Source: Musa acuminata AAA Group (taxonomy: Eukaryota > Streptophyta > Magnoliopsida > Zingiberales > Musaceae). From it: a DNA stretch of 64,000 nucleotides. Within the stretch, counting starts at the first letter, position 1; each line of letters starts with the position of its first letter. The stretch is from contig NC_088356.1 of the NCBI RefSeq assembly GCF_036884655.1, positions 13,223,001-13,287,000 of the forward strand, read 5' to 3'. Below the pieces are notes generated by a model. It was not told where the DNA came from and ran no database searches. It worked only from the letters and a program-made list of their open reading frames with translations. Both the position numbers and the translations under genes were made by a program. Shown here piece after piece: positions 1 to 64,000 of this stretch.

Positions 1-1744
1 AGAAGTATAAAGACAATGTGCTGCTGTTGTATAGCTCAAAAAGTAATCTGCAAAAAACAGATTTACGTCTAAACGCAGATTTACGTCTAGACGCAGATTT
101 ACGTCTAAACGCAGATTTACGTCTTAAACGCAGATTTGCGTCTGAACTTTGAAACTTGTTTGTATACTCGCAGAAGGCAGTATGCAGTTGAAATCAAGAC
201 GTAAAGGAGAACTGAGATCTGATGATTGTGCGAGGAAAGCCGATTTACGTCTAAATGCAGTTTTACGTCTAAATGTTGAAACTCGTTCGTAAAATTACAG
301 AGGACAGTTTGCAGTTATCACTAGGATCAAAATGTAAGTGTAAACTGCAAAGAAACTCGTTCGTAAAAGCACGGAAGACAGTTCTGCAGAATCAAACGTA
401 AACGTAAACTGTAATGTACGAAAATACGAATTTACGTCTGAATGCAGATTCGGAAGAACAGCACTTAGAACTTGTTCGTGAAAGCGCAGAGAGCAGTAGT
501 AATGAAGGAGGTTTGCAGTAATGATAAAGTGCTCAAAACTAAACGCAAACCAGAGATTTAGAGTGGTTCGGTCAGCCTTGACCTACTCCACTTTTGGCTT
601 CCTCCACCGACGAGGTCGCCGACGTCAACTAGGGGCCTTCCTTCAATAGGCGAAGGCCAAACTTCCCTTTTACAGTTTCTCTCCTTTTGACAGGCTCAGG
701 AGACAACCTTTACAGACCTTTCTCTCCTTACTTTACAACTGAAAACTTGAAGAACAGAAGGAGGAGACTTAAAGGCTTTACAACACTTTTGAGCTCTTAG
801 AATCACAGAAAAGATCAAGACTTCGATGTAGGTCTGTATATTTTCAGTGTTGAATGGGTTGGGAATTTATAGGCCCCAACCCAATTCAAATTTGGAGCTC
901 AAAACAATCAAATCCCGGAATTCTGGGATCAGGCGGTTGCACCTCTTGACTGGAGAGGTTGCACCGCCTGGCAGAGCTCGAAGACCGAGCTCAGGCGGTG
1001 CCACCTCTCTGCCAGGGAGGTTGCACCGCCCAGTCTTGCTCGAAGACTGAGCTCAGGCGGTGCCACCTCTCTGCCAGGGAGGTTGCACCGCCCAGTCTTG
1101 CTCGAAGACTGAGCTCAGGCGGTACCACCTCCCGGCTGGAGAGGTTGCACCGCCCAGTCTCGCTGGAAGGCCTAGCCCAGGCGGTGCCACCTCCTGGCCT
1201 GGGCGGTTGCACCTCCTGGTGCAATCAGGGTCCGAATGGTTCATTCCATTCGGCCCAATTTCAATCTTTCAGGGGCCCAATTGCCCCAAGATTAAGCCAA
1301 TGGGATCACCTCCCATTTTCCAACTTAATCAATGTGCTAACTACGATTAAATCTAAGACAACTTCTGCAGCTTTGCTTCGGTGCGTCAATCGCTCCTTCC
1401 GGCGAGTTTCCGGCGAACTTCCGTCGATCATCCGATGAACCCTCGGTGATGCTCCTGCGGACTTCCGGCAAACTCCTGGACTTTGCGACGATCCATTTGG
1501 CAAGTTCTGACGAGCTTCGCTTGGCAAGCTTCTGGACTTCTCAGATCTGTTCTCGCAGAACCTCCGACGACCGTCCGAACTTCCGTCGAACTCTCGAACT
1601 CCCAACGTGATCATGAACTTGACTCCGGCGCAACTCCTGCTGCTTGTCTATCTTTCATCGTAGTTAATCCTGCACACTTATCTCAACACATAGATTAGAC
1701 AACAAATGACAATTGACTTCATCATCAAAATCCGAGATTCAACA
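1..1744 (-). repeat. 3' LTR (partial) of non-autonomous copia-type element A
   Basis: This stretch repeats at 6691-8433, which identifies it as one of two LTRs. The element reads on the minus strand, so this is its 3' LTR; the terminal 354 bases lie beyond the left edge. It ends at 1744 in the inner terminus TGTTGAATCTC (minus strand). By eye it differs from the other copy at about 15 positions, including one single-base indel, roughly 99.2 percent identity, so the insertion is fairly recent. It contains a short array built on CGTCTAAACGCAG (about 60-135) and a GC-rich 62 bp tandem array (about 927-1215). Small open frames inside it are repeat-derived and not genes. Confidence 0.93.
927..1215. 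repeat. 62 bp GC-rich tandem repeat inside LTR of element A
   Basis: Units begin with GCTCAGGCGGTGCCACC at 989, 1051 and 1113, giving an exact 62 bp period, with diverged units on both sides. The core GGCGGTTGCACC and its complement alternate, so each unit can fold back on itself. The same array occurs in the second LTR at about 7617-7905, and a diverged version occurs in the related LTR at about 39460-39690. Confidence 0.85.
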
Positions 1745-1761
1745 ATCTCCCCCTTTTTGAT
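1745..1761 (-). other. Polypurine tract of element A
   Basis: On the minus strand the sequence ATCAAAAAGGGGGAGAT lies directly before the TG of the 3' LTR. This is the position and composition of the primer for plus-strand DNA synthesis in LTR retrotransposons. Two further CCCCCTTT-like runs occur at about 2240 and 2345, resembling the extra purine tracts of some SIRE-type copia elements. Confidence 0.8.
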
Positions 1762-2795
1762 GATGACAATCAATTGATAATGGAGTTATCCTTAACTCCC
1801 CCTGTCTATATGCCATAGTTGAGATAAGTCAACCTTGAATTCAAGACCTAAGAATTCAAGTGACGTATTGATAAGTTAGATCAGTTAAACTTATCAATAC
1901 TCCCATCATGATACTCATCATGATGTATCTCTTCAAAGATGATGTCAGGGCTTGACATACATCATCAAGTTTGTATGATTGTGTTTGTAACTATTCATCA
2001 TGTAGTTTGAACATTATCATATAAAGCTGTGAAACTTATTACATGATGCACACATTTGAAATATTCTAGCAAGTTTTGCATTTTCTTCACATGATAAGAT
2101 ATCAACTCAGGGCATAATGCAAACTTTAGCACATGTTCATATATCTCTTGGTGATGCAAGGATGGCATAATCATAGCAGTGTTCATAGCATCATTCATAG
2201 TATTTCTAATCATGGCAGTGTTTATCAATTCATATATATATCTCCCCCTTTGTCATCAACAAAAAGCATAGTAATCATGATACCAGAAAATAATAATAGC
2301 AAGCTTATAGAGGAATTTTACATAGATTGCTTTAAATACTTCTTCCCCTTTGTGTTATAATCCATTGTAAAGATTTTGCAGGATGGAATACATACACATG
2401 AATCACTTCATCAAATCTATTTCAGAAACTCAATTTTCATGAAGGTGTACGAGAAAATCTGTTCCATAAATAAGATGCATTCGGACAAGATTTTGTTGCA
2501 GATTTTCACATATAATCAAGTGATAATATAGTCCGAGAAAAAAAAAATGATTTTAACAAATTTATCTGTTCGGACACATCAACATTCCTAGTTCTCTTCG
2601 AATGAAATCAAAACACAAGATTTTCAAAAACTTTAGTTTCAAAGCACAACATTCTTAATTTGGACACATCACATACCAAACAGTAATGATACCACAAAAA
2701 TCTGAGATAACTTTTACCACAATAGATGTTTACAGCCAGTACATCAGAAGTGAGTATCATAAGAAGTTTACAACAACAACAGGTGTTCAATAAGT
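1762..2795 (-). other. Untranslated 3' internal region of element A
   Basis: About 1 kb of AT-rich sequence between the accessory ORF and the polypurine tract. I see no coding motif and no trace of protease, integrase, reverse transcriptase or RNase H on either strand. It repeatedly contains short ATCAT/ATGAT-rich segments and two additional purine-run motifs. In a complete copia element this space would follow pol; here pol is simply missing. Confidence 0.6.
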
Positions 2796-3902
2796 TCATT
2801 GATGCGGTGGAAAATTAAAGTGCCTAAACAAGGAGTCAAATTGACTATGAATTTGCTGCAGCTCAGATAGGATTTGATCTTGTCTTTGTTCAATCCGTTC
2901 TTGTCTCTGTTCGAATCGATCCATACGAATCCCAATTTCTTCGATGGATGTATGAGTTTGCTCAACTGGATGTGTTTCCTCAAAGGGAAGGGTCGGAGGA
3001 GATTGAGTACCCCTAAATACTGGTGTTTCCGGTTCTGGTTCAGATTGAGGGTGATCAGTCCTTCTAGGGAGTCTAACCCAGTTACCGTTTCTATAGTAAC
3101 ATCTTAGTCGGTGAAGTAGATTTTTGTTTATTATGCTGAATCGATCTACTTTCATTACTTCTTCTTCTGGTGATATTAGAATGTCGTAAGCTTTTATTAT
3201 TCTTGTGATTATACCACCATATGGGAGCATCATATCTTTCTTAGATAATTCTAACATATTTTGTTGAATAAGATAGCCAAGACAGATGTCATGTCCCTTC
3301 ATGATTGAGTACATAGTTCCTAATTCTAGTTGACTTATTTCATCATGATGGTATTGTTTAGGAAGAATTATACTAGTCATGATATAATGAAGTATCTTAG
3401 TGTTCAAGGGCAATAGATGTTCACAACTTTTGGGAACCAATGCTATGTTAGGATTGGCAAAGATTGTTCCTAAGGCTTCAACATAGGATGTTCCAATACT
3501 TTCATCATCCCATGATCCTCTAAAGTAGAGTCCTATGCTTTTTATGGGAATGCCTATCATATCACAAATGAACCTATCAGTGATTGAGATGTGTTGTCCC
3601 AAAAGATAGGTGGACATCCTTCCTTCATCATCTATTTGTATGTTATTGTAAAATAATCTAACAAGCCTAGGATAGATGGGTTCGTTAATCTGCAAGATTG
3701 GAAGTAGACCTAGGTTTGCAAACCATTGGATGGTCTCTAAGTCTCTTAGTTCATTTAGATCTACGTATTTTCCCTTACTGATAGATCTAAGTTCGAAAGA
3801 GGGAAATTTTTCAGCATGGTATTTCGAATCGAAAAGAGTGAAATCAAACTCTTCTACTAATCTCCTCTTTCCCTTGTCCCTTGAGGATCTTCTAGATCCC
3901 AT
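2796..3902 (-). CDS. Accessory ORF of element A, plant transposon-associated domain protein
   Basis: An unbroken 368-codon frame on the same strand as gag and downstream of it. The N-terminus is basic (residues 1-14, GSRRSSRDKGKRR). Residues about 30-260 form a compact helical-looking domain containing ETIQWFANLGLLPIL and GSWDDESIGTSY, which resembles the 'putative plant transposon protein' domain found in accessory ORFs of plant LTR elements; I identify it by resemblance only. A Pro/Glu-rich linker (about 280-320) follows, then a Gln/Arg/Glu-rich probable coiled coil (about 325-360). It has no zinc knuckle and no pol motifs. Its role in the element is unknown; structural or nucleic-acid-binding functions are possible. 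It is intact while pol is absent, which hints that it is retained for a reason. Confidence 0.6.
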   Translation of the reverse strand: MGSRRSSRDKGKRRLVEEFDFTLFDSKYHAEKFPSFELRSISKGKYVDLNELRDLETIQWFANLGLLPILQINEPIYPRLVRLFYNNIQIDDEGRMSTYLLGQHISITDRFICDMIGIPIKSIGLYFRGSWDDESIGTSYVEALGTIFANPNIALVPKSCEHLLPLNTKILHYIMTSIILPKQYHHDEISQLELGTMYSIMKGHDICLGYLIQQNMLELSKKDMMLPYGGIITRIIKAYDILISPEEEVMKVDRFSIINKNLLHRLRCYYRNGNWVRLPRRTDHPQSEPEPETPVFRGTQSPPTLPFEETHPVEQTHTSIEEIGIRMDRFEQRQERIEQRQDQILSELQQIHSQFDSLFRHFNFPPHQ

Positions 3903-4701
3903 AACTACTGCTGTTTAGAGGGATGATGATGAGCTAGAGTAAATGAAGAACAAAACAGAATTTAAGAGCTTCTTAGAGAGTACCTTTGTGAGATCTTCAA
4001 GAAAAGGAAGGATTCTTGATGTTTTGCTCCGAAATGGGAGGTATTTGGAAGGCTTAGAGGAGTGAAATGGGAATGGAGGAGACTTGGAAGAGTAGAGGAG
4101 GAAATGGGAGTGAGTTGGGGTCGGTTCCATAGCCGGCCCTAGTGTGGGTTTAAAAAGGCAGAGTTGCGGGCGGTTGCACCTCTGGCTGGAGCGGTGCAAC
4201 CTCTGGCAACCCGTGATAGCTGGAGGTGCAACCGCCAGCTGGAGAGGTGCCACCGCCTGCAGCCAGTGAGCACCTAATATGATTTGATCAGGGAGCCTTT
4301 GCCTTGAGGAGAGTTTCAGAGCAAATAATGTTTGTTACATGATTTCGTATGAGTTTTTATCTAAGGAAGAAGCTCTTGTACGATCAAGATAGATCTTTTA
4401 ACGTGCATACGTATGTTGATAGTTTGTTTGGTATCCCTTTTACGATCATGACATATTTAGTTTCATGATACAAGAATTAATTCGTAGATGATAGTGTTAA
4501 CGGGTTTTGAAGATCAAGGGGGTATGTGAATTTGGATATCATATGTTTCTAATAAGGTTGTATCCAAATCGTATTTGTGATTTCATAACTCCCATTTGTT
4601 ACTTAAGCGTTGCGAGTTCCTTTTTTAATTCTTGATTTATGACCATCGAGAGTCAAGGAGCAGAATATTATTTCTTGCTCCGGCCTAAAATTTTAATGTT
4701 T
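3903..4701 (-). other. Spacer between gag and accessory ORF of element A
   Basis: About 800 bases without a convincing gene. It includes a GC-rich patch (about 4165-4262) with GGCGGTTGCACC, GGAGGTGCAACC and GGTGCCACCGCC motifs, the same core as the 62 bp repeat in the LTR. A small open frame at 3915-4253 (minus) crosses this patch and looks accidental. Confidence 0.5.
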
Positions 4702-6285
4702 TTATAGGAAGGGATGATCTTTAGGAACCCATTTGCTTTTGGGTGCCTCATAAATAGATCTACATTTCTTATCATGTTGCATAGAATTTGTCATGGTTCC
4801 TTTAGGAACCCAGATTAGTTTGTTTGGACTTATTTTCTTGAATGGACAACAATGTGTCTTGTGTCCAGATTTGCAACAAAAGTTGCACTTGGTTTGGTGT
4901 TGAACATGTAAGATGGAGCCTTTTATGAAGGTGGTTGGATTTTGGTGAGGACTTCTCACAAATCCAATTCCGCTCCTTTTTGGAATGTGACCCTTGTTTG
5001 CAAGGATCATGTTTAATGACTTGCTACCAACCTCAAATTTCTTCAAGGTGTCCTTGAGTAGCAGGTTTTCTTTTTGCAAAGTTTCTAAATCATGACATTT
5101 GATACATGAATTTAGACTATCATGATGTTCGACTTTTAACTTATCAAACTCACACGTAAGACTATCATGCATCTTTTTCAGTAATTTATATTTTCTACTT
5201 ATACTTTTGCATTCGTCAAATAAGTCATTGAAAGCATTTAATAATTCATCGAAAGATAAATCAGCATCTATTGAATTTGTTACCTCATCTTCGATGGCCA
5301 TTAAGGCGTAATGAGCAACTTGCTCGGTGTTGGACTCCTCTTCCTCAGATGCGCTCGAATCATCCCATGTTGCTTGGAGCGCCTTCTTCTTTGTTGTTCT
5401 TTTCTTGACTTGGGGACAATCACTCTTGTAGTGTCCCGGCTTTTTGCATTCATAGCAGATTACTTGGTCCTTTTTGGGTTCAAGTTTATTTTTTGCATCA
5501 TTCTTAAACTTGTTTCTTTTAAAGAACTTTTTAAACTTTCTTGTTAGAAGTGCCAAGTCATCATCACAGTCCTCATCACTTGAGTTTTCTCTCAAGTGGC
5601 ATTCTGAAGTTTTGAGTGCCATATCCTTCCTGTTCTTTGGAAGGATGTCTTCTTGCTCTTCATGAGCTTTACAAGTCATTTCGTAGGTCATTAATGACCC
5701 GATTAGTTCTTCAAGAGGGAAATTTCGCAGATCTTTTGCCTCTTGAATAGCGGTGACTTTAGGATCCCAACTCTTAGGAAGGGATCTTAGTATCTTATTA
5801 ACAAGCTCAAAATCCGAAAAGCTCTTTCCGAGTCCTTTTAGACCGTTGACGACATCCGTGAAACGGGTAAACATGTCGCCAATGGTTTCACTCGGTTTCA
5901 TCCGAAAAAGTTCGAAAAAATGTAACAGCAAATTGATTTTTGACTCTTTTACTCTACTTGTGCCCTCATGGGTCACTTCGAGCGTGTGCCAAATATCAAA
6001 TGCAGTTTCACAAGTTGAAACACGGTTAAACTCGTTTTTATCAAGTGCACAAAATAAGGAATTCATAGCCTTTGCATTAAGAGCGAAAGCCTTCTTCTCC
6101 AAATCATTCCAATCGATCATTGGAAGAGAAGACTTTGAAAAACCATTCTCGACAAGATTCCAAAGATCAATGTCCATAGAAATAAGAAAGATTCTCATTC
6201 GGGTCTTCCAATAGGTGTAGTCCGTCCCATTAAACATGGGTGGACGTGTAATGGAATGGCCCTCTTGGTTTCCGGCGTAAGCCAT
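4702..6285 (-). CDS. Gag protein of copia-type element A
   Basis: An intact 527-residue Gag. Residues 1-210 match the copia gag layout (DUF4219/UBN2-like): RPPMFNGTDYTYWKTRMRIF near the N-terminus, then AFDIWHTLEVTHEG and LPKSWDPKVTAIQEAKDL. An acidic patch (235-245) precedes a basic region and a CCHC zinc knuckle C277-x2-C280-x4-H285-x4-C290. A probable coiled coil spans about 350-425, and a second CCHC follows at C467/C470/H475/C480. The protein would package element RNA into virus-like particles. It starts about 35 bases inside the primer binding site, as expected. The frame stops where SIRE-like elements continue into protease, so the element must borrow pol from a relative. A decayed homologue lies at 37143-38671. 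Confidence 0.85.
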   Translation of the reverse strand: MAYAGNQEGHSITRPPMFNGTDYTYWKTRMRIFLISMDIDLWNLVENGFSKSSLPMIDWNDLEKKAFALNAKAMNSLFCALDKNEFNRVSTCETAFDIWHTLEVTHEGTSRVKESKINLLLHFFELFRMKPSETIGDMFTRFTDVVNGLKGLGKSFSDFELVNKILRSLPKSWDPKVTAIQEAKDLRNFPLEELIGSLMTYEMTCKAHEEQEDILPKNRKDMALKTSECHLRENSSDEDCDDDLALLTRKFKKFFKRNKFKNDAKNKLEPKKDQVICYECKKPGHYKSDCPQVKKRTTKKKALQATWDDSSASEEEESNTEQVAHYALMAIEDEVTNSIDADLSFDELLNAFNDLFDECKSISRKYKLLKKMHDSLTCEFDKLKVEHHDSLNSCIKCHDLETLQKENLLLKDTLKKFEVGSKSLNMILANKGHIPKRSGIGFVRSPHQNPTTFIKGSILHVQHQTKCNFCCKSGHKTHCCPFKKISPNKLIWVPKGTMTNSMQHDKKCRSIYEAPKSKWVPKDHPFL

Positions 6286-6320
6286 CTCTCTTGGGTTTTA
6301 ATCCTTTTGAGAGTTAACCG

Positions 6321-6333
6321 GGCTCTGATACCA
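6321..6333 (-). other. Primer binding site of element A (initiator tRNA-Met)
   Basis: On the minus strand TGGTATCAGAGCC follows the LTR terminus TAACA after two bases. It is complementary to the 3' end of plant initiator tRNA-Met, the usual primer of copia and many gypsy elements. Confidence 0.9.
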
Positions 6334-6335
6334 AT

Positions 6336-8433
6336 TGTTAGGATCGAGAGCACTAAGAGGGGGGGGGTGAATTAGTGCAGCGGATATTTTTCAGCGATTA
6401 AAACCAAAAGCTGCGTTCGTTCGATAAAGACTATTTTGATGCAAAAGCCGATTCTAAGATTACTTATGATTAAGTGCAGTTTACGTTCAAACACAGTTAG
6501 CGTCTAAACGCAGTTTGCGTCTAAATGCAGATTGCGTCTAAACTCAGATTGCGTCTAAGCACAGTTTGCGTCTTAGCGCAGTTTGCGTCTTAGCGCAGAT
6601 TGCGTCTAAGCGCAGATTGCGTCTAAACGCAGATTGCGTCTAACCGCAGATTGCGTCTGAACACAGTTTGCGTCTAGGAGCAGTTTAAGCAGAAGTATAA
6701 AGACAATGTGCTGCTGTTGTATAGCTCAAAAAGTAATCTGCAAAAAACAGATTTACGTCTAAACGCAGATTTACGTCTAGACGCAGATTTACGTCTAAAC
6801 GCAGATTTACGTCTTAAACGCAGATTTGCGTCTGAACTTTGAAACTTGTTTGTATACTCGCAGAAGGCAGTATGCAGTTGAAATCAAGACGTAAACGAGA
6901 ACTGAGATCTGATGATTGTGCGAGGAAAGCCGATTTACATCTAAATGCAGTTTTACGTCTAAATGTTGAAACTCGTTCGTAAAATTACAGAGGACAGTTT
7001 GTAGTTATCACTAGGATCAAAATGTAAGTGTAAACTGCAAAGAAACTCGTTCGTAAAAGCACGGAAGACAGTTCTGCAGAATCAAACGTAAACGTAAACT
7101 GTAATGTACGAAAATACGAATTTACGTCTGAATGCAGATTCGGAAGAACAGCACTTAGAACTTGTTCGTGAAAGCGCAGAGAGCAGTAGTAATGAAGGAG
7201 GTTTGCAGTAATGATAAAGTGCTCAAAACTAAACGCAAACCAGAGATTTAGAGTGGTTCGGTCAGCCTTGACCTACTCCACTTTTGGCTTCCTCCACCGA
7301 CGAGGTCGCCGACGTCAACTAGGGGCCTTCCTTCAATAGGCGAAGGCCAAACTTCCCTTTTACAGTTTCTCTCCTTTTGACAGGCTTAGGAGACAACCTT
7401 TACAGACCTTTCTCTCCTCACTTTACAACTGAAAACTTGAAGAACAGAAGGAGGAGACTTAAAGGCTTTACAACACTTTTGAGCTCTTAGAATCACAGAA
7501 AAGATCAAGATTTCGGTGTAGGTCTGTATCTTTTCAGTGTTGAATGGGTTGGGAATTTATAGGCCCCAACCCAATTCAAATTTGGAGCTCAAAACAATCA
7601 AATCCCGGAATTCTGGGATCAGGCGGTTGCACCTCTTGACTGGAGAGGTTGCATCGCCTGGCAGAGCTCGAAGACCGAGCTCAGGCGGTGCCACCTCTCT
7701 GCCAGGGAGGTTGCACCGCCCAGTCTTGCTCGAAGACTGAGCTCAGGCGGTGCCACCTCTCTGCCAGGGAGGTTGCACCGCCCAGTCTTGCTCGAAGACT
7801 GAGCTCAGGCGGTACCACCTCCCGGCTGGAGAGGTTGCACCGCCCAGTCTCGCTGGAAGGCCTAGCCCAGGCGGTGCCAACTCCTGGCCTGGGCGGTTGC
7901 ACCTCCTGGTGCAATCAGGGTCGAATGGTTCATTCCATTCGGCCCAATTTCAATCTTTCAGGGGCCCAATTGCCCCAAGATTAAGCCAATGGGATCACCT
8001 CCCATTTTCCAACTTAATCAATGTGCTAACTACGATTAAATCTAAGACAACTTCTGCAGCTTTGCTTCGGTGCGTCAATCGCTCCTTCCGGCGAGTTTCC
8101 GGCGAACTTCCGTCGATCATCCGATGAACCCTTGGTGATGCTCCTGCGGACTTCCGGCAAACTCCTGGACTTTGCGACGATCCATTTGGCAAGTTCCGAC
8201 GAGCTTCGCTTGGCAAGCTTCTGGACTTCTCGGATCTGTTCTCGCAGAACCTCCGACGACCGTCCGAACTTCCGTCGAACTCTCGAACTCCCAACGTGAT
8301 CATGAACTTGACTCCGGCGCAACTCCTGCTGCTTGTCTATCTTTCATCGTAGTTAATCCTGCACACTTATCTCAACACATAGATTAGACAACAAATGACA
8401 ATTGACTTCATCATCAAAATCCGAGATTCAACA
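6336..8433 (-). repeat. 5' LTR of element A
   Basis: A full 2098 bp LTR with TG...CA ends on the minus strand (TGTTGAATCTC at 8433, GATCCTAACA at 6336). It includes a 15-20 bp period array of GCGTCTAAACGCAG-like units at about 6477-6690 and the 62 bp array at about 7617-7905. The outer flank begins CCTCC at 8434; the matching duplication cannot be checked because the other end of the element is outside the window. Confidence 0.93.
6477..6690. repeat. Short-period CGTCTAAACGCAG array in LTR of element A
   Basis: More than ten imperfect copies of a unit close to CAGATTGCGTCTAAACG occur head to tail, with diverged copies continuing to about 6840. The CAG and CTG-like steps and the central CGTCT make it easy to recognise. 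It lies at the 3' end of the LTR in element orientation, close to the primer site. Confidence 0.75.
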
Positions 8434-8689
8434 CCTCCTTGGCGACAGCAGTATCGCCGTGTGTTAGCCAAGCGGCCACAGTAACACGCTGCCTCAAGCG
8501 GAGTCATTGAAGAAGCACAAAGACACGGATTCAGAGCCAGTGCTAACGAGCACCGTCTTGGCTTTGCTCATCCACTCCTTCTCTTCCTTCATCGCCGGTC
8601 TTGCTTTTCTTCGCCGGCCTTGCTCCCTCTCCTATTTGCTGCCTACAGCAGACACTCTCCGTCGCCGCCACGCAAGGAGGAAAATATTC

Positions 8690-10490
8690 TCTCACTGCCT
8701 CCTCAATAGCGGCGAACGGCGAACAACGGTGTCTTCCTCGCTTCCCGGCCAGCAGCAGTCGCAACTGCTGCATCTTCCTTCCTCTACCACAGCAGCTTTT
8801 GCTGCCGCTTCCCTCTACACAACGGCACCTCCTCAATGGCGGTGTCTTCCTCCTCAATAGCGACGAACGGCGAACGACGGTGTCTTCCTCGCTCAGTCTT
8901 CCTTGCTTAACGACGGTTGCTGCGTCTTCCTCCTTCGCTGTCGCAGCCGCTTCCCGGCCAGCAGCAGCCGCAACCACTGCATCTTCCTTCCTCTACCGCA
9001 GCAGCTTTCGCTGCCACTTTCCTCTATACATCTAATTGCTGCAGATTTCTCTCACTGCAGTTTCCTTGAGTACCGTTCAGATTTTCGCGGCCATTTCCTG
9101 GCGAACCGCGGTCTTGAGTATCGCTGTAGTTTTCGCGGCCATCTTCCGGCGAACTGCAGCCTCTATAATCTGCTGTAGCAAGCAGCAATCCATAGCAGTT
9201 GCCGGCAGCTTTGGGCACTGTGTAGATTGCCCAATGTGCTGTAGCAAGCAGCAATCTATAGCAGCGGCCCCTGCATTGCTTCTAAAAAAAAAAATGTCTT
9301 CGTTCACTTCTTCTGATGTTTCAGTTCCTGTAGGGACTCCCACTTCTTGTTCTTCTATAGGGCTTATCTCCATCAATGATGCCATGTTGATCCCCTTTAA
9401 GTTATCAAAGGGTGGCAACTATGCGTCCTAACGAGCTCAATTTTCTAATCTTTTATTTGGATACGACTTGTTAGGTTACATTGATGGCTCCTTCAGTTGT
9501 CCTTCGGCCATGCTCAACATCCCCGGAGATCCCAGTCCAGTACCCAATCCAACTCACAAATTGTGGCTACGTCAAGATCGTCTCATCCTCCAAGCTATTC
9601 AAGCGTCAGTTGCTGGATCCGTTGCTCCCTTGATATCTTCATGTGTGACAGCTGCCGATGCATGGTCTAAACTGCAAACCACCCTGGCAAATCATTCGCG
9701 TACTCGCAAGCTCAGTCTTCTATCCAAGCTTATGGTGACAAAACAAGAGGGAAGCTTATGGGATCTCCGGGGATGTTGAGCATGGCCGAAGGACAACTGA
9801 AGGAGCCATCAATGTAACCTAACAAGTCGTATCCAAATAAAAGATTCGAAAATTGAGCTCGCTAGATGCATAGTTGCCACCCTTTGATAACTTAAAGGGG
9901 ATCAGCGTGGCAGCATTGATGGAGATAAGCCCTGTAGAAGAACAAGAAGTGGGAGTCCCTACAGGAACTGAAATATCAGAAGAAGTGAACGAAGACATTT
10001 TTTTTTTTTTTTTAGAAGAAGTAATGCAGCGAACCTTGTGTGATACTCAGATCACACAAGGTGGAGAATGAGGGAGGGAGGGGCCGCTGCTATAGATTGC
10101 TGCTTGCTATAGTAGATTGGGCAATCTACAACAGTGCCCAAAGCTACCGGCAGCTGCTGTAGATTGCTACTTGCTGCAGCAGATTGTAGAGGCTGCAGTT
10201 CGCCGGAAGATGGCCGCGAAAACTGCAACGATACTCAAGACTGTGGTTCGCCGGGAAATGGCCGCGAAAATTTACAGTGGTACTCAAGGAAACTACAGTG
10301 AGAGAAATCTGCAGCAATTAGGTGTATAGAGAAAAGCGGCAGCGAAAGCTGCTGCGGTAGAGGAAGGAAGATGCAGCAGTTGCGACTACTGCTGGCCGGG
10401 AAGCGAGGAAGACACCGCCGTTTGTCGCTATTGAGGAGGAAGACACCGCCGTTGAGGAGGCGCCGTTGTGTAGAGGAAAGCGGCAGCGAA
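8690..10490. repeat. Long palindrome made from inverted copia 5' sequence
   Basis: The segment ending at 9533 (CAACATCCCCGGAGATCCC) reappears as its reverse complement from 9760. Arms can be followed outward for at least 500 bases (about 9020-9533 with 9760-10330), and a GC-rich part continues to about 8690 and 10490, where the left arm holds two copies of a block that is single on the right. The loop is about 226 bases (9534-9759). The arms carry the leader and start of a copia gag gene. The arms differ by scattered substitutions, so the duplication is not brand new. Transcription through it would give a long hairpin RNA. Confidence 0.85.
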
Positions 10491-10645
10491 AGCCATCATC
10501 CGTCTTGGCATCCTGCCCTACCGAGCCATCAAAGGCGGATCGTTTGCCAACTGTGTGACAAAGTCGGCCACTCTGCTAAAGTTTGCCGATCTTGTCCCCG
10601 CCTCCCTGCTCCGTCACACTGGCCTCAGGCAAATCTCTGCTAACA
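9294..10645 (+). pseudogene. Copia-type gag, interrupted by an inverted duplication
   Basis: A copia gag begins with ATG at 9294 and reads PFKLSKGGNYAS before an in-frame TAA at 9429, where related proteins have Trp. The same frame continues with QFSNLLFGYDLLGYIDGS and the UBN2-type block HKLWLRQDRLILQAIQ, up to about 9759. There the inverted copy of its own 5' end begins. After the palindrome, gag resumes at about 10495 with the zinc knuckle CQLCDKVGHSAKVC (C-x2-C-x4-H-x4-C) and a Pro-rich tail. No pol follows. This is a dead fragment, different from the gag at 4702-6285. Confidence 0.75.
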
Positions 10646-11523
10646 ATATGATCATACATGTTCTAATGTATAGCTTGTTTTCTTTCGGTCTATGCTAAAC
10701 AAGAACTTCATCAAGACTCTTAAGTTGTCTATTATTTGGAAAACTTCAAGGTTTTGACCCATCCACGCTAGGTTATAACATCTATGAAGTTTCTTTACCT
10801 AGTTCTTGTTCAAGGACATATTAATGTTTAGCATAAACATGGATATATATCTATTTTTATAATGACAGCACAGAGAATACATTTCTAGGACACCTTAAAG
10901 GATGATGTTCTAATTGGAACAATATGTTAGTAAGGAGGCTGTAGAAATTGATGCATATATATGAACTGTAAATAGATGTTTATTTTTGGGGATTTCGACT
11001 CAGAAGTGCTTGTGTCATAAAGGCTTCTGCATAAAGGCTCGACCAGAAAGTTCCCAGCAGCCTGTTGCAGGCATATGTCCTTAGAAAATATCTCGAGTTC
11101 AATTTTAGCTCAAAATATGAAGACTTTCCTAATCGATGTCAGCTAGGAAGGGTTCTTCTGCATATATCATTACAAGATAACGTGAAGATGAAAATTATGC
11201 AAAACCATTCCAGCAGGCATGAACCAACAACCTTAGCAACTTCCCGTAGGAGACCAAGTACAAAAAGTGCACTTTGATTTGTGAAGCTTCTTTTTCTAGC
11301 TAACCAAAGTACAACGAATGAGCAAGTTTCAATTAAATTTTGTGTTGTTCAGAGTCTTCATGGGAGGGTAATTGCAGATCACAGAATCTCATTCTTCGGG
11401 GACGAAAGAACAATTTTTGCAAATATTAGCACCACACCATCAAGAAAAGTAAAAGCAATGATGTTAATAGGTGCTAGGACAGTAGCTAATAGGTGCAGTA
11501 GTCTAAGTAACGGACGGCCCGAG
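10646..11523. other. Unassigned spacer between copia fragments
   Basis: Nearly 0.9 kb in which I find no recognisable protein, RNA gene or repeat terminus. Short open frames at 11065-11277 and 11281-11547 (plus) show no family motif. It could be older decayed repeat or host spacer into which the outer copia element inserted. Confidence 0.4.
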
Positions 11524-12515
11524 CTATTAGTCATAGATGTCCTGTAAATCAATCTAGTAAGTGATGACATGTGTACCATGATACGTAGTCTTTTTGCTTA
11601 TTATTATTATGATATTTTCTCACTTTATATTACTTGTTTCATAAATATATTGTGATATCTATGGATTCGTGCAATGAGAGTCAGATTGTGATGAGATCAC
11701 GATAATGAGACTGATTCACCTTTAAACATAGACCCTAAATAATCCTGATCATAGGTTACTCGAGAGGGATATCGAGATAATCGGACAAACTTGTGTGCTA
11801 TATATTCGTCCATATGATGGAGGCAGATAGTCTCATAGCTGCTCGTGTGGGGTCACTAGGGCTACAATGCAGGTGCTCATTGGAGAATGAGTTCACTAAT
11901 TTATCCGCTCACAGAATGCTGGATGGTTGATGATACATCATTATCAGACAGCGATTCCGTCATCCCAGTGGTGTACTTGGTCCTTAGACTTGAGACACTA
12001 AAGATGTCTTGTATGAATACTCCACTCTTTGATAATGGACTTATAGGTTTGGAAGTTCAAGATTTAGTACAGCCGATCATCGGGAGTGGCAGTCAATCTT
12101 ACGATGGCTATTGAGTGTCGATAAAGGATCATACCGCTGACAAGGTGGCGACGGCCACAGCAAGCAGGGAGACGAGATGAGTTAGGGTTTTCTAGCCAAA
12201 AGATAATTTTGCCTCTCGGATTTTTAGAAATTTCAAGTTCTGTCCTTTGTCCAAATTATAAAAATACCCCTCATAAATCAAAAAATTCCCTACATGTCCC
12301 TGATTTTTAAAAAATATTAATTAATTAAAAGATTTAATTGATTATTATTTTTTATTATTATCTAGTAGTTCTACATGTTGATGATTTATACATGTGATAT
12401 ATGATATATGGACGGATGATCATGGACCATGTGATGTGTGTACTTGTGATTATTATTATTATTAGGGCCTGCGAGCCTCCATTTTATTTCTCATTTATTG
12501 TCGGGCCTGCGTGCC
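11524..12515 (+). repeat. 5' LTR of outer copia element, first part
   Basis: This matches the 3' LTR at 41541-42245 over several hundred bases, for example CACCTTTAAACA, ACTCGAGAGGG, TCCATATGATGGA and GGCTATTGAGTGTCGATAAAGGAT in the same order. The first base of the terminus is mutated, so the start is approximate. The LTR is cut at 12515 by gypsy element G1 and resumes at 32699, with GTGCC present on both sides. Divergence from the 3' LTR is high, so this is the oldest layer of the nest. Confidence 0.8.
12511..12515. other. Target site duplication GTGCC of G1, left copy
   Basis: GTGCC precedes the G1 terminus TGTAATATCC at 12516 and recurs at 32694-32698 immediately after the other terminus GGGGCGTGACA at 32693. 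A 5 bp duplication is the expected size. It shows that everything between belongs to one insertion into the copia LTR. Confidence 0.9.
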
Positions 12516-12843
12516 TGTAATATCCTCGCTTTTGAAAATTATTAATAAAGATTTATTTATAAATCAGAGGACCTATATGTAAATATGGAAGTTTCAAGGA
12601 CTAAACTGTTAAGTTGTAAAAAGAAGAAAATAAAGAAAACCGAAAATTCGGTTTTATCCCACCGCCTCCCACTCTCTCTCTGTTTCTTCGAGAAACAGAG
12701 AGAAGCGGTGGGGCGTGGGGAGAAGAAGAAGAGAAGTAGAGGGAGAAGAGAAGAAGAGGGAAAAGAAGAGAGGAAGAAGAGAAGAAAAGAAGAAGTAGAA
12801 GAGAGGGAAGATGGAGAGGAGAAAGAGAGGCAGCTGCAGCAGC
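12516..12843 (+). repeat. Start of G1 5' LTR (plus orientation), cut by the inversion
   Basis: The first 328 bases of the 4.07 kb G1 LTR, from TGTAATATCCTCGC to GCTGCAGCAGC. The identical sequence lies in reverse at 15830-16157, where it forms the start of the other G1 LTR. The 5 bases GCAGC at 12839-12843 match the bases flanking the far end of G2 (21546-21550 read on the minus strand), so originally G2 was inserted here. Confidence 0.9.
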
Positions 12844-12858
12844 TGTAATATCCCATTA

Positions 12859-12900
12859 GTCCCACATCGGAAGTGGGGAATGTGTATGATTAGCTTATAA
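12859..12900 (+). promoter_or_regulatory. snRNA-type USE plus TATA motif in TRIM LTR
   Basis: GTCCCACATCG at 12859-12869 matches the plant snRNA upstream sequence element consensus RTCCCACATCG. TATAA follows at 12896-12900, about 34 bp centre to centre, the spacing known for Pol II-type plant snRNA genes. The same pair is in the right LTR at 13221-13231 and 13258-13262. The match is seen in the sequence; promoter activity is inferred. Confidence 0.5.
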
Positions 12901-13010
12901 GGGCCTGATGAGTGTACTACGTTACCTCCCGCTTAAGCATTTTGGTCCGCCGTTGAGGACCAAAATGGAGTTATTGGCCAGTTAGCTCATCAGACCCGGG
13001 TCGTGACATT

Positions 13011-13027
13011 TGGTATCAGAGCCGACC
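13011..13027 (+). other. Primer binding site of TRIM
   Basis: TGGTATCAGAGCCGACC lies three bases after the left LTR and is complementary to the 3' end of plant initiator tRNA-Met at its first 12 to 13 bases. Confidence 0.85.
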
Positions 13028-13370
13028 TAGCATTAGGGCAGGGTGAGAGGGCTGCAGTAGGAAAGGGCTACCCGTGGATGGAGTCAGAGAACTCATCACG
13101 GCGTGGAGCCACCACTGAGTTAAACCTCACATGCACTATGCTAGGGTTCGATCTGGGATATGTCAGGCCTTGACGAGGACGTCAAGCTAATTGGGTTGGG
13201 GATAGTGTAATATCTCATTAGTCCCACATCGGAAGTGGGGAATGTGTATGATTAGCTTATAAGGGCCTGATGAGTGTACTACGTTACCTCCCGCTTAAGC
13301 ATTTTGGTCCGCCGTTGAGGACCAAAATGGAGTTATTGGCCAGTTAGCTCATCAGACCCGGGTCGTGACA

Positions 13371-16157
13371 ACCAGACAGAAGTCTCCCACGTCTGGGAGC
13401 TCCATCCACCCACGTCTAGGTGAAGTCAGAGGGGGCCGGCAGAGCATCGCAGGCTCTATGCATAACTCCCTTTACCATTTCTGGCAAAGGTTCACATTAT
13501 CCCACAACACCAGAATACAAGAGGGCAGATTAAACAATAAGTAGCATAATACGGAAGCACACGCGGAACAACAATACGTACATGTGCCTTTACGAGACAA
13601 TACGATGCAAGCAACAATCTCTCACAAATGTATTCAGTTTTGGAATGAAATGAAGGCAAGAGTATACAGGGATTCAAAGCATTCATACTGAGCTCAATTC
13701 AAAATAGGAAGGTTAGATGAATTCAATATCCAAAGGAATGAAACTGGAATAGGCACATATCGAAAGCAAATGCGGAACAATAGGATATACATGTGCCTAT
13801 ATGAGTCAATACGATATAGCATAAACGTTACACAACAGTTTTCAAGAATGCAATAATTTTAAGGACAAGAGCATACAAGAATTCAAAGCAGTAATATAAA
13901 GCTCAATTGAATGAGAAAGCTAAAGGATATCAATTTCCAAAGGAATGAAACCAGAATATGAGAAATCGACCAAAGCTCGATTTCTGGCAGAATACAGAAG
14001 GCACATTGAACAAATGATTCAAACTATCAATCGTGCTCCAATTTACTCAGAAATAATCATTGGATTATACTTTCAGATAAGACAGGCTTCATATGAATTA
14101 AACTGTCCAACAGAGAGAGTTACAAATAATTTGGTAAGCAAGTGTCGTAGAACAAAATCTCTGTTGGTAGAATTCATAATGTCAGATTCAACAGATAACT
14201 AGGCAGGTGTTTGGATTCCAAATCTTTCAATCCATATATCAAAGAAAGGTCTACGAGTCTAGTTTCCAATGAAATCAGTTTTGAACAAATCAGAGTTTCC
14301 ACAAAGACTTATAGGCAGCTCGGTATCAAAAGGTCAGAATCTCAGAAGTTGCATAGATTCGAATCGTTACGTCTAAACAGGAGATATAACAAATGCAAGG
14401 CTAGAATAATTCAAAGTTCCACATATTCAAAGCAAATGTGGAGATAAAATTGGCAGTGAGAAAAGATCAGGAAACTTGCAATAAGACATATCAGAGCAAT
14501 TATAGGAGAAACGAACAGGGAACTTGCAATAGAAAGGATCGAAACAAGTGGGAAACTTGCCTTTCAAAGATTTCGATCCGAAGATCCAAAGAAGGTGCCA
14601 GCCCAAATCCTTCTACTTTTCCTCCGTGTCCTCTCTCTGTTTCATTTTGTGCTCCCGTTTTCTTCCTTTTCTTCGCAACTACACCACGTGTCGAACATCG
14701 AGGCACAGTCACCTGCTCTCTCTTACTCTCATTCCTTCTTTTTCTTTCCCAAACGCAGCTGCCATAGCCGCCGCCGCTGCCGCTGCCACAATCGCAGCCC
14801 CTTCCACCGCACTATCTTCCTTCCTCCCTTCTCTCGCAGACATAACTGCTGCATACGCAGTCGCTGCCGCTGCGGCCGCAATCCCGTCCGCAGCCCCTTT
14901 TTCCCCCTTTCCTTTCTTTTCTTTCCCAGCTGCAACTGCCGCAGTCGCAGTCGCAACCATGGCCGCAGCCACCACAGCCGCAGCCTTTTATTTCTCCCCC
15001 GCTCTATTTCCTCTCCTTCTCTTCCAGCTGCAGCTGCCACTGCCACAGCTGCCTCTCCTTCTCCTCTTCCTCTCTTCTTCCCTTTTACTTTCTCTTCTTC
15101 TTCCTTTCCTTCTCTTCTTTCCCAGCTGCACTGCTGCAGTCGCAGCCTCAGCCACGACCACAGCCTCTTCTTCCTCCCCTGCTCATCTTCCTCTCCTTCT
15201 CTTCCAACTGCAGCTGCCATCGCCGCAGCCGCAGCCCCTTCTTTCCCTTCTCTTCTTCCTCTCCTTCCCTTCTCTTCCTTCCTCTTACTCTTTCCCTGCC
15301 ATAGCTGCAGCTGCCACAGCCGCAGCCGCAGCTACTTCTTTCCCTTCTCCTCTTCCTTCTCCTTCCTTTCTTCTTCTTCTCTTCTTCTCCTTCCTCCCCT
15401 TCTTCTTCCCGGCGTCACACACACCCTCTCCTCTGTTTCCTCTGCAGGGAACAGAGGTATCACAACCTCTTCTCCTGCTTCCCCTTCTTCTTCTCTTCCT
15501 CTTCTTCTTCTTATGCTCTTCTCCTACCCGACACCCCACACGTCTCCTCTGTTTCCACCTGCAGGAAACAGAGGTGCTGCAGCCCTAGCTGCTGCCACCT
15601 CTCGCTCCTCTCCGTCTTCCCTCTCTTTTCCCTCTTCTTCTCCTTCTCTTCTTCTCCTCTTCCCTTTTTCCTCCCCAACGCCACACACCTCCTCGCTGCA
15701 GCCTTGCCGCAGCTATCCTCCTCTCTTCTTCTTCTTCTTCTTCTTCTTCTTCTTCCCTTTTCATCCTCAACGCCCCACACATCCTCTCCTCTGTTTCAAC
15801 CTGCGGAAAACAGAGGTGCTGCAGCCCTAGCTGCTGCAGCTGCCTCTCTTTCTCCTCTCCATCTTCCCTCTCTTCTACTTCTTCTTTTCTTCTCTTCTTC
15901 CTCTCTTCTTTTCCCTCTTCTTCTCTTCTCCCTCTACTTCTCTTCTTCTTCTCCCCACGCCCCACCGCTTCTCTCTGTTTCTCGAAGAAACAGAGAGAGA
16001 GTGGGAGGCGGTGGGATAAAACCGAATTTTCGGTTTTCTTTATTTTCTTCTTTTTACAACTTAACAGTTTAGTCCTTGAAACTTCCATATTTACATATAG
16101 GTCCTCTGATTTATAAATAAATCTTTATTAATAATTTTCAAAAGCGAGGATATTACA
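13371..16157 (-). repeat. G1 3' LTR, main part (inverted block)
   Basis: A 2787 bp stretch repeated at 19076-21550 (and 12516-12843 at its end). In its present position it reads on the minus strand from TGTAATATCC at 16157 to the TRIM insertion point at 13371. The remainder of the same LTR is at 31411-32693. Joining the parts gives 4065 bp, against 4076 bp for the other G1 LTR. By eye the pair differs by about six substitutions and two short CTT-type indels, roughly 99.8 percent identity. A pyrimidine-rich block fills 14600-15960. Confidence 0.88.
14600..15960. repeat. Pyrimidine-rich low-complexity block of G1 LTR
   Basis: About 1.35 kb dominated by CTT/TCC runs mixed with GCAGCTGCC and CCGCAGCC motifs. 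Four internal copies of a motif like CTCTGTTTC..CTGC..GAAACAGAGG, each a small inverted repeat, occur at about 15430, 15550, 15790 and 15975. The matching block in the other LTR is 20305-21550. Long open frames on both strands here (for example 14548-15588 plus) encode Ala/Ser/Leu/Phe homopolymers and are composition artefacts. Confidence 0.75.
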
Positions 16158-17797
16158 CTCTCCCCTCCTTAAAAGAAAATTTAGTCCTCTAAATTGATCA
16201 TAGCTCAATCGATGAAAAGATGAGGATTGTGATATCTTTATTTCCTCCTCCTGCTCTTAAATAGTTTCGTCAATACAATACAATTACATAATTATCCACG
16301 AGTGATCGAAATATTCTCCTCCTTGATCCTCAATAGACGGTAACCCGACCTTCAATCAATTTCTAAAAATACTTGCGCACCCTGTAATTAATCAAATAAG
16401 TCGTTACTTCAGAAAATACTCGTTTTTGATGATCACCTGATTCAACTATCCATAATCAATAAAAAGCCTCAATGTTCCATCCATCTTTTTAACTAATACC
16501 ATAGCACCCCATGATAAAATATTAAGCCAAATAAAATCCTCATTTAATAATCCTTGCAGTTGCTTTTCCAATTCCACTTACTCAAATGATATCTTTCTGT
16601 AGAGAGGCTTAGATATTGGGATTGTCCCAAGGACCAAATCAAAAGTAAGATCACATTTTGAAGGTAATTCAAGTAAGTCATCCTGGGATACATTAGGCAA
16701 GGAGATAAATAATGTCCCATACTCTCAAAATAAAAGATCGGCTGATCAAATATGCAAAAGTGATCATTTGTTATATACCAATCCATACTGATATGATAGG
16801 AAGATAGCCAATCCATACCAAGTATAATATCAAAACTCCAAATCTCTAGGAGAACTAAATCAGCAAAAGTTCAAGTTCTCCAACAAAAATCAAACAAGAG
16901 GACCAGATTCAAGTTCGTTATCAAAGAATTCCCAATGATCATATTTACATATAGCACATAATATAGTGGTCTTGGTTGAATACCCAAGTGATAGGCAGAA
17001 TATTCCGAATCAAATCATAGATGAGACCCATGGTCAAACAAATATTTGCATTCTTTCATAAACATGCATAATACCTTTGACCACTAATTCAGAAGTTTCA
17101 GAATCATATTCAGTGATAGCATACACTCTGACATGGGCTGATGATTTATGAGGCAGTGACTCTTTCTTCTTATTCAAGGGGCAGTCTTTTATTTTATGAT
17201 CCAACTTTCTACAAACAAAATAGACTCTAATCACCCGAAACACAAATTTATTTCATAATTTAACTTATAATTCACACATGATTGAGTCTTTTGTGATGAC
17301 TTCCCATTTCAAATCCAAAGGTCTTGACCCTCTTGTTATTACTTTCTGATTCATTTCCAATCATATTTTTATTGCTAAACTTATCCTTATCATTCTTGCC
17401 ACATATCTCCAAAAATTCTTTTCATTATTGCCAATAATAATCAGCCTCTACTTCCAATATAAGGTAGCAAAAGAAATCTTTTGATCATTAGAACAATTTT
17501 GTATATCAAATATCTTCTCCGTTTGCATCATTCATTTTTTCTACCACCAATGAAATTAGGTCCACCAAGCTTCCGCTGTGCCACTCTGATTCAATATTCC
17601 CAATTACCCCTTTCATCCCACTTAATTAATCAAAACCAGATGAAATAGGTGAACTAAATGTCACCGTCATCCTAGATTCCTAAAAGACATCAAGGAAAAT
17701 CTTCCCGATCACTATAGTGTACTAGACCTCGAAATATTTTGCACGTCAACATATCAAATATTTCAGTAATCCTCAAACCATGCTCTGATACCACCTC
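16158..17797 (-). pseudogene. Decayed and deleted internal region of G1
   Basis: Only 1640 bases separate the two G1 LTRs. On the minus strand it holds a primer site TGGTATCAGAGCATG (17779-17793), a gag start resembling that of G2 but with an early stop (about 17673), a damaged CCHC region reading CRKLDHKIKDCPLNKKK (17034-17243), a protease-end segment MDWLSSYHISMDWY (about 16816) and the beginning of reverse transcriptase (16200-16560). Integrase, RNase H and most of reverse transcriptase are deleted. The polypurine tract AAGGAGGGGAGAG abuts the LTR at 16158. No protein could be made, so G1 can move only with help. Confidence 0.82.
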
Positions 17798-20700
17798 TGT
17801 CACGCCCCTCAAAATATTATCCATGATATTAAAATTTTTCATCATCACAAACCAATCCAGGATCCAAACTAACGTTTGAGGACACTGAAAAACATTCAAT
17901 CAAATTCACATCCATAAAACCTGTGCATTTTAAAATCATATATCACATCACTCGATAATTCACATTTATGGCAACCCAAGCCAACTTGACAAACATGAAC
18001 AACATTTATAAATCCACAAGCTAAATAAATTATACAATCAGAACTCCAACTATTCACCACAAGTTCATATCGTCATAAATTAGACTTAACATTCCGAAAT
18101 TCCAAATAAGAGAGATCTTCTAACACTTTTACACAGTATATCCATTTCGATTCATCGACAACATTTCATTACATACAAAACATACTTATACAACAATATC
18201 ATAATAACCACCCAGACTTGCCCATAATTCTGAATAGCTATCCACTGCCTCAGCCCAAATCAACATCTCGAAGAGTGACAAGCTGACCTGAAAGATTTAT
18301 ATAACAACGGAGTGAGCCAAAAACGGCTCAGCAAGTGACAAAGCATATTCAGAACAAAAGGAACGGTTTCAAACGAGTAAGGTATCATAATGCAAGGCAG
18401 AATACAAGAATTCTCAAGGATACCATCTCAATAGATACCAAATCATACGTATCATGTCATTCAAAACATATTTGATCCATAACGAATGGAGCATAGAGTA
18501 ATTGGAACATATCAATGGCAGATAGGACATTTCAGAACATATCAGTTCATAGCAAATGGAGCACAGAGTAATTGGAGCATATCAGTAACAAAGGAAACAT
18601 ATCGGAGCTTATCAATGGCAGATAGGACATTTCAGAACATATCAGTTCATAGCAAATGGAGCACAGAGTAATTGGAGCATATCAGTAACAAAGGAAACAT
18701 ATCGGAGCTTATCAATGGCAGATAGGACATTTCAGAACATATCAGTTCATAGCAAATGGAGCACAGAGTAATTGGAGCATATCAGTAACAAAGGAAACAT
18801 ATCGGAGCTTATCAATGGCAGATAAAATGTTCCGGAGCATATCAACGACATATGGAACATTTCGAAGCATATTATCAGTGAATGAAGCATTTCAGAGCAT
18901 ATCAAACTCATATGTCGTACAGAAGCTCAAACGTCGTCCTTGACGTTGCAATCATATCATACTTATCCAGAGCAGGAACAGAAATAACTCACCAAAACTC
19001 TGGATGTCATATCAAACATATAGAGGGTGTAGTGGGATCACAGACAGAATGTGATTCATCCATTTCTGAATGACCACCAGACAGAAGTCTCCCACGTCTG
19101 GGAGCTCCATCCACCCACGTCTAGGTGAAGTCAGAGGGGGCCGGCAGAGCATCGCAGGCTCTATGCATAACTCCCTTTACCATTTCTGGCAAAGGTTCAC
19201 ATTATCCCACAACACCAGAATACAAGAGGGCAGATTAAACAATAAGTAGCATAATACGGAAGCACACGCGGAACAACAATACGTACATGTGCCTTTACGA
19301 GACAATACGATGCAAGCAACAATCTCTCACAAATGTATTCAGTTTTGGAATGAAATGAAGGCAAGAGTATACAGGGATTCAAAGCATTCATACTGAGCTC
19401 AATTCAAAATAGGAAGGTTAGATGAATTCAATATCCAAAGGAATGAAACTGGAATAGGCACATATCGAAAGCAAATGCGGAACAATAGGATATACATGTG
19501 CCTATATGAGTCAATACGATATAGCATAAACGTTACACAACAGTTTTCAAGAATGCAATAATTTTAAGGACAAGAGCATACAAGAATTCAAAGCAGTAAT
19601 ATAAAGCTCAATTGAATGAGAAAGCTAAAGGATATCAATTTCCAAAGGAATGAAACCAGAATATGAGAAATCGACCAAAGCTCGATTTCTGGCAGAATAC
19701 AGAAGGCACATTGAACAAATGATTCAAACTATCAATCGTGCTCCAATTTACTCAGAAATAATCATTGGATTATACTTTCAGATAAGACAGGCTTCATATG
19801 AATTAAACTGTCCAACAGAGAGAGTTACAAATAATTTGGTAAGCAAGTGTCGTAGAACAAAATCTCTGTTGGTAGAATTCATAATGTCAGATTCAACAGA
19901 TAACTGGGCAGGTGTTTGGATTCCAAATCTTTCAATCCATATATCAAAGAAAGGTCTACGAGTCTAGTTTCCAATGAAATCAGTTTTGAACAAATCAGAG
20001 TTTCCACAAAGACTTATAGGCAGCTCGGTATCAAAAGGTCAGAATCTCAGAAGTTGCACAGATTCGAACCGTTACGTCTAAACAGGAGATATAACAAATG
20101 CAAGGCTAGAATAATTCAAAGTTCCACATATTCAAAGCAAATGTGGAGATAAAATTGGCAGTGAGAAAAGATCAGGAAACTTGCAATAAGACATATCAGA
20201 GCAATTATAGGAGAAACGAACAGGGAACTTGCAATAGAAAGGATCGAAACAAGTGGGAAACTTGCCTTTCAAAGATTTCGATCCGAAGATCCAAAGAAGG
20301 TGCCAGCCCAAATCCTTCTACTTTTCCTCCGTGTCCTCTCTCTGTTTCATTTTGTGCTCCCGTTTTCTTCCTTTTCTTCGCAACTACACCACGTGTCGAA
20401 CATCGAGGCACAGTCACCTGCTCTCTCTTACTCTCATTCCTTCTTTTTCTTTCCCAAACGCAGCTGCCATAGCCGCCGCCGCTGCCGCTGCCACAATCGC
20501 AGCCCCTTCCACCGCACTATCTTCCTTCCTCCCTTCTCTCGCAGACATAACTGCTGCATACGCAGTCGCTGCCGCTGCGGCCGCAATCCCGTCTGCAGCC
20601 CCTTTTTCCCCCTTTCCTTTCTTTTCTTTCCCAGCTGCAACTGCCGCAGTCGCAGTCGCAACCATGGCCGCAGCCACCACAGCCGCAGCCTTTTATTTCT

Positions 20701-21550
20701 CCCCCGCTCTATTTCCTCTCCTTCTCTTCCAGCTGCAGCTGCCACTGCCACAGCTGCCTCTCCTTCTCCTCTTCCTCTCTTCTTCCCTTTTACTTTCTCT
20801 TCTTCTTCCTTTCCTTCTCTTCTTTCCCAGCTGCACTGCTGCAGTCGCAGCCTCAGCCACGACCACAGCCTCTTCTTCCTCCCCTGCTCATCTTCCTCTC
20901 CTTCTTCTCTTCCAACTGCAGCTGCCATCGCCGCAGCCGCAGCCCCTTCTTTCCCTTCTCTTCTTCCTCTCCTTCCCTTCTCTTCCTTCCTCTTACTCTT
21001 TCCCTGCCATAGCTGCAGCTGCCACAGCCGCAGCCGCAGCTACTTCTTTCCCTTCTCCTCTTCCTTCTCCTTCCTTTCTTCTTCTTCTCTTCTTCTCTTC
21101 TTCTCCTTCCTCCCCTTCTTCTTCCCGGCGTCACACACACCCTCTCCTCTGTTTCCTCTGCAGGGAACAGAGGTATCACAACCTCTTCTCCTGCTTCCCC
21201 TTCTTCTTCTCTTCCTCTTCTTCTTCTTATGCTCTTCTCCTACCCGACACCCCACACGTCTCCTCTGTTTCCACCTGCAGGAAACAGAGGTGCTGCAGCC
21301 CTAGCTGCTGCCACCTCTCGCTCCTCTCCGTCTTCCCTCTCTTTTCCCTCTTCTTCTCCTTCTCTTCTTCTCCTCTTCCCTTTTTCCTCCCCAACGCCAC
21401 ACACCTCCTCGTTGCAGCCTTGCCGCAGCTATCCTCCTCTCTTCTTCTTCTTCTTCTTCTTCTTCTTCTTCCCTTTTCATCCTCAACGCCCCACACATCC
21501 TCTCCTCTGTTTCAACCTGCGGAAAACAGAGGTGCTGCAGCCCTAGCTGC
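17798..21550 (-). repeat. G1 5' LTR, main part (inverted block)
   Basis: The larger part of the first G1 LTR: on the plus strand it begins TGTCACGCCCC at 17798 and stops at 21550 where G2 begins. Its missing first 328 bases are at 12516-12843. The 1283 bases 17798-19080 are an inverted copy of 31411-32693 with no difference that I could see. A 100 bp unit is repeated three times at about 18521-18820. Confidence 0.88.
18521..18820. repeat. 100 bp tandem repeat, three units, in G1 LTR
   Basis: GATAGGACATTTCAG starts at 18521, 18621 and 18721, an exact 100 bp period. Within each unit the shorter motif AACATATCAG/GAGCATATCA recurs every 20-30 bases. The inverted copy sits at about 31680-31980 with the same unit number. 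Confidence 0.85.
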
Positions 21551-24174
21551 TGTCACGCCCCTAAAAATATCCATTATATTTAAAATCTTTCGTCACAACT
21601 AACCCAGGATCCAAACACACATTTGAGGTCACTAAGAAAACATTCAGATCAAAAATTTCACTTCTATAATCTACCAATTCATAACCCTGTACAATTCATA
21701 AACATAGCACACATCACTCGATAATTCATACAATCTAAACTCGACTCATCAAAATAAAAACCACAATATAAATCCACAAGTGGGGAAATCCATGCAGTCA
21801 CCACAATCATCGATTTACCATAAGTTCATATCATTACACAATTTTAATTTAACATTCCAAAACCCTATACATGAGGGATCCTTCAACTTACACAAAATCC
21901 ACAGGTTTAGATTTATAGTCACATTTCATTAGATGCAAGGTAGCTTATACACAACTACATATATGCTAACAAAAGTTCTGCCCAACGTCTTCTAAACTTT
22001 CCACTGCCCCAGCCCATTCTTAACATTTAAGCAAGCGATACGCTATCCTGAAAAATTTATCAACAAACGGGGTGAGCATAAAGAGCTCAGCAAGTGACTA
22101 ACATATCCATAACAAAATAGTACAATTTCCAAAAAGATACAGTATCAAAACACAAAAGCAGAAATATACGATTTCGTATACATAATATCATTAGGAGCAG
22201 AATCGTAATTGTCCTTTTTTATCATACATATTTGGTTCCTGACAGATGGGGCATAGAGTAATTGGAGCATATCAGAAACAAAGGAAACATATCGGAGCTT
22301 ATCAATGGCATATAAAATGTTCCAGAACACATCAACGATCTATGGAACATTACGAAGCAAACTCAATAGTGAATGAAGCATTTCAGAGCATATCAAACTC
22401 ATATGTCGTACAGAAGCTCAAACGTCGTCCTTGACGTTGCAATCATATCATACTTATCCAGAGCACGAACAGAAATAACTCACCAAAACTCTGGATGTCA
22501 CATCAAACATATAGAGGGTGTAGTGGGATCTCAGTCAGAATGTGATTCATCCATTTCTGAATGACCACCTGACAAAAGTCTCCCACGTCTGGGAGCTCCA
22601 TCCACCCACGTCTAGGTGAAGTCAGAGGGGGCCGGCAGAGCATCGCAGGCTCTATGCATAACTCCCTTTACCATTTCTGGCAAAGGTTCACAACTCCCTT
22701 TACCATTTCTGGCAAAGGTTCACAACTCCCTTTACCATTTCTGGCAAAGGTTCACAACTCCCTTTACCATTTCTGGCAAAGGTTCACATTATCCCACACA
22801 CCAGAGTACAAGAAGGCAGTTTCAAAAATAAGCAGCATATAACGGAAGCACACGCGGAACAACCAAACATACATGTGCCTTTTCAAAAACAATGATGCAA
22901 GGAACAAATCTCTCACAAAAGTATTCATTTTAGGAAAGAATTGGAAGCAAGAGTGTACAGGGATCCCAAGCAATCATAATCAGCTCAATTCCAATAAGAA
23001 GGTTAGACAAATTCAGATATCCCAAGGAATGGAACCAAATACGCGAAATCAACCAAAGCTCGATTTCGGACAGAATTCCAGTGGCACATCAAACAAATAT
23101 TTTAGAATAACAATTATGCTCCAATACCCATAATAAGGCTATGGTCGAATCATATATCAATCTATATTAAGATGGAACAGATTTCATATGAAACAGGGCT
23201 CCCAACACTGAGTTACCTCTGATTTGGTAACACAAGGTCAAAATCATAATCACTGTGTTACAGAATTTATAGGGTCGGAATCAACAGACGATAGGGTGGG
23301 CAATTAAACTCCAAAATTTTCAAACTATATGTCAAAAGAGAGAATTTCAAGTCTACTTTCAAATAAAATCAGTTTGATACAAATCAGAATTTTCAACAGG
23401 GAGTTATAGGCGTTTTAGTATCGAAAGGTCAGAAATCTGAACTCTGTTTTACAGCGTCTATAGGCTCTTTTGAAACAAATTTTTGGGTAAGTATTCGGTG
23501 TCCAAAATCTACAAAATCGGTGTCAAAAGAAACACATACGAGTCTAATTTCAAACAAAATAGTTCCTGCCTGAATTCTCATTCTATATTAAAACTTATAG
23601 CCGAAACAGTGCTTAGGGGTCAGTTTACCGAAAGACTTTCAGAATCCATGGTTTAAGTCCAAAGAGAGATATATCAGTTTCTAAATAGAAATCTTCCAAT
23701 TTATTTTGAATCAACATAAAAACAGAGTCAAATACTTATGTAGGATGGGGTTAGAACACTTGCCTTTGCAAATCTTGACCCGAAATGACAAGATTAAAGC
23801 AAGAACCCTAAAAGCCCCAATTTTCTTTCTCTTCTTCTTCTTCTTCTTCTTCTTCTTCTTTCTTTCTTTCTTTCCCTGATCACCCACGAGCTGCCTCCTC
23901 TGCTTCCTTAACAACGAAGGCAGAGAGGCTTAAGCGGTGGAATTTGTCATTTGGTGCATTTTGCAGTTTAGTCCTTGTTTTTATCATATTCACGATTAGG
24001 TCCTTAGGGTTTACATATAGATCCTCAGATTTTTTTTTTTTTTTGAACAGATCTCCCAAATCTTAAAAATAAGTTACCTCTGATTCATACTCTATTTCTT
24101 GTGTCAATTAAAAATAGATACTTACATTATCACCAGAAATATTATACGAAAATTCGGAAATGAGGGGTGTTACA
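21551..24174 (-). repeat. 3' LTR of intact gypsy element G2
   Basis: A 2624 bp LTR, TGTAACACCCC (minus strand, 24174) to GGGGCGTGACA (21551). Against the 5' LTR at 28756-31410 I find one substitution (22588 C versus 29794 T region), one T fewer or more in a poly-T run, and one unit difference in a 32 bp tandem repeat. Such identity indicates a very recent insertion. Parts are homologous to the G1 LTR (for example 22370-22580 with 18880-19080), so G1 and G2 are related families. Confidence 0.95.
22660..22787. repeat. 32 bp tandem repeat, four units, in G2 3' LTR
   Basis: Units starting AACTCCCTTTACC lie at 22660, 22692, 22724 and 22756. The other LTR of the same element has five units (29865-30024), and the G1 LTR has a single unit (about 13465 and 19168). 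Confidence 0.9.
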
Positions 24175-24223
24175 CTCTCCCCCCCTTAAAAGAAAAATTT
24201 AGTCCTCTAAATTTATCGTACCT

Positions 24224-27200
24224 CTATTCGATGAAAAGACGAGGATACACCTTTTTCATTTCCTCTTCTAGCTCCCAAGTTGTCTCTTCTCCAGAATGAT
24301 GTCTCCAATTTACTTGAACCAATGGGATGACCCGATTCCTTAGGACTTTTTCTTTCTTATCAATAATCTGAATAGGCTCTTCCACATAGGATAGATCTTT
24401 ATCGAACTCCACCAGCTCATACTTAATGATGTGAGAAGGGTCATACATATACTTTCTGATCATCGAGACATGAAATATATCATGGACATGGCTCAATGCT
24501 GGTGGCAAGGCAATCCTGTAAGCGACAGAACCAACCCTCTCAAGAACCTCAAAAGGTCCAATAAATCTTGGGCTTAATTTTCCTTTCTTCCCAAACCTCA
24601 TAATGCCTTTGGAAGGGGAGACTTTTAAGAATACAAAATCTCCGATTTCAAACTCAATATCTCGTCTTCTATTGTCAGCATAACTCTTTTGACGACTCTG
24701 AGCAGTTTTTAACCTTTTCCTTATTACTTGAATTTTCTCGGTAGTTTCTTGTACCTTGTCCGGTGCTAATAGCTTTCTGTCTCCAACTTCCTCCCAACAT
24801 ACAGGTGTTACGCACTTTCGCCCATATAGAGCTTCATAAGGAGCCATCTGAATACTTGAATGATAACTATTATTATACGTGAACTCAACAAGTGAAATAT
24901 CCTTATCCCATTCACCTTTCCAATCCATAACATAGGCTCTAAGCAAATCCTCAAGTGTTTGAATTGTTCTTTCTGACTGACCATCAGTCTGAGGATGATA
25001 TGCAGTACTAAACTTGACTTTAGTGCCCATCGACTCCTGCAATTTTCTCCAGAATCTAGAGAGAAATCTGGAGTCTCTATCAGAGATAATCTCCTTTGGA
25101 ATACCATGAAGTCTTACTACTTCATTAACATATAAATCTGCAAGTCTATCAAGTGAATAAGTCATATTAATCGGTAGGAAATGCGCAGATTTTGTTAACC
25201 TATCAATGATAACCCAAATAGCATCATGCTTCCTCGAGGTTCTGGGTAGTCCTGAAACAAAATCCATAGTAATACATTCCCATTTCCATTCAGGAATAAC
25301 TAAAGGTTGCAACAACCCTCCAGGTCTTTGGTGTTCTACTTTGATTTGCTGACAAGTCAAACATTTAGAAACATACATTGCCATTTCTTTCTTCATGCCT
25401 TTCCACCAATAGTGACTTCGAAGATCTCTATACATCTTAGTGCTCCCAGGGTGTAGGGTGTACTTTGAAGTATGACTTTCAGTTAGGATTTGATTCTTGA
25501 TAACTAGTTCATTTGGTACACATACTCTCTCCCCAAATCTCAATAGGCCATCCTTTGAAATTTGAAATTGTGGCTTCAATCCCTTTTCTACTTCACTCCT
25601 CAAGTAGATTAAATGTGGATCTCGTAATTGTCCTTCCTTAATTTGTTGCATAAGATCAGACTGCACTTGAATGGAGGCCATCAGAATCATCGAGTCTTGC
25701 TCTTTCCTCAAAGCTTTCAAATCAAAATTTTCTTCTATTAGCTTCCATTGCTTCACGACCAGACTAGCCATAAAACTTGTAGATTTCCTACTAAGTGCAT
25801 CAGCTACAACATTGGCTTTGCCCGGGTGATAACGGATGGTACAATCATAATCCTTCAGAAGTTCAATCCATCTTCGCTGCCTCATGTTTAACTCTTTCTG
25901 AGTGAAAATATATTTTAAACTCTTGTGATCAGTAAAGATTTCAAACTGCCGACCATACAAATAATGTCTCCAAATCTTTAGAGCAAAAATAATTGCTGCC
26001 AATTCCAAATCATGAGTTGGGTAATTCAGTTCATAACCTTTAAGTTGCCTAGAAGCATACGCAATTACTCTCCCTTCCTGCATCAAAACACATCCTAGGC
26101 CCTTACTTGAAGCATCAGTATAAACTACAAACTCATCATTACCCCTTGGAATAGTGAGAATAGGGGCACTAGTCAATCTTCTTTTTAACTCTTGAAAACT
26201 TTGCTCACAATCATCACCCCATACAAATTTCATATTCTTCTTAGTGAGTTTGGTGAGAGGTTGAGCAATTCGAGAAAATCCCTCCACAAATCTCCTGTAA
26301 TAACCTGCCATGCCCAAGAAGCTCCTAACTTCTGTCACATTTGTTGGTACTTCCCATTCAACTACAGCTTCTATTTTCCTTGGATCAACAGATATACCCT
26401 TTCCTGAAATCACATGGCCTAAGAAGGCAACTTCATTCAACCAAAATTCACATTTGCTGAACTTTGCATACAACTTCTTTTCTCTTAGTATGGACAATAC
26501 CTTCCTCAAGTGTTCCTCATGCTCCTGATTACTCCTTGAATACACCAATATGTCATCAATAAATACAATTACACAGATATCCAAGAGCTGTTGAAATGTC
26601 CTATTCATTAGTTCCATAAAAGCTGCAGGGGCATTAGTCAAACCAAAAGGCATCACCAAGAATTCATAATGACCATATCGAGTTCTGAAGGCTGTTTTTG
26701 AAATATCCTCCTCTTTGATCCTCAACTGATAGTAACCTGACCTCAGGTCAATCTTAGAGAATACTTGTGCACCCTGCAGTTGATCAAACAAATCATCAAT
26801 TCTAGGTATGGGATATTTGTTTTTGATGGTCACCTGATTCAACTGTCTATAATCAATACAAAGCCTCAATGTTCCATCCTTCTTCTTCACTAATAGTACC
26901 GGAGCACCCCATGGGGATACACTGGGTCGTATGAAACCCTTATCTAATAATTCTTGTATTTGCTTCTTTAATTCTTCTAACTCAAGTGGTGCCATTCTGT
27001 AGGGAGGCTTAGATATTGGGGTTGTACTGGGGACTAGATCAATAGCAAATTCACCCTCTCTATCTAGAGGTAAACCAGGCAAGTCATCAGGAAATACATC
27101 AGGGAATTCTTTGACCACTGAAATTTCATCTATGTGGGTTTCCTGATTTGAATGCTCCTTTACACACACCATATAACAAAGACAACCTTTCTGCATAAGA

Positions 27201-28627
27201 TGATAAGCTTGAAGTGCGGATATCAAGCAAGGAGGCAAATCATGCTTAATGCCCTCAAAGAAAAATATAGGCTGATCTGGTATGCAGAAGGTAATTATTT
27301 TTTTGTAACAGTCAATACTAGCGTGATGAGAAGATAACCAATCCATGCCAAGTATAATATCAAAACCCTGGATCTCTAGGAGAATCAAATCAGCAAGGAG
27401 TTCATGGTCTCCAATAGAGATCAAACAAGATGGGTAGACTACGTTTGTTGCCAATGAATCTCCAACAGCAGTTGTTACATATAGCATATAATCCAGGGGT
27501 TTAGGTAGAATATCCAAGTGACAAGCAAAGTGTTGTGAAACAAATGATAAGTTGGAGCCGGGATCAAACAAAACTTTTGCATTTCTTTTAGAAACATGAA
27601 GAATACCTTCCACCACAGATTTAGAAGCTTTAGAATCTTGTTCCGTGATAGCGTACACTCTAGCATGGGCTGAGGGTCTAGGAGACAGTGGCTCTCTTTT
27701 CCTGTTCAGTGGGCAATCTTTTATTTGATGACCTAGCTTTCCACAACTAAAACATGCTCCAGTCACCCGAAAACACCGACTCGTTTCATGATTTGATCCA
27801 CATTTTTCACATAACTGAGTCCTCCCCCATGGTTTCCTTTTCTCAAATCCAGATGTCTTAAACCTCTTGTTACTATCTTCATATTTATTTTCTCTCCTGC
27901 TTTTGCTAGTAAATTTGTCCCTTTGGCTCTTGCCAATGATTTCTTGAATTTCCTCCATGTCTCTTTCAATTTTCAAAGCTCTTTCTACCGTATCAGCATA
28001 TGTTTGTAATTTTAAAGCTGACATTCGGCTTCTTATTGCTGGCCGTAATCCCCTTTCAAACCTTCTTGCCTTTCTAGATTCATCATCAGTCATATGTGTG
28101 GCAAACCTGGAGAGCTCAGTAAATCTAGACTCATACTTTGTAACCGTCATACTTCCCTGGATAAGGTTCAAGAACTCCAATTCTTTTTGCTCTCTCATAC
28201 AATCGGGAAAATATTTGTCGTAAAACTTTTCTTGGAATAACTTCCATGTCATTTGCTCATGTTTGATTTCAGACATCCTCTTAATCATTCTCCACCAGTG
28301 TTCAGCTTCTCCTTCCAGCATAAAGGTGGCAAGAAAAACCTTTCGTTCATCAGAGTAACTTAGGGCATCAAATATTTTCTCTATCTGCATCATCCATCGT
28401 TCCGCCACCATTGGATCAGACTCACCACTGAAACTGGGAGGACTAAGCTTCTTAAACTGTCCAATTCCCAACCCCGTCCGGTTTGATGTCTCTATTCCAT
28501 CATTACTTCCTTGTTGGACAGGTTGTTGTTGTTGTTGCATCACTTGTGCCATAGTCTCCAAAGTCCGCATAATACCACTCAATTGATCAGTAGTAGATGC
28601 AACAGGAGAACCAGATGATCTCGTCAT
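24224..28627 (-). CDS. Intact gag-pol polyprotein of chromovirus-like gypsy element G2
   Basis: An unbroken 1467-codon frame. In order: gag (about 55-230); two zinc knuckles, C273/C276/H280/C285 and C292/C295/H300/C305; aspartic protease at D355 (FDPGS, a Pro variant common in plant gypsy elements); reverse transcriptase with D627 and FIDD at 689-692; RNase H with D838, E875 and D900; integrase zinc finger (H1052 or H1059, C1089, C1092) and catalytic D1122, D1183, E1219 (D-x60-D-x35-E). The C-terminus ends in [19 protein letters not shown], resembling the modified chromodomain-type end of Tekay/Del elements. All catalytic residues are present. The start ATG lies about 110 bases after the primer site. 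Gag and pol share one frame with no recoding site. The lineage name is inferred from motifs. Confidence 0.95.
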
Positions 28628-28736
28628 CCTTGCTTCCTAAAACGTCAAAAGAACATTTTCTTTGATCAATCTCTAAATGATAGTCAATAAACCTCAAAAA
28701 GAAAAAAAAACATAACATTCTTAGTGATTCTCAAAT

Positions 28737-28751
28737 CATGCTCTGATACCA
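28737..28751 (-). other. Primer binding site of G2
   Basis: TGGTATCAGAGCATG on the minus strand, four bases inside the 5' LTR, complementary to initiator tRNA-Met. G1 has the same sequence at the same distance (17779-17793). Confidence 0.9.
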
Positions 28752-28755
28752 CCTC

Positions 28756-31410
28756 TGTCACGCCCCTAAAAATATCCATTATATTTAAAATCTTTCGTCA
28801 CAACTAACCCAGGATCCAAACACACATTTGAGGTCACTAAGAAAACATTCAGATCAAAAATTTCACTTCTATAATCTACCAATTCATAACCCTGTACAAT
28901 TCATAAACATAGCACACATCACTCGATAATTCATACAATCTAAACTCGACTCATCAAAATAAAAACCACAATATAAATCCACAAGTGGGGAAATCCATGC
29001 AGTCACCACAATCATCGATTTACCATAAGTTCATATCATTACACAATTTTAATTTAACATTCCAAAACCCTATACATGAGGGATCCTTCAACTTACACAA
29101 AATCCACAGGTTTAGATTTATAGTCACATTTCATTAGATGCAAGGTAGCTTATACACAACTACATATATGCTAACAAAAGTTCTGCCCAACGTCTTCTAA
29201 ACTTTCCACTGCCCCAGCCCATTCTTAACATTTAAGCAAGCGATACGCTATCCTGAAAAATTTATCAACAAACGGGGTGAGCATAAAGAGCTCAGCAAGT
29301 GACTAACATATCCATAACAAAATAGTACAATTTCCAAAAAGATACAGTATCAAAACACAAAAGCAGAAATATACGATTTCGTATACATAATATCATTAGG
29401 AGCAGAATCGTAATTGTCCTTTTTTATCATACATATTTGGTTCCTGACAGATGGGGCATAGAGTAATTGGAGCATATCAGAAACAAAGGAAACATATCGG
29501 AGCTTATCAATGGCATATAAAATGTTCCAGAACACATCAACGATCTATGGAACATTACGAAGCAAACTCAATAGTGAATGAAGCATTTCAGAGCATATCA
29601 AACTCATATGTCGTACAGAAGCTCAAACGTCGTCCTTGACGTTGCAATCATATCATACTTATCCAGAGCACGAACAGAAATAACTCACCAAAACTCTGGA
29701 TGTCACATCAAACATATAGAGGGTGTAGTGGGATCTCAGTCAGAATGTGATTCATCCATTTCTGAATGACCACCTGACAAAAGTCTCCCACGTTTGGGAG
29801 CTCCATCCACCCACGTCTAGGTGAAGTCAGAGGGGGCCGGCAGAGCATCGCAGGCTCTATGCATAACTCCCTTTACCATTTCTGGCAAAGGTTCACAACT
29901 CCCTTTACCATTTCTGGCAAAGGTTCACAACTCCCTTTACCATTTCTGGCAAAGGTTCACAACTCCCTTTACCATTTCTGGCAAAGGTTCACAACTCCCT
30001 TTACCATTTCTGGCAAAGGTTCACATTATCCCACACACCAGAGTACAAGAAGGCAGTTTCAAAAATAAGCAGCATATAACGGAAGCACACGCGGAACAAC
30101 CAAACATACATGTGCCTTTTCAAAAACAATGATGCAAGGAACAAATCTCTCACAAAAGTATTCATTTTAGGAAAGAATTGGAAGCAAGAGTGTACAGGGA
30201 TCCCAAGCAATCATAATCAGCTCAATTCCAATAAGAAGGTTAGACAAATTCAGATATCCCAAGGAATGGAACCAAATACGCGAAATCAACCAAAGCTCGA
30301 TTTCGGACAGAATTCCAGTGGCACATCAAACAAATATTTTAGAATAACAATTATGCTCCAATACCCATAATAAGGCTATGGTCGAATCATATATCAATCT
30401 ATATTAAGATGGAACAGATTTCATATGAAACAGGGCTCCCAACACTGAGTTACCTCTGATTTGGTAACACAAGGTCAAAATCATAATCACTGTGTTACAG
30501 AATTTATAGGGTCGGAATCAACAGACGATAGGGTGGGCAATTAAACTCCAAAATTTTCAAACTATATGTCAAAAGAGAGAATTTCAAGTCTACTTTCAAA
30601 TAAAATCAGTTTGATACAAATCAGAATTTTCAACAGGGAGTTATAGGCGTTTTAGTATCGAAAGGTCAGAAATCTGAACTCTGTTTTACAGCGTCTATAG
30701 GCTCTTTTGAAACAAATTTTTGGGTAAGTATTCGGTGTCCAAAATCTACAAAATCGGTGTCAAAAGAAACACATACGAGTCTAATTTCAAACAAAATAGT
30801 TCCTGCCTGAATTCTCATTCTATATTAAAACTTATAGCCGAAACAGTGCTTAGGGGTCAGTTTACCGAAAGACTTTCAGAATCCATGGTTTAAGTCCAAA
30901 GAGAGATATATCAGTTTCTAAATAGAAATCTTCCAATTTATTTTGAATCAACATAAAAACAGAGTCAAATACTTATGTAGGATGGGGTTAGAACACTTGC
31001 CTTTGCAAATCTTGACCCGAAATGACAAGATTAAAGCAAGAACCCTAAAAGCCCCAATTTTCTTTCTCTTCTTCTTCTTCTTCTTCTTCTTCTTCTTTCT
31101 TTCTTTCTTTCCCTGATCACCCACGAGCTGCCTCCTCTGCTTCCTTAACAACGAAGGCAGAGAGGCTTAAGCGGTGGAATTTGTCATTTGGTGCATTTTG
31201 CAGTTTAGTCCTTGTTTTTATCATATTCACGATTAGGTCCTTAGGGTTTACATATAGATCCTCAGATTTTTTTTTTTTTTGAACAGATCTCCCAAATCTT
31301 AAAAATAAGTTACCTCTGATTCATACTCTATTTCTTGTGTCAATTAAAAATAGATACTTACATTATCACCAGAAATATTATACGAAAATTCGGAAATGAG
31401 GGGTGTTACA
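28756..31410 (-). repeat. 5' LTR of intact gypsy element G2
   Basis: A 2655 bp LTR ending GGGGTGTTACA at 31410. It differs from the 3' LTR almost only by one extra 32 bp unit. The element's outer base at 31410 is followed by CTGGT, which is the TRIM's duplication and not that of G2, showing that 31410/31411 is a rearrangement joint. Poly-T and CTT tracts near 31065-31115 and 31267-31280 may sit in the leader. Confidence 0.95.
29865..30024. repeat. 32 bp tandem repeat, five units, in G2 5' LTR
   Basis: Five head-to-tail copies of the unit AACTCCCTTTACC...GGTTCAC begin at 29865. The one-unit difference from the 3' LTR arose during or after the last round of reverse transcription. Confidence 0.9.
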
Positions 31411-32693
31411 CTGGTGGTCATTCAGAAATGGATGAATCACATTCTGTCTGTGATCCCACTACACCCTCTATATGTTTGATATGACATCCAGAGTTTTGGT
31501 GAGTTATTTCTGTTCCTGCTCTGGATAAGTATGATATGATTGCAACGTCAAGGACGACGTTTGAGCTTCTGTACGACATATGAGTTTGATATGCTCTGAA
31601 ATGCTTCATTCACTGATAATATGCTTCGAAATGTTCCATATGTCGTTGATATGCTCCGGAACATTTTATCTGCCATTGATAAGCTCCGATATGTTTCCTT
31701 TGTTACTGATATGCTCCAATTACTCTGTGCTCCATTTGCTATGAACTGATATGTTCTGAAATGTCCTATCTGCCATTGATAAGCTCCGATATGTTTCCTT
31801 TGTTACTGATATGCTCCAATTACTCTGTGCTCCATTTGCTATGAACTGATATGTTCTGAAATGTCCTATCTGCCATTGATAAGCTCCGATATGTTTCCTT
31901 TGTTACTGATATGCTCCAATTACTCTGTGCTCCATTTGCTATGAACTGATATGTTCTGAAATGTCCTATCTGCCATTGATATGTTCCAATTACTCTATGC
32001 TCCATTCGTTATGGATCAAATATGTTTTGAATGACATGATACGTATGATTTGGTATCTATTGAGATGGTATCCTTGAGAATTCTTGTATTCTGCCTTGCA
32101 TTATGATACCTTACTCGTTTGAAACCGTTCCTTTTGTTCTGAATATGCTTTGTCACTTGCTGAGCCGTTTTTGGCTCACTCCGTTGTTATATAAATCTTT
32201 CAGGTCAGCTTGTCACTCTTCGAGATGTTGATTTGGGCTGAGGCAGTGGATAGCTATTCAGAATTATGGGCAAGTCTGGGTGGTTATTATGATATTGTTG
32301 TATAAGTATGTTTTGTATGAAATGAAATGTTGTCGATGAATCGAAATGGATATACTGTGTAAAAGTGTTAGAAGATCTCTCTTATTTGGAATTTCGGAAT
32401 GTTAAGTCTAATTTATGACGATATGAACTTGTGGTGAATAGTTGGAGTTCTGATTGTATAATTTATTTAGCTTGTGGATTTATAAATGTTGTTCATGTTT
32501 GTCAAGTTGGCTTGGGTTGCCATAAATGTGAATTATCGAGTGATGTGATATATGATTTTAAAATGCACAGGTTTTATGGATGTGAATTTGATTGAATGTT
32601 TTTCAGTGTCCTCAAACGTTAGTTTGGATCCTGGATTGGTTTGTGATGATGAAAAATTTTAATATCATGGATAATATTTTGAGGGGCGTGACA
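31411..32693 (+). repeat. End of G1 3' LTR (plus orientation), outside the inversion
   Basis: The last 1283 bases of the G1 LTR, from CTGGTGGTCATTC to GGGGCGTGACA. It is the reverse complement of 17798-19080. The first five bases CTGGT pair with ACCAG at 13371-13375 as the target duplication of the TRIM. It is followed by GTGCC, the right copy of the G1 duplication. Confidence 0.9.
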
Positions 32694-33659
32694 GTGCCTA
32701 TGATTAAGTTGTAATCACACAAGGAGGTGCAGTGAGAGTGTGGAAGCGATAGCGAGACCCACGAGACGGACGATCACGATGCATGGAGATGCGTCGAGAT
32801 GCCGACGAGGACCAGATGGACGATCACTAGGCATGGAGATGCACCGCTGCATACATAGATCTTGATGTGAGTGATTAGACCCACTGGCTCGGGCTTGATC
32901 ACATTAGACTATGGTCCATGATCATCTGGTGTAATTGCTCATGTGATGTGTGATTGTTTATACACCTAGTAGATATGTATATATATATTTACATATGATG
33001 TAGATATATATTAAATATGTATATGTGTGATATGTCATATTAGGAGACCAAATCAAAGAAACCCCTCTCTCGATAATATTAAGTCGGTAAACGTGAGATA
33101 ATTAGATTGACCCACATGGCCTTCCATCGTTATAGGTAGGGACTGATTCTCGGTGTAGGTTGAGTTGGTCGAATCCCTCGAGGCTCACCTATATTGCAAT
33201 TCGCTACCTTGCCTACGACATAGAGATGCCACTGGTGACCTGAGGACATTATATACTTGGTCGAGTCCCTCGAGGGTATATCATCGAATCGGACTCATCT
33301 TGTAACGATGGTGTTGACTTAATCGAACATCATGGTTGGTCGAGTCCCTCGAGACCATGGGTATTCAGAGGTCGAACAGGACAGGAATCACAAGGAGTTG
33401 TGATCGGTAATAGTTGCCTACCTTTCGGGCTTAGTGTGATTGGTCGAGTCCCTCGAGGTTACAATAAGATGCTGATTGGATCCCGATCCCCACTAGAAGT
33501 CTGCCGAAGACTTTTGTTTCATGTGCTGAGGGTGTCGCGTGACTGGCTAGTAAAATAGTGAGAGCATATTAAGATAGAAGTTCATATCTTGATAGTTTAT
33601 TTTTACAAAATCTACATGTTATTTATTTCTGTTGCATCTTTATTTTCAGAAAATATCGC
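32694..33659 (+). repeat. Outer copia element: rest of 5' LTR and leader
   Basis: The copia LTR resumes here after the G1 insertion. The exact LTR/leader boundary is not visible because the primer site has decayed. A motif close to TTGGTCGAGTCCCTCGAGG occurs four times, at 33165, 33257, 33336 and 33440. No coding frame is present before gag at about 33660. Confidence 0.6.
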
Positions 33660-34465
33660 TTTCAAATCCCTTACGTGGCATACTTGATGTCAACCGTCTC
33701 ACTGGTCCAAATTATATGAATTAGCTCTGCAACTTGAGAATTGTTCTCACGATGGAGAAAATCATGTACGTCCTTGATACAATGATACCTACGCCTGAGG
33801 AAGGGGCAAGCAAGGATGAGATCACTCGCTACATGAAGTACATTGATGACTCCACTCTTACTCAGTGTTACATGTTGAGCTCCATGAATCCTGAGTTACA
33901 GAGACAACATGAAAAGATGGATGCTAGATCCATTCTCTTACATGTCTGCAAACTGTTTGAGGAACAGGGAATGACTCAGCGATATGAGATATCCAATAGC
34001 CTCTTCCGCGCTAGGATGACTGAGGGGACACAGGTTCAGAACTATGTCCTAAAGATGATTGAGTGGATAGAGAAACTCACAGGTCTAGGAATGGTCCTAG
34101 AGGATAACTTGTATGTGGGTCTTGTACTTCAGTCTCTACCAGATTCTTTTTCATAGTTCATAATGAATTTTAATATGAACAAGCTTGAGGTGACTCTCCC
34201 GGAGCTCATCAATATGTTGAGGGAGGCAAAGAGCACTATCAAGAAAGAGAAGCCAGTTCTCTACACTAGTGAAACCAGAAAGAAAAGGAAAGCAGAAAAG
34301 TCCCTTAAGAAGGGCAAGAGCAAGAGCAAGAGCAAGGGCAAGGGCAAGGGCAAGGGCATGCCAGGTAAAGCAAAGGTTGCTAAGAAAGACCCGGTAAAGC
34401 ACAAATGTCAGTGCTTCCACTATGGAAAAGATGGGCACTAGAAGAGGAACTACAAAGGTCAGTAG
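33660..34465 (+). pseudogene. Decayed gag of outer copia element
   Basis: Reads NPLRGILDVNRLTGPNYMN, then a stop, then a long Gag core (33734-34156) ending LVLQSLPDSFS and a stop. After that come [19 protein letters not shown], a lysine-rich tract with repeated KSKGKG (about 34310-34360), and a zinc knuckle reduced to [11 protein letters not shown] followed by a stop where Trp is usual. Stops at about 33722, 34154 and 34439 make it non-functional. Confidence 0.85.
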
Positions 34466-34489
34466 CTTGGAGAAGCTTCAAGTATATTC

Positions 34490-34980
34490 ATGAGCAGTCT
34501 CCATTTGTCAGACTCTTATGATAACACATGGGTATTGGATACCGGTAGTGCTTATCATATTTGCAATTCATTGCAAGTTCTAGCAAAACCTAGGAGATTG
34601 GCGAGAGGCGAGATGGACCTCAAGATGGGTAATGAAGCAAAAGTTGCTATAGAAGCTGTTGGCGAAGTCGCCCTACGTCTGCTTGGTGGAGCTATTATTG
34701 CATTGGATGCATGCTATTTTGTTCCTTCTATTATCAAAAACATTATTTCTATTTCATGTTTGATAATTAGTGGATATAGATTAGTTTTTTAGAATAATGG
34801 TTGTTCAATACTATTAGATGATGAGATCATCACAAGAGGAATATTGCATAATGATTTGTTTATGCTAGACACTACTTCACATATCATGAATATAAGTGTG
34901 TTTAAGAGGAAACAAGATGAGGTGAACAGTGCATCCCTGTGGCATTATAGGTTAGGTCAATCCATGAGGGAAGGATTCAA
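34490..34980 (+). pseudogene. Decayed protease and pre-integrase of outer copia element
   Basis: WVLDTGSAYHICNS carries the aspartic protease D-T-G. The frame closes with a stop at about 34790. Further degraded sequence includes ASLWHYRLG near 34940, the usual histidine region of the copia GAG-pre-integrase domain. Confidence 0.8.
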
Positions 34981-34983
34981 AAG

Positions 34984-35570
34984 TTGCTAAAGGATAGATA
35001 TCTAGATCCATTCGACTATGAGTCATATGCAACCTGTGAGCCTTGCCTTCGTGGAAAACTGACCAACTCTCCATTTAATGGAACTAGAGAAAGAGTCACT
35101 GAACTTTTGGAACTCATACATAGTGATGTATATGGACCCATGTCAACTCATGTCATTGGTGGTTACTCCTACTTCATTACCTTTATTGATGATTTCTCAA
35201 GGTATGGACATGTGTACTTAATGAAGTACAAGTCCGAGACCTTTGAGAATTTCAGAGAGTATAAGAATGAAATGGAGAACCAGAGTATCAAGGCTCTTCG
35301 ATCAGATCGAAGAGGTGAGTACTTAAGTACAAAGTTTACCCAATTCCTCAAGGACCATGGGATTCTATCCCAATGGACACTCCTTATACACCTCAACTCA
35401 ATGGTGTATCTAAAAGGAGGAATCATACGTTGTTAGACATAATACGGTCCATTATGAGTTTCGTTGACCTACCCATCTCATTCTGGAGATATGCCCTAGA
35501 GCCCCCAGCTTACCATATGAATAGAGTTCCAACAAAGTCGATAGTGTCTACACCATATGAGATATGAAAA
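34984..35570 (+). pseudogene. Decayed integrase of outer copia element
   Basis: CEPCLRGK (zinc finger cysteines), HSDVYGPMST (first catalytic Asp) and FIDDFSRYGHVYL are followed by GEYLS and then a frameshift near 35370. The second part, MDTPYTPQLNGVSKRRNHTLLD, normally holds the catalytic Glu, here replaced in the N-G-V-S-K context. It ends at a stop at about 35565. Confidence 0.82.
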
Positions 35571-36215
35571 AGAAAGAAGCCCGATCTTAAGGTTATTAAG
35601 ATTTGGAGTTACCCTGCCTACGTTAAAAGACAACCTCGATAAGTTGGAATCAAGGATGGAGCGGTGCAAGTTCGTGGGATACCCTAAGGAAACTTGTTGG
35701 TATTATTTCTAACATCTCGAGGAGCAAAAGGTCTTTGTAGCCAAGAGAGCGGTATTCCTTGAGAAGGAACACATTCTTGGCAGAGACAATGAGAGCATGA
35801 TAAAGTTGAGCGAGGTTGGAGAACCTAGCTCAAGCACCACTCTACAACCCGAGTCTATTCATGTACCTAACACTCAAGTTCCGACTTTATATAGGTCCGG
35901 CAGAGTATCTCATCCTCTTAAGAGATATGGTCATATTGGAAGAGAGGATGTTGAGGATATTGATCCTCAAACCTACAATGAGGCTATTATGAGTATAGAC
36001 TCTAGGAAGTGGCAAGAAGCCATGAATTCTACGATGAATTCCATGTACCCCAACAAGGTTTGGAACCTAGTTAATGTGCCCGAGGGTATTGTACCCATCG
36101 GTTGCAAGTGAATCTTTAAGAAAAAAATCGGTGTAGATGGAAAGGTAGAGACCTATAAAGCAAGGCTAGTGGCTAAGGGGTATCGTTAAATGCAAGGTGT
36201 TGACTATGATGAAAC
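35571..36215 (+). pseudogene. Outer copia element, integrase end and reverse transcriptase start
   Basis: After several stops the frame from 35797 reads RSGRVSHPLKRYG and WQEAMNSTMNSMYPNKVWNLV, then a stop in the ..GCKWIFKKK motif, continuing with YKARLVAKGY and QGVDYDET. At GAAAC (36211-36215), within the codons for ET, an LTR element is inserted. The second half resumes at 40199. Confidence 0.85.
36211..36215. other. Target site duplication GAAAC of element C, left copy
   Basis: GAAAC lies immediately before TGTTAGG at 36216 and again at 40199-40203 immediately after TTAACA at 40198. Removing 36216-40203 restores the reading DETFSPVAM of copia reverse transcriptase. Confidence 0.95.
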
Positions 36216-36808
36216 TGTTAGGATCAAGAGCACTAAGAGGGGGGGGGGTGAATTAGTGCAATGGAAAACTTTCGACGATTAAAACTGCGTTCGTACGTTG
36301 AAATCTAATTCCGACGTAAAAGTCATTTTGTGCAGATAATAACTTTGAAAGCTTATGGAAACGTATTTGAAGTAAAGTAAGGAAGGCAGTTTGCAGTTAA
36401 GATAGAAATCAGAATGTAAGCGCAAACTGAAATATGATGTTCGTACGATAAAACTGATTTCCGTCTTAACACCGATTCGAAAAATACTTAACTATGAAAC
36501 ACGTTCATAAATAAGCAGAAGGTAGTAAGCTATTGAGGAGGTTGCAGTAAAGATAAGATGCTCAAAGTAAATGCAAACCGAGATTTAGAGTGGTTCGGTC
36601 AATCTTGACCTACATCCACTTTTGGCTTCCTCCACTAATGAGGTCACCGACGTCCACTAGATGCCTTCCTTCAATAGGCCTTCCTTCACTCCTTTTAACG
36701 GGCTTAGGAGACAACCCTTACAAACTTTTCTCTCCTCTTTTGAAAGATCAAAACTTGGAAAAAGAGGGAGGAGAACTTCTAGCCTTTACAACACTTTTGA
36801 GCTCTAAG
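36216..36808 (-). repeat. Truncated 3' LTR of element C
   Basis: About 593 bases match the inner-side end of the full LTR at 38722-40198 (TGTTAGGATCAAGA... to GAGCTCTAA). The other ~880 bases are missing and the sequence is joined directly to a protease fragment, with a 13 bp motif AGGTTATGTTTTA on both sides of a 37 bp filler (36809-36871). Confidence 0.85.
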
Positions 36809-36818
36809 AGGTTATGTT

Positions 36819-37067
36819 TTACGATATATCCTTATCACATAATTGACTAATGCTCAAAAGGTTATGTTTTAAACCATCAACTAACAAAACATCTTCAATA
36901 AAGAAGTTGGATTTATTACCTATGGTTCCTTTGTCAATGATTTTACCCTTGTTGTTGTCTCCGAAGGTGACATAGCCTTCGTCTATGCTAGTGAGCTTAG
37001 AGAATTGAGATGGATCTTCGATCATATGCCTTGAGCATTCACTATCAATGTACCATCTCTTGCTCAT
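36819..37067 (-). pseudogene. Protease/pre-integrase fragment of element C
   Basis: Minus-strand frame: WYIDSECSRHM, then VTFGDNNKGKIIDKGTIG and VDGLKHNLLSISQLCDKD. This is the copia protease active-site region, with Glu in place of Gly after D-S, followed by the usual spacer to integrase. It shows that the family to which elements A and C belong originally had a gag-pol of SIRE type. Everything after it has been deleted. Confidence 0.8.
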
Positions 37068-37142
37068 AATTTGTGATGGTGTATGTCTCTACAAGAAGGG
37101 ATAATTTTTAGGTACCCATTTGCTTTTGGGTGCCTCAAAAAC

Positions 37143-38671
37143 TTATCTACATTGTTTATCATGTTGCATAGAGTTTATCATGGTTCCTTTAGGAACCCAA
37201 ATTAATTTGTTCAGACTAATTTTCTTGAATGGACACTGATGCGTTTTGTGTCCATATTTGTAACAAAAGTTGCATTTGCTTTGGTGTCGAACATGTAAGA
37301 TGGGGCCTTTTATGAAGGTGGTTGGATTTTGGTGAGGACTTCTCACAAATCTGATTCCACTTCTTTTGGGAATGTGACCCTTGTTTGCAAGGATCATGTT
37401 CAAAGACTTGCTACCAACCTCGAATTTCTTCAAGGTGTCGTTAAGTAGCAAGTTTTCCTTTTGGAGAGTTTCTAGATCATGACATTTTTCACATTGAGCT
37501 AAACTATCATGATATTCAATTTTTAATTTATCAAAATTGCTAACAAGACTATTATGCTTATTTTTTAGCAATTTATATTTTCTAGTAATTGTTTTACATT
37601 CATCAAATAAGTCATGGAAGGCATTTAATAATTCATCAAATGATAAATATGCATCAATTAAATTTGTTACCTCTTCTCCGATGGCCATTAAGACATAATG
37701 AGCAATTTGCTCGGTGTTGGACTCCTCTTCTTCGGACGCGCTCGAGTCATCCCACGTTGCTTTGAGCGCCTTCTTTTTTTATGTTCTCTTCTTGGCTTGG
37801 GGACAATCACTTTTGTAGTGTCCCAGCTTTTTGCACTCGTAGCAAATAACTTGGTCATTTTTGGGTTCAAGTTTATTTTTTTTGTCACTTTTAAACTTGT
37901 TTCTCTTAATGAATTTTTTGAATTTCCTTGTTAGAAGTGCCAAGTCATCGTCACAGTCCTCATCACTTGAGTTTTCTCTCAAGTGGTCATCTAAAGTTCT
38001 ATGTGTCATATCCTTCCTGTTCTTTGGAAGGATGTCTTCTTGCTCTTCATGAGCATTGTAAGTCATTTCATAGGTCATTAATGACCCAATTAGTTCTTCA
38101 AGAGGGAAGTTATTTAAATCTTTAGCCTCTTGAATAGCAGTGACTTTAGGGTCCCAACTCTTAGGAAGGGATCTTAGAATCTTATTTACGAGCTCAAAAT
38201 CCAAAAAACTTTTGCTGAGTCCTTTTAGACCATTGACGACATCCGTGAAACAGGTGTACATGTCGCCAATAGTCTCGCTCGATTTTATTCGGAAAAGTTC
38301 AAAAGAATGTATCAAAAGATTGATTTTTGACTCTTTCACTCTACTTTACCTTCGTGAGTCACTTCGAGTGTATGCCAAATATCAAATGCGGTTTCACAAA
38401 CCGAAACACGATTAAACTCATTTTTATCAAGCGCACAAAATAAGGCATTCATAACCTTTGCATTAAGAGCGAAAGTCTTCTTCTCCAATTCATTCCAATC
38501 GATCATTAGAAGAGAAGACTTTGAAAATTCATTTTCGACAAGATTCCAAATTTCAAAATCCATTGAAATAAGGAAGATCCTCATTTGGGTCTTCCAATAG
38601 GTGTAGTCCATCCCATTGAACATGGGTGGACGTGTAATAGAGTGACCCTCTTGGTTTCCAGCGTATGTCAT
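37143..38671 (-). pseudogene. Frameshifted gag of element C
   Basis: Homologous along its length to the gag at 4702-6285. It starts MTYAGNQEGHSITRPPMFNG and is broken near 38337 (a small deletion), near 37779-37790, and near 37688. Zinc knuckles CYECKKLGHYKSDC and CNFCYKYGHKTHQC are still recognisable. Not translatable as one protein. Confidence 0.88.
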
Positions 38672-38707
38672 CTCTCTTGGGTTTTAATCCGTTTGAGAGT
38701 TAACCCC

Positions 38708-38719
38708 GCTCTGATACCA
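38708..38719 (-). other. Primer binding site of element C
   Basis: TGGTATCAGAGC on the minus strand, two bases inside the LTR end TAACA at 38722, as in element A. Confidence 0.88.
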
Positions 38720-38721
38720 AT

Positions 38722-40198
38722 TGTTAGGATCAAGATCACTAAGAGGGGGGGTGGGGGTGAATTAGTGCAGCGAAAAACTTTCGACGATTAAAACTGCATT
38801 CATACGTTGAAATCCGATTTCGACATAAAAGTCGTTTCGTGCAGATAATAACTTTGAAAGTTTTACGAAAACGTATTTGAAGTAAAGTAAGGAAGGCAAT
38901 TTGCAGTTAAGATAGAAATCAGAATGTAAGCGCAAACTGAAATATGATGTTCGTACAATAAAACCAATTTCCGTCTTAACGTCGATTCAGAAAATACTTA
39001 ACTATGAAACACGTTCGTAAATGAGTAGAAGGCAGTAAGCTATTGAGGAGGTTTGCAGTAAAGATAAGATGCTCAAAGTAAATGCAAACCGAGATTTAGA
39101 GTGGTTCGATCAATCTTGACCTATATCCACTTTTGGCTTCCTTCACCAACGAGGTCACCGACGTCCACTAGAGGCCTTCCTTCAATAGGCGAAGGCCAAC
39201 CACCCTTTTACAGTTTCACTCCTTTTGACGGGCTCAGGAGACAACCCTTACAAACTTTTCTCTCCTCTCTTGAAAGATCAAAACTTGAAAAAAGAGGGAG
39301 GAGAACTTCTAGCCTTTACAACACTTTTGAGCTCTAAAAATCACAGAGTAAGATTGGATTTTCGGTGCCCTTTCATGCAGGAAAGGGTGGGGTATATATA
39401 CGCCCCAAACTAGTTTGAATTTGAAGCTCAAAAATGTCTTTTCCCGGATTTCCGGGGTCCTGGCGGTACCACCTCCTGACTAGGGCGGTACAACCGCTTG
39501 GTAGCTCGGAGATTGAGCCTCTAGGCGGTGCCACCGCCTGACAGGGGCGATTGCACCACCCAATCTCACTCGAAGACTGAGCCCAAGCGGTGCCACCGCT
39601 TGATTGGGGCGGTTGCACCGCCCAGTCTCGTTGGGAGACCCTCTCCTGGGCGGTGCCACTGCCGACCCTAGCGGTGCCACCGCCTAGCAGGAATTCTGGT
39701 CCGAATGGGTTGATCCATTCTGCCCAATTTGGGTCTGTCAAGGGCCTAATTGCCCCCAGATTAAGTTAATGGGATCACCTCCCATTCCTAACCTAATCTA
39801 CATGCTAACTACGACATTTCTTAAGACATTTACTACAACTTGCTCTGGTGCGTCAATCGCTTCTTCCGGCAAACTTCCGGCGAACATCCGACGAACCTTC
39901 GGCGATGCTTCGGCGGACTTCCGACAAACTCCTGGACTTGCGACGATCCACTTGGCGAGTTCCGACGAGCTTCTTTTGGTAAGCTCCTAGACTTCTCGGA
40001 TTTGTTCCCGCAGAACCTCCGACGACCGTCCGGACTTCCGTCGAACTCTCGAACTCCCAACGTGATCATAGTCTTGACTCCGGCGCAACTCCTACTGTTT
40101 GTCTTACTTCATCGTAGTTAATCCTGCACACTTATCTCAACATATGGATTAGATAACAAATGACAATTGACTTCATCATCAAAATCCGAGATTTAACA
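38722..40198 (-). repeat. 5' LTR of element C
   Basis: A 1477 bp LTR with TGTTAAATCTC (minus, 40198) and TAACA (38722) ends. It is clearly related to the 2098 bp LTR of element A, including the GC-rich GGCGGTGCCACCGCC repeats at about 39460-39690 and the CTTCCGGCGAAC block at about 39860-40060, but lacks most of the short CGTCTAAACG array. Confidence 0.9.
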
Positions 40199-40203
40199 GA
40201 AAC

Positions 40204-41440
40204 CTTCTCACCCGTAGCCATGCTAAAATCCATTCGAATTCTATTGGCTATTGCAACATACTATAATTATAAGATCTAGCAGATGGACGCGAAAACTTCA
40301 TTCCTCAATGGCAACCTTAAGGAAGAGGTGTATATGATACAGCCCGAGGGATTCGTGTCTAATGACTACCCAAATAAGGTGTGCAGGTTGCTTGGATCCA
40401 TTTATGGACTGAAGCAAGTTTCCTGGAGTTGGAACATAAGATTTGATGAGGCAATCAGATCTTATGACTTCATTAAGAATGAAGATGAGCTTAGTGTGTA
40501 CATGAAGGTAAGTGGGAGCGCTATCACCTTCTTGGTGTTATTTATGGATAGCATCCTGATCATTGGGAATGATGTAGGAATGTTATCCACAGTAAAGGCT
40601 TGGTTATCTAGACACTTCTCCATGAAGTACTTAGGGGAAGCATCTTATATCTTAGGGATTCAGATCTATAGAGATAGATCCAAGAGGATGCTTGGCTTAT
40701 CCTAGTCCAAGTACATAAACATCATTGTCAAAAGGTTTGGTATGAAAAATTCCAAGAGAGGTCTTATACCGATGAGACATGGGATATTGCTTTCTAGGAG
40801 TATATCCCCTAAGACTCTTGAAGAAAGGGCAAACATAGATAGGATACCCTATGCATCAGCAATAGGGTCTATCATGTATGTCATGCTATGTACCAGGCTT
40901 GATATAGCATATGGTTTGAGTGTCACGAGCAGGTATCAGGCGGATTCAAGCTTGGAGCACCGGAAAGTAGTAAAGCGTATCTTTAAGTACTTGAGAAGGA
41001 CTAAGGATCTTGTACTAGTATATGAAGGTAGTAGCCTCAGGGTTAAAGACTACACAGACTCAAGTTTTCAGTCTGATGTCAATGATAACAAGTCTAATTC
41101 AGGGTATGTGTTCACATTGAATGGAGGAGCAATGTGCTGGAAGAGTACCAAGCAAGACACTATTGCTGACTCGACCATAGAGAAGGAATATATTACTGTA
41201 ACAGAGGCAACAAAAGAGGGAGTTTGGATGAAGAAGTTCATCATAGATCTAGGAGTCATGCTAGGCAATGAGGAGTCGATTTCCTTATATTAGGACAACA
41301 AGGGGGCGATTGCTCAAGCGAAGGAACCCAGGTCTCATCATAAATCTAAGCATGTTCTGAGGAGGTTCACCTGATCAGAGAGATCATGACCCGAGGAGAT
41401 GTAGCAGTGGAAAGAGTTTCATCTGAAGATAGCATTGCAG
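40204..41440 (+). pseudogene. Outer copia element, reverse transcriptase and RNase H
   Basis: Continuation of the interrupted pol. It reads FSPVAMLKSIRILLAIATYYNYKI, a stop, then [12 protein letters not shown] and [11 protein letters not shown]. The polymerase motif normally YVDD is FMDS, so the second catalytic Asp is lost. A stop interrupts at about 40703. RNase H follows from 40742, with YASAIGSIMYVMLCTRLDIAY, KDYTDSSFQ (Asp) and STIEKEYI (Glu), closing with a stop at 41291. Degraded sequence continues through HHKSKHV to about 41440. Confidence 0.9.
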
Positions 41441-41540
41441 ATCCACTAAAAAAGTCGTTGTCTCATATTGTCTTTGAGCGTCATAAGGGTCTGATAGGGA
41501 TTAGACACATAGGTGATTAGCTTTAGGTCAAGTGAGAGAT

Positions 41541-41647
41541 TGCTAGTCATATGTGCCCTACAAGCCAATCACGTAAGTGATGACACGTGTGACTTGACAC
41601 ATACTTTGCTTATTATATTTTGGCATTTATCACTTTATATTGCTTGT

Positions 41648-41738
<91 letters not shown>

Positions 41739-42245
41739 GTCCTTGGATCTATGCAATGGGAATCGGATCGTGATGAGATCACAATAATGAGACCGATTCA
41801 CCTTTAAACACAAGTCCTAAATAATCTCGGTCATAATTAACTCGAGAGGGACATCGAGATAACCGGACAGATTGGTGTGTTATATACCCGTCCATATGAT
41901 GGATGCAGCTGGTCTCATAGCTGCTCATGTGGGGATACTAGGGATAAAATACAGGTGCTCATTGGGGAATGAGTTTACTGATTGATCCGCTTATGGAATG
42001 TTGAATGGTTAATGATGCCTTATTGTCAGATAGCGATTCCGTAGTCACAATGGTGTATCTGGTCCTTAGACTTGAGATACGAATGATGTCCTATATGAGT
42101 GCTCCACTCTTTAATACCAGACTTGTGGGTTTGGATGTCCCAGATCTAGCATAGACTTATAGGAATGGTAGTCAACCTTACGAGGGCTATTGAGTGTCGA
42201 TAAAGGATTATCCACTTTCGGTGTCATGAGAGGAATGTCCCATGT
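41541..42245 (+). repeat. 3' LTR of outer copia element (cut at 42245)
   Basis: AAGTGAGAGAT (41530-41540) is a degraded polypurine tract, followed by the LTR start TGCTAGTCATATGTGCCC. It parallels 11524-12130 but is strongly diverged. It contains an (AT)n tract at 41650-41733 that is only a few bases long in the 5' LTR. It is interrupted at 42246 by a gypsy LTR. Confidence 0.82.
41650..41733. repeat. (AT)n microsatellite, about 42 units
   Basis: A perfect alternating AT tract of about 84 bases inside the copia 3' LTR. The equivalent position of the 5' LTR (about 11645) has only ATATAT-like remnants. Confidence 0.97.
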
Positions 42246-43023
42246 TGTCACGGACTTAGTTGGAATTGCCTAAGTCGTGAGGCACCCTTGCAGCCAAGAC
42301 GCGAACTTAGCTTGAGTTGCCTAAGTCGCGTTGCACCCTTGCATCAACTTCTTGGATTTAGTTGGGATTGCCTAAGTCTTGACGCGCCCTTGCGATATAT
42401 GTCCGCAAAGGTCAGCCAATTTGCAACCTCACTCAAGTTCTGAAGGACCTGTAAAAGAGAAAGTTGATTAGTTCGAAGAACAAGCGACGGACAAGTCCCG
42501 ACGTCTCGAGAAGAGGGAAGCTTTACAAGCAATTCAGCGAGTACCTTGTGTGCATGAGAAAAAGCAGAGAAATGAGGAAAACAAAGACTTTAGAGGGTTA
42601 AACGAACAGTTGCAAATCCACAAACAACTACTCACCAGGTGCCGGGCACAAAGGCAAGTTCCCGTCAAAAAAACGTGCGAACTTGTGAAGATTGTTCAAC
42701 GCCCGACAATATACCGAAGCCCCATCCAGCCCTGTGCCACCCGGGGGGTTCCAAGGTGCTGAGATGGTTGACATTTCGCACGCTGCAACGGGCTACAGAA
42801 AACAACCCGTGTCACGCAAAAATGGAGCCATTTTGAGGTTTTTTGGCCTGGCGCGGTGAGCGATCGCACTGTGCAGTGCAACCTATTCGAATATGTATTC
42901 TTACAAGCAAAAACACACAAAACCAAGGCAAAACAGACTGCCATGTCTCTGTTCAAGCATGCAAAAACGACGAACAGTTCGTTGAACGAAGTTGTTGCGA
43001 GTACGCGACAACCATTCGTGACA
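42246..43023 (-). repeat. 3' LTR of chromodomain gypsy element G3
   Basis: About 778 bp with TGTCACGAATGG (minus strand, 43023) and CCGTGACA (42246) ends, preceded on the minus strand by the purine tract GTAGGGGAGAA at 43024-43035. The motif GACTTAGGCAA..AAGTTCG repeats near its end and is shared with the LTR fragment at 46164-46610. Confidence 0.75.
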
Positions 43024-43037
43024 TTCTCCCCTACTTA

Positions 43038-44010
43038 AACAGTCGACACTCTCGTCGACGCTTGTTGGTAGTTGTTGATGATTGCTTCTTCATGTCATAG
43101 GGCGTCTTCGGGCTCCCAACTGGCTTTAGTTTGGGGAAGCTTTCGCCACTTCACCAAGTACTTGGTCTGCTCAACTCCATTGGGTAGCTTTATCTTACAA
43201 TCCGCCAGAATGGTTTCAACTCGCTTCTCATAGGAGGCTCTAGTGGAGGGTAGCCGAGTTGGAACACTTTGAGAAGCATCTTGCGGATCTGAGTGGTAGG
43301 CTTTTAAGTTACTAGTGTGAAAAACATTGTGAATTTTGAGCCACGCTGGCAGTTGCAACCTATAGGAGATGTTGCTCACCCTACTGATAATTGGGAAGGG
43401 CCCATCATACTTGCGCACCAATCCTCTGTGTACTTTGTTCCTAAAGAATTTGAGTGATGCTGGTTGGAGCTTCACCAACACGAAATCGCCGACTTTGAAC
43501 TCTTATGGTCGCCTTCCTAAGTCGGCCCACTTCTTCATCTTTTTTGCCACCTTCTCTAAGTAAGCCCGTGCAATATCTGCATTTCGGTGCCATTATTTGA
43601 CAAAGTGATATGCTGACGGACTACTCCTAGTGTATCCGATAGCCAAGGTGTGAGGAGTCGACGATTGTTGTCCTGTAATGATCTCGAAGGGGCTCTTGTT
43701 GGACGTAGAGCTCCGCTGCAAGTTGTAGGAGAATTGGGCTATATCCAACAGCTTCACCCAATCTCGTTGGTCGGCACTCACGTAGTACTGAAGATATTGC
43801 TCCAGGAGTGAGTTTATCCTTTCGGTTTGGCCATCTGTCTGGGGGTGGAGGCTTGTGGAGAAGTATAACTTAGACCCCAACAATTTGAATAGCTCGGTCC
43901 AGAATCGTCCTAGGAACCGAGCGTCTCGATCACTAATAATATTATGCGAGACTCCCCAATACTTCACCACATTCTTCATCATCAGCTTGACCGCCTTCTC
44001 TGTTGAACAA
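43038..44010 (-). pseudogene. Integrase with chromodomain, decayed (G3)
   Basis: Minus-strand frame 43982-43593 has integrase core ISDRDARFLGRFW and HPQTDGQTERIN (catalytic Asp and Glu). After two stops, KVGDFVLVKLQPASLKFF leads into a C-terminal domain and a chromodomain: VETILADCKIKL...TKYLVKWRKLPQTKASWEPEDAL, ending at TGA where Trp is expected, then HEEAI. Chromodomains of this type direct chromovirus integration to heterochromatin marks. At least three stops make it non-functional. Confidence 0.85.
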
Positions 44011-46163
44011 TGTAGGGGACTTCGAGAGCTACTAGGCGACGGACTGTCCTAGAGCGGTGCTTCATCTAGGTGTGACCCAAGAGCCGATGGATGAAGGTCG
44101 ATTGCCAAAGGAGCGAACAAAATTGAAGATGGAAGAGACCCTACGATGTATTGGCCGAGGCCACACATGGAGGGATCACAATTCGAGTTCATCCCACAAG
44201 GATTAGAATGTAATAGAGATGTCACCAGGAGGCGACATGGGACAACGGATCATGGTGGAACAGTTCGTGGCAATGCGATACACACGATATAGCCCCGTGA
44301 GGGACTAGATCATACGGAGGTATGATCGGGAGCTATTGGGAGCTCCACTTCAGTGAACAACACAACGACAAGAAGGGCTATGGATTCAAGGAGTGAAGAC
44401 TATGGTACCGCAGAGGCGGGTCTTCCGTGCATGCATCGAATTTTGCATCGGATGAAAGCCTTGGTCATCAGCATATGAGGGTCGTGTATCACCGAGGGAA
44501 AAGTTCGAATGCAAATACCAGTGAGTCCCATAGGAGGGACTTGATCATATAGAGGTATAATCGAAGCAGTTGGAGAGTTGGACTGCTCTAGAGCTCATAT
44601 TTGCTTAAGGGAGCCCGGCAAGTCAAAGGACAAGGTCAAGTAAGCGAACGTTGCTACCAAGGAAGCTAAGGAGAACAGAAAAGGTACAAACCCTACAACA
44701 TGATGACAAAGGCCATGCATGGGAGTTGCAGTCTGTCTTTCTATTGACAAAAGGGAGCTGCTTAGAGAACACAAAGGTATTGAAGCAGGGGGTCGAAAGG
44801 GGCGAGGAAACGACGACGAGTCCAAAGGGACTTAGCTACCTAAAATCAAGCATCGGTTAGAATGGAGGTGGGCTCGGAGGAGTGCCATAGAGACATATCT
44901 ACTGATCGTGAAGAAAAGGGATATAGATGCGAGGCGACGGATAGTAGGGTCATGGGCATGGCAACGCTATGGTACCGTAGAGGTAAGACTTCTATGAAAG
45001 TCATTGATCCCTTGCTCTCATGTAGGGAGAGTGCTTGGTCATGAAAGGGGCCGAGGAGGTAGAGCATGCAGAGGCAAACTCCAAGTACCAAGACAAGGCT
45101 AAAGGGCAGAGGCCAAAGAACTTCATAATACCGGTGTCAACGAGCTTCTCATCAAGATAGCCGAAAGTGAAGGACTTCGGGTCATGCAAGAGTGCACGAC
45201 CAAGGAACGAAGCAGGCAGTACGCGGTACTGTGCCTTTACTACTCAGTGGAGTAGGTGGCTGGGTTGATGGAGAAGACGGTACAATCCCAGAGGCGACCA
45301 AAACTATTAAAGACTTACTCCAAGTTTGGATGAAAGCTTCCTGTATTCCAGAAGTTCGATAGCATTGAGAAGGTGAATCACAGTAGCTAACTCAATGCAA
45401 GGAGTGCAAACACTTCGAGTGCTTCAGAAGTGTGAGCAAAGAGCAGGCGAAGGCCAGTAACCAGCTCGATGCATGGAGTACAACCCTTGAGGAGGTGGCC
45501 GAAGTCAAGTAACAATTACCTTCTCAACTCTTAAGAGAATGGGTGAAACCCAGTACCCCAATTCTCTTATCTATCTAGTAGAGGAGCTTTGCACAAGTTC
45601 AAAGACCCTTCGAAGATATTAGAAGACAATAGTTGTCAAATCCTCACCAATGGTGATCAGTGCTACTAAGAGTATATTATCCGCTTCATTTCCCAATAGA
45701 ATGCCAATTGAAAGCGGAAGTGATGCGAATCTACTTGGAAGGGATAATTAAGTGAAAGAAGAGTCGATGAACAAATTTCGTGGAGGAAAGACCCAAAACT
45801 TCATAAGTTTGCGAGGCGATGCTCGTTAAAGCTCCAACAAGCATCCACCCAATTCAAGCAACATGAAGCATTTGAGAGACTGGCGCATAGTAAGGATGGT
45901 CTTTTCCTTCATCTGGAGGATCCATAGGAACCAACAGGGATCAACACAACTCAGCCAACCCCACACTAGAGTTAGAGTCATTGACAAGTTGAAGCAACAT
46001 GGCAGATCAAAGGTTCAACTACTCAAAAATAACAGCAGAGAGTAGTTGGGAGCCAAGAGGTGCATTGCAGTTGGAGCAGAAGATTGAAGACTCAGCAAAG
46101 GCGAGGAGTTGTAGTGTCGGCAAAAGCTTCGACGAAGACGTCGAAGGAATAAGTGGGGGAGAA
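44011..46163 (+). mobile_element. Non-coding retrotransposon-derived segment inside G3
   Basis: About 2.15 kb separates the integrase half of G3 from its RNase H half. No protein family is recognisable on either strand; the small open frames are short and unrelated to one another. It ends in the purine tract AAGTGGGGGAGAA (46151-46163) directly before an LTR start in plus orientation, so I infer it is the interior of a non-autonomous element inserted in G3. Its left LTR is missing or unrecognised. Confidence 0.5.
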
Positions 46164-46610
46164 TGTCATGAACAAAGTTCTAAACAAGATGTTTGATGTA
46201 ATACTTATGTATGTCCGTGGCTTTCTATTTGTTTATGCTTTGCACAGCATATAGAGGAATGGTCGAAGGCTTAACAATCTCATTTTAGTTGGGTTTAGTT
46301 GCTTTCTTAGGCTTGTAAATAAATGTTGTTTCATGTAGACACTTGTGAGAGAAATTCGGTCTATAGTGGACCATTTTGACCATTTGTTGTACAATCGTTC
46401 AGAGTTTGTAAAGTCTGTTTGTAATTTGCATTATCTATGAAGTGTTTCCTGAAATGTTTGCTTGTGGATCCCGAGTGAGGCGCTTTCTCTAACCCGTTTT
46501 CTCTTTTGTAGGTCCTAAGAGACCATAGGAGGTTTCGGGGAGGTTGACCTTTGTGGACGGACACGCAAGGGTGCCGCACGACTTAGGCAAAACCAGCTAA
46601 GTTCGTGATA
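46164..46610 (+). repeat. LTR of element nested in G3
   Basis: TGTCATGAACAAAG at 46164 to GTTCGTGATA at 46610 (CA end mutated to TA), 447 bp. Just beyond it, the minus-strand RNase H frame of G3 resumes, marking the insertion edge. Confidence 0.6.
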
Positions 46611-47060
46611 GCTCGGTCTTATTGAGCTTGCGGCTCTCGTAGGCCACCAGATGTCCCTCCTACATGAGTGCTCCCCCAATAGCAAAGTCTAAAGTATTTG
46701 TATGGACTTCGAAGGGCTCCCCATAGTTCGATAATTTGAGCACTAGTTCTTCCAATACAACAGCCTTCAGATCTAGGAATGCAGCTTCACATTTGTCATA
46801 CCACCTCCAAGGCTACTCCTTCAGTAACTCCATCAGTGGAGTTATACGTTTCGAATACCCCGCTATGAAGCGTTGATCGTAGTTGACGAAACCAAGAAAG
46901 GATCTCAACTCTAGCATCTTCTTTCGAGTTCGCCATTTCGCAATAGCTTGCACGTTTGATTGGTCCATCCAAATGGAGCCATCACCGATTCGATGTCCCA
47001 AGAATAAAATCTTCGTTTGAGCAAAGTAGTACTTCTCCCTCTTCGTAAACAAAGTGTTAA
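46611..47060 (-). pseudogene. Reverse transcriptase end and RNase H of G3, decayed
   Basis: Minus strand from about 47050: YFAQTKILFLGHRIGDGSIWMD, SFLGFVNYDQRFIAGYSK and PLMELLKE, a stop, then KCEAAFLDLKAVV and the RNase H segment VHTNTLDFAIGGALM (Asp replaced by Asn at the first catalytic position), a stop, and VAYESRKLN. The polymerase active site itself is absent, cut off at about 47060 in an A-rich run. Confidence 0.82.
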
Positions 47061-47106
47061 GTGGCAGACAAAAAAAAAAGAAGGTGAAATTAATGAATAA
47101 TGGCAA

Positions 47107-48300
47107 TCTTAATTTGTGGCAACTTTGTGAAGAATAAAATACCTTAAACTATATTATCTTTTGAAGTAGGACCGACAAGATAATGTTTTCAAGTGAAGAA
47201 TTAAAAAAGGCAACTAAAGATAATGCCAAAAACAAGCTAACCTTACACGTCGACCATCTCCAAAGGCATCCTTCATGATGACAACATCTGCATCCGGTTG
47301 TTCCTTAATATGCTAAAGGTAAAGCAAGTAAGAAAAAGGAAATGCATATGTTCAGGATATACTTTGTAAGGACTATTATAGTGATTTTTACTCTTATAAA
47401 ACAGACAATCTTGTCGACGGATGAATGTTTCCACTTAAAAATAAAGAATAAAGCAACAATGTAAAAGACAGCTCAGAATTATGTGAAAGACGTGAATTGT
47501 CTAAAGATCAGCTAATTCATCTCTTTAATCAGAAAAGCTTCAACTCTTGCGGTGAAAATGTCCTTTGCCATAGATCTTCTTAGCATATGGTACCAAGCGA
47601 AAGACTCATTTGCCATATATCGACTTTAGCGACTACATGACATTTGATGTGCTATGTTCAGCAGGGAAATCTAATGATACTTTGTTCTAGACATCAAATT
47701 ACTATTTTTGACATATTCCCTAGGTACTTTCTTTGGTGATGCTTCTTTTCGTTTTAAACTAACTCCAACCTTTGGCCCCAATACGCTCAACTAGCTGATT
47801 CTGGATGATGCTTGAATAAAATGCAAAGGATGTCCTGGGAAGACAAGAACAACCATGAAATTATGAATAAGCACTAAATTGATGGCTCCAATTTTATCTG
47901 AAAATAAGCTACAAATGCAGGCCTTGATAGTAGCGGTGAGTAGTAGGCGACGAGTTTCGCTCAGTTGTCGCTTTGACAATATATCAAACACATTAAAGAC
48001 TAAAACTGCCGAGTAATATCATTCACAATTATTTCATTCTCCTAAATGGCAATCCAACCCAGGATGCTTTCATTTTCTTCTTCTATTTAGACGAATTGTC
48101 CTCGTCGCCATACATATATAAAATCAAGCGGGCCCAAACACGAGTAGGAGAGAGGAAAAGTGAGATGCATGGATAATACCTTTTTCTCAATTGCCTGCAG
48201 CATTGGAGAGTCGATGGAGCCCGAATCGGGAACCTGGAGGAAGTGGACCTCACCGCAACCATATCGGAACCCGCTTCTCCTGTCTCCATCTTTTTAAGTA
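47107..48300 (-). other. Spacer with two possible exon relics
   Basis: No complete gene. On the minus strand, about 48265-48190 can read GEVHFLQVPDSGSIDSPMLQ and on to a GT donor, and 47318-47258 can read EQPDADVVIMKDAFGDGRR between AG and GT. The phases agree if the two are joined. I do not recognise the protein and no upstream start or downstream exon is visible. It may be a gene tail cut off by G3, or chance. Confidence 0.25.
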
Positions 48301-51128
48301 GTGGGGCTGATATTATCAGAGTATATAAGATAATGGACTTCATACACCGAATAGTGACGAGGGGCCATTTATGTAAATCGTGGTGGTTCATTTTTAATTT
48401 TGATTTTAATATTAATTTTAATTTTTAAATTTTAATTTTAATTTTTAATTTTTAATGAAGCTTACTATTCACTGTTTTTTTACTATTGATAACTCTTTTA
48501 TCATTGATAATTTTTTAAAAGATAATAAAATATTATTTTACTATTTATAACCTCAATATTATAAATTTTATTTTTTTTCTTCTCCATAACCCTTCAACCC
48601 TATTGTAACTATAGTCGGAGGTGATGCTATTTGTTGTCTCTCCTCATTATCAATGTCACTCATCTCCTGTCATCCTCTAAGGAGAAAAAAAAAACGAAAA
48701 AAGATAAGGCATTTACATTTATTTATAAAATAATAATTTAAAAATATTTAAAAAAAATTAAAAATAAAAATATGAATAGTAAAAATGAGATGGTAAATAA
48801 TAATCTTCATAGGTATATAATCTTTAATTTTAACCTCACAAAATATTTTTTTCATATGAGACTGAGGATAATATTAAATTTTTTTTATCTTCAAAAGATA
48901 TTTTTTTAAAGTAAATAAACAACGTGGGATTCGGATCTTACAATGATTTATTAAAAGTATGTCAGATGAGATTTGGAGCTCTCAACATTTGGCTAACGAA
49001 TCTGGTACATCATAATTAGACCAATGTTTTAACATTTAGATGAAATTTAGAACCGGTAATTTTTTATAAGTGATTTAGTGTCAAACCAATATTTTAGGTG
49101 TAAAATATAGATATTTCAAATCTTAAACGTCACTAATTATTCATATCTTTTAATAGTGAGTTATGCCACATTATTCGATGTTATGTCATCATTTCGAATA
49201 ATTCCTGTTGCTAGTTATCTGAAGCAGTCACTAAACCAACATAGTTAGATTCTCTGAAATAATGACTCTTTTGTGTCAAAAGGAAAAAACTTAATTAAAT
49301 AAAATAAAAGCAAGTAAAACTATTCACGTCGGAGCAAACTAAAATATAAAGATAGAGAGGTCAACGCTTCGTCCAAATGCAAAAGGATTTGATGGCTCGA
49401 ACAAAGGTGACCAACGTTTCGATAGAATCACGACAGTTCCACACTACAAAGATTATTTTATCTCTTTTGCATTCCTCGTTCCTCTACATCAGGAAACGAG
49501 TCAGACATTCCCAACCTTGGTCTTTGGAACGGTTCCGGATGACACATCAAAAACGATATATACTTCATCGGACATTTAGATCTTCACTGATCATCCGGAT
49601 CTTCAATCATCTCCGACCACTTTTCGATGTCTCGAGGCAGATCAAGTTGCTCCCATTTCGAGCCTTCAGACGACCAATCTCGAGGTTATCAAAACGTGAA
49701 GCATCATCAGGAAAATAAAACATAGAAATCAGAAACGATTCTGGTTTTTGCAGACATTTTGCACTTTGAAACTCTTCAAATAATCAACATGAAGTCGGTG
49801 ATTTTGATTCCGAGAGTATGAAATAAACATTTCGATTATTTGCCTTTTTCCTTGCTTTTTGGGGAGTATTATTAGTATATGTTTCTGTCATGCTTTCGTT
49901 GCCAGCTTCTATCAGTCAGTAAAACTTGCACTTCATCACCAATTGCAGAAGGACTGTGGATCAACAAAATTTTCATTCTTTCTTTGTGGGAATTCAGATC
50001 ATGCCTCCCAGGCCAGTTTCTGCTTCGTGCCATCTAAAAGACATAATTGCTGAGAAACATCCTTAATTGGTCGATGTAATTGGTCAAGAGATCAAATAAT
50101 TTGTTTATGCTACTTCGAATGATGCGGTATGTGAGGGGTACAATTTCCTTGCGTTTCTGTTTTCATTAGTCATCATTTACGTTTTACTTTTGGTGCTACC
50201 AAGTAAGTGGCCACACCACTGACTACCAAACGAGAAATAATATCCATTATCGTTTAACTCTCTCCGATGACAACACCGAGATCTTCCCAATACTGCTACA
50301 AATAGGATTTTGAGAGACAGTAAAATGGGGACATATTCTTAGATCTATCTGAATCATAATCTCTCTTTAACCTTAGGAGCTATCACATTGGGGGCATAAT
50401 TTAACTTGGGCATAATCTCAGGTCAAAGCATTATTGCCACCTTCGATTTACTGAGACCGTAACGTTCTTGAAGCTTACGCCATTGATGTTTGAAAAGGGA
50501 TTAGACCAGTTCCATCCACCCATATTCCAAATATGATCCCACCAAAATATAATACCGAAAGAAGCTGATAATAATTAGATTATTATATTTTTACATTACA
50601 TTCCTTCAGGACACGATGGGGAGAAGGTTTTAGCCCTGCAAAACGTGTGCGTGGATTCCACCTCCGTGCTTTTTGGATCTACAGCAGGGTGGGATCGAAC
50701 GAAAGTGTAATGGCCAGCCTTGACTGCCGAGTCCTAGCGTGCTGTGTTCTTGTCGTCGAAGCTCCGGCATACGTCCAGAACTCGACTCGTCTGCTTTTAC
50801 TGATTAACATGCAGTCGTACTAAATTGCTGGAAATAAAAGTATTGAGAGCTGTGTTCTAGTTTTGCCGATACCAAAGTTTCACACTTGTCAACATTATTA
50901 AATCACTAAGTTGAATGAGTTACATACAGGAAATGACCTTTGAAAAGAATATGCTCACGAGTTGTAGGTAGCAACGTTCTTTTACTTGCAACAATTAATT
51001 AACAAACTTCAGAATAATTTATAAACATATTCTCAATAATTTCTCCCCCGGCAATCCTTTCCTTTACGTTCACCGGAGAAAAGGCAAAAAAACAAAGAAA
51101 AAGGGGTGTATAGAAGATGATGCATTAA
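48301..51128. other. AT-rich intergenic spacer
   Basis: About 2.8 kb without a convincing gene. At about 48452-48810 imperfect inverted ends (ATGAAGCTTACTATTCAC against ATGAAGATTATTATTTAC read from the other side) flank an AT-rich core, like a decayed MITE. Open frames such as 49377-49718 (plus) have no family features. The 3' untranslated region of the helicase gene probably occupies the last few hundred bases. Confidence 0.45.
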
Positions 51129-54100
51129 TCAATTTATGGAAGGCAATAGAGGATCTATGCTCAATCCGGGTCCCTCAAAAGACCCAGGTTCAGCATGTCT
51201 CACCCTGCCGAAACGTCGAATATGGCGTAGGAGCCTAGCCAAGAATGTATTATGGCATATGGTCGAGCTATCACACACAACCGCGACGTGTTTGCGTGCT
51301 CTTGTTATTGCCACATTCATTCGCCTGCTGTCTCCTAGGAATCCAACTGCACCTAATGTGTTAGATCGGACCTGCAGAAGCAAGAGAAGCGGATGTCTAT
51401 CATCAGTTACATACTTATCAAGAAATCATAATTTATTCCCTAACATGGACGTTGATGCATGAACCATCATGCCACATTTTATTAAATGTCACCAACCAAC
51501 TTCAGATGACTGTTAATCAAAAGGACACCTATCCAGAATCATAAATTGGCACTATGCAAGTCCACAACAAATACATACTTGTATCTGCTTATACTTGGTT
51601 GCAATCTGTGCTAGTGGTACTCGGTGCAAGGGATGACTAAGTTTGCTCTTAGCAGAATTAAGAGCCATAAAATAACCCGGAGGTTAAAGGACAAATAGAG
51701 ATCTCAATTATGATTGTAGTGTAGGTAACAATCACAATCACAGTGAGGTTCAGAACAAGAAATCATTCCAAGCACCAAAAACAAATGAAATAGTGAAAGA
51801 ACGTAAAATACTAACACCAGCAAGGAACTGATAGATCCAGTTGCATTATGTGGATTTTTTATGAAAGATACTAACTACAACCAATGAGCAGACAAAAAGG
51901 ATGCACTACTACTAGATACCAAGCTCAGGGTTGCATGAAACTAGCATACCATTGAAATAATAACGGCATCAGCCTCTCGTCCTTGGAAACTGTCTATAGT
52001 TGCAATCTCAACACCAGAAGCTTCTGGATAGTTATCGAGTCTATCCCTCAGGAGCTGGACCTGAGCAACATAAGGCGATTGAACAGCAATTGTGGATGGC
52101 AAAACTCCTGCATGATAAGCACCTTGGATTGTGAGGAGCAAGGCAAATGGTTGCAGTGTCAGCTATACGTAAAAAATAATCAAGGACAACACCTCATATA
52201 GCTAGCTATCTTAAATAGCAGACATGCAAATCTTAGATTAAGAAAACACTAATTTTTCAAACACCCATAGACCATCGACATCGTATAGAAGGGTGTATTA
52301 CATATTACCATGTACCAGGTGGTAGACTAGGGGATTGAATTGTTAACAAGATCAATGTAATTTAAGTCTCTGGTGTTTATGACAAACGAAATAATACTGT
52401 CCTGATATATCGACAATATCTTCTGATCTAACTATTCTATCTCTGGAGCTAAACTACAAACAAACTTATAATGTTTTGAGCAGAAACAACAGTTCTTAAA
52501 CTCCTACTGTTAATCTGCATATAAAAATTATAAGACAACTGAATTTGGCAATATATGCAGGCATAGAGTGGTTAGAAACGATGCAAAACCAAGGATTACT
52601 ATGTTTGTTGACACGAATCAATGTGGGTTGACACATGCTATTCCAGAAACATACTGAGGAGTTGCATTCATGGTACCAAACAACACTAGTGGCATGTACT
52701 GGATGGCACATAGTTGAGCTGATTAGCACAGCATGGCACAGTAAACCATATATGAGCATGCATGCCCCTCTGCTGATTAATGGCAATCCTTATGTAAACC
52801 CATGAATTTAAAAGTGTTCTTATTAACTAGCGGTATCTCTCCAATTAATAAATATAAGCATTCAAGAGTATTTGTTTACTCATCTGTAAAATTATAACAA
52901 ATACAAAAGCATAGCAACATCCGTGAATCTGATAACACAAGCTCATCAAATAATTATACAACACTTCATAAAAGAATCCCTGCCAAAAATTGAAAAGACA
53001 GAATGAACCATTTTGTATGAACATAGGATACAATGGCAAAGATGGAGGGTACATTATTAGAAATTCAAAAGACACAACTGAAGTAAATTTCATACAATAA
53101 TGTGCCAAAAAAGAAATGTACCAGAATATATAAGATTGAAAATGTGCTGGATAACAATGTCTGCCTCCCCTTCATTGTAAAAGGAACCTGTGCCAGCAGG
53201 ATCCAAATGCTCCTCACATCCAATATATAAACTTCCGTATGGCATTCGTGTATCAAGTAAAAGAAGTGGACACTGAGTTATCCATGTGGCCTGGAATGAA
53301 TACAAGGCAATCATCAAACAGTCAAGAATTTTCTTATTTCAGAGAACCAGGAGATCCAAATGGAAAACATATCATTTTCAAAAAAGAAAATACATTTTAT
53401 TTTGGGATGTCTTCTTTCAAGTGAGTCAGTGTAAAGTACTTAATGCATGACACGATATATATGAAACATGCAAAATATTTAGGAATCAGAAAATAGAAAT
53501 GACAAAAGAAAAAATGATTATTTTCATACAATTTGATGGATCCTGTATGACACACCTTAACAAAGGGAGAATCAACAAGTAGATGAGAGGAGACCAATGG
53601 GGAAGATTGCAGCAACCCGTCATACATCTCCTTTGAAGCCCAACTGGCTATGGCATCATGCATTCGATATTGAAGTGTCAACTTTGTCGTCAGCATACCT
53701 TCATGCATGTTTGATGCACTTTCCATGAGAGATATACCAAGTCCACCTTCCATGGCCTTTCTAGATAAAATTACTGGTGCAAGCTGACACTGATCGCCTG
53801 CCAATATGCAACGCTTTCCTTGCAAGATTGGGATCCAACAAGATGGTTCAATTGCTTGCCCTGCCTCATCTATAATCACCAGATCAAAGGCTCCCAATCT
53901 TCGGATAAGGGGGTCAGCTGCTCCAGTATTAGTGGCAAGTACAACTTCAGCACTTGAGAGTACTTCTTTAATCGTATCCTTCTCTTTCTTCTTTAAAGTC
54001 TTTCCGAGTTGTTTGAGGAGTTGGCGTATACCTGCTGCAAGAGAATCATCATTTAGACAAAGCCTAAGGTCCTTCCTTAAGTCCGATTTCTTTCTCTCAA

Positions 54101-57100
54101 ACTCTTTTTTAAATACTGCAAGCTTATCATCAACAATATGCCCTAAAGATTTTGAAGCCACAATTGTAGAAATGCGAGCTGGATTTCCAACACGAACTAT
54201 GTTCAGTCCAACATCAGAGAGTTTTTCAACCATGTTGTCCACAGCTGCATTAGTAGGAGCCGTCACAAGTACACGTTCACCTTGTTGAACTGCAAGGGTA
54301 ATGAGTTCCTTAAGCAACCCTGTCTTGCCAGTACCAGGAGGCCCTTGGACAACTAAAATGGGTCGTTTTTTGTTCAACCCCAATGCAATAGCTTTTCGCT
54401 GAGATTCATCAAACTTTCCTTTTTCTATTAATCCATCGAGATTTGCTTGACCCCATTCAACTATATTATTCTGCTGTAGCCACATGATATCTTCCTTGTC
54501 TCCAAAAAGAGTAGCAACTATGAGAATCGAGGGATTCTTCTTCTGCAAACCATTCTTCTGTAGCAGCATTAGTGCTTCACAATTGCGCTGTCAAAATTAC
54601 AAGTAGTGACTAAGAGAAATAAAGGAAGCATTTATATAACTGAGATTCACAGTTATAAATAGGTAATTCCATTAAAATAAAAAAAACATATAGATCATGG
54701 TAGCACAAACAGAAACTACATGGTTGCTGCATGTGATGTAGAGAAGTAGCTGATTGGATATGTAAAGAATTGCAGAATAGTCAATGCATTTCCAATCTAA
54801 TTCTCGAAAAAATATACAAATTCCACTACAATTAAACACAGCATCTTTTATCCTGACATTAACATCTAAAGAAAACACATCATAATTCTAAAAGTGAATA
54901 TGATAGAATTGTTGCCACTTGCTTCTACAGGACCCATACAGAAAGTTTTTTATTATTATTTTGCAGTACCGGAGCTGCCAATGATATATCAGCATAACTT
55001 ATGTTGATGGCATGGAATTTCACAGGGTTCATGCCTGTTATTTGAGCTCTGAGCCAATCTTATGCTGGCATGACAAAAGAATGGCCATTCTCTCATGATG
55101 GCATGGACCCTCATGAAATATCAAGTTGCCATAGACTCAAACTGAATGAAACCCCAATAGCACCTATAGTATCTTTCACAACAATGCTTTGTAATCAAAT
55201 TGTATCTCAAGAACAATGTATAATCCCTCATTGCATCTAAAGAAAATATGTTAACACAACAATAACAAAAAAGCCATAAAGTCTCAGCTGTTTGAGATCG
55301 ATCTTTTGCGATCGAGATATGTAAAGAGTCATATCTTTAGTTAAGTTAAGAGTATTTAAATCTTTATTTATAGTTTCTATTAAGGTCTTTTTAAGTTTAC
55401 CTCTACCTCTCCACATACCACTAAGAATAATCATTTCACCTCTTCTAACTAGCGCATATGTGGGTCTCCTGAGCACATGTCTGTGCCATCTTAAACGATT
55501 CTTCCTCATTTTACCCCCATTTATTCTCTATCAAATCGATATTAATTGTTCACGAATGAAAATATTTCTAATAAATGTAAACACAAGGTTAAGATATTTC
55601 TAAGTAGACAGAACTGCGAAAATGTTGTGTGACTAAAAGTGTAAGATAATACATTTCAGTACCTCGTATGTTAGTGCATCAGCTAATCCTTGTATTCGGT
55701 CAATGCGTACATTCTTCCCGAATAGCTTAGAAAAGGTGGGATCACCATGGCGAGATTCTAGAGCAACAATGATGCTACATCCATCTTCACCTAAATTGTT
55801 CACAAACCCTTGCATGCAAGAAGTTGCCCCTTCACCCCTACTATTACATGTTCTCACACAAACAGTGTCCCCTGGAGAGAGAGTCGTTGGTGGCAGCCTA
55901 TGGTTTCCTTCAACTTTAAAAAGGACCAAATGCATGCCTCCTAATCCTGTTAACATCAAGTTATTAAAGTTAAACCTTTGCATGTGGCTAAGAAGGTCAA
56001 GTGCTTGGTTGTTTGCCTAACCTGTGTAGATAAAACAAATAAAATTTGAGCTTACCAATAGAAGAACTAATCGCGTTCAAATTGCATAGGGTGTCACATT
56101 GCTCTTGCTGGGCCTGCCCGTGACTAACTAGATACTCAGTTGGCTTTGGTGTATCTTGTTTACCATTTGGCATGGGTACAGCATTCAGTTCCTCTTGGGT
56201 AAACTCCAATTCTGAATCACGCTCTATGCGAAGAAGTTCAGACATATGCTTGACAAAATCTTCAATTTTAGCTTGCATTGCTTTAGCCTTCTCCAACTCC
56301 ATCCCCATACCACTATGGATAGGCCTGGACTGGGGTGTCTTCCGAACTGCTGCTCGATGCTGTGCTGCATATAGGATAATGTAAGTTGCCTGGTTAATTA
56401 CAAGTACAAGGAAAGAAGCTAGAAACAAAAGCCATATTAAGAAGTCAAGAGTTCAACAAGCAAGGCATCATAATTCACATATTACAGAGTATGCAAAAGC
56501 ATCTCATCTTGCCTTTCTTTTGCTGTAGTAGTCAATCTGAAGAAATATGAATCTAGTTGTTTGTTTAAAGATGTTCAAACTCATTTGTACAGGTGTACCC
56601 ACTAAAATGGAAAAGCTCCCCGATAGGATAGCTCATCCAGAGAATCTTTCTAAATAGATTTGTTGATCTGGATAATTTGGTGTGATTGAAGTAACACGAG
56701 GAGTATTTCTACAATTAGTTTTGAGCCAACCACTGGGTTTTCTGGACACAGAAAGCATGATGCAGATCAAGTGTAACACACAAAATCCTTGGAACCTCAA
56801 TGCGGTATGGAGTCACCATCAAAATTAAATTGACAAAATTAGTATATGTTTAGATCAATAGATGCACAAACACACACAAGCTGATCAATAACTGGAAAGA
56901 ATCAGAGAGAACTTTTTTTTTTTCCATTTAGCACTAATTTGCAAGCGGCTCATTGTTTTCTTTATAACTTAACATCTAAAATTAGTATATGCAGAAACCT
57001 AAGGAAATAGTAATATGTCCAGAGTTAACAAAGTTAATAAGGAGGGTGAGATTTTGTTCAAATTGAAATGTACTGGTCATATACATCAAATGAGATAATT

Positions 57101-59654
57101 AACGCAGTTCTGCTCTCCTTGAGAATTGTACTTAAATCTGCATGGAAGTCTGGATAACTCTGTTAATTCAAGTGGCTTGCAAAATTATTGAACAAGGAGT
57201 TAAAATGCCTTAAGACAAAAATTTAAGCCAAAATAAGATCTATTAAGTTATGAGATTATATCTATAAACTGCACAGAAACTAAACATTCAGATCTGCACA
57301 TCCAAATATTTATGTGGGGTCAGCTTCAGAGTATGAACCCTAATGGTTAGAGAACACCTGGCAATGTTTGAACCTAAAAGCAGCCTGCATCTATCATTGT
57401 CAATTTTTCAGCTCAAACCAACCAGTGCAAGAAAATGGTTGCCAGCATAACTTGAAATATCAGTATCTCTACCATTTAATATTCTCCAACAAAATCAATA
57501 AGTTCAAGAGGGAAAAAGTACTACTACATCACATACTAATCTGCTTCAACATTCAGGCCCAAGCCATCTCAGAAAACAAACCAGGCTCTTGCTTGGGCAT
57601 ACATAAGCATGATACAATTCTATAGTCATAAGCTTTCAAGTTTCCAGTGTTTCACATATTCAAGGCATTTTGTTTTTCAAAAACAATGATCGAATCTTAA
57701 AGCTAATAATTTTATAAGAATACAGTAGATGAACCACAGATATAAATTAATGATTATTAGATTTGGCAGAATTTTACTTAAGTATCTAGCAAATAAATAT
57801 GAAGATGATGCAATAAGGAAAAGTTGGAAGTCTGAAAGAACTTTAAATAAGGTATATAGAAGTACAGAACTCATAAAAATACAGATTTTCTATCAGAAAA
57901 GTAAGTCTCTCCTGACCTGAGGGAATTAAGCCACAAGAAATTGAATGTGTGCTGCCTATTCACAGAGGTAAATAAAATAATCTGGAACTGAGAGGGGAAT
58001 GAATGACTACATGTGATAGCCATGTTGAGTGAGAGGTGGCAAGAATCTATGATTTTTAAGATGACAGCTCCGAGTGACAAAACAATGTGAACTTTTGTCA
58101 TGTTGTATGAAAATTATAATTAAGAAGTTTAATAATTACCAAAATGGAAATTATCTAAACAGAATCATGGAGATGAATCTGAAAACCCATGTAACAGAGA
58201 TGATCACAGCAAGTAGCAACAGTTGAAGCTTATGAACTAAGAATGCTTGGAGAAATTTGAAAGACCTTATCTCTGGCTAATTTAATACAAAGTTAATTCA
58301 CCTCCCTAGAAGTAACTAATTAAGAGCCATTTCTTCATCCCCTTCTAAAGAAGGAAGTTCATTGTGACGACCAAATTACAGGCTAGGCAATCTTATAAAA
58401 GGTAGATGACTCACGACATCTATGTTTGTCAAAGCTCCATTAGCTTAATTCTTCTTTACTGGTGGTGGCAATGCTTTATTTCTTTCTCCCCATTCCAGAA
58501 TTTTGTGTCGAAAAGATCAAAGCTGACATGAATATGATAAATTAAGATACTTCAACAATACAAATCCTTAGACTTGGGTATGCACATTGTTCTCTTGTTA
58601 CAAGGACCACTCTAAATTAGGTTCATTGATCTCTAAATTAGTGTAGTGTGACATGGAAAAAACAAATAAGTCGGTTATGATGTACAAATTTATATTTCCT
58701 CAGGTTGAGAATGCACCAACAATCTTATCTGCGCATTATTTATGGTCTCATCCCGATATCATATGAAAAAGGTACAACTGGGGTTTATCATGTTAGACCT
58801 GAATTCGCAATGTCCTTGAGGAGCTTCCAGGACTCCGTAGCACGCCAATCGCTGAAGATAGCCTGACACTGGAGATCCTGCAATACATCTCGGAGCTCGC
58901 GCTGAAAATGGTCAAAAAGGGTTGGGTAGTGGGTGCAGGCCTTGAAACAGAGGGCCTCAAGGCCTTTCGGCATTGGTACGGCATAGAGGTAGGGTTGGGC
59001 CTGGATAACGAAGGCAAGACCACCAATGGCTGCCCCTCCAGCACCACCGTCGGCCGGCGTGCCACCGATCGTGGGCAACCCCATGCGGTGCCTGAACTCC
59101 GAAAACTCGCCCTGGACCTCTGCGGAGGCGAAGTCGGAGGCCATGGAGCGCATGCCCTGGCTGATCCAGCGAACAACGCACTTGCCCAATTCCCGGCGCC
59201 CTAGTGGATCCCCGTTCTGGTAGAGGGTCCGGACGCTGATGGAAGCCTCCTCCAAGGAAGGTACGCACTCTTCACTCGTCCGTTTCACTACGACGACCGG
59301 CTTTTGCCGTTGGGGCCGACTTATTTTCTTTTTCCTGATGTTGCTACTTCCGCTTCTCCCACCACTGCTGCGCAAAAGATTCGATGATGGCCGTGGAGAT
59401 GATTGTAGCCGAGGGCGAGGAAGAGGTGAGCCCGGGGTGGTGCTGCTATTACGAATGAGGAAGGGAATCGGAGAGGAGGAAACGGGACAAAGGGAGGCCT
59501 GAAGGAGACGAGAGGACGAACAAGTAAAGGTCCGCTTGAAGAGAATAGACGGTTGAAAGACGATGCTTGCGGTAAGAAACGCCTTGGGAACAGCTGCCGC
59601 TGCGGAGACTCCGCAACAGCAGCAGGCGGAGGAAGCGTGGGTGATGGCCTCCAT
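51129..59654 (-). CDS. Plastid-predicted SF1 helicase, UPF1/IGHMBP2 (SMUBP-2) type, seven exons
   Basis: Exons, 5' to 3': 59654-58799, 56364-56056, 55946-55663, 54587-53556, 53290-53122, 52107-51950, 51371-51129. All introns are GT-AG and all phases agree, giving 1016 aa. The first ~60 residues are rich in Ala, Ser, Cys and poor in acids, a probable chloroplast transit peptide. Exons 1-3 form the conserved N-terminal region (SVRTLYQNGDPLGRRELGK; LPPTTLSPGD). Exon 4 has Walker A GPPGTGKT (565-572), motif II DEAG (723-726), motif III GDQCQLAP (about 747-754) and QYRM. Exons 5-7 complete RecA domain 2: VQSPYVAQV, TIDSFQGREADAVIIS, NVAITRARKHVAVVCD. It should unwind nucleic acid with ATP. Close in layout to Arabidopsis AT5G35970 (from memory). 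The substrate is unknown. Confidence 0.93.
55225..55512 (-). pseudogene. LINE 3' fragment in helicase intron 3
   Basis: On the intron's coding strand (minus) the frame reads MRKNRLRWHRHVLRRPTYALVRR, then GMWRGRGKLKKTLIE and LNLTKDMTLYISRSQ. This is the conserved end of plant LINE-type reverse transcriptases (R-L-R-W-x-x-H-V-x-R-R-P). It is followed by a TTGTTATTGTTG tail typical of such elements. It is a 5'-truncated dead copy lying fully within the intron. Confidence 0.8.
56365..58798 (-). other. Helicase intron 1
   Basis: A 2434 bp AT-rich intron between GTCTAAC and TATATGCAG. I see no inserted element or nested gene. It splits the codon for Ala in NS-AQHRA. By far the longest intron of the gene; the first coding exon carries the whole transit peptide. 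Confidence 0.85.
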
Positions 59655-59839
59655 CTCCCTCTTCGTGTCTTCGGTCGGGAGAGGAAGCGACGTGTAGAAT
59701 GAGAGGAGGGAGAGAGCGAGAAGCAGTCCTACTCGGACAGCAGTACGTCGGAGATCAAATTAAGGAACCTTGATTTTTCTCCGCCTGAGGGTACAGGGGA
59801 TCACATTAGTGTACCTTGATTTTTCCCCTTTTTTTTTTC

Positions 59840-59874
<35 letters not shown>

Positions 59875-61064
59875 GACCAGTCCTTGTCGAATCGGAGAGT
59901 TTGTAATTATTATGTGTGGTGAGGAAGAGGCTACGTGCGTGCGTACGTGCGTCCTACCGTCCCGCAGTGGTGGGCGGCTTCGCTCTTATTGTGGTCCGCG
60001 TTCCAGCAACGCTGCTAAAACTGCAGTGCACAAAATCTGCCATTACCGTTTCTGCACGGGTGCGTCTTATGCACCGAAATGAGCGACGATTTGGCCACGA
60101 GTCTCTCTCTCTCTCTCTCTCTCTTCCCCTGCCACAATTCTTCTGTGGCCAAAGCTAGCGCAAACGTCTGGCCGCAAAGGCCCTGAGACTGCATCTCTCC
60201 GTCGATGTCCTCTTCTGCGCGGGTACTGCGCAAGTCTCCCATAATTATACTCGTAGATGCACGTATAAGATGGCCGTCTCAAGGAGTGCTGAGCGGCCGT
60301 CATGCTGCACCCAAATATTAAAAAAGAAATCTACCACTCATGTTTATGCAAATCCTTCCTAAAGTACTTCTTACCCTCTAATAGCTTTTGCAGCTGCACC
60401 TAATCCCGCTGCCCATTGACTCCAGTTGAAATTATCGTACCCAGTAAACGTCAGCTTTTTATTAATAATCAGCCAACCAGCGTCAGTGAATGGCGCAGCA
60501 TTTTTCACATGATCCGCGCTACATAATGTGTGTCTGTGACTCGACGCGCGTAACATATGCTTTTACGTCGTTCTAAAACATAAAAGTCATTTTATGTTGT
60601 TAACTAACTATGGAGATTTTACAAGGCCACCGAGTCCCAGATCTCTCACTTGGGTGGATCCAAATGAGCCTTTCTGGTTTTTATTTTTCATTGGTCTCGG
60701 CGTAAAATCTGTCGAAAGTATATCCCCTCAGGGTACTGAAATATTCATGAACGGCATGATCACGATATTGATGACGAAAAAGCCACTTCAAATGAGATGC
60801 AGAAAAATGATCCTAGAATGATGCATCAGTACTATAAAGAAACAGGGATTGAACAAAGTCCATGGATATTACACCACGAATGGCAGACGAAATTTCTGTT
60901 TGTTACATGCCAACAGTATGTAATTCACAAATATTACCTGCAAGTTTATCAATAGGTTCATGTATATTCCTTGTAAAGATTTAGTTGCTCCAAAACTCAA
61001 ACTCTGGCAACTGGGAAAAAGATTACAGAATGAAAAGACAAAAGCCTCATGACAGGATCAAACC
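59655..61064. promoter_or_regulatory. Intergenic region, helicase promoter and COG6 3' flank
   Basis: About 1.4 kb between the helicase ATG and the COG6 stop codon, both genes on the minus strand. Two (GA)n tracts when read on the minus strand, at about 59843-59870 and 60102-60124, lie about 190 and 450 bases upstream of the ATG. GA/CT tracts near plant start sites are often promoter elements; no convincing TATA box is evident. The open frame at 60371-60556 (minus) has no recognisable features. Confidence 0.5.
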
Positions 61065-63529
61065 TCAAATTTCTAAAATGGTTTTTATCTGATCTGGTGA
61101 ATGTCTCACCAAGGACCTAGGATCAGGGTATTTATTCTTAGGGTCAACGACTGCCTTGTAGAGGAGCTCATAACCATCTGCTAGTGCCCTTGCAACACGG
61201 ATGGATGCATCAGAACGCAACCTAGGAAGTTGTAATTGTTCAAATTCTGGGAGCAAACCTTCAGTTCCAGTGACCAGACCAAAAAATGTCCTTAAGCTTT
61301 CAGATAGCACCAGAGGTGACATCTCAGGTGCCTGTGCTAAGGGTCCAGGCTCACTGTCAACTTCACTGGTAGAGTTCTGAATGTAAGATATCTTGCTCAA
61401 CAACCCACATCTCGTTAGAATGGCATCTACTTCCATTTGCACAAGGATACTGACATTTGTGTCAATATCAGAGGTTATTTTATCCACATAATTTGCAGCA
61501 ACCCCCTGGTCTACTAGTGCTTGCTGAATAGCTGACAAGCAGTTGATGAGGTATATTGTGCTTGACATTTCGGCACCCTGCAAGAGAGATTATGAAAACA
61601 TTCAATACTGAGAACATATGTGACATACGAATGGACAATTTTTAAGAAGGTGACTTTGGTGTAATTACAAAGTACAATTATATGTAAACAACATTTAGCA
61701 ACTCGGTGTCATAAAAAAAGGTCATTGATGAACCAATAAGTAGCCAGAGCATCTAAGGCCTAAAACACTAAATTTTCAACTAATGGGAACATTAAGGATT
61801 TCTTTTTCTTACCTGTCTTCACCAATGCTCTTGATATTTCTTTATATTTTGCATATAAATGATGCAAATGACCTTAACCACAATTTACATTAACAAAATT
61901 GATTGGTTGGTAACATAGTCCTATCAAGTTTAGAAGGCATTAAACGCTGCAACAAGCATAACTAAAACTCATAATCAGCAAAGCAGAAATATAAAGGAGT
62001 CGGAATAGCTCTAACAGATACAAAAATTCAGCAATTTATACCTGAAACAGGATTTGCTGAAGCACGATCAAGACAACCTAACAGGATAGTCTATATGCAA
62101 TCAGAATCTTGGTAACAAAAAATGATGATAATCAAGCATGCAACAGTATATAATTTCATTCTGAACTAAACCAAGCATCCTCATGCAACATATATTCAAT
62201 GTAGATGTCTCCCATTAAGAGCCACAGTAGCTTGCATAAGAAATTCTATCATGAGAAGTTTTTTGCTCTCAAGGAGCTAAGGATAATTATGCAAGCTTCC
62301 TTTCATTAGATAGTGTATTGCTGTAAAAGGGTTGGGTGGACATGCTAATATTCTAGATTTTTTTCTTCTTTTTTCCTTTTCTTTGGGATAAAGATAGTGA
62401 TGAAGATGAGATTCAGTCCTACTATCTAGTATCAAGATTTTTATCATATAAATTAGCTGGAAAAAATAGATTAAAACTGTACAGAAATTGGTAAAAATAT
62501 CAACAATCCCAACTCACATTACTATTTTGATCTTTCATGCAAATAGTCTTTAAAAAGTAGGCTTTTTGGTTTTTTTTCAATAAAATATCCAATGCTCTGA
62601 AGAACAGGAGTTTCAAGAAAATAGAAGAAAAAGGTTTAAAATATAATAATATGCATCATTAACATAGGCAAATACGGAAATAGTAGCAAAAGAACAGAAA
62701 AATCAGACTAACATATAAACAAATCTAATGGGAGATCCATAAACCAACATGATATAGACAATCTCGTGGGGCTGTATGACAGAATATGCTAATTTAACAT
62801 CTACAACTTTTTTTCTGCTGATTCTATTTAGACAGTGAGATCGGTTGCTAATGCAATAAAGCCAAAATGTAATTTTTCAATAATTGCTATCGTTGAGTGG
62901 ACCTGCATATGGGCATAAGATAAAATTCTCTCAGACTTCTACCAATTCTTTAACTGAAAGTTAGGTTGTGAACAAATTTATTATGAGGTATGCTGTAGCA
63001 GCAGTTACCTAAACAGAAATCGCAAAACTGATGCTACATGATCTTTTCCTTATTCCTGGTGGCTTCTCAATACGTGGTACTGTATTAATTTCAGATTAGC
63101 ATATGCAATGGTAGAATTTTTAGTCAAAGTTCATAAGATATCAATAGTATTAAGAAACATCACGACCAAATCAGACCATGGTCAAGCAACAGTTACTATT
63201 AGACAAAAATACTAGACCAACTATCTAGAGTGCCAGCATGAAACTAAAATATGTGCAAATTGATGCTTGTCCAATCTATATATGCATATTAAGAGCAGAT
63301 TCAATAAATAATATTCTCATTTTCAGGTTATGGCATAAATTGCTGAAACACCATCAAGAATACCATTGAGACAACATGCATATACCTGAGTCAAGGTGGA
63401 TGTTTTCTTGCTAAGCATTGCATCAAATGTCAAAGAATCTCTGCTGCTAGACCCCAAATCTGAACTTGTTCTACTTCTCTTTGAAAGCACGCCTTTAGAT
63501 TTCAGGGCCTCAGCTGCTTGTTCACACAT
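61065..63529 (-). CDS. COG6: COG6, conserved oligomeric Golgi complex subunit 6 (C-terminal exons, partial)
   Basis: Two in-phase exons: 63529-63386 (48 codons) and 61577-61065 (170 codons plus stop). The first reads CEQAAEALKSKGVLSKRSRTSSD and FDAMLSKKTS, the second INCLSAIQQALVDQGVA, ILVQMEVDAILTRCGL and FEQLQLPRLRSDASIRVARAL, ending DPRSLVRHSPDQIKTILEI. This is the conserved C-terminal part of COG6, a cytosolic lobe B subunit of the COG tether that guides retrograde vesicles within the Golgi. Both junctions are GT-AG, with a 1.8 kb intron. Upstream exons lie beyond the right edge; a possible exon end at 63959-64000 (reading LLGSTNSSSQANQ) is too weak to call. Confidence 0.9.
61578..63385 (-). 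other. COG6 last intron
   Basis: 1808 bp, AT-rich, GT (63385) to AG (61578). I see no inserted element, RNA gene or further exon in it. Joining the flanking exons gives the continuous reading STLTQ-GAEMSSTIYLINCL, which matches the usual layout of COG6 without a gap. Confidence 0.8.
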
Positions 63530-64000
63530 CTAGGTGAAGTAATAACATAGATTTAGATCCAAAAGCAACCAAATTTAAATAAAAGAAGCTTTTGTTTGGA
63601 ACCACAGAGCATAAATTCAAACTTCCAAACTGCATTCTCAGGATTTGTTCACATCTAGAATGGAAGGTAAAAAAGGTTAACAAAGTTTTGAATCTGGTAT
63701 TATAAATCATGGCAGCCACGCTAATGCAATTTAGTCACGATACAAAGTTCCATTTCTCAGAAATCTATTTAATCTCTTAGCTTGATACTATATTGAAAGA
63801 TAATAGCATAAGCAAAAAATGCATATACCAAGTCATCAGTAAGAAGCAGCAAATTTTATTGTAGTGATAAAGAGACAACTTAAGTAACAATGTAAATATT
63901 TGGAACCTTTTGTTTTTGCTTGAAGGACAAATTTCATGTTGCCATAATTATCACATAACCTGATTAGCTTGTGAACTACTATTGGTACTTCCAAGCAGCA
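63530..64000. other. COG6 intron sequence at window edge
   Basis: Upstream of the 63529 exon the minus strand ends in a CACCTAG acceptor. The rest is AT-rich with no clear exon. The last 42 bases can be read as an exon end followed by GTTATG, but the peptide does not match anything I recognise. Confidence 0.4.

Follow-up and report, generated by a model that had tools for sequence, protein, structure and literature searches.

In class II hybrid element insertion, or alternative transposition, as the accounts of Ac/Ds and VANDAL21 summarize it, the ends of two element copies that are already chromosomal cooperate under a cut-and-paste transposase, and an inversion of the DNA that separates two sites, exact at the element ends, can result. 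The P element is a further example. Descriptions of the Galileo and BuT5 inversions of Drosophila place an element at each end of the inverted segment and report exchanged complementary target duplications. Reports of aberrant HIV-1 and ASLV integrations summarize integrase-coupled deletions and duplications of host DNA, with inversions less frequent, and centromeric retrotransposons of maize CEN10 are described as complete plant LTR elements whose flanking duplications do not match. Among the papers listed by the literature searches, judged by titles and abstract openings, there was no LTR-element case of hybrid insertion.

The locus described here lies in a 64,000-nucleotide stretch of Musa acuminata AAA Group DNA (contig NC_088356.1), referred to as the window. 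Two unrelated LTR elements, G2 and a TRIM, sit within a third, G1 (12516-32693). The stretch of G1 that separates the two runs in reverse, and they have swapped copies of their 5-bp target duplications.

Structure of the inverted locus

The features are as follows.

12511-12515, no strand: left copy of the G1 target duplication GTGCC, present once in the empty C8 allele
12516-12843, plus strand: first 328 bp of the G1 5' LTR, a 100% inverted match to 15829-16157
12844-13370, plus strand: TRIM, 527 bp, with further copies elsewhere in the genome
12844-13008 and 13206-13370: TRIM LTRs, with a PBS-like sequence, TGGTATCAGAGC, after the 5' LTR
13371-16157, minus strand: first 2787 bp of the G1 3' LTR, reversed
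16158-17797, minus strand: G1 internal region, 1640 bp, reversed
17798-21550, minus strand: remainder of the G1 5' LTR (3748 bp) and second copy of the site-1 duplication, reversed
21551-31410, minus strand: G2, a Ty3/gypsy LTR retrotransposon (LTRs 21551-24174 and 28756-31410)
24224-28627, minus strand: uninterrupted G2 gag-pol open frame of 1467 aa (gag, protease, RT, RNase H, and integrase, in this domain order)
31411-32693, plus strand: remainder of the G1 3' LTR, opening with the second copy of the site-2 duplication, CTGGT (31411-31415)
32694-32698, no strand: right copy of GTGCC
13371-21550, no strand: smaller segment (8,180 bp) whose reversal restores all three duplications; the alternative is 12844-31410

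Site 1 (GCAGC) lies in the G1 5' LTR. One copy of its duplication forms the final 5 bases of the first part of that LTR (12839-12843) and adjoins the TRIM-U3 end; the other reads GCTGC (21546-21550) and adjoins the G2-U5 end. Site 2 (CTGGT) lies in the G1 3' LTR, and its copies adjoin the G2-U3 end and the TRIM-U5 end, the latter as ACCAG (13371-13375), the complement of CTGGT, at the start of the reversed LTR part. As the original prediction held, neither G2 (GCTGC/CTGGT) nor the TRIM (GCAGC/ACCAG) has a matching duplication of its own, and reversal restores matching pairs for G1, G2, and the TRIM with base-exact junctions; its coordinates and its length closure (4076 + 1640 + 4065 = 9781) also stand. 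All four outer LTR termini of G2 and the TRIM are complete, with zero bases gained or lost.

Each G1 LTR preserves, uninterrupted, the target of the insertion that the other received: with one 5-bp copy retained at each, the rejoined flanks of sites 1 and 2 match the other G1 LTR exactly. Because each LTR keeps the exact empty site of the other, the inversion is supported beyond the duplications alone. The G1 LTR pair is nearly identical, with 6 substitutions in about 4064 sites and indels of 8 and 3 bp. Three 5-bp agreements would arise by chance at about 1e-9, a figure uncorrected for the choice of reversal. Among the matches listed for G1-family LTR starts (40 scored), the 7 pairs that share a strand and lie no more than 10 kb apart have spacings of 5,463-6,271 bp, compared with the 5,716 predicted for an un-inverted G1. 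Both outer junction patterns occur a single time in the 1.53-Gb assembly, and a search of the assembly for non-inverted junctions (both of the outer solution, one of the two of the inner solution) returned zero occurrences. We confirm that the inversion at G1, with its base-exact junctions and swapped duplications, is real.

The inversion had been placed at 12844-31410 (18.6 kb), with breakpoints at U3 termini sharing the 5 bases TGTAA. Reversing that segment does restore everything, and the sharing is correct, but the solution is not unique: reversal of 13371-21550, with breakpoints at U5 ends sharing the 7 bases CGTGACA, gives the same three matching pairs equally well. Since the two reversals are equivalent, either pair of ends may mark the actual breakpoints.

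The elements and the homologous alleles

The domain order of G2 and its TG..CA LTRs are those of Ty3/gypsy elements. Its integrase zinc-binding domain scores 59 bits, over the Pfam cut-off of 25.5, and its integrase core 26.0 bits, under the cut-off of 32.6. The LTR pair differs by 1 substitution in 2624, one 1-bp indel, and one 32-bp repeat unit; by its sequence, G2 is young. Perfect 5-bp duplications flank all 14 of the other full-length G2-family copies examined; in this copy the pair is exchanged. A Ty3 intasome built on short oligonucleotides of the LTR ends would produce duplications of 5 bp (PMC8632968).

The small element has the features of a TRIM: 527 bp (<1 kb), 165-bp LTRs that differ at 1 position in 165, a PBS, and no coding capacity, with no ORF of at least 120 aa overlapping it. 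The PBS-like sequence is presumably complementary to initiator tRNA-Met. Twenty stretches containing the TRIM were taken from the genome; 9 with both outer termini were counted, and 11 (fragments, or arrays exceeding the stretch) were dropped. A matching duplication is present in 5 of these 9 copies and absent in L051, L052, L054 (which agrees at 4 of 5 bases), and L061, so the lack of a match is nothing unusual for this TRIM. Around L052, L061, and L054 a second reciprocal case was sought and no clean partner was found, the contexts being rearranged, older, or unresolved; the present locus is the one clear case found.

The inferred homologue C8 has an empty G1 site with a single GTGCC and lacks the whole complex, and being empty it neither supports nor contradicts a non-inverted stage. 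No allele of the third homologue (C19) was among the matches listed for either flank (40 candidates scored each). The ages of G2 and the TRIM are compatible (Fisher p 0.11), each having a single substitution and very wide limits, and the substitution rates of G1, G2, and the TRIM do not differ significantly (p 0.26, 0.11, 0.24). With so few substitutions the order of events cannot be dated, although G1, at 6 in about 4064 compared with 1 in 2624, may well be older than G2.

Origin of the exchanged duplications

We consider it marginally probable that a single event integrated the cDNAs of G2 and the TRIM with their end pairs crossed, the counterpart of hybrid element insertion for LTR elements, and we favor this over two normal insertions followed by a loss-free inversion. 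Linear cDNAs of both would have been present together and, we infer, processed by one integrase, that of G2 or of a close relative. Two cross-molecule intasomes (TRIM-U3 with G2-U5, and TRIM-U5 with G2-U3), each holding one U3 and one U5 end, would then have performed ordinary staggered 5-bp strand transfer at their own G1 sites; joining at two sites on one chromatid would delete or invert the intervening DNA, with inversion the outcome here. In a variant with an identical outcome, both elements would have integrated normally and at the same time, and breakage at junction gaps still awaiting repair would have been followed by ligation to the wrong partner. The original prediction, too, listed among its candidate causes an integrase acting on a hybrid pair of LTR ends; hybrid ends are indeed favored, but the cutting and rejoining of pre-existing insertions is unnecessary, since a single round of crossed-end integration by the two cDNAs would yield the structure directly. 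More tentatively, we put forward as a good possibility, somewhat short of probable, that LTR-retrotransposon ends can pair in trans, with a TRIM and an unrelated Ty3/gypsy element forming two hybrid intasomes and inverting 8.2 kb loss-free in one event.

Integration with crossed ends draws support from junctions that are exact, loss-free, and reciprocal, from the presence of one U3 and one U5 end at each site, as in a normal intasome, and from the regular duplications of the other G2-family copies. The apparent youth of G2, its open gag-pol frame, and the compatible ages of G2 and the TRIM also argue for it. No homology shared by the two elements was found beyond their similar termini; neither is chimeric, and each site's duplication is split between the ends of both. 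In the Galileo work, as far as the source (PMC2775673) sets it out, non-chimeric elements are what separates hybrid insertion from ectopic recombination. The sequence link between the TRIM and G2 as integrase substrates is confined to those termini (TGTAA at U3, CGTGACA at U5), and an integrase of the G2 type may have handled this TRIM. The shared terminal bases would also assist a microhomology inversion, which counts against integration with crossed ends, as do the very wide limits on the two ages and the 4 of 9 other TRIM copies that likewise have no matching duplication.

A somewhat unlikely alternative is that two ordinary insertions preceded an inversion by microhomology or end joining: either G2 entered site 1 and the TRIM site 2, and 18.6 kb was reversed via TGTAA at the U3 ends, or the TRIM entered site 1 and G2 site 2, and 8.2 kb of G1 was reversed via CGTGACA at the U5 ends. 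This would need no unusual integrase chemistry, the 5 and 7 shared bases sit exactly where required, and maize offers precedents, in the part of the source consulted (PMC4806543), for microhomology repair and centromere-proximal inversions. Yet both LTR termini were hit although the blocks we chose offered 37,844 shared 5-mer pairs for the outer solution and 8,033 shared 7-mer pairs and 686 20-mer pairs for the inner one; under uniform breakage in the 20.2-kb complex, about 2e-6 of break pairs would fall within 5 bp of one end of G2 and one end of the TRIM; and a young G2 leaves a remaining time that is probably short, with wide limits. Neither junction lost bases, either, and loss-free junctions are unusual for end joining. 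A segment reversed by the assembler or scaffolder is quite unlikely: long repeats lie close by and the complex was found on one homologue only, but the window contains no N, a switch would by our reasoning be expected within long repeats and not at termini sharing 5-7 bases, and the three non-inverted junctions searched, of four, occur nowhere whereas the inverted outer junctions occur once each.

It is very unlikely that the G2 and TRIM cDNAs entered an unintegrated G1 cDNA with crossed ends and that the three-element product then inserted whole; the absence of the entire complex from C8 and the similar substitution rates would suit this order, but it requires an extra step, and G1 may well predate G2. 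Ectopic homologous recombination does generate exchanged duplications, according to the portions of PMC2775673 and PMC3355041 consulted. Here sites 1 and 2 would each have carried a copy of a single element, one of them later replaced by another family, but G2 and the TRIM are unrelated, complete, and not chimeric. We know of no route for the exact replacement of one element by the other, and we regard this explanation as extremely unlikely.

Homologous recombination between G2 and the TRIM themselves was rejected: no inverted stretch of at least 15 bases is common to the blocks that were set against each other for the outer solution, and the unrelated, non-chimeric state of the two elements speaks against it. 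Insertion of both into an already inverted G1 was likewise rejected, as each would carry a matching duplication.

Significance and comparison with known systems

Should crossed-end integration of two LTR elements be possible, a burst of retrotransposition would by itself cause inversions or deletions between target sites, with no later recombination, and the elements left behind would be intact yet annotated as having no target duplications. The scars would identify co-integrating partners and so provide a natural record of which autonomous integrase mobilizes a TRIM. In a plant TRIM survey (PMC4717578), only 11 of 289 subfamilies were linked to a larger relative; with such relatives known for so few, one duplication divided between a TRIM and an autonomous element would be evidence that they used a common integrase. 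Any assembled genome can be scanned for the signature, a pair of elements no more than tens of kb apart whose 5-bp flanks are reciprocally complementary.

The likeness to class II hybrid insertion lies in the cooperation of ends from two elements and the exact inversion between two sites. In contrast to that process as summarized, the locus as we read it involves cDNAs of two unrelated LTR families, and there is no donor-site deletion or duplication. Since G2 is a Ty3/gypsy element, cut-and-paste transposition does not apply, and the locus may resemble the class II process but does not belong to it. Exchanged duplications are found here as in the Galileo and BuT5 inversions, whereas homologous chimeric copies at both breakpoints are not: the descriptions of those inversions give one family at both ends (in Galileo as chimeric copies, in BuT5 as one copy plus a 27-bp footprint), and the present elements are intact and have no relation to each other. 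In the aberrant integrations reported for HIV-1 and ASLV, one end is apparently joined by host enzymes and often truncated, in contrast to the four complete ends and two 5-bp duplications of this locus. The maize CEN10 elements are called chimeric in the account consulted, which describes no second element with the reciprocal set.

Architecture of the nested elements

Self-comparison and alignment resolve a complex of three LTR elements in the window, which comes from contig C30 (C30:13223001-13287000) of a 1.53-Gb assembly.

12516-32693: G1, the host element, with its ends forward and its middle (13371-21550) backward; outer duplication GTGCC
12844-13370, forward strand: TRIM, between the left end of G1 and its reversed middle
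21551-31410, reverse strand: G2, between the reversed middle of G1 and its right end

In G1, an internal region of 1640 bp separates LTRs of 4076 and 4065 bp. Among the matches listed, the same-strand pairs of G1-family LTR starts less than 10 kb apart (n=7) are spaced by 5,463-6,271 bp, as expected of a straight G1 (5,716 bp). The G2 LTRs measure 2624 and 2655 bp, and the gag-pol frame of G2, 1467 amino acids long and uninterrupted, has domains in Ty3/gypsy order (gag, protease, RT, RNase H, integrase), the integrase core falling below the Pfam cut-off. Its relatives share 52-61% identity (120 of 432 matches), and the organism-labelled entries among the 120 are plants. The window also holds an LTR element at 1-8433 (LTRs 1-1744 and 6691-8433, 99.2% identical) and, beside it, a foldback at 8948-10405, an inverted repeat whose arms (8948-9534 and 9759-10405) are 84.9% identical.

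Exchanged duplications and extent of the inversion

The four junctions read as follows.

J1: G1-GCAGC, then the TRIM U3 end (TGTAATATCCC)
J2: TRIM U5 end (CGTGACA), then ACCAG-G1, reversed
J3: reversed G1-GCTGC, then the G2 U5 end
J4: G2 U3 end, then CTGGT-G1

The site 1 duplication (GCAGC, in the G1 5' LTR) is common to TRIM U3 and G2 U5, and the site 2 duplication (CTGGT, in the 3' LTR) to TRIM U5 and G2 U3. Because each insertion struck a different G1 LTR copy, the empty site can be read in the other; at both sites it is identical to the flanks once these are closed up over one copy of the 5-bp duplication, and no base was gained or lost at either. The two TRIM LTRs differ solely at LTR base 10 (window 12853 versus 13215), close to J1, the junction copy having C, as at the G2 terminus, and the other T. 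Later mutation is the plain reading; a repair trace is conceivable.

Reversing 12844-31410, as originally predicted, does restore matching pairs (GCAGC on both sides of G2, CTGGT on both sides of TRIM) and G1 itself. Reversing only 13371-21550 (8,180 bp) does equally well, leaving TRIM flanked by GCAGC twice, G2 by CTGGT twice, and G1 restored. The earlier placement of the breakpoints at the outer termini is valid as one of two readings, since the sequence cannot choose between these solutions. The termini share five bases (U3) in the outer solution and seven (U5) in the inner.

Left and right junction patterns for the outer solution, which allowed for the inverted and the non-inverted arrangement alike, each have one exact genome-wide match, the window's inverted form. 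Neither non-inverted junction of the outer solution has an exact match genome-wide, and for the inner solution a search for the non-inverted TRIM-U5 junction gave 0 matches genome-wide. On C8, the probable homologue of C30, DNA with flank identity of 95.7-96.5% carries a single GTGCC and lacks the G1 complex; no third allele was found among the matches listed (40 candidates scored per flank). Window 49778-61781 is 99.06% identical to C8 over 12 kb, whereas aligned pieces of 10816-49777 reach only 93.9-97.9%, a jump that perhaps marks a haplotype mosaic boundary. The like sizes of C8, C19, and C30 (53.0, 54.6, and 52.6 Mb) suggest a haplotype-resolved polyploid.

Origin of the arrangement

Homologous recombination between G2 and TRIM is unworkable, because the elements are unrelated and neither is chimeric. 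In the criterion outlined for Galileo (PMC2775673), chimeric copies point to ectopic recombination and unchanged copies to hybrid insertion. We lean slightly toward a crossed integration, in which G2 and TRIM ends would be joined in one step that accounts for every junction. Such an event would leave all four ends complete, pair a U3 with a U5 end at each site, make one 5-bp duplication per site and invert the intervening DNA. The Ty3 intasome can take its ends from separate molecules, since it was assembled in vitro, as outlined in PMC8632968, on LTR-end oligonucleotides. The two integrations would have been simultaneous. LTR divergence amounts, in substitutions, to 1 in 2624 for G2 (with a 1-bp indel and one repeat unit of 32 bp besides), 1 in 165 for TRIM, and 6 in about 4064 for G1, and no pairwise difference among the three is significant.

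An inversion after insertion, through microhomology between element termini, also suits the arrangement, and terminal identity of 5-7 bases fits such an event. However, it needs both LTR termini to be struck without loss of any base, when the compared blocks offer thousands of alternative short matches and, for the inner solution, 20-base matches as well. Our confidence in crossed integration is no higher because of the terminal identity, the TRIM mismatches, the base-10 difference, and the single case; no second clean case of exchanged duplications was found among the TRIM and G2-family copies inspected in this assembly.

From 40 listed U3 matches, 15 G2-family elements, the window's included, were paired by eye, with 9 single matches omitted. 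Perfect 5-bp duplications flank 14/14 of the others (12 matched by script, 2 by reading the sequence; one is a three-LTR array) in this sample of best-matching copies, which does not represent older ones. For TRIM, 9 of 20 stretches had both outer termini, with matching duplications in five of the nine and none in four, a difference from G2 (Fisher p = 0.014) to which arrays and recombination among TRIMs may have given rise. Because the TRIM family is often without matching duplications, the mismatch on the TRIM side is not special.

An array of the G2 family (L095, L096; C12:27265161-27282379) has three successive LTR starts within one outer duplication pair, ACATA, and a tandem TRIM array (L068; C28:20803900-20811000) has 19 LTR matches, 17 full length, mostly spaced by 362 bp. 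At C13:4896001-4901800 (L061, L099, L100), a TRIM with identical LTRs but without a matching duplication stands next to a G2-type LTR that is truncated and has short inverted repeats. At C20:25805401-25816000 (L105, L054, L106), a three-LTR TRIM array with flanks TTTAG and TTTAC has the inside of a sense G2-type LTR on one side and, on the other, the outer U5 end of an antisense one, so that orientation flips across the TRIMs; another TRIM, minus its last few bases, stands head to head with the LTR U3 start. This locus is possibly an older related rearrangement.

Comparison with known systems

The aberrant HIV integrations described in PMC5041404 can also invert host DNA, but one end is aberrant there, whereas the G2 and TRIM ends are all complete. 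Alternative transposition is known for class II elements, as outlined in PMC12312487. The combination of exchanged duplications and inversion is already known for class II elements; among the titles and abstract openings listed from an open-access library, there was no LTR-retrotransposon case.
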